From NCBI GenBank assembly GCA_964036665.1, contig OZ038532.1, forward strand, positions 13,844,537 through 13,908,536: a stretch of 64,000 bases of DNA. The letters run 5' to 3'. Position numbers and translations under genes: made by a program. Source of the DNA: Gordius sp. MW1 (lineage: Eukaryota; Nematomorpha; Gordioida; Gordea; Gordiidae). This document shows positions 1 to 64,000 of this stretch, in pieces; positions within the stretch are counted from its first letter, which is position 1, and the number at the start of each line of letters is the position of its first letter. Under the pieces are notes generated by a model. It did no database searches. It was not told the origin of the DNA and saw nothing but the letters and a program-made list of their open reading frames with translations.

Positions 1-242
1 TAGGATTCTCAAATTGGCTTACTTTTATATATTTTTTCATGCTCTTTCACATAGAATTGAAAAAAATAAATATTCTACCTCAAAATTTTTCACATATTTT
101 TCTTTGAACCGTATTCATCCGATGATAGTTGTCGTTTTCAGACGTGGTTTCTATGATCCCAAGTAAAAATTTATCAGAATCAGAGAAATGTTACTTTGAA
201 ATCATGATCGCATAGTGCATTTTTGAATAATTAAACACTCAC

Positions 243-269
243 GTTGCGATACAACAAACTAATCGCAAC
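243..269. repeat. Conserved dyad in each monomer (example copy)
   Basis: GTTGCGAT (243-250), 11-base spacer ACAACAAACTA (251-261), then ATCGCAAC (262-269), a perfect 8-bp inverted repeat. Nearly every monomer has it. The final CAAC could alternatively pair with the GTTG of the following AAAACGTTGTC, about 8 bases downstream, giving a competing small hairpin. A role such as protein binding or cruciform formation is an inference. Short dyads are known in several centromeric satellites, but no known box (for example the CENP-B box) matches here. Confidence 0.8.
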
Positions 270-287
270 AATAAAACGTTGTCTTTT

Positions 288-632
288 GTCAAAATGAATA
301 GTTCTAGCAGCTTAAAACCTCTTTTCGGAAGTAAATCGAGGATAATAGGATTCTCAAATTGGCTTACTTTTATATATTTTTTCATGCTCTTTTACATAGA
401 ATCGAAAAAAATAAATATTTTTACCTCAAAATTTTTCACATATTTTTCTTTCAACCGTATGCATCCGATGAAAGTTGTCGTTTTCAGACGTGGTTTCGAT
501 GATAAAAAGTAAAAATTTATCAGAATCAGAAAACTATTACTTTGAAATCATGATCGCATAGAGCCATTTTCAAAAATTAAGCATCACGTTGCGATACAAC
601 AAACTAATCGCAACAATAAAACGTTGTCTTGT
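288..632 (+). repeat. Representative A-type monomer (345 bp)
   Basis: One complete monomer, phased from GTCAAAAT to the next GTCAAAAT. The A type has ATGAATAG after the GTCAAA box. The extra A, compared with ATGATAG in other monomers, keeps one frame open for about 72 codons from ATG, or 77 from an upstream TTG. This copy also carries the linked set TCAACCGTATGCATCC and GATGATAAAAAG. A-type monomers recur at 690, 687, 1031 or 1036 bp, that is every second or third monomer, interleaved with B-type copies, but not as a strict dimer. Confidence 0.9.
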
Positions 633-975
633 GTCAAAATGATAGTTCTCGCAGCTTAAAACCTCTTTTCGGAAGTCAATCGAGGATAATAGGATTCTCA
701 AATTGGCTTACTTTTATATATATTTTCATGCTCTTTCACATAGAATTGAAAAAAATAAATATTCTTACCTCAAAATTTTTCACATATTTTTCTTTGAAAC
801 GTATTCATCAGATGAAAGTTGTCGTTTTCAGACGTGGTTTCTATGATCCCAAGTAAAAATTTATCAGAATCAGAGAAATGTTACTTTAATCATGATCGCA
901 TAGTGCATTTTTGAAAAATTAAACACTCACGTTGCGATACAACAAACTAATCGCAACAATAAAACGTTGTCTTTT
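633..975 (+). repeat. Representative B-type monomer (343 bp)
   Basis: The neighbouring complete monomer. It has ATGATAG followed by TTCTCGCAGC, one base shorter than the A type, which shifts the frame to an early TAA. This copy carries GAAACGTATTCATCAG, ATGATCCCAAG and the AGAGAAATGTTAC variant. It belongs to a second lineage linked to TTCTTACCTC in the A-tract segment. Adjacent A and B copies differ more from each other than each does from same-type copies several kb away, which is the signature of higher-order duplication. Confidence 0.85.
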
Positions 976-3900
976 GTCAAAATGAATAGTTCTGGCAGTA
1001 TAAAACCTCTTTTCGGAAGTAAATCGAGGATAATAGGATTCTCAAATTGGCTTACTTTTATATATTTTTTCATGCTCTTTCACATAGAATCGAAAAAATT
1101 AAATATTTTTACCTCAAAATTTTTCACATATTCTTTCAAGCGTATGCATCCGATGAAAGTTGTCGTTTTCAGACGTGGTTTCCATGATAAAAAGTAAAAA
1201 TTTATCAGAATCTGAAAACTATTACTTTGAAATCATGATCGCATAGAGCCATTTTCAAAAATTAAGCATCACGTTGCGATACAACAAACTAATCGCAACA
1301 ATAAAACGTTGTCTTTTGTCAAAATGATAATTCTCGCAGCTTAAAACCTCTTTTCGGAAATCAATCGAGGATAATAGGATTCTCAAATTGGCTTACTTTT
1401 ATATATTTTTTTATGCTCTTTCACATAGAATCAAAAAAAAAAAATATTTTTACCTCAAAATTTTTCACATATTTTTCTTTGAACCGTATTCATCCGATAA
1501 AAGTTGTCGTTTTCAGACGTGGTTTCTATGATCCCAAGTAAAAATTTATCAGAATCTAAAAACTACTACTTTAAAATCATGATCGCATAGTGCATTTTTG
1601 AAAAATTAAGCACTCACGTTGCGATCAAACTAATCGCAACAATAAAACGTTGTCTTTTGTCAAAATGAATTGTTCTGGCAGTATAAAACCTCTTTTCGGA
1701 AGTAAATCGAGGATAATAGGATTCTCAAATTGGCTTACTTTTATATATTTTTTCATGCTCTTTCACATAGAATCGAAAAAAATAAATATTTTTACCTCAA
1801 AATTTTTCACATATTTTTCTTTCAACCGTATGCATCCGATGAAAGTTGTCGTTTTCAGACGTGGTTTCGATGATAAAAAGTAAAAATTTATCATAATCAG
1901 AAAACTATTACTTCAAAATCATGATCGCATAGTGCATTTTTGAAAAATTAAGCACTCACGTTGCGATACAACAAACTAATCGCAACAATAAAACGTTGTC
2001 TTTTGTCAAAATGATAGTTCTCGCAGCTTAAAACCTCTTTAAGTCAATCGAGGATAATAAGATTCTCAAATTGGCTTACTTTTATATATTTTTTCATGCT
2101 CTTTCACATAGAATTGAAAAAATAAATATTTTTACCTCAAAATTTTTCACATGTTTTTCTTTCAACCGTATGCATCCGATGAAAGTTGTCGTTTTCAGAC
2201 GTGGTTTCCATGATAAAAAGTAAAAATTTATCAGAATCTGAAAACTATTACTTTGGAATCATGATCGCATAGTGCATTTTTGAAAAACTAAGCACTCACG
2301 TTGCGATACAACAAACTAATCGCAACAATAAAACGTTGTCTTTTGTCAAAATGATAGTTCTCGCAGCTTAAAACCTCTTATCGGAAGTCAATCGAGGATA
2401 ATAGGATTCTCAAATTGGCTTACTTTTATATATTTTTTCATGCTCTTTCACATAGAATTGAAAAAAATAAATATTCTACCTCAAAATTTTTCACATATTT
2501 TTCTTTCAAGCGTATGCATCCGATGAAAGTTGTCGTTTTCAGACGTGGTTTCCATGATAAAAAGTAAAAATTTATCAGAATCTGAAAACTATTACTTTGA
2601 AATCATGATCGCATAGAGCCATTTTCAAAAATTAAGCATCACGTTGCGATACAACAAACTAATCGCAACAATAAATCGTTGTCTTTTGTCAAAATGATAG
2701 TTCTCGCAGCTTAAAACCTCTTTTCGGAGGTAAATAGAGGATAATAGGATTCTCAAATTGGCTTACTTATATATATTTTTTTATGCTCTTTCACATAGAA
2801 TCGAAAAAAATAAATATTTTTACCTCAAAATTTTTCACATATTTTTCTTTCAAGCGTATGCATCCGATGAAAGTTGTCGTTTTCAGACGTGGTTTCCATG
2901 ATAAAAAGTAAAAATTTATCAGAATCTGAAAATTATTACTTTGAAATCATGATCGCATAGAGCCATTTTCAAAAATTAAGCATCACGTTGCGATACAACA
3001 AACTAATCGCAACAATAAAACGTTGTCTTTTGTCAAAATGATAATTCTCGCAGCTTAAAACCTCTTTTCGGAAGTCAATCGAGGATAATAGGATTCTCAA
3101 ATTGGCTTACTTTTATGTATTTTTTCATGCTCTTTCACATAGAATCGAAAAAAATAAATATTTTTACCTCAAAATTTTTCACATATTTTTCTTTCAACCG
3201 TATGCATCCGATGAAAGTTGTCGTTTTCAGACGTGGTTTCGATGATAAAAAGTAAAAATTTATCATAATCAGAAAACTATTACTTTAAAATCATGATCGC
3301 ATAGTGCATTTTTGAAAACTTAAGCACTCACGTTGCGATACAACAAACTAATCGCAACAATAAAACGTTGTCTTTTGTCAAAATGATAGTTCTCGCAGCT
3401 TAAAACCTCTTTTCGGAAGTCAATCGAGGATAATAGGATTCTCAAATTGGCTTACTTTTATATATGTTTTCATGCTCTTTCACATAGAATTGAAAAAATA
3501 AATATTTTTACCTCAAAATTTTTCACATGTTTTTCTTTCAACCGTATGCATCCGATGAAAGTTGTCGTTTTCAGACGTGGTTTCCATGATAAAAAGTAAA
3601 AATTTATCAGAATCTGAAAACTATTACTTTGGAATCATGATCGCATAGTGCATTTTTGAAAAATTAAGCACTCACGTTGCGATACAACAAACTAATCGCA
3701 ACAATAAAACGTTGTCTTTTGTCAAAATGATAGTTCTCGCAGCTTAAAACCTCTTATCGGAAGTCAATCGAGGATAATAGGATTCTCAAATTGGCTTACT
3801 TTTATATATTTTTTCATGCTCTTTCACATAGAATTGAAAAAAATAAATATTCTACCTCAAAATTTTTCACATATTTTTCTTTGAACCGTATTCATCCGAT

Positions 3901-5443
3901 GATAGTTGTCGTTTTCAGACGTGGTTTCTATGATACCAAGTAAAAATTTATCAGAATCAGAGAAATGTTACTTTGAAATCATGATCGCATAGTGCATTTT
4001 TGAATAATTAAACACTCACGTTGCGATACAACAAACTAATCGCAACAATAAAACGTTGTCTTTTGTCAAAATGAATAGTTCTGGCAGCTTAAAACCTCTT
4101 TTCGGAACTAAATCGAGGATAATAGGATTCTCAAATTGGCTTACTTTTATATATTTTTTCATGCTCTTTCACATAGAATTGAAAAAAATATATATTTTTA
4201 CCTCAAAATTTTTCACATATTTTTCTTTGAACCGTATTCATCCGATGAAAGTTGTCGTTTTCAGACGTGGTTTCTATGATCCCAAGTAAAAACTTATCAG
4301 AATCTAAAAACTATTACTTTAAAATGATAATCGCATAGAGCAGTTTTTAAAAATTCAGCACTCACGTTGCGATACAACAAACTAATCGCAACAATAAAAC
4401 GTTGTCTTTTGTCAAAATGAATAGTTCTAGCAGCTTAAAACCTCTTTTCGGAAGTAAATCGAGGATAATAGGATTCTCAAATTGGCTTACTTTTATATAT
4501 TTTTTCATGCTCTTTTACATAGTATCGGAAAAAATAAATATTTTTACCTCAAAATTTTTCACATATTTTTCTTTCAACCGTATGCATCCGATGAAAGTTG
4601 TCGTTTTCAGACGTGGTATCGATGATAAAAAGTAAAAATTTATCAGAATCAGAAAACTATTACTTTGAAATCATGATCGCATAGAGCCATTTTCAAAAAT
4701 TAAGCATCACGTTGCGATACAACAAACTAATCGCAACAATAAAACGTTGTCTTTTGTCAAAATGATAGTTCTCGCAGCTTAAAACCTCTTTTCGGAAGTC
4801 AATCGAGGATAATAGGATTCTCAAATTGGCTTACTTTTATATATTTTTTCATGCTCTTTCACATAGAATCGAAAAAATTAAATATTTTTACCTTAAAATT
4901 TTTCACATATTTTTCTTTCAAGCGTATGCATCCGATGAAAGTTGTCGTTTTCAGACGTGGTTTCCATGATAAAAAGTAAAAATTTATCAGAATCTGAAAA
5001 CTATTACTTTGAAATCATGATCGCATAGAGCCATTTTCAAAAATTAAGCATCACGTTGCGATACAACAAACTAATCGCAACAATAAAACGTTGTCTTTCG
5101 TCAAAATGATAATTCTCGCAGCTTAAAACCTCTTTTCGGAAATCAATCGAGGATAATAGGATTCTCAAATTGGCTTACTTCTATATATTTTTTCATGCTC
5201 TTTCACATAGAATCAAAAAAAATAAATATTTTTACCTCAAAATTTTTCACATATTTTTCTTTGAACCGTATTCATCCGATGAAAGTTGTCGTTTTCAGAC
5301 GTGGTTTCTATGATCCCAAGTAAAAATTTATCAGAATCTGAAAACTATTACTTTGAAATCATGATCGCATAGAGCCATTTTCAAAAATTAAGCATCACGT
5401 TGCGATACAACAAACTAATCGCAACAATAAAACGTTGTCTTTT

Positions 5444-5785
5444 GTCAAAATGAATAGTTCTGGCAGCTTAAAACCTCTTTTCGGAACTAAATCGAGGATA
5501 ATAGGATTCTCAAATTGGCTTACTTTTATATATTTTTTCATGCTCTTTCACATAGAATTGAAAAAAATATATATTTTTACCTCAAAATTTTTCACATATT
5601 TTTCTTTGAACCGTATTCATCCGATGAAAGTTGTCGTTTTCAGACGTGGTTTCTATGATCCCAAGTAAAAATTTATCAGAATCTAAAAACTACTACTTTA
5701 AAATCATGATCGCATAGTGCATTTTTGAAAAATTAAGCACTCACGTTGCGATCAAACTAATCGCAACAATAAAACGTTGTCTTTT
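5444..5785 (+). repeat. Representative short-loop monomer (dyad loop reduced by 4 bp)
   Basis: At the end of this monomer the dyad reads GTTGCGAT-CAAACTA-ATCGCAAC, with a 7-base loop instead of the usual 11-base ACAACAAACTA. The stem arms are intact. The same short loop recurs in many copies, for example near 1621, 8107, 10848, 12557, 18407, 20777, 24568, 30758, 44846, 46909, 47939, 58308 and 63463, usually with TAAAAACTACTACTTTAAAATC upstream variants. It is therefore an inherited sub-type rather than a sporadic error. Confidence 0.85.
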
Positions 5786-8441
5786 GTCAAAATGATAGTT
5801 CTCGCAGCTTAAAACCTCTTTTCGGAAGTCAATCGAGGATAATAGGATTCTCAAATTGGCTTACTTTTATATATTTTTTCATGCTCTTTCACATAGAATT
5901 GAAAAAAATAAATATTCTTACCTCAAAATTTTTCACATATTTTTCTTTGAACCGTATTCATCCGATGATAGTTGTCGTTTTCAGACGTGGTTTCTATGAT
6001 ACCAAGTAAAAATTTATCAGAATCGAAGAAATGTTACTTTGAAATCATGATCGCATAGTGCATTTTTGAATAATTAAACACTCACGTTGCGATACAACAA
6101 ACTAATCGCAACAATAAAACGTTGTCTTTTGTCAAAATGAATAGTTCTGGCAGCTTAAAACCTCTTTTCGGAACTAAATCGAGGATAATAGGATTCTCAA
6201 ATTGGCTTACTTTTATATATTTTTTCATGCTCTTTCACATAGAATTGAAAAAAATATATATTTTTACCTCAAAATTTTTCACATATTTTTCTTTGAACCG
6301 TATTCATCCGATGAAAGTTGTCGTTATCAGACGTGGTTTCTATGACCCCAAGTAAAAATTTATCAGAATCTAAAAACTATTACTTTAAAATGATAATCGC
6401 ATAGAGCAGTTTTCAAAAATTCAGCACTCACGTTGCGATACAACAAACTAATCGCAACAATAAAACGTTGTCTTTTGTCAAAATGAATAGTTCTAGCAGC
6501 TTAAAACCTCTTTTCGGAAGTCAATCGAGGATAATAGGATTCTCAAATTGGCTTACTTTTATATATTTTTTCATGCTCTTTCACATAGAAATATTTTTAC
6601 CTCAAAATTTTTCACATATTTTTCTTTTAACCGTATTCATCCGATGAAAGTTGTCGTTTTCAGACGTGGTTTCGATGATCAGAAAACTATTACTTTGAAA
6701 TCATGATCGCATAGAGCCATTTTCAAAAATTAAGCATCACGTTGCGATACAACAAACTAATCGCAACAATAAAACGTTGTCTTTTGTCAAAATGAATAGT
6801 TCTGGCAGCTTAAAACCTCTTTTCGGAAGTAAATCGAGGATAATAGGATTCTCAAATTGGCTTACTTTTATATATTTTTTCATGCACTTTCACATAGAAT
6901 CGAAAAAAATAAATATTTTTACTTCAAAAATTTTTCACATATTTTTCTTTCAACCGTATGCATCCGATGAAAGTTGTCGTTTTCAGACGTGGTTTCGATG
7001 ATAAAAAGTAAAAATTTATCAGAATCAGAAAACTATTACTTTGAAATCATGATCGCATAGAGCCATTTTCCTAAATTAAGCATCACGTTGCGATACAACA
7101 AACTAATCGCAACAATAAAACGTTGTCTTTTGTCAAAATGATAGTTCTCGCAGCTTAAAACCTCTTTTCGGAAGTCAATCGAGGATAATAGGATTCTCAA
7201 ATTGGCTTACTTTTATATATATTTTCATGCTCTTTCACATAGAATTGAAAAAAATAAATATTCTTACCTCAAAATTTTTCGCATATTTTTCTTTGAAACG
7301 TATTCATCAGATGAAAGTTGTCGTTTTCAGACGTGGTTTCTATGATCCCAAGTAAAAATTTATCAGAATCAGAGAAATGTTAATTTGAAATCATGATCGC
7401 ATAGTGCATTTTTGAAAAATTAAACACTCACGTTGCGATACAACAAACTAATCGCAACAATAAAACGTTGTCTTTTGTCAAAATGAATAGTTCTGGCAGT
7501 ATAAAACCTCTTTTCGGAAGTAAATCGAGGATAATAGGATTCTCAAATTGGCTTACTTTTATATATTTTTTCATGCTCTTTCACATAGAATCAAAAAATT
7601 AAATATTTTTACCTTAAAATTTTTCACATATTTTTCTTTCAAGCGTATGCATCCGATGAAAGTTGTCGTTTTCAGACGTGGTTTCCATGATAAAAAGTAA
7701 AAATTTATCAGAATCTGAAAACTATTACTTTGAAATCATGATCGCATAGAGCCATTTTCAAAAATTAAGCATCACGTTGCGATACAACAAACTAATCGCA
7801 ACAATAAAACGTTGTCTTTTGTCAAAATGATAATTCTCGCAGCTTAAAACCTATTTTCGGAAATCAATCGAGGATAATAGGATTCTCAAATTGGCTTACT
7901 TTTATATATTTTTTCATGCTCTTTCACATAGAATCAAAAAAAATAAATATTTTTACCTCAAAATTTTTCACATATTTTTCTTTGAACCGTATTCATCCGA
8001 TGAAAGTTGTCGTTTTCAGACGTGGTTTCTATGATCCCAAGTAAAAATTTATCAGAATCTAAAAACTACTACTTTAAAATCATGATTGCATAGTGCATTT
8101 TTGAAAAATTAAGCACTCACGTTGCGATCAAACTAATCGCAACAATAAAACGTTGTCTTTTGTCAAAATGATAGTTCTCGCAGCTTAAAACCTCTTTTCG
8201 GAAGTCAATCGAGGATAATAGGATTCTCAAATTGGCTTACTTTTATATATTTTTTCATGCTCTTTCACATAGAATTGAAAAAAATAAATATTCTTACCTC
8301 AAAATTTTTCACATATTTTTCTTTGAAACGTATTCATCCGATGAAAGTTGTCGTTTTCAGACGTGGTTTCTATGATCCCAAGTAAAAATTTATCAGAATC
8401 AGAAAAATGTTACTTTGAAATAATGATCGCATAGTGCATTA
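5725..8441 (+). repeat. 2,717-bp higher-order unit, copy 1
   Basis: An eight-monomer block followed directly by a second copy at 8442-11158. Shared rare markers at constant offset 2,717 include the 309-bp monomer, TTTTCCTAAATT, GTTAATTTG, CCTATTTTCGG and ATGATTGCATAG. The left limit was placed where the upstream sequence (TAAAAACTACTAC versus AGAAAAATGTTAC) stops matching. The limits are reliable to a few tens of bases. Confidence 0.88.
6477..6785 (+). repeat. 309-bp deletion monomer
   Basis: A monomer with two internal deletions. One removes the A-tract, so that CACATAGAAATATTTTTACC is continuous. The other removes the AAAAAGTAAAAATTTATC segment, so that CGATGATCAGAAAAC is continuous. Together they remove about 35 bp. 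Identical shortened copies lie at 9194-9502 (offset 2,717) and 19130-19438 (offset 12,653). The deletions therefore arose once and spread by block duplication, which makes this a good marker for the higher-order unit. Confidence 0.9.
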
Positions 8442-11158
8442 TTGAAAAATTAAGCACTCACGTTGCGATCAAACTAATCGCAACAATAAAACGTTGTCTT
8501 TTGTCAAAATGATAGTTCTCGCAGCTTAAAACCTCTTTTCGGAAGTCAATCGAGGATAATAGGATTCTCAAATTGGCTTACTTTTATATATTTTTTCATG
8601 CTCTTTCACATAGAATTGAAAAAAATAAATATTCTTACCTCAAAATTTTTCACATATTTTTCTTTGAACCGTATTCATCCGATGATAGTTGTCGTTTTCA
8701 GACGTGGTTTCTATGATACCAAGTAAAAATTTATCAGAATCGAAGAAATGTTACTTTGAAATCATGATCGCATAGTGCATTTTTGAATAATTAAACACTC
8801 ACGTTGCGATACAACAAACTAATCGCAACAATAAAACGTTGTCTTTTGTCAAAATGAATAGTTCTGGCAGCTTAAAACCTCTTTTCGGAACTAAATCGAG
8901 GATAATAGGATTCTCAAATTGGCTTACTTTTATATATTTTTTCATGCTCTTTCACATAGAATTGAAAAAAATATATATTTTTACCTCAAAATTTTTCACA
9001 TATTTTTCTTTGAACCGTATTCATCCGATGAAAGTTGTCGTTATCAGACGTGGTTTCTATGATCCCAAGTAAAAATTTATCAGAATCTAAAAACTATTAC
9101 TTTAAAATGATAATCGCATAGAGCAGTTTTCAAAAATTCAGCACTCACGTTGCGATACAACAAACTAATCGCAACAATAAAACGTTGTCTTTTGTCAAAA
9201 TGAATAGTTCTAGCAGCTTAAAACCTCTTTTCGGAAGTCAATCGAGGATAATAGGATTCTCAAATTGGCTTACTTTTATATATTTTTTCATGCTCTTTCA
9301 CATAGAAATATTTTTACCTCAAAATTTTTCACATATTTTTCTTTTAACCGTATTCATCCGATGAAAGTTGTCGTTTTCAGACGTGGTTTCGATGATCAGA
9401 AAACTATTACTTTGAAATCATGATCGCATAGAGCCATTTTCAAAAATTAAGCATCACGTTGCGATACAACAAACTAATCGCAACAATAAAACGTTGTCTT
9501 TTGTCAAAATGAATAGTTCTGGCAGCTTAAAACCTCTTTTCGGAAGTAAATCGAGGATAATAGGATTCTCAAATTGGCTTACTTTTATATATTTTTTCAT
9601 GCACTTTCACATAGAATCGAAAAAAATAAATATTTTTACTTCAAAAATTTTTCACATATTTTTCTTTCAACCGTATGCATCCGATGAAAGTTGTCGTTTT
9701 CAGACGTGGTTTCGATGATAAAAAGTAAAAATTTATCAGAATCAGAAAACTATTACTTTGAAATCATGATCGCATAGAGCCATTTTCCTAAATTAAGCAT
9801 CACGTTGCGATACAACAAACTAATCGCAACAATAAAACGTTGTCTTTTGTCAAAATGATAGTTCTCGCAGCTTAAAACCTCTTTTCGGAAGTCAATCGAG
9901 GATAATAGGATTCTCAAATTGGCTTACTTTTATATATATTTTCATGCTCTTTCACATAGAATTGAAAAAAATAAATATTCTTACCTCAAAATTTCTCGCA
10001 TATTTTTCTTTGAAACGTATTCATCAGATGAAAGTTGTCGTTTTCAGACGTGGTTTCTATGATCCCAAGTAAAAATTTATCAGAATCAGAGAAATGTTAA
10101 TTTGAAATCATGATCGCATAGTGCATTTTTGAAAAATTAAACACTCACGTTGCGATACAACAAACTAATCGCAACAATAAAACGTTGTCTTTTGTCAAAA
10201 TGAATAGTTCTGGCAGTATAAAACCTCTTTTCGGAAGTAAATCGAGGATAATAGGATTCTCAAATTGGCTTACTTTTATATATTTTTTCATGCTCTTTCA
10301 CATAGAATCAAAAAATTAAATATTTTTACCTTAAAATTTTTCACATATTTTTCTTTCAAGCGTATGCATCCGATGAAAGTTGTCGTTTTCAGACGTGGTT
10401 TCCATGATAAAAAGTAAAAATTTATCAGAATCTGAAAACTATTACTTTGAAATCATGATCGCATAGAGCCATTTTCAAAAATTAAGCATCACGTTGCGAT
10501 ACAACAAACTAATCGCAACAATAAAACGTTGTCTTTTGTCAAAATGATAATTCTCGCAGCTTAAAACCTATTTTCGGAAATCAATCGAGGATAATAGGAT
10601 TCTCAAATTGGCTTACTTTTATATATTTTTTCATGCTCTTTCACATAGAATCAAAAAAAATAAATATTTTTACCTCAAAATTTTTCACATATTTTTCTTT
10701 GAACCGTATTCATCCGATGAAAGTTGTCGTTTTCAGACGTGGTTTCTATGATCCCAAGTAAAAATTTATCAGAATCTAAAAACTACTACTTTAAAATCAT
10801 GATTGCATAGTGCATTTTTGAAAAATTAAGCACTCACGTTGCGATCAAACTAATCGCAACAATAAAACGTTGTCTTTTGTCAAAATGATAGTTCTCGCAG
10901 CTTAAAACCTCTTTTCGGAAGTCAATCGAGGATAATAGGATTCTCAAATTGGCTTACTTTTATATATTTTTTCATGCTCTTTCACATAGAATTGAAAAAA
11001 ATAAATATTCTTACCTCAAAATTTTTCACATATTTTTCTTTGAAACGTATTCATCCGATGAAAGTTGTCGTTTTCAGACGTGGTTTCTATGATCCCAAGT
11101 AAAAATTTATCAGAATCAGAAAAATGTTACTTTGAAATCATGATCGCATAGGTCATTT
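8442..11158 (+). repeat. 2,717-bp higher-order unit, copy 2
   Basis: The direct tandem copy of the preceding block. Few differences are visible by eye, one being ATTTCTCGC near 9995 against ATTTTTCGC in copy 1. Identity with copy 1 ends about 11140-11158, where GCATAGTGCATTATTG is replaced by GCATAGGTCATTTTTG. From 8442 to about 11662 this region also matches 18378-21598 at offset 9,936, so the third copy was taken from this copy together with its right flank. Confidence 0.87.
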
Positions 11159-14100
11159 TTGAAAAATTAAACACTCACGTTGCGATACAACAAACTAATC
11201 GCAACAATAAAACGTTGTCTTTTGTCAAAATGAATAGTTCTGGCAGCTTAAAACCTCTTTTCGGAAGTAAATCGAGGATAATAGGATTCTCAAATTGGCT
11301 TGCTTTTATATATTTTTTCATGCTCTTTCACATAGAATTGAAAAAAATAAATATTTGTACCTCAAAATTTTTCACATATTTTTCTTTGAACCGTATTCAT
11401 CCGATGAAAGTTGTCGTTTTCAGACTTGGTTTCTATGATCCCAAGTAAAAATTTATCAAAATCTGAAAACTACTACTTTGAAATCATGATCGCATAGAGC
11501 CATTTTCAAAAATTAAGCATCACGTTGCGATACAACAAACTAATCGCAACAATAAAACGTTGTCTTGTGTCAAAATGATAGTTCTCGCAGCTTAAAACCT
11601 CTTTTCGGAAGTCAATCGAGGATAATAGGATTCTCAAATTGGCTTACTTTTATATATTTTTTCATGCTCTTTCACATAGAATTGAAAAAAATAAATATTC
11701 TTACTCAAAATTTTTCACATATTTTTCTTTGAAACGTATTCATCCGATGAAAGTTGTCGTTTTCAGACGTGGTTTCTATGATCCCAAGTAAAAATTTATC
11801 AGAATCAGAAAAATGTTACTTTGAAATCATGATCGCATAGGTCATTTTTGAAAAATTAAACACTCACGTTGCGATACAACAAACTAATCGCAACAATAAA
11901 ACGTTGTCTTTTGTCAAAATGAATAGTTCTGGCAGCTTAAAACCTCTTTTCGGAAGTAAATCGAGGATAATAGGATTCTCAAATTGGCTTACTTTTATAT
12001 ATTTTTTCATGCTCTTTCACATAGAATGAAAAAAATAAATATTTTTACGTCAAAATTTTTCATATAGTTTTCTTTCAACCGTATGCATCCGATGAAAGTT
12101 GTCGTTTTCAGACGTGGTTTCGATGATAAAAAGTAAAAATTTATCAGAATCAGAAAACTATTACTTTGAAATCATAATCGCATAGAGCCATTTTCAAAAT
12201 TTAAGCATCACGTTGCGATACAACAAACTAATCGCAACAATAAAACGTTGTCTTTTGTCAAAATGATAGTTCTCGCAGCTTAAAACCTCTTTTCGGAAGT
12301 CAATCGAGGATAATAGGATTCTCAAATTGGCTTACTTTTATATATTTTTTCATGCTCTTTCACATAGAATTGAAAAAAATAAATATTCTTACTCAAAATT
12401 TTTCACATATTTTTCTTTGAACCGTATTCATCCGATGAAAGTTGTTGTTTTCAGACGTGGTTTCTATGATCCCAAGTAAAAATTTATCAGAATCTAAAAA
12501 CTACTACTTTAAAATCATGATCGCATAGTGCATTTTTGAAAAATTAAGCACTCACGTTGCGATCAAACTAATCGCAACAATAAAACGTTGTCTTTTGTCA
12601 AAATGATAGTTCTCGCAGCTTAAAACCTCTTTTCGGAAGTCAATCGAGGATAATAGGATTCTCAAATTGGCTTACTTTTATATATTTTTTCATGCTCTTT
12701 CACATAGAATTGAAAAAAATAAATATTCTTACCTCAAAATTTTTCACATATTTTTCTTTGAACCGTATTCATCCGATGATAGTTGTCGTTTTCAGACGTG
12801 GTTTCTATGATACCAAGTAAAAATTTATCAGAATCAGAGAAATGTTACTTTGAAATCATGATCGCATAGTGCATTTTTGAATAATTAAACACTCACGTTG
12901 CGATACAACAAACTAATCGCAACAATAAAACGTTGTCTTTTGTCAAAATGAATAGTTCTGGCAGCTTAAAACCTCTTTTCGGAAATAAATCGAGGATAAT
13001 AGGATTCTCAAATTGGCTTACTTTTATATATTTTTTCATGCTCTTTCACATAGAATTGAAAAAAATATATATTTTTACCTCAAAATTTTTCACATATTTT
13101 TCTTTGAACCGTATTCATCCGATGAAAGTTGTCGTTTTCAGACGTGGTTTCTATGATCCCAAGTAAAAATTTATCAGAATCTGAAAACTACTACTTTGAA
13201 ATCATGATCGCATAGAGCCATTTTCAAAAATTAAGCATCACGTTGCGATACAACAAACTAATCGCAACAATAAAACGTTGTCTTTTGTCAAAATGATAAT
13301 TCTCGCAGCTTAAAACCTCTTTTCGGAAATCAATCGAGTATAATAGGATTCTCAAATTGGCTTACTTTTATATATTTTTTCATGCTCTTTCACATAGAAT
13401 CAAAAAAAATACTCAAAATTTTTCACATATTTTTCTTTGAACCGTATTCATCCGATGAAAGTTGTCGTTTTCAGACGTGGTTTCTATGATCCCAAGTAAA
13501 AATTTATCAGAATCTAAAAACTACTACTTTAAAATCATGATGGCATAGTGCATTTTTGAAAAATTAAACACTCACGTTGCGATCAAACTAATCGCAACAA
13601 TAAAACGTTGTCTTTTGTCAAAATGATAGTTCTCGCAGCTTAAAACCTCTTTTCGGAAGTCAATCGAGGATAATAGGATTCTCAAATTGGCTTACTTTTA
13701 TATATTTTTTCATGCTCTTTCACATAGAATTGAAAAAAATAAATATTCTTACCTCAAAATTTTTCACATATTTTTCTTTGAAACGTATTCATCCGATGAA
13801 AGTTGTCGTTTTCAGACGTGGTTTCTATGATCCCAAGTAAAAATTTATCAGAATCAGAAAAATGTTACTTTGAAATCATGATCGCATAGGTCATTTTTGA
13901 AAAATTAAACACTCACGTTGCGATACAACAAACTAATCGCAACAATAAAACGTTGTCTTTTGTCAAAATGAATAGTTCTGGCAGCTTAAAACCTCTTTTC
14001 GGAAGTAAATCGAGGATAATAGGATTCTCAAATTGGCTTGCTTTTATATATTTTTTCATGCTCTTTCACATAGAATTGAAAAAAATAAATATTTGTACCT

Positions 14101-16164
14101 CAAAATTTTTCACATATTTTTCTTTGAACCGTATTCATCCGATGAAAGTTGTCGTTTTCAGACTTGGTTTCTATGATCCCAAGTAAAAATTTATCAAAAT
14201 CTGAAAACTACTACTTTGAAATCATGATCGCATAGAGCCATTTTCAAAAATTAAGCATCACGTTGCGATACAACAAACTAATCGCAACAATAAAACGTTG
14301 TCTTTTGTCAAAATGATAGTTCTCGCAGCTTAAAACCTCTTTTCGGAAGTCAATCGAGGATAATAGGATTCTCAAATTGGCTTACTTTTATATATTTTTT
14401 TATGCTCTTTCACATAGAATCAAAAAAGATAAATATTTTTACCTCAAAATTTTTCACATATTTTTCTTTGAACCCTATTCATCCGATGAAAGTTGTTGTT
14501 TTCAGACGTGGTTTCTATGATAAAAAGTAAAAATTTATCAGAATCAGAAAACAATTACTTTAAAATCATGATCGCATAGTGCATTTTTGAAAAATTAAAC
14601 ACTCACGTTGCGATACAACAAACTAATCGCAACAATAAAACGTTGTCTTTTGTCAAAATGAATAGTTCTGGCAGCTTAAAACCTCTTTTCGGAAGTAAAT
14701 CGAGGATAATAGGATTCTCAAATTGGCTTACTTTTATATATTTTTTCATGCTGTTTCACATAGAATCGAAAAAATTAAATATTTTTACCTCAAAATTTTT
14801 AACATATTTTTCTTTCATCCGTATGCATCCGATGAAAGTTGTCGTTTTCAGACGTGGTTTCGATGATAAAAAGTAAAAATTTATCAGAATGAGAAAACTG
14901 TTACTTTAAAATCATGATCGCATAGTGCATTTTTGAAAAATTAAGCACTCACGTTGCGATACAACAAACTAATCGCAACAATAAAACGTTGTCTTTTGTC
15001 AAAATGATTGTTCTCGCAGCTTAAAACCTCTTTTCGGAAGTCAATCGAGGATAATAGGATTCTCAAATTGGCTTACTTTTATATATTCTTTCATGCTCTT
15101 TCACATAGAATTGAAAAAAATAAATATTTTTACCTCAAAATTTTTCACATATTTTTCTTTGAACCGTATTCATCCGATGAAAGTTGTCGTTTTCAGACGT
15201 GGTTTCTATGATCCCAAGTAAAAATTTATCAGAATCATAGAAATGTTACTTTGAAATCATGATCGCATAGTGCATTTTTGAAAAATTAAACACTCACGTT
15301 GCGATACAACAAACTAATCGCAACAATAAAACGTTGTCTTTTGTCAAAATGAATAGTTCTGGCAGCTTAAAACCTCTTTTCGGAAGTAAATCGAGGATAA
15401 TAGGATTCTCAAATTGGCTTACTTTTATATATTTTTTCATGCTCTTTCACATAGAATGAAAAAAATAAATATTTTTACGTCAAAATTTTTCATATAGTTT
15501 TCTTTCAACCGTATGCATCCGATGAAAGTTGTCGTTTTCAGACGTGGTTTCGATGATAAAAAGTAAAAATTTATCAGAATCAGAAAACTATTACTTTGAA
15601 ATCATAATCGCATAGAGCCATTTTCAAAAATTAAGCATCACGTTGCGATACAACAAACTAATCGCAACAATAAAACGTTGTCTTTTGTCAAAATGATAGT
15701 TCTCGCAGCTTAAAACCTCTTTTCGGAAGTCAATCGAGGATAATAGGATTCTCAAATTGGCTTACTTTTATATATTTTTTCATGCTCTTTCACATAGAAT
15801 TGAAAAAAATAAATATTCTTACTCAAAATTTTTCACATATTTTTCTTTGAACCGTATTCATCCGATGAAAGTTGTCGTTTTCAGACGTGGTTTCTATGAT
15901 CCCAAGTAAAAATTTATCAGAATCTAAAAACTACTACTTTAAAATCATGATCGCATAGTGCATTTTTGAAAAATTAAGCACTCACGTTGCGATCAAACTA
16001 ATCGCAACAATAAAACGTTGTCTTTTGTCAAAATGATAGTTCTCGCAGCTTAAAACCTCTTTTCGGAAGTCAATCGAGGATAATAGGATTCTCAAATTGG
16101 CTTACTTTTATATATTTTTTCATGCTCTTTCACATAGAATTGAAAAAAATAAATATTCTTACCT

Positions 16165-19100
16165 CAAAATTTTTCACATATTTTTCTTTGAACCGTATTC
16201 ATCCGATGATAGTTGTCGTTTTCAGACGTGGTTTCTATGATACCAAGTAAAAATTTATCAGAATCAGAGAAATGTTACTTTGAAATCATGATCGCATAGT
16301 GCATTTTTGAATAATTAAACACTCACGTTGCGATACAACAAACTAATCGCAACAATAAAACGTTGTCTTTTGTCAAAATGAATAGTTCTGGCAGCTTAAA
16401 ACCTCTTTTCGGAACTAAATCGAGGATAATAGGATTCTCAAATTGGCTTACTTTTATATATTTTTTCATGCTCTTTCACATAGAATTGAAAAAAATATAT
16501 ATTTTTACCTCAAAATTTTTCACATATTTTTCTTTGAACCGTATTCATCCGATGAAAGTTGTCGTTTTCAGACGTGGTTTCTATGATCCCAAGTAAAAAT
16601 TTATCAGAATCTAAAAACTATTACTTTAAAATGATAATCGCATAGAGCAGTTTTTAAAAATTCAGCACTCACGTTGCGATACAACAAACTAATCGCAACA
16701 ATAAAACGTTGTCTTTTGTCAAAATGAATAGTTCTAGCAGCTTAAAACCTCTTTTCGGAAGTAAATCGAGGATAATAGGATTCTCAAATTGGCTTACTTT
16801 TATATATTTTTTCATGCTCTTTTACATAGTATCGGAAAAAATAAATATTTTTACCTCAAAATTTTTCACATATTTTTCTTTCAACCGTATGCATCCGATG
16901 AAAGTTGTCGTTTTCAGACGTGGTATCGATGATAAAAAGTAAAAATTTATCAGAATCAGAAAACTATTACTTTGAAATCATGATCGCATAGAGCCATTTT
17001 CAAAAATTAAGCATCACGTTGCGATACAACAAACTAATCGCAACAATAAAACGTTGTCTTTTGTCAAAATGATAGTTCTCGCAGCTTAAAACCTCTTTTC
17101 GGAAGTCAATCGAGGATAATAGGATTCTCAAATTGGCTTACTTTTATATATATTTTCATGCTCTTTCACATAGAATTGAAAAAAATAAATATTCTTACCT
17201 CAAAATTTTTCGCATATTTTTCTTTGAAACGTATTCATCAGATGAAAGTTGTCGTTTTCAGACGTGGTTTCTATGATCCCAAGTAAAAATTTATCAGAAT
17301 CAGAGAAATGTTACTTTGAAATCATGATCGCATAGTGCATTTTTGAAAAATTAAACACTCACGTTGCGATACAACAAACTAATCGCAACAATAAAACGTT
17401 GTCTTTTGTCAAAATGAATAGTTCTGGCAGTATAAAACCTCTTTTCGGAAGTAAATCGAGGATAATAGGATTCTCAAATTGGCTTACTTTTATATATTTT
17501 TTCATGCTCTTTCACATAGAATCGAAAAAATTAAATATTTTTACCTTAAAATTTTTCACATATTTTTCTTTCAAGCGTATGCATCCGATGAAAGTTGTCG
17601 TTTTCAGACGTGGTTTCCATGATAAAAAGTAAAAATTTATCAGAATCTGAAAACTATTACTTTGAAATCATGATCGCATAGAGCCATTTTCAAAAATTAA
17701 GCATCACGTTGCGATACAACAAACTAATCGCAACAATAAAACGTTGTCTTTCGTCAAAATGATAATTCTCGCAGCTTAAAACCTCTTTTCGGAAATCAAT
17801 CGAGGATAATAGGATTCTCAAATTGGCTTACTTTTATATATTTTTTCATGCTCTTTCACATAGAATCAAAAAAAATAAATATTTTTACCTCAAAATTTTT
17901 CACATATTTTTCTTTGAACCGTATTCATCCGATGAAAGTTGTCGTTTTCAGACGTGGTTTCTATGATCCCAAGTAAAAATTTATCAGAATCTGAAAACTA
18001 TTACTTTGAAATCATGATCGCATAGAGCCATTTTCAAAAATTAAGCATCACGTTGCGATACAACAAACTAATCGCAACAATAAAACGTTGTCTTTTGTCA
18101 AAATGAATAGTTCTGGCAGCTTAAAACCTCTTTTCGGAACTAAATCGAGGATAATAGGATTCTCAAATTGGCTTACTTTTATATATTTTTTCATGCTCTT
18201 TCACATAGAATTGAAAAAAATATATATTTTTACCTCAAAATTTTTCACATATTTTTCTTTGAACCGTATTCATCCGATGAAAGTTGTCGTTTTCAGACGT
18301 GGTTTCTATGATCCCAAGTAAAAATTTATCAGAATCTAAAAACTACTACTTTAAAATCATGATCGCATAGTGCATTTTTGAAAAATTAAGCACTCACGTT
18401 GCGATCAAACTAATCGCAACAATAAAACGTTGTCTTTTGTCAAAATGATAGTTCTCGCAGCTTAAAACCTCTTTTCGGAAGTCAATCGAGGATAATAGGA
18501 TTCTCAAATTGGCTTACTTTTATATATTTTTTCATGCTCTTTCACATAGAATTGAAAAAAATAAATATTCTTACCTCAAAATTTTTCACATATTTTTCTT
18601 TGAACCGTATTCATCCGATGATAGTTGTCGTTTTCAGACGTGGTTTCTATGATACCAAGTAAAAATTTATCAGAATCGAAGAAATGTTAATTTGAAATCA
18701 TGATCGCATAGTGCATTTTTGAATAATTAAACACTCACGTTGCGATACAACAAACTAATCGCAACAATAAAACGTTGTCTTTTGTCAAAATGAATAGTTC
18801 TGGCAGCTTAAAACCTCTTTTCGGAACTAAATCGAGGATAATAGGATTCTCAAATTGGCTTACTTTTATATATTTTTTCATGCTCTTTCACATAGAATTG
18901 AAAAAAATATATATTTTTACCTCAAAATTTTTCACATATTTTTCTTTGAACCGTATTCATCCGATGAAAGTTGTCGTTATCAGACGTGGTTTCTATGATC
19001 CCAAGTAAAAATTTATCAGAATCTAAAAACTATTACTTTAAAATGATAATCGCATAGAGCAGTTTTCAAAAATTCAGCACTCACGTTGCGATACAACAAA

Positions 19101-21598
19101 CTAATCGCAACAATAAAACGTTGTCTTTTGTCAAAATGAATAGTTCTAGCAGCTTAAAACCTCTTTTCGGAAGTCAATCGAGGATAATAGGATTCTCAAA
19201 TTGGCTTACTTTTATATATTTTTTCATGCTCTTTCACATAGAAATATTTTTACCTCAAAATTTTTCACATATTTTTCTTTTAACCGTATTCATCCGATGA
19301 AAGTTGTCGTTTTCAGACGTGGTTTCGATGATCAGAAAACTATTACTTTGAAATCATGATCGCATAGAGCCATTTTCAAAAATTAAGCATCACGTTGCGA
19401 TACAACAAACTAATCGCAACAATAAAACGTTGTCTTTTGTCAAAATGAATAGTTCTGGCAGCTTAAAACCTCTTTTCGGAAGTAAATCGAGGATAATAGG
19501 ATTCTCAAATTGGCTTACTTTTATATATTTTTTCATGCACTTTCACATAGAATCGAAAAAAATAAATATTTTTACTTCAAAAATTTTTCACATATTTTTC
19601 TTTCAACCGTATGCATCCGATGAAAGTTGTCGTTTTCAGACGTGGTTTCGATGATAAAAAGTAAAAATTTATCAGAATCAGAAAACTATTACTTTGAAAT
19701 CATGATCGCATAGAGCTATTTTCCTAAATTAAGCATCACGTTGCGATACAACAAACTAATCGCAACAATAAAACGTTGTCTTTTGTCAAAATGATAGTTC
19801 TCGCAGCTTAAAACCTCTTTTCGGAAGTCAATCGAGGATAATAGGATTCTCAAATTGGCTTACTTTTATATATATTTTCATGCTCTTTCACATAGAATTG
19901 AAAAAAATAAATATTCTTACCTCAAAATTTTTCGCATATTTTTCTTTGAAACGTATTCATCAGATGAAAGTTGTCGTTTTCAGACGTGGTTTCTATGATC
20001 CCAAGTAAAAATTTATCAGAATCAGAGAAATGTTAATTTGAAATCATGATCGCATAGTGCATTTTTGAAAAATTAAACACTCACGTTGCGATACAACAAA
20101 CTAATCGCAACAATAAAACGTTGTCTTTTGTCAAAATGAATAGTTCTGGCAGTATAAAACCTCTTTTCGGAAGTAAATCGAGGATAATAGGATTCTCAAA
20201 TTGGCTTACTTTTATATATTTTTTCATGCTCTTTCACATAGAATCAAAAAATTAAATATTTTTACCTTAAAATTTTTCACATATTTTTCTTTCAAGCGTA
20301 TGCATCCGATGAAAGTTGTCGTTTTCAGACGTGGTTTCCATGATAAAAAGTAAAAATTTATCAGAATCTGAAAACTATTACTTTGAAATCATGATCGCAT
20401 AGAGCCATTTTCAAAAATTAAGCATCACGTTGCGATACAACAAACTAATCGCAACAATAAAACGTTGTCTTTTGTCAAAATGATAATTCTCGCAGCTTAA
20501 AACCTATTTTCGGAAATCAATCGAGGATAATAGGATTCTCAAATTGGCTTACTTTTATATATTTTTTCATGCTCTTTCACATAGAATCAAAAAAAATAAA
20601 TATTTTTACCTCAAAATTTTTCACATATTTTTCTTTGAACCGTATTCATCCGATGAAAGTTGTCGTTTTCAGACGTGGTTTCTATGATCCCAAGTAAAAA
20701 TTTATCAGAATCTAAAAACTACTACTTTAAAATCATGATTGCATAGTGCATTTTTGAAAAATTAAGCACTCACGTTGCGATCAAACTAATCGCAACAATA
20801 AAACGTTGTCTTTTGTCAAAATGATAGTTCTCGCAGCTTAAAACCTCTTTTCGGAAGTCAATCGAGGATAATAGGATTCTCAAATTGGCTTACTTTTATA
20901 TATTTTTTCATGCTCTTTCACATAGAATTGAAAAAAATAAATATTCTTACCTCAAAATTTTTCACATATTTTTCTTTGAAACGTATTCATCCGATGAAAG
21001 TTGTCGTTTTCAGACGTGGTTTCTATGATCCCAAGTAAAAATTTATCAGAATCAGAAAAATGTTACTTTGAAATCATGATCGCATAGGTCATTTTTGAAA
21101 AATTAAACACTCACGTTGCGATACAACAAACTAATCGCAACAATAAAACGTTGTCTTTTGTCAAAATGAATAGTTCTGGCAGCTTAAAACCTCTTTTCGG
21201 AAGTAAATCGAGGATAATAGGATTCTCAAATTGGCTTGCTTTTATATATTTTTTCATGCTCTTTCACATAGAATTGAAAAAAATAAATATTTGTACCTCA
21301 AAATTTTTCACATATTTTTCTTTGAACCGTATTCATCCGATGAAAGTTGTCGTTTTCAGACTTGGTTTCTATGATCCCAAGTAAAAATTTATCAAAATCT
21401 GAAAACTACTACTTTGAAATCATGATCGCATAGAGCCATTTTCAAAAATTAAGCATCACGTTGCGATACAACAAACTAATCGCAACAATAAAACGTTGTC
21501 TTTTGTCAAAATGATAGTTCTCGCAGCTTAAAACCTCTTTTCGGAAGTCAATCGAGGATAATAGGATTCTCAAATTGGCTTACTTTTATATATTTTTT
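16165..21598 (+). repeat. Dispersed copy of the 3.9-11.7 kb region
   Basis: The first part matches 3858-4844 at offset 12,307. From about 17500 the match to 4850 onward is at offset 12,653, so this copy contains one extra monomer (346 bp) near 17150-17500. From 18378 to 21598 it also matches 8442-11662 at offset 9,936. Rare shared markers include the 309-bp monomer at 19130, AGTATCGGAAAAAATAAA, GTGGTATCGATG and CCTATTTTCGG. A few substitutions separate the copies, for example GTTAATTTG near 18688 against GTTACTTTG at 8752, and GAGCTATTTTCC near 19715. Confidence 0.83.
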
Positions 21599-24581
21599 TA
21601 TGCTCTTTCACATAGAATCAAAAAAAATAAATATTTTTACCTCAAAATTTTTCACATATTTTTCTTTGAACCGTATTCATCCGATGAAAGTTGTTGTTTT
21701 CAGACGTGGTTTCTATGATAAAAAGTAAAAATTTATCAGAATCAGAAAACAATTACTTTAAAATCATGATCGCATAGTGCATTTTTGAAAAATTAAACAC
21801 TCACGTCGCGATACAACAAACTAATCGCAACAATAAAACGTTGTCTTTTGTCAAAATGAATAGTTCTGGAAGCTTAAAACCTCTTTTCGGAAGTAAATCG
21901 AGGATAATAGGATTCTCAAATTGGCTTACTTTTATATATTTTTTCATGCTGTTTCACATAGAATCGAAAAAATTAAATATTTTTACCTCAAAATTTTTAA
22001 CATATTTTTCTTTCATCCGTATGCATCCGATGAAAGTTGTCGTTTTCAGACGTGGTTTCGAAGATAAAAAGTAAAAATTTATCAGAATGAGAAAACTATT
22101 ACTTTAAAATCATGATCGCATAGAGCCATTTTCAAAAATTAAGCATCACGTTGCGATACAACAAACTAATCGCAACAATAAAACGTTGTCTTTTGTCAAA
22201 ATGATAATTCTCGCAGCTTAAAACCTCTTTTCGGAAATCAATCGAGTATAATAGGATTCTCAAATTGGCTTACTTTTATATATTTTTTCATGCTCTTTCA
22301 CATAGAATCAAAAAAAATAAATATTTTTACCTCAAAATTTTTCACATATTTTTCTTTGAACCGTATTCATCCGATGAAAGTTGTCGTTTTCAGACGTGGT
22401 TTCTATGATCCCAAGTAAAAATTTATCAGAATCTAAAAACTACTACTTTAAAATCATGATGGCATAGTGCATTTTTGAAAAATTAAGCACTCACGTTGCG
22501 ATCAAACTAATCGCAACAATAAAACGTTGTCTTTTGTCAAAATGATAGTTCTCGCAGCTTAAAACCTCTTTTCGGAAGTCAATCGAGGATAATAGGATTC
22601 TCAAATTGGCTTACTTTTATATATTTTTTCATGCTCTTTCACATAGAATTGAAAAAAATAAATATTCTTACCTCAAAATTTTTCACATATTTTTCTTTGA
22701 AACGTATTCATCCGATGAAAGTTGTCGTTTTCAGACGTGGTTTCTATGATCCCAAGTAAAAATTTATCAGAATCAGAAAAATGTTACTTTGAAATCATGA
22801 TCGCATAGGTCATTTTTGAAAAATTAAACACTCACGTTGCGATACAACAAACTAATCGCAACAATAAAACGTTGTCTTTTGTCAAAATCAAAATGAATAG
22901 TTCTGGCAGCTTAAAACCTCTTTTCGGAAGTAAATCGAGGATAATAGGATTCTCAAATTGGCTTGCTTTTATATATTTTTTCATGCTCTTTCACATAGAA
23001 TTGAAAAAAATAAATATTTGTACCTCAAAATTTTTCACATATTTTTCTTTGAACCGTATTCATCCGATGAAAGTTGTCGTTTTCAGACTTGGTTTCTATG
23101 ATCCCAAGTAAAAATTTATCAAAATCTGAAAACTACTACTTTAAAATCATGATCGCATAGAGCCATTTTCAAAAATTAAGCATCACGTTGCGATACAACA
23201 AACTAATCGCAACAATAAAACGTTGTCTTTTGTCAAAATGATAGTTCTCGCAGCTTAAAACCTCTTTTCGGAAGTCAATCGAGGATAATAGGATTCTCAA
23301 ATTGGCTTACTTTTATATATTTTTTTATGCTCTTTCACATAGAATCAAAAAAGATAAATATTTTTACCTCAAAATTTTTCACATATTTTTCTTTGAACCC
23401 TATTCATCCGATGAAAGTTGTCGTTTTCAGACTTGGTTTCTATGATCCCAAGTAAAAATTTATCAAAATCTGAAAACTACTACTTTGAAATCATGATCGC
23501 ATAGAGCCATTTTCAAAAATTAAGCATCACGTTGCGATACAACAAACTAATCCCAACAATAAAACGTTGTCTTTTGTCAAAATGATAGTTCTCGCAGCTT
23601 AAAACCTCTTTTCGGAAGTCAATCGAGGATAATAGGATACTCAAATTGGCTTACTTTTATATATTTTTTTATGCTCTTTCACATAGAATCAAAAAAAATA
23701 AATATTTTTACCTCAAAATTTTTCACATATTTTTCTTTGAACCGTATTCATCCGATGAAAGTTGTTGTTTTCAGACGTGGTTTCTATGATAAAAAGTAAA
23801 AATTTATCAGAATCAGAAAACAATTACTTTAAAATCATGATCGCATAGTGCATTTTTGAAAAATTAAACACTCACGTTGCGATACAACAAACTATCGCAA
23901 CAATAAAACGTTGTCTTTTGTCAAAATGAATAGTTCTGGAAGCTTAAAACCTCTTTTCGGAAGTAAATCGAGGATAATAGGATTCTCAAATTGGCTTACT
24001 TTTATATATTTTTTCATGCTGTTTCACATAGAATCGAAAAAATTAAATATTTTTACCTCAAAATTTTTAACATATTTTTCTTTCATCCTTATGCATCCGA
24101 TGAAAGTTGTTGTTTTCAGACGTGGTTTCGAAGATAAAAAGTAAAAATTTATCAGAATGAGAAAACTATTACTTTAAAATCATGATCGCATAGAGCCATT
24201 TTCAAAAATTAAGCATCACGTTGCGATACAACAAACTAATCGCAACAATAAAACGTTGTCTTTTGTCAAAATGATAATTCTCGCAGCTTAAAACCTCTTT
24301 TCGGAAATCAATCGAGTATAATAGGATTCTCAAATTGGCTTACTTTTATATATTTTTTCATGCTCTTTCACATAGAATCAAAAAAAATAAATATTTTTAC
24401 CTCAAAATTTTTCACATATTTTTCTTTGAACCGTATTCATCCGATGAAAGTTGTCGTTTTCAGACGTGGTTTCTATGATCCCAAGTAAAAATTTATCAGA
24501 ATCTAAAAACTACTACTTTAAAATCATGATGGCATAGTGCATTTTTGAAAAATTAAGCACTCACGTTGCGATCAAACTAAT

Positions 24582-27500
24582 CGCAACAATAAAACGTTGT
24601 CTTTTGTCAAAATGATAGTTCTCGCAGCTTAAAACCTCTTTTCGGAAGTCAATCGAGGATAATAGGATTCTCAAATTGGCTTACTTTTATATATTTTTTC
24701 ATGCTCTTTCACATAGAATTGAAAAAAATAAATATTCTTACCTCAAAATTTTTCACATATTTTTCTTTGAAACGTATTCATCCGATGAAAGTTGTCGTTT
24801 TCAGACGTGGTTTCTATGATCCCAAGTAAAAATTTATCAGAATCAGAAAAATGTTACTTTGAAATCATGATCGCATAGGTCATTTTTGAAAAATTAAACA
24901 CTCACGTTGCGATACAACAAACTAATCGCAACAATAAAACGTTGTCTTTTGTCAAAATGAATAGTTCTGGCAGCTTAAAACCTCTTTTCGGAAGTAAATC
25001 GAGGATAATAGGATTCTCAAATTGGCTTGCTTTTATATATTTTTTCATGCTCTTTCACATAGAATTGAAAAAAATAAATATTTGTACCTCAAAATTTTTC
25101 ACATATTTTTCTTTGAACCGTATTCATCCGATGAAAGTTGTCGTTTTCAGACTTGGTTTCTATGATCCCAAGTAAAAATTTATCAAAATCTGAAAACTAC
25201 TACTTTGAAATCATGATCGCATAGAGCCATTTTCAAAAATTAAGCATCACGTTGCGATACAACAAACTAATCGCAACAATAAAACGTTGTCTTTTGTCAA
25301 AATGATAGTTCTCGCAGCTTAAAACCTCTTTTCGGAAGTCAATCGAGGATAATAGGATTCTCAAATTGGCTTACTTTTATATATTTTTTTATGCTCTTTC
25401 ACATAGAATCAAAAAAGATAAATATTTTTACCTCAAAATTTTTCACATATTTTTCTTTGAACCCTATTCATCCGATGAAAGTTGTTGTTTTCAGACGTGG
25501 TTTCTATGATAAAAAGTAAAAATTTATCAGAATCAGAAAACAATTACTTTAAAATCATGATCGCATAGTGCATTTTTGAAAAATTAAACACTCACGTTGC
25601 GATACAACAAACTAATCGCAACAATAAAACGTTGTCTTTTGTCAAAATGAATAGTTCTGGCAGCTTAAAACCTCTTTTCGGAAGTAAATCGAGGATAATA
25701 GGATTCTCAAATTGGCTTACTTTTATATATTTTTTCATGCTGTTTCACATAGAATCGAAAAAATTAAATATTTTTACCTCAAAATTTTTAACATATTTTT
25801 CTTTCATCCGTATGCATCCGATGAAAGTTGTCGTTTTCAGACGTGGTTTCGATGATAAAAAGTAAAAATTTATCAGAATGAGAAAACTGTTACTTTAAAA
25901 TCATGATCGCATAGTGCATTTTTGAAAAATTAAGCACTCACGTTGCGATACAACAAACTAATCGCAACAATAAAACGTTGTCTTTTGTCAAAATGATTGT
26001 TCTCGCAGCTTAAAACCTCTTTTCGGAAGTCAATCGAGGATAATAGGATTCTCAAATTGGCTTACTTTTATATATTCTTTCATGCTCTTTCACATAGAAT
26101 TGAAAAAAATAAATATTTTTACCTCAAAATTTTTCACATATATTTCTTTGAACCGTATTCATCCGATGAAAGTTGTCGTTTTCAGACGTGGTTTCTATGA
26201 TCCCAAGTAAAAATTTATCAGAATCATAGAAATGTTACTTTGAAATCATGATCGCATAGTGCATTTTTGAAAAATTAAACACTCACGTTGCGATACAACA
26301 AACTAATCGCAACAATAAAACGTTGTCTTTTGTCAAAATGAATAGTTCTGGCAGCTTAAAACCTCTTTTCGGAAGTAAATCGAGGATAATAGGATTCTCA
26401 AATTGGCTTACTTTTATATATTTTTTCATGCTCTTTCACATAGAATGAAAAAAATAAATATTTTTACGTCAAAATTTTTCATATAGTTTTCTTTCAACCG
26501 TATGCATCCGATGAAAGTTGTCGTTTTCAGACGTGGTTTCGATGATAAAAAGTAAAAATTTATCAGAATCAGAAAACTATTACTTTGAAATCATAATCGC
26601 ATAGAGCCATTTTCAAAAATTAAGCATCACGTTGCGATACAACAAACTAATCGCAACAATAAAACGTTGTCTTTTGTCAAAATGATAGTTCTCGCAGCTT
26701 AAAACCTCTTTTCGGAAGTCAATCGAGGATAATAGGATTCTCAAATTGGCTTACTTTTATATATTTTTTCATGCTCTTTCACATAGAATTGAAAAAAATA
26801 AATATTCTTACTCAAAATTTTTCACATATTTTTCTTTGAACCGTATTCATCCGATGAAAGTTGTCGTTTTCAGACGTGGTTTCTATGATCCCAAGTAAAA
26901 ATTTATCAGAATCTAAAAACTACTACTTTAAAATCATGATCGCATAGTGCATTTTTGAAAAATTAAGCACTCACGTTGCGATCAAACTAATCGCAACAAT
27001 AAAACGTTGTCTTTTGTCAAAATGATAGTTCTCGCAGCTTAAAACCTCTTTTCGGAAGTCAATCGAGGATAATAGGATTCTCAAATTGGCTTACTTTTAT
27101 ATATTTTTTCATGCTCTTTCACATAGAATTGAAAAAAATAAATATTCTTACCTCAAAATTTTTCACATATTTTTCTTTGAAACGTATTCATCCGATGAAG
27201 GTTGTCGTTTTCAGACGTGGTTTCTATGATCCCAAGTAAAAATTTATCAGAATCAGAGAAATGTTACTTTGAAATCATGATCGCATAGGTCATTTTTGAA
27301 AAATTAAACACTCACGTTGCGATACAACAAACTAATCGCAACAATAAAACGTTGTCTTTTGTCAAAATGAATAGTTCTGGCAGCTTAAAACCTCTTTTCG
27401 GAAGTAAATCGAGGATAATAGGATTCTCAAATTGGCTTACTTTTATATATTTTTTCATGCTCTTTCACATAGATTTGAAAAAAATAAATATTTATACCTC

Positions 27501-30500
27501 AAAATTTTTCACATATTTTTCTTTGAACCGTATTCATCCGATGAAAGTTGTCGTAGACTTGGTTTCTATGATCCCAAGTAAAAATTTATCAGAATCTGAA
27601 AACTATTACTTTGAAATCATAATCGCATAGAGCCATTTTCAAAAATTAAGCATCACGTTGCGATACAACAAACTAATCGCAACAATAAAACGTTGTCTTT
27701 TGTCAAAATGATAGTTCTCGCAGCTTAAAACCTCTTTTCGGAAGTCAATTGAGAAAAATAGGATTCTCAAATTGGCTTACTTTTATATATTTTTTTATGC
27801 TCTTTCACATAGAATCAAAAAAAATAAATATTTTTACCTTAAATTTTTTCACATATTTTTCTTTGAACCGTATTCATCCGTTGAAAGTTGTCGTTTTCAG
27901 ACGTGGTTTCTAAGATCCCAAGTAAAATTTATCAGTGAAAACTATTACTTTGAAATCATGATCGCATAGAGCCATTTTCAAAAATTAAGCATCACGTTGC
28001 GAAACAACAAACTAATCGCAACAATAAAACGTTGTCTTTTGTCAAAATGATAGTTTTCGCAGCTTAAAACCTCTTTTCGGAAGTCAATCGAGGATAATAG
28101 GATTCTCAAATTGGCTTACTTTTATATATTTTTTCATGCTCTTTCACATAGAATTGAAAAAAATAAATATTTTTACCTCAAAATTTTTCACATATTTTTC
28201 TTTGAACCGTATTCATCCGATGAAAGTTGTCGTTTTCAGACTTGGTTTCTATGATCCCAAGTAAAAATTTATCAGAATCTGAAAACTATTACTTTGAAAT
28301 CATGATCGCATAGAGCCATTTTCAAAAATTAAGCATCACGTTGCGATACAACAAACTAATCGCAACAATAAAACGTTGTCTTTTGTCAAAATGATAGTTC
28401 TCGCAGCTTAAAACCTCTTTGCGGAAGTCAATCGAGGATAATAGGATTCTCAAATTGCCTTACTTTTATATATTTTTTCATGCTCTTTCACATAGAATTG
28501 AAAAAAATAAATATTTTTACCTCAAAATTTTTCACATATTTTTCTTTGAACCGTATTCATCCGATGAAAGTTGTCGTTTTCAGACGTGGTTTCTATGATC
28601 CCAAGTAAAAATTTATCAGAATCTAAAAACTATTACTTTGAAATGATAATCGCATAGAGCAGTTTTCAAAAATTCAGCACTCACGTTGCGATACAACAAA
28701 CTAATCACAACAATAAAACGTTGTCTTTTGTCAAAATGAATAGTTCTGGCAGCTTAAAACCTCTTTTCGGAAGTAAATCAAGGATAATAGGATTCTCAAA
28801 TTGGCTTACTTTTATATATTTCTTCATGCTCTTTCACATAGAATTGAAAAAATTAAATATTTTTACCTCAAAATTTTTCACATATATTTCTTTGAACCGT
28901 ATTCATCCGATGAAAGTTTCCGTTTTCAGACGTGGTTTCTATGATCCCAAGTAAAAATTTATCAGAATCAGAGAAATGTTACTTTGAAATCATGATCGCA
29001 TAGTGCATTTTTGAAAAATTAAACACTCACGTTGCGATACAACAAACTAATCGCAACAATAAAACGTTGTCTTTTGTCAAAATGAATAGTTCTGGCAGCT
29101 TAAAACCTCTTTTCGGAAGTAAATCGAGGATAATAGGATTCTCAAATTGGCTTACTTTTATATATTTTTTCATGCACTTTCACATAGAATCGAAAAAAAT
29201 AAATATTTTTACTTCAAAAATTTTCACATATTTTTCTTTCAACCGTATGCATCCGATTAAAGTTGTCGTTTTCAGACGTGGTTTCGATGATAAAAAGTAA
29301 AAATTTATCAGAATCAGAAAACTATTACTTTGAAATCATGATCGCATAGAGCCATTTTCAAAAATTAAGCATCACGTTGCGATACAACAAACTAATCGCA
29401 ACAATAAAACGTTGTCTTTTGTCAAAATGATAGTTCTCGCAGCTTAAAACCTCTTTGCGGAAGTCAATCGAGGATAATAGGATTCTCAAATTGCCTTACT
29501 TTTATATATTTTTTCATGCTCTTTCACATAGAATTGAAAAAAATAAATATTTTTACCTCAAAATTTTTCACATATTTTTCTTTGAACCGTATTCATCCGA
29601 TGAAAGTTGTCGTTTTCAGACGTGGTTTCTATGATCCCAAGTAAAAATTTATCAGAATCTAAAAACTATTACTTTGAAATGATAATCGCATAGAGCAGTT
29701 TTCAAAAATTCAGCACTCACGTTGCGATACAACAAACTAATCACAACAATAAAACGTTGTCTTTTGTCAAAATGAATAGTTCTGGCAGCTTAAAACCTCT
29801 TTTCGGAAGTAAATCAAGGATAATAGGATTCTCAAATTGGCTTACTTTTATATATTTCTTCATGCTCTTTCACATAGAATTGAAAAAATTAAATATTTTT
29901 ACCTCAAAATTTTTCACATATATTTCTTTGAACCGTATTCATCCGATGAAAGTTTCCGTTTTCAGACGTGGTTTCTATGATCTCAAGTAAAAATTTATCA
30001 GAATCAGAGAAATGTTACTTTGAAATCATGATCGCATAGTGCATTTTTGAAAAATTAAACACTCACGTTGCGATACAACAAACTAATCGCAACAATAAAA
30101 CGTTGTCTTTTGTCAAAATGAATAGTTCTGGCAGCTTAAAACCTCTTTTCGGAAGTAAATCGAGGATAATAGGATTCTCAAATTGGCTTACTTTTATATA
30201 TTTTTTCATGCACTTTCACATAGAATCGAAAAAAATAAATATTTTTACTTCAAAAATTTTCACATATTTTTCTTTCAACCGTATGCATCCGATTAAAGTT
30301 GTCGTTTTCAGACGTGGTTTCGATGATAAAAAGTAAAAATTTATCAGAATCAGAAAACTATTACTTTGAAATCATGATCGCATAGAGCCATTTTCAAAAA
30401 TTAAGCATCACGTTGCGATACAACAAACTAATCGCAACAATAAAACGTTGTCTTTTGTCAAAATGATAGTTCTCGCAGCTTAAAACCTCTTTTCGGAAGT

Positions 30501-32985
30501 CAATCGAGGATAATAGGATTCTCAAATTGGCTTACTATTATATATTTTTTCATGCTCTTTCACATAGAATCGAAAAAAATAAATATTTTAACCTCAAAAT
30601 TTTTCACATATTTTTCTTTGAACCGTATTCATCCGATGAAAGTTGATGTTTTCAGACGTGGTTTCTATGATAAAAATAAAAAATTTATCAGAATCTAAAA
30701 ACTACTACTTTAAAATCATGATCGCATAGTGCATTTTTGAAAAATTAAGCACTCACGTTGCGATCAAACTAATCGCAACAATACAACGTTGTCTTTTGTC
30801 AAAATGATAGTTCTCGCAGCTTAAAACCTCTTTTCGGAAGTCAATCGAGGATAATAGGATTCTCAAATTGGCTTACTTTTATATATTTTTTCATGCTCTT
30901 TCACATAGAATCGAAAAAAATAAATATTCTTACCTCAAAATTTTTCACATATTTTTCTTTGAAACGTATTAATCCGATAAAAGTTGTCGTTTTCAGACGT
31001 GGTTTCTATGATCCCAAGTAAAAATTTATCAGAATCAGAGAAATGTTACTTTGAAATCATGATCGCATAGGTCATTTTTGAAAAATTAAACACTCACGTT
31101 GCGATACAACAAACTAATCGCAACAATAAAACGTTGTCTTTTGTCAAAATGAATAGTTCTGGCAGCTTAAAACCTCTTTTCGGAAGTAAATCGAGGATAA
31201 TAGGATTCTCAAATTGGCTTACTTTTATATATTTTTTCTTGCTCTTTCACATAGAATTGAAAAAAATAAATATTTTTACCTCAAAATTTTTCACATATTT
31301 TTCTTTGAACCGTATTCATCCGATGAAAGTTGTCGTTTTCAGACTTGGTTTCTATGATCCCAAGTAAAAATTTATCAGAATCTGAAAACTATTACTTTGA
31401 AATCATGATCGCATAGAGCCATTTTCAAAAATTAAGCATCACGTTGCGATACAACAAACTAATCGCAACAATAAAACGTTGTCTTTTGTCAAAATGATAG
31501 TTCTCGCAGCTTAAAACCTCTTTTCGGAAGTCAATCGAGGATAATAGGATTCTCAAATTGGCTTACTTTTATATATTTTTTTATGCTCTTTCACATTGAA
31601 TCAAAAAAAATAAATATTTTTACCTCAAAATTTTTCACATATTTTTCTTTGAACCGTATTCATCCGATGAAAGTTGTCGTTTTCAGACGTGGTTTCTAAG
31701 ATCCCAAGTAAAAATTTATCAGTGAAAACTATTACTTTGAAATCATGATCGCATAGAGCCATTTTCAAAAATTAAGCATCACGTTGCGATACAACAAACT
31801 AATCGCAACAATAAAACGTTGTCTTTTGTCAAAATGATAGTTTTCGCAGCTTAAAACCTCTTTTCGGAAGTCAATCGAGGATAATAGGATTTTCAAATTG
31901 GCTTACTTTTATATATTTTTTCATGCTCTTTCACATAGAATTGAAAAAAATAAATATTTTTACCTCAAAATTTTTCACATATTTTTCTTTGAACCGTATT
32001 CATCCGATGAAAGTTGTCGTTTTCAGACTTGGTTTCTATGATCCCAAGTAAAAATTTATCAGAATCTGAAAACTATTACTTTGAAATCATGATCGCATAG
32101 AGCCATTTTCAAAAATTAAGCATCACGTTGCGATACAACAAACTAATCGCAACAATAAAACGTTGTCTTTTGTCAAAATGATAGTTCTCGCAGCTTAAAA
32201 CCTCTTTTCGGAAGTCAATCGAGGATAATAGGATTCTCAAATTGGCTTACTTTTATATATTTTTTTATGCTCTTTCACATAGAATCAAAAAAAATAAATA
32301 TTTTTACCTCAAAATTTTTCACATATTTTTCTTTGAACCGTATTCATCCGATGAAAGTTGTCGTTTTCAGACGTGGTTTCTAAGATCCCAAGTAAAATTT
32401 ATCAGTGAAAACTATTACTTTGAAATCATGATCGCATAGAGCCATTTTCAAAAATTAAGCATCACGTTGCGAAACAACAAACTAATCGCAACAATAAAAC
32501 GTTGTCTTTTGTCAAAATGATAGTTTTCGCAGCTTAAAACCTCTTTTCGGAAGTCAATCGAGGATAATAGGATTCTCAAATTGGCTTACTTTTATATATT
32601 TTTTCATGCTCTTTCACATAGAATTGAAAAAAATAAATATTTTTACCTCAAAATTTTTCACATATTTTTCTTTGAACCGTATTCATCCGATGAAAGTTGT
32701 CGTTTTCAGACTTGGTTTCTATGATCCCAAGTAAAAATTTATCAGAATCTGAAAACTATTACTTTGAAATCATGATCGCATAGAGCCATTTTCAAAAATT
32801 AAGCATCACGTTGCGATACAACAAACTAATCGCAACAATAAAACGTTGTCTTTTGTCAAAATGATAGTTCTCGCAGCTTAAAACCTCTTTTCGGAAGTCA
32901 ATCGAGGATAATAGGATTCTCAAATTGGCTTACTTTTATATATTTTTTTATGCTCTTTCACATAGAATCAAAAAAAATAAATATT
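24582..32985 (+). repeat. 8.4-kb segmental duplication, copy 1
   Basis: An approximately 24-25-monomer block repeated at 34894-43297 at the constant offset 10,312. The left limit is where the short-loop dyad (GCGATCAAACTAATCGC) upstream of 24582 stops matching the long-loop dyad upstream of 34894. The right limit is base 32985, where ATATTCTTAC diverges from ATATTTTTAC. I noticed only two substitutions across the block, at 25193/35505 and 26142/36454, so the duplication is very recent or the block is actively homogenised. An assembly duplication cannot be excluded without read data. Confidence 0.9.
28282..30353 (+). repeat. 1,036-bp three-monomer tandem duplication
   Basis: The units are 28282-29317 and 29318-30353, and identity runs on to about 30488. 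Markers in both units are CTCTTTGCGG, AAATTGCCTTAC, GCGATACAACAAACTAATCACAAC (a broken dyad arm), AAATCAAGGATAATAGG, GAAAGTTTCCG and CATGCACTTTCAC. One difference seen is GATCCCAAG in the first unit against GATCTCAAG in the second. The pair lies inside the 8.4-kb duplication, so the same doublet recurs near 38594-40665. It therefore predates the larger event. Confidence 0.9.
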
Positions 32986-34893
32986 CTTACCTCAAAATTT
33001 TTCACATATTTTTCTTTGAAACGTATTCATCCGATGAAAGTTGTCGTTTTCAGACGTGGTTTCTATGATCCCAAGTAAAAATTTATCAGAATCAGAAAAA
33101 TGTTACTTTGAAATCATGATCGCATAGAGCCATTTTCAAAAATTAAGCATCACGTTGCGATACAACAAACTAATCGCAACAATAAAACGTTGTCTTTTGT
33201 CAAAATGATAGTTCTCGCAGCTTAAAACCTCTTTTCGGAAGTCAATCGAGGATAATAGGATTCTCAAATTGGCTTACTTTTATATATTTTTTCATGCTCT
33301 TTCACATAGAATTGAAAAAAATAAATATTCTTACCTCAAAATTTTTCACATATTTTTCTTTGAAACGTATTCATCCGATGAAAGTTGTCGTTTTCAGACG
33401 TGGTTTCTATGATCCCAAGTAAAAATTTATCAGAATCAGAAAAATGTTACTTTGAAATCATGATCGCATAGGTCATTTTTGAAAAATTAAACACTCACGT
33501 TGCGATACAACAAACTAATCGCAACAATAAAACGTTGTCTTTTGTCAAAATGAATAGTTCTGGCAGCTTAAAACCTCTTTTCGGAAGTAAATCGAGGATA
33601 ATAGGATTCTCAAATTGGCTTGCTTTTATATATTTTTTCATGCTCTTTCACATAGAATTGAAAAAAATAAATATTTGTACCTCAAAATTTTTCACATATT
33701 TTTCTTTGAACCGTATTCATCCGATGAAAGTTGTCGTTTTCAGACTTGGTTTCTATGATCCCAAGTAAAAATTTATCAAAATCTGAAAACTACTACTTTG
33801 AAATCATGATCGCATAGAGCCATTTTCAAAAATTAAGCATCACGTTGCGATACAACAAACTAATCGCAACAATAAAACGTTGTCTTTTGTCAAAATGATA
33901 GTTCTCGCAGCTTAAAACCTCTTTTCGGAAGTCAATCGAGGATAATAGGATTCTCAAATTGGCTTACTTTTATATATTTTTTTATGCTCTTTCACATAGA
34001 ATCAAAAAAGATAAATATTTTTACCTCAAAATTTTTCACATATTTTTCTTTGAACCCTATTCATCCGATGAAAGTTGTTGTTTTCAGACGTGGTTTCTAT
34101 GATAAAAAGTAAAAATTTATCAGAATCAGAAAACAATTACTTTAAAATCATGATCGCATAGTGCATTTTTGAAAAATTAAACACTCACGTTGCGATACAA
34201 CAAACTAATCGCAACAATAAAACGTTGTCTTTTGTCAAAATGAATAGTTCTGGCAGCTTAAAACCTCTTTTCGGAAGTAAATCGAGGATAATAGGATTCT
34301 CAAATTGGCTTACTTTTATATATTTTTTCATGCTCTTTCACATAGAATTGAAAAAAATAAATATTTTTACCTCAAAATTTTTCACATATTTTTCTTTGAA
34401 CCGTATTCATCCGATGAAAGTTGTCGTTTTCAGACGTGGTTTCTAAGATCCCAAGTAAAATTTATCAGTGAAAACTATTACTTTGAAATCATGATCGCAT
34501 AGAGCCATTTTCAAAAATTAAGCATCACGTTGCGAAACAACAAACTAATCGCAACAATAAAACGTTGTCTTTTGTCAAAATGATAGTTTTCGCAGCTTAA
34601 AACCTCTTTTCGGAAGTCAATCGAGGATAATAGGATTCTCAAATTGGCTTACTTTTATATATTTTTTCATGCTCTTTCACATAGAATTGAAAAAAATAAA
34701 TATTTTTACCTCAAAATTTTTCACATATTTTTCTTTGAACCGTATTCATCCGATGAAAGTTGTCGTTTTCAGACTTGGTTTCTATGATCCCAAGTAAAAA
34801 TTTATCAGAATCTGAAAACTATTACTTTGAAATCATGATCGCATAGAGCCATTTTCAAAAATTAAGCATCACGTTGCGATACAACAAACTAAT

Positions 34894-37800
34894 CGCAACA
34901 ATAAAACGTTGTCTTTTGTCAAAATGATAGTTCTCGCAGCTTAAAACCTCTTTTCGGAAGTCAATCGAGGATAATAGGATTCTCAAATTGGCTTACTTTT
35001 ATATATTTTTTCATGCTCTTTCACATAGAATTGAAAAAAATAAATATTCTTACCTCAAAATTTTTCACATATTTTTCTTTGAAACGTATTCATCCGATGA
35101 AAGTTGTCGTTTTCAGACGTGGTTTCTATGATCCCAAGTAAAAATTTATCAGAATCAGAAAAATGTTACTTTGAAATCATGATCGCATAGGTCATTTTTG
35201 AAAAATTAAACACTCACGTTGCGATACAACAAACTAATCGCAACAATAAAACGTTGTCTTTTGTCAAAATGAATAGTTCTGGCAGCTTAAAACCTCTTTT
35301 CGGAAGTAAATCGAGGATAATAGGATTCTCAAATTGGCTTGCTTTTATATATTTTTTCATGCTCTTTCACATAGAATTGAAAAAAATAAATATTTGTACC
35401 TCAAAATTTTTCACATATTTTTCTTTGAACCGTATTCATCCGATGAAAGTTGTCGTTTTCAGACTTGGTTTCTATGATCCCAAGTAAAAATTTATCAAAA
35501 TCTGGAAACTACTACTTTGAAATCATGATCGCATAGAGCCATTTTCAAAAATTAAGCATCACGTTGCGATACAACAAACTAATCGCAACAATAAAACGTT
35601 GTCTTTTGTCAAAATGATAGTTCTCGCAGCTTAAAACCTCTTTTCGGAAGTCAATCGAGGATAATAGGATTCTCAAATTGGCTTACTTTTATATATTTTT
35701 TTATGCTCTTTCACATAGAATCAAAAAAGATAAATATTTTTACCTCAAAATTTTTCACATATTTTTCTTTGAACCCTATTCATCCGATGAAAGTTGTTGT
35801 TTTCAGACGTGGTTTCTATGATAAAAAGTAAAAATTTATCAGAATCAGAAAACAATTACTTTAAAATCATGATCGCATAGTGCATTTTTGAAAAATTAAA
35901 CACTCACGTTGCGATACAACAAACTAATCGCAACAATAAAACGTTGTCTTTTGTCAAAATGAATAGTTCTGGCAGCTTAAAACCTCTTTTCGGAAGTAAA
36001 TCGAGGATAATAGGATTCTCAAATTGGCTTACTTTTATATATTTTTTCATGCTGTTTCACATAGAATCGAAAAAATTAAATATTTTTACCTCAAAATTTT
36101 TAACATATTTTTCTTTCATCCGTATGCATCCGATGAAAGTTGTCGTTTTCAGACGTGGTTTCGATGATAAAAAGTAAAAATTTATCAGAATGAGAAAACT
36201 GTTACTTTAAAATCATGATCGCATAGTGCATTTTTGAAAAATTAAGCACTCACGTTGCGATACAACAAACTAATCGCAACAATAAAACGTTGTCTTTTGT
36301 CAAAATGATTGTTCTCGCAGCTTAAAACCTCTTTTCGGAAGTCAATCGAGGATAATAGGATTCTCAAATTGGCTTACTTTTATATATTCTTTCATGCTCT
36401 TTCACATAGAATTGAAAAAAATAAATATTTTTACCTCAAAATTTTTCACATATTTTTCTTTGAACCGTATTCATCCGATGAAAGTTGTCGTTTTCAGACG
36501 TGGTTTCTATGATCCCAAGTAAAAATTTATCAGAATCATAGAAATGTTACTTTGAAATCATGATCGCATAGTGCATTTTTGAAAAATTAAACACTCACGT
36601 TGCGATACAACAAACTAATCGCAACAATAAAACGTTGTCTTTTGTCAAAATGAATAGTTCTGGCAGCTTAAAACCTCTTTTCGGAAGTAAATCGAGGATA
36701 ATAGGATTCTCAAATTGGCTTACTTTTATATATTTTTTCATGCTCTTTCACATAGAATGAAAAAAATAAATATTTTTACGTCAAAATTTTTCATATAGTT
36801 TTCTTTCAACCGTATGCATCCGATGAAAGTTGTCGTTTTCAGACGTGGTTTCGATGATAAAAAGTAAAAATTTATCAGAATCAGAAAACTATTACTTTGA
36901 AATCATAATCGCATAGAGCCATTTTCAAAAATTAAGCATCACGTTGCGATACAACAAACTAATCGCAACAATAAAACGTTGTCTTTTGTCAAAATGATAG
37001 TTCTCGCAGCTTAAAACCTCTTTTCGGAAGTCAATCGAGGATAATAGGATTCTCAAATTGGCTTACTTTTATATATTTTTTCATGCTCTTTCACATAGAA
37101 TTGAAAAAAATAAATATTCTTACTCAAAATTTTTCACATATTTTTCTTTGAACCGTATTCATCCGATGAAAGTTGTCGTTTTCAGACGTGGTTTCTATGA
37201 TCCCAAGTAAAAATTTATCAGAATCTAAAAACTACTACTTTAAAATCATGATCGCATAGTGCATTTTTGAAAAATTAAGCACTCACGTTGCGATCAAACT
37301 AATCGCAACAATAAAACGTTGTCTTTTGTCAAAATGATAGTTCTCGCAGCTTAAAACCTCTTTTCGGAAGTCAATCGAGGATAATAGGATTCTCAAATTG
37401 GCTTACTTTTATATATTTTTTCATGCTCTTTCACATAGAATTGAAAAAAATAAATATTCTTACCTCAAAATTTTTCACATATTTTTCTTTGAAACGTATT
37501 CATCCGATGAAGGTTGTCGTTTTCAGACGTGGTTTCTATGATCCCAAGTAAAAATTTATCAGAATCAGAGAAATGTTACTTTGAAATCATGATCGCATAG
37601 GTCATTTTTGAAAAATTAAACACTCACGTTGCGATACAACAAACTAATCGCAACAATAAAACGTTGTCTTTTGTCAAAATGAATAGTTCTGGCAGCTTAA
37701 AACCTCTTTTCGGAAGTAAATCGAGGATAATAGGATTCTCAAATTGGCTTACTTTTATATATTTTTTCATGCTCTTTCACATAGATTTGAAAAAAATAAA

Positions 37801-40800
37801 TATTTATACCTCAAAATTTTTCACATATTTTTCTTTGAACCGTATTCATCCGATGAAAGTTGTCGTAGACTTGGTTTCTATGATCCCAAGTAAAAATTTA
37901 TCAGAATCTGAAAACTATTACTTTGAAATCATAATCGCATAGAGCCATTTTCAAAAATTAAGCATCACGTTGCGATACAACAAACTAATCGCAACAATAA
38001 AACGTTGTCTTTTGTCAAAATGATAGTTCTCGCAGCTTAAAACCTCTTTTCGGAAGTCAATTGAGAAAAATAGGATTCTCAAATTGGCTTACTTTTATAT
38101 ATTTTTTTATGCTCTTTCACATAGAATCAAAAAAAATAAATATTTTTACCTTAAATTTTTTCACATATTTTTCTTTGAACCGTATTCATCCGTTGAAAGT
38201 TGTCGTTTTCAGACGTGGTTTCTAAGATCCCAAGTAAAATTTATCAGTGAAAACTATTACTTTGAAATCATGATCGCATAGAGCCATTTTCAAAAATTAA
38301 GCATCACGTTGCGAAACAACAAACTAATCGCAACAATAAAACGTTGTCTTTTGTCAAAATGATAGTTTTCGCAGCTTAAAACCTCTTTTCGGAAGTCAAT
38401 CGAGGATAATAGGATTCTCAAATTGGCTTACTTTTATATATTTTTTCATGCTCTTTCACATAGAATTGAAAAAAATAAATATTTTTACCTCAAAATTTTT
38501 CACATATTTTTCTTTGAACCGTATTCATCCGATGAAAGTTGTCGTTTTCAGACTTGGTTTCTATGATCCCAAGTAAAAATTTATCAGAATCTGAAAACTA
38601 TTACTTTGAAATCATGATCGCATAGAGCCATTTTCAAAAATTAAGCATCACGTTGCGATACAACAAACTAATCGCAACAATAAAACGTTGTCTTTTGTCA
38701 AAATGATAGTTCTCGCAGCTTAAAACCTCTTTGCGGAAGTCAATCGAGGATAATAGGATTCTCAAATTGCCTTACTTTTATATATTTTTTCATGCTCTTT
38801 CACATAGAATTGAAAAAAATAAATATTTTTACCTCAAAATTTTTCACATATTTTTCTTTGAACCGTATTCATCCGATGAAAGTTGTCGTTTTCAGACGTG
38901 GTTTCTATGATCCCAAGTAAAAATTTATCAGAATCTAAAAACTATTACTTTGAAATGATAATCGCATAGAGCAGTTTTCAAAAATTCAGCACTCACGTTG
39001 CGATACAACAAACTAATCACAACAATAAAACGTTGTCTTTTGTCAAAATGAATAGTTCTGGCAGCTTAAAACCTCTTTTCGGAAGTAAATCAAGGATAAT
39101 AGGATTCTCAAATTGGCTTACTTTTATATATTTCTTCATGCTCTTTCACATAGAATTGAAAAAATTAAATATTTTTACCTCAAAATTTTTCACATATATT
39201 TCTTTGAACCGTATTCATCCGATGAAAGTTTCCGTTTTCAGACGTGGTTTCTATGATCCCAAGTAAAAATTTATCAGAATCAGAGAAATGTTACTTTGAA
39301 ATCATGATCGCATAGTGCATTTTTGAAAAATTAAACACTCACGTTGCGATACAACAAACTAATCGCAACAATAAAACGTTGTCTTTTGTCAAAATGAATA
39401 GTTCTGGCAGCTTAAAACCTCTTTTCGGAAGTAAATCGAGGATAATAGGATTCTCAAATTGGCTTACTTTTATATATTTTTTCATGCACTTTCACATAGA
39501 ATCGAAAAAAATAAATATTTTTACTTCAAAAATTTTCACATATTTTTCTTTCAACCGTATGCATCCGATTAAAGTTGTCGTTTTCAGACGTGGTTTCGAT
39601 GATAAAAAGTAAAAATTTATCAGAATCAGAAAACTATTACTTTGAAATCATGATCGCATAGAGCCATTTTCAAAAATTAAGCATCACGTTGCGATACAAC
39701 AAACTAATCGCAACAATAAAACGTTGTCTTTTGTCAAAATGATAGTTCTCGCAGCTTAAAACCTCTTTGCGGAAGTCAATCGAGGATAATAGGATTCTCA
39801 AATTGCCTTACTTTTATATATTTTTTCATGCTCTTTCACATAGAATTGAAAAAAATAAATATTTTTACCTCAAAATTTTTCACATATTTTTCTTTGAACC
39901 GTATTCATCCGATGAAAGTTGTCGTTTTCAGACGTGGTTTCTATGATCCCAAGTAAAAATTTATCAGAATCTAAAAACTATTACTTTGAAATGATAATCG
40001 CATAGAGCAGTTTTCAAAAATTCAGCACTCACGTTGCGATACAACAAACTAATCACAACAATAAAACGTTGTCTTTTGTCAAAATGAATAGTTCTGGCAG
40101 CTTAAAACCTCTTTTCGGAAGTAAATCAAGGATAATAGGATTCTCAAATTGGCTTACTTTTATATATTTCTTCATGCTCTTTCACATAGAATTGAAAAAA
40201 TTAAATATTTTTACCTCAAAATTTTTCACATATATTTCTTTGAACCGTATTCATCCGATGAAAGTTTCCGTTTTCAGACGTGGTTTCTATGATCTCAAGT
40301 AAAAATTTATCAGAATCAGAGAAATGTTACTTTGAAATCATGATCGCATAGTGCATTTTTGAAAAATTAAACACTCACGTTGCGATACAACAAACTAATC
40401 GCAACAATAAAACGTTGTCTTTTGTCAAAATGAATAGTTCTGGCAGCTTAAAACCTCTTTTCGGAAGTAAATCGAGGATAATAGGATTCTCAAATTGGCT
40501 TACTTTTATATATTTTTTCATGCACTTTCACATAGAATCGAAAAAAATAAATATTTTTACTTCAAAAATTTTCACATATTTTTCTTTCAACCGTATGCAT
40601 CCGATTAAAGTTGTCGTTTTCAGACGTGGTTTCGATGATAAAAAGTAAAAATTTATCAGAATCAGAAAACTATTACTTTGAAATCATGATCGCATAGAGC
40701 CATTTTCAAAAATTAAGCATCACGTTGCGATACAACAAACTAATCGCAACAATAAAACGTTGTCTTTTGTCAAAATGATAGTTCTCGCAGCTTAAAACCT

Positions 40801-43297
40801 CTTTTCGGAAGTCAATCGAGGATAATAGGATTCTCAAATTGGCTTACTATTATATATTTTTTCATGCTCTTTCACATAGAATCGAAAAAAATAAATATTT
40901 TAACCTCAAAATTTTTCACATATTTTTCTTTGAACCGTATTCATCCGATGAAAGTTGATGTTTTCAGACGTGGTTTCTATGATAAAAATAAAAAATTTAT
41001 CAGAATCTAAAAACTACTACTTTAAAATCATGATCGCATAGTGCATTTTTGAAAAATTAAGCACTCACGTTGCGATCAAACTAATCGCAACAATACAACG
41101 TTGTCTTTTGTCAAAATGATAGTTCTCGCAGCTTAAAACCTCTTTTCGGAAGTCAATCGAGGATAATAGGATTCTCAAATTGGCTTACTTTTATATATTT
41201 TTTCATGCTCTTTCACATAGAATCGAAAAAAATAAATATTCTTACCTCAAAATTTTTCACATATTTTTCTTTGAAACGTATTAATCCGATAAAAGTTGTC
41301 GTTTTCAGACGTGGTTTCTATGATCCCAAGTAAAAATTTATCAGAATCAGAGAAATGTTACTTTGAAATCATGATCGCATAGGTCATTTTTGAAAAATTA
41401 AACACTCACGTTGCGATACAACAAACTAATCGCAACAATAAAACGTTGTCTTTTGTCAAAATGAATAGTTCTGGCAGCTTAAAACCTCTTTTCGGAAGTA
41501 AATCGAGGATAATAGGATTCTCAAATTGGCTTACTTTTATATATTTTTTCTTGCTCTTTCACATAGAATTGAAAAAAATAAATATTTTTACCTCAAAATT
41601 TTTCACATATTTTTCTTTGAACCGTATTCATCCGATGAAAGTTGTCGTTTTCAGACTTGGTTTCTATGATCCCAAGTAAAAATTTATCAGAATCTGAAAA
41701 CTATTACTTTGAAATCATGATCGCATAGAGCCATTTTCAAAAATTAAGCATCACGTTGCGATACAACAAACTAATCGCAACAATAAAACGTTGTCTTTTG
41801 TCAAAATGATAGTTCTCGCAGCTTAAAACCTCTTTTCGGAAGTCAATCGAGGATAATAGGATTCTCAAATTGGCTTACTTTTATATATTTTTTTATGCTC
41901 TTTCACATTGAATCAAAAAAAATAAATATTTTTACCTCAAAATTTTTCACATATTTTTCTTTGAACCGTATTCATCCGATGAAAGTTGTCGTTTTCAGAC
42001 GTGGTTTCTAAGATCCCAAGTAAAAATTTATCAGTGAAAACTATTACTTTGAAATCATGATCGCATAGAGCCATTTTCAAAAATTAAGCATCACGTTGCG
42101 ATACAACAAACTAATCGCAACAATAAAACGTTGTCTTTTGTCAAAATGATAGTTTTCGCAGCTTAAAACCTCTTTTCGGAAGTCAATCGAGGATAATAGG
42201 ATTTTCAAATTGGCTTACTTTTATATATTTTTTCATGCTCTTTCACATAGAATTGAAAAAAATAAATATTTTTACCTCAAAATTTTTCACATATTTTTCT
42301 TTGAACCGTATTCATCCGATGAAAGTTGTCGTTTTCAGACTTGGTTTCTATGATCCCAAGTAAAAATTTATCAGAATCTGAAAACTATTACTTTGAAATC
42401 ATGATCGCATAGAGCCATTTTCAAAAATTAAGCATCACGTTGCGATACAACAAACTAATCGCAACAATAAAACGTTGTCTTTTGTCAAAATGATAGTTCT
42501 CGCAGCTTAAAACCTCTTTTCGGAAGTCAATCGAGGATAATAGGATTCTCAAATTGGCTTACTTTTATATATTTTTTTATGCTCTTTCACATAGAATCAA
42601 AAAAAATAAATATTTTTACCTCAAAATTTTTCACATATTTTTCTTTGAACCGTATTCATCCGATGAAAGTTGTCGTTTTCAGACGTGGTTTCTAAGATCC
42701 CAAGTAAAATTTATCAGTGAAAACTATTACTTTGAAATCATGATCGCATAGAGCCATTTTCAAAAATTAAGCATCACGTTGCGAAACAACAAACTAATCG
42801 CAACAATAAAACGTTGTCTTTTGTCAAAATGATAGTTTTCGCAGCTTAAAACCTCTTTTCGGAAGTCAATCGAGGATAATAGGATTCTCAAATTGGCTTA
42901 CTTTTATATATTTTTTCATGCTCTTTCACATAGAATTGAAAAAAATAAATATTTTTACCTCAAAATTTTTCACATATTTTTCTTTGAACCGTATTCATCC
43001 GATGAAAGTTGTCGTTTTCAGACTTGGTTTCTATGATCCCAAGTAAAAATTTATCAGAATCTGAAAACTATTACTTTGAAATCATGATCGCATAGAGCCA
43101 TTTTCAAAAATTAAGCATCACGTTGCGATACAACAAACTAATCGCAACAATAAAACGTTGTCTTTTGTCAAAATGATAGTTCTCGCAGCTTAAAACCTCT
43201 TTTCGGAAGTCAATCGAGGATAATAGGATTCTCAAATTGGCTTACTTTTATATATTTTTTTATGCTCTTTCACATAGAATCAAAAAAAATAAATATT
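34894..43297 (+). repeat. 8.4-kb segmental duplication, copy 2
   Basis: The second copy of the 24582-32985 block. It carries the same internal 1,036-bp duplication (here starting near 38594), the AATTGAGAAAAATAGG monomer near 38058, GTCGTAGACTTGG near 37863, the CACATTGAATC variant near 41903, and GATTTTCAAATTGG near 42202. It is separated from copy 1 by 1,908 bp of the same satellite (32986-34893), which itself repeats neighbouring monomers at offsets 1,719 and 2,063. Confidence 0.9.
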
Positions 43298-43500
43298 TTT
43301 ACCTCAAAATTTTTCACATATTTTTCTTTGAACCGTATTCATCCGATGAAAGTTGTCGTTTTCAGACGTGGTTTCTAAGATCCCAAGTAAAAATTTATCA
43401 GTGAAAACTATTACTTTGAAATCATGATCGCATAGAGCCATTTTCATAAATTAAGCATCACGTTGCGATACAACAAACTAATCGCAACAATAAAACGTTG

Positions 43501-46500
43501 TCTTTTGTCAAAATGATAGTTCTCGCAGCTTAAAACCTCTTTGCGGAAGTCAATCGAGGATAATAGGATTCTCAAATTGCCTTACTTTTATATATTTTTT
43601 CATGCTCTTTCACATAGAATTGAAAAAAATAAATATTTTTACCTCAAAATTTTTCACATATTTTTCTTTGAACCGTATTCATCCGATGAAAGTTGTCGTT
43701 TTCAGACGTGGTTTCTATGATCCCAAGTAAAAATTTATCAGAATCTAAAAACTATTACTTTGAAATGATAATCGCATAGAGCAGTTTTCAAAAATTCAGC
43801 ACTCACGTTGCGATACAACAAACTAATCACAACAATAAAACGTTGTCTTTTGTCAAAATGAATAGTTCTGGCAGCTTAAAACCTCTTTTCGGAAGTAAAT
43901 CAAGGATAATAGGATTCTCAAATTGGCTTACTTTTATATATTTCTTCATGCTCTTTCACATAGAATTGAAAAAATTAAATATTTTTACCTCAAAATTTTT
44001 CACATATATTTCTTTGAACCGTATTCATCCGATGAAAGTTTTCGTTTTCAGACGTGGTTTCTATGATCCCAAGTAAAAATTTATCAGAATCAGAGAAATG
44101 TTACTTTGAAATCATGATCGCATAGTGCATTTTTGAAAAATTAAACACTCACGTTGCGATACAACAAACTAATCGCAACAATAAAACGTTGTCTTTTGTC
44201 AAAATGAATAGTTCTGGCAGCTTAAAACCTCTTTTCGGAAGTAAATCGAGGATAATAGGATTCTCAAATTGGCTTACTTTTATATATTTTTTCATGCACT
44301 TTCACATAGAATCGAAAAAAATAAATATTTTTACTTCAAAAATTTTCACATATTTTTCTTTCAACCGTATGCATCCGATTAAAGTTGTCGTTTTCAGACG
44401 TGGTTTCGATGATAAAAAGTAAAAATTTATCAGAATCAGAAAACTATTACTTTGAAATCATGATCGCATAGAGCCATTTTAAAAATTAAGCATCACGTTG
44501 CGATACAACAAACTAATCGCAACAATAAAACGTTGTCTTTTGTCAAAATGATAGTTCTCGCAGCTTAAAACCTCTTTTCGGAAGTCAATCGAGGATAATA
44601 GGATTCTCAAATTGGCTTACTTTTATATATTTTTTCATGCTCTTTCACATAGAATCGAAAAAAATAAATATTTTAACCTCAAAATTTTTCACATATTTTT
44701 CTTTGAACCGTATTCATCCGATGAAAGTTGATGTTTTCAGACGTGGTTTCTATGATAAAAATAAAAAATTTATCAGAATCTAAAAACTACTACTTTAAAA
44801 TCATGATCGCATAGTGCATTTTTGAAAAATTAAGCACTCACGTTGCGATCAAACTAATCGCAACAATACAACGTTGTCTTTTGTCAAAATGATAGTTCTC
44901 GCAGCTTAAAACCTCTTTTCGGAAGTCAATCGAGGATAATAGGATTCTCAAATTGGCTTACTTTTATATATTTTTTCATGCTCTTTCACATAGAATCGAA
45001 AAAAATAAATATTCTTACCTCAAAATTTTTCACATATTTTTCTTTGAAACGTATTAATCCGATAAAAGTTGTCGTTTTCAGACGTGGTTTCTATGATCCC
45101 AAGTAAAAATTTATCAGAATCAGAGAAATGTTACTTTGAAATCATGATCGCATAGAGCAGTTTTCAAAAATTCAGCACTCACGTTGCGATACAACAAACT
45201 AATCACAACAATAAAACGTTGTCTTTTGTCAAAATGAATAGTTCTGGCAGCTTAAAACCTCTTTTCGGAAGTCAATCGAGGATAATAGGATTCTCAAATT
45301 GGCTTACTTTTATATATTTCTTCATGCTCTTTCACATAGAATTGAAAAAATTAAATATTTTTACCTCAAAATTTTTCACATATATTTCTTTGAACCGTAT
45401 TTATCCGATGAAAGTTTTCGTTTTCAGACGTGGTTTCTATGATCCCAAGTAAAAATTTATCAGAATCAGAGAAATGTTACTTTGAAATCATGATCGCATA
45501 GTGCATTTTTGTAAAATTAAACACTCACGTTGCGATACAACAAACTAATCGCAACAATAAAACGTTGTCTTTTGTCAAAATGAATAGTTCTGGCAGCTTA
45601 AAACCTCTTTTCGGAAGTAAATCGAGGATAATAGGATTCTCAAATTGGCTTACTTTTATATATTTTTTCATGCACTTTCACATAGAATCGAAAAAAATTA
45701 ATATTTTTACTTCAAAAATTTTCACATATTTTTCTTTCAACCGTATGCATCCGATTAAAGTTGTCGTTTTCAGACGTGGTTTCGATGATAAAAAGTAAAA
45801 ATTTATCAGAATCAGAAAACTATTACTTTGAAATCATGATCGCATAGAGCCATTTTCAAAAATTAAGCATCACGTTGCGATACAACAAACTAATCGCAAC
45901 AATAAAACGTTGTCTTTTGTCAAAATGATAGTTCTCGCAGCTTAAAACCTCTTTTCGGAAGTCAATCGAGGATAATAGGATTCTTAAATTGGCTCACTTT
46001 TATATATTTTTTCATGCTCTTTCACATAGAATCGAAAAAAATAAATATTTATACCTCAAAATTTTTCACACATTTTTCTTTCAACCGTATGCATCCGATG
46101 AAAGTTGTCGTTTTCAGACGTGGTTTCGATGATAAAAAGTAAAAATTTATCAGAATCAGAAAACTATTACTTTAAAATCATGATCGCATAGTGCATTTTT
46201 GAAAAATTAAGCACTCACGTTGCGATACAACAAACTAAGCGCAACAATAAAACGTTGTCTTTTGTCAAAATGATTGTTCTCGCAGCTTAAAACCTCTTTT
46301 CGGAAGTCAATCAGGATAATAGGATTCTCAAATTGGCTTACTTTTATATATTCTTTCATGCTCTTTCACATAGAATGAAAAAAATAAATATTTTTACGTC
46401 AAAATTTTTCACATATTTTTCTTTCAACCGTATGCATCCGATGAAAGTTGTCGTTTTCAGACGTGGTTTCGATGAGAAAAAGTAAAAATTTATCAGAATC

Positions 46501-47520
46501 AGAAAACTATTACTTTGAAATCATGATCGCATAGAGCCATTTTCAAAAATTAAGCATCACGTTGCGATACAACAAACTAATCGCAACAATAAAACGTTGT
46601 CTTTTGTCAAAATCATAGTTCTCGCAGCTTAAAACCTCTTTTCGGAAGTCAATCGAGGATAATAGGATTCTCAAATTGGCTTACTTTTATATATTTTTTC
46701 ATGCTCTTTCACATAGAATTGAAAAAAATAAATATTCTTACCTCAAAATTTTTAACATATTTTTCTTTGAACCGTATTCATCCGATGAAAGTTGTCGTTT
46801 TCAGACGTGGTTTCTATGATCCCAAGTAAAAATTTATCAGAATCTAAAAACTACTACTTTAAAATCATGATCGCATAGTGCATTTTTGAAAAATTAAGCA
46901 ATCACGTTGCGATCAAACTAATCGCAACAATAAAACGTTGTCTTTTGTCAAAATGATAGTTCTCGCAGCTTAAAACCTCTTTTCGGAAGTCAATCGAGGA
47001 TAATAGGATTCTCAAATTGGCTTACTTTTATATATTTTCTCATGCTCTTTCACATAGAATTGAAAAAAATAAATATTCTTACCTCAAAATTTTTCACATA
47101 TTTTTCTTTGAAACGTATTCATCCGATGAAAGTTGTCGTTTTCAGACGTGGTTTCTATGATCCCAAGTAAAAATTTATCAGAATCAGAGAAATGTTACTT
47201 TGAAATCATGATCGCATAGGTCATTTTTGAAAAATTAAACACTCACGTTGCGATACAACAAACTAATCGCAACAATAAAACGTTGTCTTTTGTCAAAATG
47301 AATAGTTCTGGCAGCTTAAAACCTCTTTTCGGAAGTAAATCGAGGATAATAGGATTCTCAAATTGGCTTACTTTTATATATTTTTTCATGCTCTTTCACA
47401 TAGAATGAAAAAAATAAATATTTTTACGTCAAAATTTTTCATATAGTTTTCTTTCAACCGTATGCATCCGATGAAAGTTGTCGTTTTCAGACGTGGTTTC
47501 GATGATAAAAAGTAAAAATT
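43501..47520 (+). repeat. Block related to 57.3-61.3 kb (offset ~13.8 kb), copy 1
   Basis: Runs of rare markers reappear downstream at offsets of 13,810, then 13,463, then 13,805. The one-monomer changes of offset mean that single monomers were gained or lost between the copies. Shared markers include GAGCCATTTTAAAAATT near 44471, AATACAACGTTG, ACGTATTAATCCGATAAAAG, TTTTTGTAAAATTAAAC near 45509, ATTCTTAAATTGGCTCAC near 45981, ACTAAGCGCAAC near 46236, GATGAGAAAAAG and AAAATCATAG near 46611. It also holds its own 1,376-bp four-monomer duplication (43843 to 45219 and 44189 to 45565). Confidence 0.82.
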
Positions 47521-48652
47521 TATCAGAATCAGAAAACTATTACTTTGAAATCATGATCGCATAGAGCCATTTTCAAAAATTAAGCATCACGTTGCGATAC
47601 AACAAACTAATCGCAACAATAAAACGTTGTCTTTTGTCAAAATGATAGTTCGCGCAGCTTAAAACCTCTTTTCGGAAGTCAATCGAGGATAATAGGATTC
47701 TCAAATTGGCTTACTTTTATATATTTTTTCATGCTCTTTCACATAGAATTGAAAAAAATAAATATTCTTACTCAAAATTTTTCACATATTTTTCTTTGAA
47801 CCGTATTCATCCGATGAAAGTTGTCGTTTTCAGACGTGGTTTCTATGATCCCAAGTAAAAATTTATCAGAATCTAAAAACTACTACTTTAAAATCATGAT
47901 CGCATAGTGCATTTTTGAAAAATTAAGCACTCACGTTGCGATCAAACTAATCGCAACAATAAAACGTTGTCTTTTGTCAAAATGATAGTTCTCGCAGCTT
48001 AAAACCTCTTTTCGGAAGTCAATCGAGGATATCAAATTGGCTTACTTTTATATATTTTTTCATGCTCTTTCACATAGAATTGAAAAAAATAAATATTCTT
48101 ACCTCAAAATTTTTCACATATTTTTCTTTGAAACGTATTCATCCGATGAAGGTTGTCGTTTTCAGACGTGGTTTCTATGATCCCAAGTAAAAATTTATCA
48201 GAATCAGAGAAATGTTACTTTGAAATCATGATCGCATAGGTCATTTTTGAAAAATTAAACACTCACGTTGCGATACAACAAACTAATCGCAACAATAAAA
48301 CGTTGTCTTTTGTCAAAATGAATAGTTCTGGCAGCTTAAAACCTCTTTTCGGAAGTAAATCGAGGATAATAGGATTCTCAAATTGGCTTACTTTTATATA
48401 TTTTTTCATGCTCTTTCACATAGAATTGAAAAAAATAAATATTTATACCTCAAAATTTTTCACATATTTTTCTTTGAACCGTATTCATCCGATGAAAGTT
48501 GTCGTAGACTTGGTTTCTATGATCCCAAGTAAAAATTTATCAGAATCTGAAAACTATTACTTTGAAATCATAATCGCATAGAGCCATTTTCAAAAATTAA
48601 GCATCACGTTGCGATACAACAAACTAATCGCAACAATAAAATGTTGTCTTTT

Positions 48653-48660
48653 GTCAAAAT
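48653..48660 (+). repeat. Left target-site duplication (GTCAAAAT)
   Basis: The 8 bases GTCAAAAT directly precede the element. They occur once at this position in uninterrupted monomers, so the second copy at 49805-49812 was made by the insertion. Eight bases is the hAT target duplication length. Confidence 0.93.
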
Positions 48661-48670
48661 TAGTGTTTCG
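48661..48670 (+). repeat. Left terminal inverted repeat
   Basis: TAGTGTTTCG, matching the reverse complement of the right end (TAGTGATGCG) at 8 of 10 positions. Just inside, the left end goes directly into CTCGT pentamers, whereas the right end has an additional GGAAAAACCGAG segment. The left terminus may therefore have been shortened or rearranged. Confidence 0.82.
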
Positions 48671-48810
48671 ATCTCGTCTCGTCTCGGTCTCGAATACAAA
48701 ATCTCGTCTCGTCTCGGGAGCGATTAGGAAAATCTCGATCTCGTCTCGTCTCGGTCTAGAAAAATCTCGGTCTCGTCTCGTCTCGACGAGAATTCTCGTC
48801 TCGTCTCGAC
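48671..48810 (+). repeat. Left subterminal CTCGT pentamer arm
   Basis: Repeated TCTCG/GTCTCG pentamers in runs of two to four, separated by short A-rich spacers such as AATACAAAA, GGAGCGATTAGGAAAA and TAGAAAAA. It ends at CTCGAC, where the AT-rich core begins. Subterminal repeats in hAT elements commonly act as transposase binding sites; that role is inferred here. The chance open frame through this arm (48609-48866) translates only the pentamer and is not a gene. Confidence 0.85.
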
Positions 48811-49643
48811 TTTTAAAAAAAAATATATACGGAATAAAAATTTCTCCTATTTTATTAAAAATATAAATAAGTGTTCAAAAATCCAAATGGCAAATTTTAT
48901 ATTTTTGGAAAAACTTTAATACGCAAACTTTTTAAAGATTTAGCGGGACACGACATCTCATTGACAATATAAAGATATGAATTAACTCATAAAGATAACA
49001 TTTTCTATAAAAAGTGCAGACTAAAAAAACTATAAATAAATTTGAAATAAGATTAAATTTTATTGTTCTAGCAAATTATAATATTTGCATCAAATTCACT
49101 GTGTCTGTCAACTATAAATGGACTTCGAAAATTATAAGTTCGCTTATAGTTGATATAGTTGCATAAGTGAGCAAAATGAGACCCTTTATTAACCTTTGCT
49201 AATGATTCAAAGTAGACCTTAACATATTTAAGGCAAACGTTTAAGTCCATTAATATAACCATCATCAGTTATAGCCCATAGTGTTTATTGCATGTTTATG
49301 CGAGTGACATTTAATGATGTTATTATTATTTACAGAATTGATAACTAGTTGCAGAAATTAAAACGTTGTAAAACAACAATAAAAGCAGCATTATTATAGA
49401 ATTAAGAACATAAGGTTTTAAACTTTAAATTAAAGAGTACGTATTTAAATGTATGACAAAAATCAACCATACTTAGGTAAATGATTGCCAAATTTTATTT
49501 TTTTTGCAAAAATATATAATATTTACTACACTTGTGAATTTTTTTAATATTAAATATATTCCATACATATTGATTTACACTTAATACCTTAAATGTAAAT
49601 TAAAATACACAATAATTTACTAAAATCTAACGATCAATAAAAA
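48811..49643. other. AT-rich core of the hAT-type element
   Basis: 833 bp of AT-rich sequence unrelated to the satellite, with many stops in all frames. It holds poly-A/T runs and AATAAA-like words but no transposase catalytic region. The only frame worth mentioning is the minus-strand one at 49068-49265, listed separately. It probably represents filler or scrambled internal sequence of a deletion derivative. Confidence 0.75.
49068..49265 (-). pseudogene. Possible relic of a BED-type zinc finger (hAT transposase N-terminus)
   Basis: A 65-codon minus-strand frame from ATG to TAG. Residues about 15-22 read VKVYFESL, which resembles the VWKYF-x-L start of BED fingers. About 12 residues later comes HFAHLCNYINYK, resembling the A-x-C-x-x-C-x-x-x-x-SYK part, but the first cysteine is missing, as if about two residues were lost. 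A final RSPFIVDRH roughly sits where the L-x-x-H pair should be. BED fingers open many hAT transposases, so a decayed start of the autonomous parent gene would fit the host element. The similarity is weak and judged by eye. It could equally be a chance frame, and it cannot encode a working protein. Confidence 0.28.
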
Positions 49644-49794
49644 GTCGAGATCTCGCCGAGAAAATCTCGTATCGTCTCGTCTCGACATCAAAATTCTCGT
49701 CTCGATCTCGACTCCATTTTTCAAATTCTCGTCTCGTCTCGTCTCGGTTTTTCGAGACGAGACGAGACGAGACCGAGATTTTTCTCGGTTTTTC
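49644..49794 (-). repeat. Right subterminal CGAGA pentamer arm
   Basis: Mirror image of the left arm: CTCGT and CGAGA pentamers, including a local inverted pair (CTCGTCTCGTCTCGG, TTTTT, CGAGACGAGACGAGAC) that could fold into a strong hairpin at about 49728-49775. A 27-bp stretch at 49758-49784 is the exact inverted counterpart of 48759-48785, the longest perfect inverted match I found between the two arms. Overlapping minus-strand frames here encode only low-complexity repeats. Confidence 0.85.
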
Positions 49795-49804
49795 CGCATC
49801 ACTA
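49795..49804 (-). repeat. Right terminal inverted repeat
   Basis: CGCATCACTA on the plus strand, read outward-in as TAGTGATGCG. A TAGTG or CAGTG start is common at hAT ends. It abuts the target duplication with no spare base. Confidence 0.85.
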
Positions 49805-49812
49805 GTCAAAAT
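49805..49812 (+). repeat. Right target-site duplication (GTCAAAAT)
   Basis: A perfect repeat of 48653-48660. It is followed by GATAGTTCTCGCAGC, which is the normal continuation of a B-type monomer. The perfect match suggests that the insertion is young, although array homogenisation could also preserve it. Confidence 0.93.
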
Positions 49813-52533
49813 GATAGTTCTCGCAGCTTAAAACCTCTTTTCGGAAGTCAATTGAGAAAAATAGGATTCTCAAATTGGCTTACTTTTATATATTTTTTTA
49901 TGCTCTTTCACATAGAATCAAAAAAAATAAATATTTTTACCTCAAAATTTTTCACATATTTTTCTTTGAACCGTATTCATCCGATGAAAGTTGTCGTAGA
50001 CTTGGTTTCTATGATCCCAAGTAAAAATTTATCAGAATCTGAAAACTATTACTTTGAAATCATAATCGCATAGAGCCATTTTCAAAAATTAAGCATCACG
50101 TTGCGATACAACAAACTAATCGCAACAATAAAACGTTGTCTTTTGTCAAAATGATAGTTTTCGCAGCTTAAAACCTCTTTTCGGAAGTCAATCGAGGATA
50201 ATAGGATTCTCAAATTGGCTTACTTTTTTATATTTTTTCATGCTCTTTCACATAGAATTGAAAAAAATAAATATTTTTACCTCAAAATTTTTCACATATT
50301 TTTCTTTGAACCGTATTCATCCGATGAAAGTTGTCGTTTTCAGACTTGGTTTCTATGATCCCAAGTAAAAATTTATCAGAATCTGAAAACTATTACTTTG
50401 AAATCATGATCGCATAGAGCCATTTTCAAAAATTAAGCATCACGTTGCGATACAACAAACTAATCGCAACAATAAAACGTTGTCTTTTGTCAAAATGATA
50501 GTTCTCGCAGCTTAAAACCTCTTTTCGGAAGTCAATCGAGGATAATAGGATTCTCAAATTGGCTTACTTTTATATATTTTTTTATGCTCTTTCACATAGA
50601 ATCAAAAAAAATAAATATTTTTACCTCAAAATTTTTCACATATTTTTCTTTGAACCGTATTCATCCGATGAAAGTTGTCGTTTTCAGACGTGGTTTCTAA
50701 GATCCCAAGTAAAAATTTATCAGTGAAAACTATTACTTTGAAATCATGATCGCATAGAGCCATTTTCAAAAATTAAGCATCACGTTGCGATACAACAAAC
50801 TAATCGCAACAATAAAACGTTGTCTTTTGTCAAAATGATAGTTCTCGCAGCTTAAAACCTCTTTTCGGAAGTCAATCGAGGATAATAGGATTCTCAAATT
50901 GGCTTACTTTTATATATTTTTTCATGCTCTTTCACATAGAATTGAAAAAAATAAATATTCTTACCTCAAAATTTTTCACATATTTTTCTTTGAAACGTAT
51001 TCATCCGATGAAAGTTGTCGTTTTCAGACGTGGTTTCTATGATCCCAAGTAAAAATTTATCAGAATCAGAGAAATGTTACTTTGAAATCATGATCGCATA
51101 GGTCATTTTTAAAAATTAAACACTCACGTTGCGATACAACAAACTAATCGCAACAATAAAACGTTGTCTTTTGTCAAAATGAATAGTTCTGGCAGCTTAA
51201 AACCTCTTTTCGGAAGTAAATCGAGGATAATAGGATTCTCAAATTGGCTTACTTTTATATATTTTTTCATGCTCTTTCACATAGAATGAAAAAAATAAAT
51301 ATTTTTACGTCAAAATTTTTCATATAGTTTTCTTTCAACCGTATGCATCCGATGAAAGTTGTCGTTTTCAGACGTGGTTTCGATGATAAAAAGTAAAAAT
51401 TTATCAGAATCAGAAAACTATTACTTTGAAATCATGATCGCATAGAGCCATTTTCAAAAATTAAGCATCACGTTGCGATACAACAAACTAATCGCAACAA
51501 TAAAACGTTGTCTTTTGTCAAAATGATAGTTCTCGCAGCTTAAAACCTCTTTTCGGAAGTCAATCGAGGATAATAGGATTCTCAAATTGGCTTACTTTTA
51601 TATATTTTTTCATGCTCTTTCACATAGAATTGAAAAAAATAAATATTCTTACTCAAAATTTTTCACATATTTTTCTTTGAACCGTATTCATCCGATGAAA
51701 GTTGTCGTTTTCAGACGTGGTTTCTATGATCCCAAGTAAAAATTTATCAGAATCTAAAAACTACTACTTTAAAATCATGATCGCATAGTGCATTTTTGAA
51801 AAATTAAGCACTCACGTTGCGATCAAACTAATCGCAACAATAAAACGTTGTCTTTTGTCAAAATGATAGTTCTCGCAGCTTAAAACCTCTTTTCGGAAGT
51901 CAATCGAGGATATCAAATTGGCTTACTTTTATATATTTTTTCATGCTCTTTCACATAGAATTGAAAAAAATAAATATTCTTACCTCAAAATTTTTCACAT
52001 ATTTTTCTTTGAAACGTATTCATCCGATGAAGGTTGTCGTTTTCAGACGTGGTTTCTATGATCCCAAGTAAAAATTTATCAGAATCAGAGAAATGTTACT
52101 TTGAAATCATGATCGCATAGGTCATTTTTGAAAAATTAAACACTCACGTTGCGATACAACAAACTAATCGCAACAATAAAACTTTGTCTTTTGTCAAAAT
52201 GAATAGTTCTGGCAGCTTAAAACCTCTTTTCGGAAGTAAATCGAGGATAATAGGATTCTCAAATTGGCTTACTTTTATATATTTTTTCATGCTCTTTCAC
52301 ATAGAATTGAAAAAAATAAATATTTATACCTCAAAATTTTTCACATATTTTTCTTTGAACCGTATTCATCCGATGAAAGTTGTCGTAGACTTGGTTTCTA
52401 TGATCCCAAGTAAAAATTTATCAGAATCTGAAAACTATTACTTTGAAATCATAATCGCATAGAGCCATTTTCAAAAATTAAGCATCACGTTGCGATACAA
52501 CAAACTAATCGCAACAATAAAATGTTGTCTTTT

Positions 52534-52541
52534 GTCAAAAT
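52534..52541 (+). other. Empty insertion site, paralogue 1
   Basis: An uninterrupted GTCAAAAT at the position equivalent to the hAT insertion. The flanks carry the same private variants as the filled site: AAAATGTTGTC (T instead of C) a few bases upstream, and GTCAATTGAGAAAAATAGG downstream. The filled copy is longer by exactly 1,152 bp (1,144 element plus 8 duplication), which confirms the element boundaries. Confidence 0.92.
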
Positions 52542-55500
52542 GATAGTTCTCGCAGCTTAAAACCTCTTTTCGGAAGTCAATTGAGAAAAATAGGATTCTC
52601 AAATTGGCTTACTTTTATATATTTTTTTATGCTCTTTCACATAGAATCAAAAAAAATAAATATTTTTACCTCAAAATTTTTCACATATTTTTCTTTGAAC
52701 CGTATTCATCCGATGAAAGTTGTCGTAGACTTGGTTTCTATGATCCCAAGTAAAAATTTATCAGAATCTGAAAACTATTACTTTGAAATCATAATCGCAT
52801 AGAGCCATTTTCAAAAATTAAGCATCACGTTGCGATACAACAAACTAATCGCAACAATAAAACGTTGTCTTTTGTCAAAATGATAGTTTTCGCAGCTTAA
52901 AACCTCTTTTCGGAAGTCAATCGAGGATAATAGGATTCCCAAATTGGCTTACTTTTATATATTTTTTCATGCTCTTTCACATAGAATTGAAAAAAATAAA
53001 TATTTTTACCTCAAAATTTTTCACATATTTTTCTTTGAACCGTATTCATCCGATGAAAGTTGTCGTTTTCAGACTTGGTTTCTATGATCCCAAGTAAAAA
53101 TTTATCAGAATCTGAAAACTATTACTTTGAAATCATGATCGCATAGAGCCATTTTCAAAAATTAAGCATCACGTTGCGATACAACAAACTAATCGCAACA
53201 ATAAAACGTTGTCTTTTGTCAAAATGATAGTTCTCGCAGCTTAAAACCTCTTTTCGGAAGTCAATCGAGGATAATAGGATTCTCAAATTGGCTTACTTTT
53301 ATATATTTTTTTATGCTCTTTCACATAGAATCAAAAAAAATAAATATTTTTACCTCAAAATTTTTCACATATTTTTCTTTGAACCGTATTCATCCGATGA
53401 AAGTTGTCGTTTTCAGACGTGGTTTCTAAGATCCCAAGTAAAAATTTATCAGTGAAAACTATTACTTTGAAATCATGATCGCATAGAGCCATTTTCAAAA
53501 ATTAAGCATCACGTTGCGATACAACAAACTAATCGCAACAATAAAACGTTGTCTTTTGTCAAAATGATAGTTCTCGCAGCTTAAAACCTCTTTGCGGAAG
53601 TCAATCGAGGATAATAGGATTCTCAAATTGCCTTACTTTTATATATTTTTTCATGCTCTTTCACATAGAATTGAAAAAAATAAATATTTTTACCTCAAAA
53701 TTTTTCACATATTTTTCTTTGAACCGTATTCATCCGATGAAAGTTGTCGTTTTCAGACGTGGTTTCTATGATCCCAAGTAAAAATTTATCAGAATCTAAA
53801 AACTATTACTTTGAAATGATAATCGCATAGAGCAGTTTTCAAAAATTCAGCACTCACGTTGCGATACAACAAACTAATCGCAACAATAAAACGTTGTCTT
53901 TTGTCAAAATGATAGTTTTCGCAGCTTAAAACCTCTTTTCGGAAGTCAATCGAGGATAATAGGATTCTCAAATTGGCTTACTTTTTTATATTTTTTCATG
54001 CTCTTTCACATAGAATTGAAAAAAATAAATATTTTTACCTCAAAATTTTTCACATATTTTTCTTTGAACCGTATTCATCCGATGAAAGTTGTCGTTTTCA
54101 GACTTGGTGTCTATGATCCCAAGTAAAAATTTATCAGAATCTGAAAACTATTACTTTGAAATCATGATCGCATAGAGCCATTTTCAAAAATTAAGCATCA
54201 CGTTGCGATACAACAAACTAATCGCAACAATAAAACGTTGTCTTTTGTCAAAATGATAGTTCTCGCAGCTTAAAACCTCTTTTCGGAAGTCAATCGAGGA
54301 TAATAGGATTCTCAAATTGGCTTACTTTTATATATTTTTTTATGCTCTTTCACATAGAATCAAAAAAAATAAATATTTTTACCTCAAAATTTTTCACATA
54401 TTTTTCTTTGAACCGTATTCATCCGATGAAAGTTGTCGTTTTCAGACGTGGTTTCTAAGATCCCAAGTAAAAATTTATCAGTGAAAACTATTACTTTGAA
54501 ATCATGATCGCATAGAGCCATTTTCAAAAATTAAGCATCACGTTGCGATACAACAAACTAATCGCAACAATAAAACGTTGTCTTTTGTCAAAATGATAGT
54601 TCTCGCAGCTTAAAACCTCTTTTCGGAAGTCAATCGAGGATAATAGGATTCTCAAATTGGCTTACTTTTATATATTTTTTCATGCTCTTTCACATAGAAT
54701 TGAAAAAAATAAATATTCTTACCTCAAAATTTTTCACATATTTTTCTTTGAAACGTATTCATCCGATGAAAGTTGTCGTTTTCAGACGTGGTTTCTATGA
54801 TCCCAAGTAAAAATTTATCAGAATCAGAGAAATGTTACTTTGAAATCATGATCGCATAGGTCATTTTTGAAAAATTAAACACTCACGTTGCGATACAACA
54901 AACTAATCGCAACAATAAAACGTTGTCTTTTGTCAAAATGAATAGTTCTGGCAGCTTAAAACCTCTTTTCGGAAGTAAATCGAGGATAATAGGATTCTCA
55001 AATTGGCTTACTTTTATATATTTTTTCATGCTCTTTCACATAGAATGAAAAAAATAAATATTTTTACGTCAAAATTTTTCATATAGTTTTCTTTCAACCG
55101 TATGCATCCGATGAAAGTTGTCGTTTTCAGACGTGGTTTCGATGATAAAAAGTAAAAATTTATCAGAATCAGAAAACTATTACTTTGAAATCATGATCGC
55201 ATAGAGCCATTTTCAAAAATTAAGCATCACGTTGCGATACAACAAACTAATCGCAACAATAAAACGTTGTCTTTTGTCAAAATGATAGTTCTCGCAGCTT
55301 AAAACCTCTTTTCGGAAGTCAATCGAGGATAATAGGATTCTCAAATTGGCTTACTTTTATATATTTTTTCATGCTCTTTCACATAGAATTGAAAAAAATA
55401 AATATTCTTACTCAAAATTTTTCACATATTTTTCTTTGAACCGTATTCATCCGATGAAAGTTGTCGTTTTCAGACGTGGTTTCTATGATCCCAAGTAAAA

Positions 55501-56292
55501 ATTTATCAGAATCTAAAAACTACTACTTTAAAATCATGATCGCATAGTGCATTTTTGAAAAATTAAGCACTCACGTTGCGATCAAACTAATCGCAACAAT
55601 AAAACGTTGTCTTTTGTCAAAATGATAGTTCTCGCAGCTTAAAACCTCTTTTCGGAAGTCAATCGAGGATATCAAATTGGCTTACTTTTATATATTTTTT
55701 CATGCTCTTTCACATAGAATTGAAAAAAATAAATATTCTTACCTCAAAATTTTTCACATATTTTTCTTTGAAACGTATTCATCCGATGAAGGTTGTCGTT
55801 TTCAGACGTGGTTTCTATGATCCCAAGTAAAAATTTATCAGAATCAGAGAAATGTTACTTTGAAATCATGATCGCATAGGTCATTTTTGAAAAATTAAAC
55901 ACTCACGTTGCGATACAACAAACTAATCGCAACAATAAAACGTTGTCTTTTGTCAAAATGAATAGTTCTGGCAGCTTAAAACCTCTTTTCGGAAGTAAAT
56001 CGAGGATAATAGGATTCTCAAATTGGCTTACTTTTATATATTTTTTCATGCTCTTTCACATAGAATTGAAAAAAATAAATATTTATACCTCAAAATTTTT
56101 CACATATTTTTCTTTGAACCGTATTCATCCGATGAAAGTTGTCGTAGACTTGGTTTCTATGATCCCAAGTAAAAATTTATCAGAATCTGAAAACTATTAC
56201 TTTGAAATCATAATCGCATAGAGCCATTTTCAAAAATTAAGCATCACGTTGCGATACAACAAACTAATCGCAACAATAAAATGTTGTCTTTT

Positions 56293-56300
56293 GTCAAAAT
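56293..56300 (+). other. Empty insertion site, paralogue 2
   Basis: The second unfilled sister site, 3,759 bp from the first, with the same upstream AAAATGTTGTC and downstream AATTGAGAAAAATAGG markers. Only one of the three sister copies carries the element, so the copies used to make the 3,759-bp duplication lacked it. Confidence 0.92.
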
Positions 56301-57637
56301 GATAGTTCTCGCAGCTTAAAACCTCTTTTCGGAAGTCAATTGAGAAAAATAGGATTCTCAAATTGGCTTACTTTTATATATTTTTTTATGCTCTTTCACA
56401 TAGAATCAAAAAAAATAAATATTTTTACCTCAAAATTTTTCACATATTTTTCTTTGAACCGTATTCATCCGATGAAAGTTGTCGTAGACTTGGTTTCTAT
56501 GATCCCAAGTAAAAATTTATCAGAATCTGAAAACTATTACTTTGAAATCATAATCGCATAGAGCCATTTTCAAAAATTAAGCATCACGTTGCGATACAAC
56601 AAACTAATCGCAACAATAAAACGTTGTCTTTTGTCAAAATGATAGTTTTCGCAGCTTAAAACCTCTTTTCGGAAGTCAATCGAGGATAATAGGATTCCCA
56701 AATTGGCTTACTTTTATATATTTTTTCATGCTCTTTCACATAGAATTGAAAAAAATAAATATTTTTACCTCAAAATTTTTCACATATTTTTCTTTGAACC
56801 GTATTCATCCGATGAAAGTTGTCGTTTTCAGACTTGGTTTCTATGATCCCAAGTAAAAATTTATCAGAATCTGAAAACTATTACTTTGAAATCATGATCG
56901 CATAGAGCCATTTTCAAAAATTAAGCATCACGTTGCGATACAACAAACTAATCGCAACAATAAAACGTTGTCTTTTGTCAAAATGATAGTTCTCGCAGCT
57001 TAAAACCTCTTTTCGGAAGTCAATCGAGGATAATAGGATTCTCAAATTGGCTTACTTTTATATATTTTTTTATGCTCTTTCACATAGAATCAAAAAAAAT
57101 AAATATTTTTACCTCAAAATTTTTCACATATTTTTCTTTGAACCGTATTCATCCGATGAAAGTTGTCGTTTTCAGACGTGGTTTCTAAGATCCCAAGTAA
57201 AAATTTATCAGTGAAAACTATTACTTTGAAATCATGATCGCATAGAGCCATTTTCAAAAATTAAGCATCACGTTGCGATACAACAAACTAATCGCAACAA
57301 TAAAACGTTGTCTTTTGTCAAAATGATAGTTCTCGCAGCTTAAAACCTCTTTGCGGAAGTCAATCGAGGATAATAGGATTCTCAAATTGCCTTACTTTTA
57401 TATATTTTTTCATGCTCTTTCACATAGAATTGAAAAAAATAAATATTTTTACCTCAAAATTTTTCACATATTTTTCTTTGAACCGTATTCATCCGATGAA
57501 AGTTGTCGTTTTCAGACGTGGTTTCTATGATCCCAAGTAAAAATTTATCAGAATCTAAAAACTATTACTTTGAAATGATAATCGCATAGAGCAGTTTTCA
57601 AAAATTCAGCACTCACGTTGCGATACAACAAACTAAT

Positions 57638-60600
57638 CACAACAATAAAACGTTGTCTTTTGTCAAAATGATAGTTCTCGCAGCTTAAAACCTCTTTTCG
57701 GAAGTAAATCGAGGATAATAGGATTCTCAAATTGGCTTACTTTTATATATTTTTTCATGCACTTTCACATAGAATCGAAAAAAATAAATATTTTTACTTC
57801 AAAAATTTTCACATATTTTTCTTTCAACCGTATGCATCCGATTAAAGTTGTCGTTTTCAGACGTGGTTTCGATGATAAAAAGTAAAAATTTATCAGAATC
57901 AGAAAACTATTACTTTGAAATCATGATCGCATAGAGCCATTTTAAAAATTAAGCATCACGTTGCGATACAACAAACTAATCGCAACAATAAAACGTTGTC
58001 TTTTGTCAAAATGATAGTTCTCGCAGCTTAAAACCTCTTTTCGGAAGTCAATCGAGGATAATAGGATTCTCAAATTGGCTTACTTTTATATATTTTTTCA
58101 TGCTCTTTCACATAGAATCGAAAAAAATAAATATTTTAACCTCAAAATTTTTCACATATTTTTCTTTGAACCGTATTCATCCGATGAAAGTTGATGTTTT
58201 CAGACGTGGTTTCTATGATAAAAATAAAAAATTTATCAGAATCTAAAAACTACTACTTTAAAATCATGATCGCATAGTGCATTTTTGAAAAATTAAGCAC
58301 TCACGTTGCGATCAAACTAATCGCAACAATACAACGTTGTCTTTTGTCAAAATGATAGTTCTCGCAGCTTAAAACCTCTTTTCGGAAGTCAATCGAGGAT
58401 AATAGGATTCTCAAATTGGCTTACTTTTATATATTTTTTCATGCTCTTTCACATAGAATCGAAAAAAATAAATATTCTTACCTCAAAATTTTTCACATAT
58501 TTTTCTTTGAAACGTATTAATCCGATAAAAGTTGTCGTTTTCAGACGTGGTTTCTATGATCCCAAGTAAAAATTTATCAGAATCAGAGAAATGTTACTTT
58601 GAAATCATGATCGCATAGAGCAGTTTTCAAAAATTAAGCATCACGTTGCGATACAACAAACTAATCGCAACAATAAAACGTTGTCTTTTGTCAAAATGAT
58701 AGTTTTCGCAGCTTAAAACCTCTTTTCGGAAGTCAATCGAGGATAATAGGATTCTCAAATTGGCTTACTTTTATATATTTTTTCATGCTCTTTCACATAG
58801 AATTGAAAAAAATAAATATTTTTACCTCAAAATTTTTCACATATTTTTCTTTGAACCGTATTCATCCGATGAAAGTTGTCGTTTTCAGACTTGGTTTCTA
58901 TGATCCCAAGTAAAAATTTATCAAAATCTGAAAACTACTACTTTGAAATCATGATCGCATAGAGCCATTTTCAAAAATTAAGCATCACGTTGCGATACAA
59001 CAAACTAATCGCAACAATAAAACGTTGTCTTTTGTCAAAATGATAGTTCTCGCAGCTTAAAACCTCTTTTCGGAAGTCAATCGAGGATAATAGGATTCTC
59101 AAATTGGCTTACTTTTATATATTTTTTTATGCTCTTTCACATAGAATCAAAAAAGATAAATATTTTTACCTCAAAATTTTTCACATATTTTTCTTTGAAC
59201 CCTATTCATCCGATGAAAGTTTTCGTTTTCAGACGTGGTTTCTATGATCCCAAGTAAAAATTTATCAGAATCAGAGAAATGTTACTTTGAAATCATGATC
59301 GCATAGTGCATTTTTGTAAAATTAAACACTCACGTTGCGATACAACAAACTAATCGCAACAATAAAACGTTGTCTTTTGTCAAAATGAATAGTTCTGGCA
59401 GCTTAAAACCTCTTTTCGGAAGTAAGTCGAGGATAATAGGATTCTCAAATTGGCTTACTTTTATATATTTTTTCATGCACTTTCACATAGAATCGAAAAA
59501 AATAAATATTTTTACTTCAAAAATTTTCACATATTTTTCTTTCAACCGTATGCATCCGATTAAAGTTGTCGTTTTCAGACGTGGTTTCGATGATAAAAAG
59601 TAAAAATTTATCAGAATCAGAAAACTATTACTTTGAAATCATGATCGCATAGAGCCATTTTCAAAAATTAAGCATCACGTTGCGATACAACAAACTAATC
59701 GCAACAATAAAACGTTGTCTTTTGTCAAAATGATAGTTCTCGCAGCTTAAAACCTCTTTTCGGAAGTCAATCGAGGATAATAGGATTCTTAAATTGGCTC
59801 ACTTTTATATATTTTTTCATGCTCTTTCACATAGAATCGAAAAAAATAAATATTTATACCTCAAAATTTTTCACACATTTTTCTTTCAACCGTATGCATC
59901 CGATGAAAGTTGTCGTTTTCAGACGTGGTTTCGATGATAAAAAGTAAAAATTTATCAGAATCAGAAAACTATTACTTTAAAATCATGATCGCATAGTGCA
60001 TTTTTGAAAAATTAAGCACTCACGTTGCGATACAACAAACTAAGCGCAACAATAAAACGTTGTCTTTTGTCAAAATGATTGTTCTCGCAGCTTAAAACCT
60101 CTTTTCGGAAGTCAATCAGGATAATAGGATTCTCAAATTGGCTTACTTTTATATATTCTTTCATGCTCTTTCACATAGAATGAAAAAAATAAATATTTTT
60201 ACGTCAAAATTTTTCACATATTTTTCTTTCAACCGTATGCATCCGATGAAAGTTGTCGTTTTCAGACGTGGTTTCGATGAGAAAAAGTAAAAATTTATCA
60301 GAATCAGAAAACTATTACTTTGAAATCATGATCGCATAGAGCCATTTTCAAAAATTAAGCATCACGTTGCGATACAACAAACTAATCGCAACAATAAAAC
60401 GTTGTCTTTTGTCAAAATCATAGTTCTCGCAGCTTAAAACCTCTTTTCGGAAGTCAATCGAGGATAATAGGATTCTCAAATTGGCTTACTTTTATATATT
60501 TTTTCATGCTCTTTCACATAGAATTGAAAAAAATAAATATTCTTACCTCAAAATTTTTCACATATTTTTCTTTGAACCGTATTCATCCGATGAAAGTTGT

Positions 60601-61279
60601 CGTTTTCAGACGTGGTTTCTATGATCCCAAGTAAAAATTTATCAGAATCTAAAAACTACTACTTTAAAATCATGATCGCATAGTGCATTTTTGAAAAATT
60701 AAGCAATCACGTTGCGATCAAACTAATCGCAACAATAAAACGTTGTCTTTTGTCAAAATGATAGTTCTCGCAGCTTAAAACCTCTTTTCGGAAGTCAATC
60801 GAGGATAATAGGATTCTCAAATTGGCTTACTTTTATATATTTTTTCATGCTCTTTCACATAGAATTAAAAAAAATAAATATTCTTACCTCAAAATTTTTC
60901 ACATATTTTTCTTTGAAACGTATTCATCCGATGAAAGTTGTCGTTTTCAGACGTGGTTTCTATGATCCCAAGTAAAAATTTATCAGAATCAGAGAAATGT
61001 TACTTTGAAATCATGATCGCATAGGTCATTTTTGAAAAATTAAACACTCACGTTGCGATACAACAAACTAATCGCAACAATAAAACGTTGTCTTTTGTCA
61101 AAATGAATAGTTCTGGCAGCTTAAAACCTCTTTTCGGAAGTAAATCGAGGATAATAGGATTCTCAAATTGGCTTACTTTTATATATTTTTTCATGCTCTT
61201 TCACATAGAATGAAAAAAATAAATATTTTTACGTCAAAATTTTTCATATAGTTTTCTTTCAACCGTATGCATCCGATGA
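57638..61279 (+). repeat. Block related to 44.2-47.5 kb, copy 2
   Basis: This stretch reproduces the rare markers of the 44-47.5 kb block in the same order. It contains clear chimeric points. Near 58617-58640, GAGCAGTTTTCAAAAATT switches to AAGCATCACG instead of CAGCACTCACG. At 59205-59216, CCCTATTCATCC (a 34.0-kb-type left half) joins GAAAGTTTTCG (a 45.4-kb-type right half). Such joins inside monomers at matching phase are what homologous unequal exchange would leave. Confidence 0.78.
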
Positions 61280-63232
61280 AAGTTGTCGTTTTCAGACGTG
61301 GTTTCGATGATAAAAAGTAAAAATTTATCAGAATCAGAAAACTATTACTTTGAAATCATGATCGCATAGAGCCATTTTCAAAAATTAAGCATCACGTTGC
61401 GATACAACAAACTAATCGCAACAATAAAACGTTGTCTTTTGTCAAAATGATAGTTCTCGCAGCTTAAAACCTCTTTTCGGAAGTCAATCGAGGATAATAG
61501 GATTCTCAAATTGGCTCACTTTTATATATTTTTTCATGCTCTTTCACATAGAATCGAAAAAAATAAATATTTATACCTCAAAATTTTTCACACATTTTTC
61601 TTTCAACCGTATGCATCCGATGAAAGTTGTCGTTTTCAGACGTGGTTTCGATGATAAAAAGTAAAAATTTATCAGAATCAGAAAACTATTACTTTAAAAT
61701 CATGATCGCATAGTGCATTTTTGAAAAATTAAGCACTCACGTTGCGATACAACAAACTAAGCGCAACAATAAAACGTTGTCTTTTGTCAAAATGATTGTT
61801 CTCGCAGCTTAAAACCTCTTTTCGGAAGTCAATCAGGATAATAGGATTCTCAAATTGGCTTACTTTTATATATTCTTTCATGCTCTTTCACATAGAATGA
61901 AAAAAATAAATATTTTTACGTCAAAATTTTTCACATATTTTTCTTTCAACCGTATGCATCCGATGAAAGTTGTCGTTTTCAGACGTGGTTTCGATGAGAA
62001 AAAGTAAAAATTTATCAGAATCAGAAAACTATTACTTTGAAATCATGATCGCATAGAGCCATTTTCAAAAATTAAGCATCACGTTGCGATACAACAAACT
62101 AATCGCAACAATAAAACGTTGTCTTTTGTCAAAATCATAGTTCTCGCAGCTTAAAACCTCTTTTCGGAAGTCAATCGAGGATAATAGGATTCTCAAATTG
62201 GCTTACTTTTATATATTTTTTCATGCTCTTTCACATAGAATTGAAAAAAATAAATATTCTTACCTCAAAATTTTTCACATATTTTTCTTTGAACCGTATT
62301 CATCCGATGAAAGTTGTCGTTTTCAGACGTGGTTTCTATGATCCCAAGTAAAAATTTATCAGAATCTAAAAACTACTACTTTAAAATCATGATCGCATAG
62401 TGCATTTTTGAAAAATTAAGCAATCACGTTGCGATCAAACTAATCGCAACAATAAAACGTTGTCTTTTGTCAAAATGATAGTTCTCGCAGCTTAAAACCT
62501 CTTTTCGGAAGTCAATCGAGGATAATAGGATTCTCAAATTGGCTTACTTTTATATATTTTTTCATGCTCTTTCACATAGAATTAAAAAAAATAAATATTC
62601 TTACCTCAAAATTTTTCACATATTTTTCTTTGAAACGTATTCATCCGATGAAAGTTGTCGTTTTCAGACGTGGTTTCTATGATCCCAAGTAAAAATTTAT
62701 CAGAATCAGAGAAATGTTACTTTGAAATCATGATCGCATAGGTCATTTTTGAAAAATTAAACACTCACGTTGCGATACAACAAACTAATCGCAACAATAA
62801 AACGTTGTCTTTTGTCAAAATGAATAGTTCTGGCAGCTTAAAACCTCTTTTCGGAAGTAAATCGAGGATAATAGGATTCTCAAATTGGCTTACTTTTATA
62901 TATTTTTTCATGCTCTTTCACATAGAATGAAAAAAATAAATATTTTTACGTCAAAATTTTTCATATAGTTTTCTTTCAACCGTATGCATCCGATGAAAGT
63001 TGTCGTTTTCAGACGTGGTTTCGATGATAAAAAGTAAAAATTTATCAGAATCAGAAAACTATTACTTTGAAATCATGATCGCATAGAGCCATTTTCAAAA
63101 ATTAAGCATCACGTTGCGATACAACAAACTAATCGCAACAATAAAACGTTGTCTTTTGTCAAAATGATAGTTCTCGCAGCTTAAAACCTCTTTTCGGAAG
63201 TCAATCGAGGATAATAGGATTCTCAAATTGGC
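59563..63232 (+). repeat. 1,717-bp five-monomer tandem duplication
   Basis: The units are about 59563-61279 and 61280-62996, with matching continuing to about 63232. Paired markers are AAAATCATAG (near 60416 and 62133), ACTAAGCGCAAC, GTCAATCAGGATAATAGG, GATGAGAAAAAG, AAGCAATCACG, GAATTAAAAAAAATAAATATTC, and GCTCACTTTTATAT (59799 and 61516). One difference is ATTCTTAAATTGG near 59786 against ATTCTCAAATTGG near 61503. A related single copy lies at 45.8-47.5 kb (offset 13,805). Confidence 0.87.
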
Positions 63233-64000
63233 TTACTTTTATATATTTTTTCATGCTCTTTCACATAGAATTGAAAAAAATAAATATTCTTACTCAAAAT
63301 TTTTCACATATTTTTCTTTGAACCGTATTCATCCGATGAAAGTTGTCGTTTTCAGACGTGGTTTCTATGATCCCAAGTAAAAATTTATCAGAATCTAAAA
63401 ACTACTACTTTAAAATCATGATCGCATAGTGCATTTTTGAAAAATTAAGCACTCACGTTGCGATCAAACTAATCGCAACAATAAAACGTTGTCTTTTGTC
63501 AAAATGATAGTTCTCGCAGCTTAAAACCTCTTTTCGGAAGTCAATCGAGGATAATAGGATTCTCAAATTGGCTTACTTTTATATATTTTTTCATGCTCTT
63601 TCACATAGAATTGAAAAAAATAAATATTCTTACCTCAAAATTTTTCACATATTTTTCTTTGAAACGTATTCATCCGATGAAGGTTGTCGTTTTCAGACGT
63701 GGTTTCTATGATCCCAAGTAAAAATTTATCAGAATCAGAGAAATGTTACTTTGAAATCATGATCGCATAGGTCATTTTTGAAAAATTAAACACTCACGTT
63801 GCGATACAACAAACTAATCGCAACAATAAAACGTTGTCTTTTGTCAAAATGAATAGTTCTGGCAGCTTAAAACCTCTTTTCGGAAGTAAATCGAGGATAA
63901 TAGGATTCTCAAATTGGCTTACTTTTATATATTTTTTCATGCTCTTTCACATAGAATTGAAAAAAATAAATATTTATACCTCAAAATTTTTCACATATTT

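Follow-up and report, generated by a model that had tools for sequence, protein, structure and literature searches.

Introduction

Among the described hAT systems closest to the element reported here is maize Ds2, described with Ac termini around an unrelated interior, 8-bp duplications and hundreds of relatives vs. very few Ac-like ones (PMC3260210). Short derivatives are also described for BuT2 in Drosophila willistoni, where 24 MITE-like copies of 532–927 bp retain about 94–128 bp of both ends (PMC3942097). For Hermes, an 8-bp nTnnnnAn target and BED domains which read the subterminal repeats are reported (PMC10368747).

Here, we analyzed a window of 64,000 nt of Gordius sp. MW1 (GCA_964036665.1, OZ038532.1:13,844,537–13,908,536, forward strand), placed on contig C6 of a genome searched as 211.8 Mb in 12 contigs. 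Its single insertion resembles Ds2 in combining autonomous-type termini, an unrelated interior, 8-bp duplications and hundreds of relatives, but it resides in an animal genome, its ends are TCTCG/CGAGA arrays and terminal identity extends over only ~165 bp; furthermore, and unlike in Ac/Ds, the transposase gene is open in two autonomous copies. As in BuT2, we found short hAT derivatives with both ends kept and with duplications varying by copy, here however 1,144 bp long and at hundreds of places, compared to 24 copies of 532–927 bp. Features shared with Hermes are a hAT transposase with a BED domain, 8-bp nTnnnnAn duplications and subterminal repeats, which are 4-bp AAGT/AAGC repeats in Hermes, whereas a dense 5-bp TCTCG array is found here. 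Of 15 papers matching one of four short end strings, the 10 listed concern, judged by title, other subjects.

Results

With one satellite monomer as probe, 48653–49804 was the sole uncovered stretch of the 64 kb (gaps of at least 15 bases), in line with the initial annotation, which had called the insert the only non-satellite DNA of the window. It had also described an exact 8-bp duplication, GTCAAAAT, around 1,144 bp of foreign DNA, TAGTG ends with 8 of 10 terminal bases alike and a site of the type nTnnnnAn; positions, length and count were reproduced, and GTCAAAAT conforms to the pattern (Table 1). Removal of the insert and one GTCAAAAT yields the empty site TTTTGTCAAAATGATA, and since this site occurs in the satellite array itself, the second GTCAAAAT is a duplication and not simply part of the next monomer. 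The element ends are TAGTGTTTCG (left) and TAGTGATGCG (right, reverse complement), with little likeness past the first 10 bases. Terminal inverted repeats of hAT elements are short and start (C/T)A-G-G-like, and the window element carries ends of this kind. Among stop-to-stop stretches above 50 codons, the longest in the element comprises 71 codons.

Table 1. Positions of the insertion, its parts and its long relatives (window coordinates unless a locus is named)
Feature	Position	Strand	Remark
Host array of ~344-bp satellite	1..64000	+	all monomers found on + strand
Target site duplication, left copy	48653..48660	.	GTCAAAAT
Non-autonomous hAT element, 1,144 bp	48661..49804	+	without long ORF
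Left arm	48661..48827	+	TIR TAGTGTTTCG, then 18 TCTCG and 1 CGAGA; 92.8% to autonomous left 167 bp
Filler, 813 bp	48828..49640	.	without stretch shared with autonomous element (blastn, E 1e-3); ~82% to L039 relatives
Internal-deletion junction at shared TCA	49463..49465	.	R2 has ~560 bp more there
Right arm	49641..49804	-	reverse complement starts TAGTGATGCGG; 95.7% to copy B right 164 bp
Target site duplication, right copy	49805..49812	.	GTCAAAAT
Autonomous element, 3,352 bp (copy A)	L040:1158-4509		duplication TAAATTGC
Autonomous element, 3,367 bp (copy B)	L040:5073-8439		duplication AACCTAAT
Third long element, 3,595 bp	L044:1146-4740 (C8)		duplication GTAATTCC

Including the right arm with 12 TCTCG and 7 CGAGA (plus strand), the element holds 38 of these pentamers; 500 first-order shuffles averaged 3.0 and never exceeded 9. 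The pentamers cover 190 of 331 arm bases and are absent from element positions 168–980. Between dependent and autonomous arms we counted 19 substitutions, of which the motif, chosen after the sequence had been seen, takes 0/12 in the left and 1/7 in the right arm (p=1.3e-6). Because just one of the 19 differences affects the motif, the array points to candidate transposase-binding sites; the pentamer could likewise have stayed uniform through exchange among repeat units.

The initial annotation had assigned the insert to the hAT superfamily and had looked to an autonomous relative with a hAT transposase and CGAGA arms for confirmation. Such an element was found in the same genome, sharing ends, arms and 8-bp duplications with the window element (terminal identity 40/40 bp right and 29/30 bp left). 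Two copies, inverted to each other in convergent orientation and 563 bp apart, occupy C6:5,653,157–5,660,438 within locus L040 (C6:5,652,000–5,661,500). Their alignment has 3,352 identities in 3,367 columns and the other 15 columns are all gaps, so that no substitution separates the copies; they differ by gaps in the right arm which add up to 15 bp and in total to whole 5-bp units. Both carry the same 573-codon open frame, which in copy A, together with an upstream exon and one predicted 209-bp intron (GTAAGT...CATCAG), gives a predicted protein of 638 residues (L040:1557–1814 and 2024–3682).

Domain searches with the transposase recovered Dimer_Tnp_hAT (E=1e-22), a hAT-like RNase-H domain (E=7e-7) and zf-BED (E=5e-9). 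Among solved structures, Hermes comes closest (E=4e-12), with similarity limited to residues 275–564 of the 573 searched. In this comparison, TIDGWT and PAERLFS lie opposite TIDLWT and ASERTFS of Hermes, the first with just 1.6 bits; these Hermes segments hold catalytic residues. A genome search with the transposase gave 80 protein matches (76 of 1,769 candidates scored), among which the two L040 copies alone are full-length, 100% identical and free of stops, and the copy on C8, at 97% identity, has 3 stops. C-terminal pieces with stops make up many of the remaining matches. Dozens of such pieces (about residues 484–573) are 67–85% identical, and since some C-terminal pieces lie near family ends, they probably represent a second class of deletion derivatives, in this case gene-bearing. 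Fourteen loci around hAT matches (L040–L053) were inspected: the partner element is present in L040 and L044, and L050 and L052 hold only dependent copies beside other hAT genes. Loci L009–L038, picked by domain score, were rejected as partners, with at most 4 TCTCG and 4 CGAGA each and the arms absent.

A DNA search with the 1,144-bp element yielded 3,008 candidates at first look, and the best 40 were scored. Every one of these spans element positions 1–1144; 30 including the window copy score as identical over the full length, five lie one score step lower, read as one substitution, and five show length differences. At up to 2 mismatches, the 27-bp pattern of the left end occurs at 853 and that of the right end at 1,246 genome places, the reversed control of either at 0. 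On contig C1, 64 left and 86 right ends are listed as exact matches. Of these left ends, 45 can be joined to a listed right end no more than 12 kb away, at spans of 1,083–1,169 bp (30 pairs), 1,313–1,938 bp (14) and 4,042 bp (one). The remaining 19 left and 41 right ends are without partner among the exact matches listed, and thus many copies are broken or diverged. If the 30 and five best exact-length copies among the best 40 of 3,008 candidates represent the youngest group, this group averages 1.2e-4 substitutions per site; as a rough guide, and for this group only, this would correspond to an age of ~12,000–42,000 generations at an assumed 1e-8 to 3e-9 per site. The family appears to be new and recently active, of a hAT kind already known.

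Both flanks were read for 61 non-autonomous copies, namely the best 40, one 1,148-bp copy in L050 and 20 of the 45 C1 pairs. An exact 8-bp duplication flanks 51 of them (36/40 best-scoring, 15/20 on C1) and, with all three long copies, 54 of 64 overall. Fixed boundaries and a constant duplication length had been anticipated for further copies: the boundaries held in the best 40 and the 8-bp length, at the same boundaries, in those 51, but two copies have an exact 6-bp duplication (L008, TACACA; L050, TAAATA) and eight have neither (L083, L085, L107, L121, L131, L141, L153, L155). Two of these eight can be accounted for by an inversion between them (see below), and among the other six, L153 resembles an 8-bp duplication with two changed bases. 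By eye, L145/L146 (C1:20,976,981) shows one copy inserted into another member, a few bases in from the left end of the latter (TAGT-GTTTTGAT-CTCG).

Target preference was analyzed in the 54 exact duplications, oriented by element and compared with outer-flank composition (uncorrected p-values). T2 (25/54, p=0.016) and A7 (28/54, p=0.0015) are enriched, as are A4 (35/54, p=5e-7), T5 (29/54, p=6e-4) and C8 (22/54, p=1e-4), and G1 is not significant relative to the outer flanks (15/54, p=0.063); A4, T5, G1 and C8, four of the six position tests, were picked after the counts had been seen. The full nTnnnnAn pattern occurs in 13/54 duplications (p=0.002), and the preferred target is nTnATnAn. The Buster group of hAT elements uses a central-TA target, nnnTAnnn. 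This type was rejected, with T4 in 5/54 and A5 in 12/54 and a centre of A4 T5. The nTnnnnAn target and the Hermes match agree with the Ac group of hAT.

The satellite makes up about 10–12% of the assembly (11.6% estimated from 61,759 matches, scaled by detection of 158 of the ~183 monomers in the window). Elsewhere, its first listed block lies at C2:8.47–9.03 Mb. With 0–1 mismatch in 16 bases, 8 of 51 empty sites match the satellite, and shuffled sites, compared with 20 kb of array, gave no satellite match. A preference for the satellite is not shown, since 8/51 vs. the estimated genome share gives p=0.38. Insertions of this hAT family recur in the satellite and are not unique landmarks. The proposed use of the insert as an anchor for mapping or assembly was not upheld: 30 copies, the window's included, are 100% identical, and the 8 matching empty sites fall in the satellite of the window.

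Locus L039 contains older relatives of 1.6–1.8 kb whose filler is about 82% like that of the window element. One of them, R2, measures 1,601 bp and has ~560 bp extra between element positions 805 and 803. R2, with a 6-bp duplication ATCGCT found by eye, and a window-type copy (TTGACACC) are both inserted in the older relative R1. The deletion junction (38 bp, up to 2 mismatches) occurs at 348 genome places, with 0 in the control, the undeleted left breakpoint (39 bp, up to 3 mismatches) at 314, and the extra ~560-bp piece at at least 40 places (best 40 of 1,348 candidates). Among these best 40, nine pieces of the longer form score alike (715 bits, query 3–570), and because they share one score, they suggest that the undeleted form went through a second burst, likewise recent.

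Discussion

We consider it highly probable (about 96%) that the 1,144 bp are one non-autonomous hAT insertion, moved by the transposase of a sister element and derived from an internal deletion in a filler-bearing line. This reading builds on what can be seen in the sequence, i.e., the anatomy, the copies and their duplications, the open-gene partner, the shared deletion junction and the conserved arms. The transposase of the 3.35-kb sister element would bind the TCTCG/CGAGA arrays and TAGTG termini via its BED finger and core, excise the element and insert it into a satellite monomer cut with an 8-bp stagger, and host repair of the gaps would then create the GTCAAAAT duplication. The element would retain just the ends which the enzyme needs, around unrelated filler. 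A longer and already non-autonomous relative gave rise to the 1,144-bp form by one internal deletion, at a TCA microhomology of 3 bp; this form then spread widely and recently and could be active at present. By analogy to the Hermes repeats, we infer that the TCTCG array may be read by the BED domain. The dense array, as a clear candidate binding motif, could be compared with the Hermes BED model. Together with the unchanged dependent copies and a partner element that shares their ends and has its transposase gene open, it makes up an unusually complete natural hAT system in one animal genome, with nearly all parts present.

That the element arose from the autonomous element itself by mere internal deletion (like Ds-del) would fit the ~165 bp at either terminus, which match that element, but is very unlikely: beyond motif-rich arm pieces, the middle 813 bp gave no match to the autonomous element (blastn, E 1e-3) and no tblastn match to the transposase; a 22-residue tblastn match between transposase and R1 (E=0.054) is too weak to use. 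Moreover, relatives with the same filler and ~560 bp more exist, which is why the deletion is placed within the filler-bearing line and the 1,144-bp form is not regarded as a deletion product of the autonomous element. Likewise, the L040 copies do not appear to be the direct parent of the window element, since the arms differ by 4–7% and the filler is unrelated. For the filler, neither an R1 ORF nor two frames with X at stops gave a Pfam match. On this point other DNA, such as an integrated virus, a retrotransposon or a gene fragment captured without the action of a transposase, could be considered, but is extremely improbable, given that ends and 8-bp duplications are fixed and that a partner carrying a transposase shares these ends. 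The 30 identical copies, several of them in the same satellite, could further have been spread by segmental or satellite duplication instead of transposition. Among the copies read, however, the flanking 8-mers vary from copy to copy, and because they differ, identical copies represent independent insertions; for those copies duplication is refuted, and for the family it is very unlikely.

MITEs are short, usually under ~800 bp, non-coding and of high copy number. The window element is non-coding and highly repeated, but 1,144 bp long, and is better named non-autonomous and Ds2-like than a MITE.

Maize Mu-killer is a hairpin-RNA silencer locus. The convergent transposase copies on C6 might, by read-through into a perfect ~3.3-kb RNA hairpin, form a self-made silencer of this type, which we regard as unlikely. 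If true, the hairpin could silence the transposase and bring to a halt the burst behind the hundreds of dependent copies.

On C3, two 100% identical inverted copies are located at 17,313,072–17,314,215 (+) and 17,332,554–17,333,697 (-) (L083–L086), each without a duplication of its own. Flipping the 18,338 bp between them yields two exact 8-bp pairs, GTTGGGCG/GTTGGGCG and GAAGCCAT/GAAGCCAT. The same pattern, duplications swapped between copies in inverted orientation, has been used for Galileo inversions in Drosophila (PMC2775673). The pair would accordingly mark an 18.3-kb inversion or an assembly flip, an assembly error at two identical copies being possible. These copies would show how identical inverted copies can rearrange chromosomes. 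Among the other contigs, C1 opens with CCCTAA repeats (TTAGGG telomere) and C12 comprises 14,798 bp with mitochondrial reading frames.
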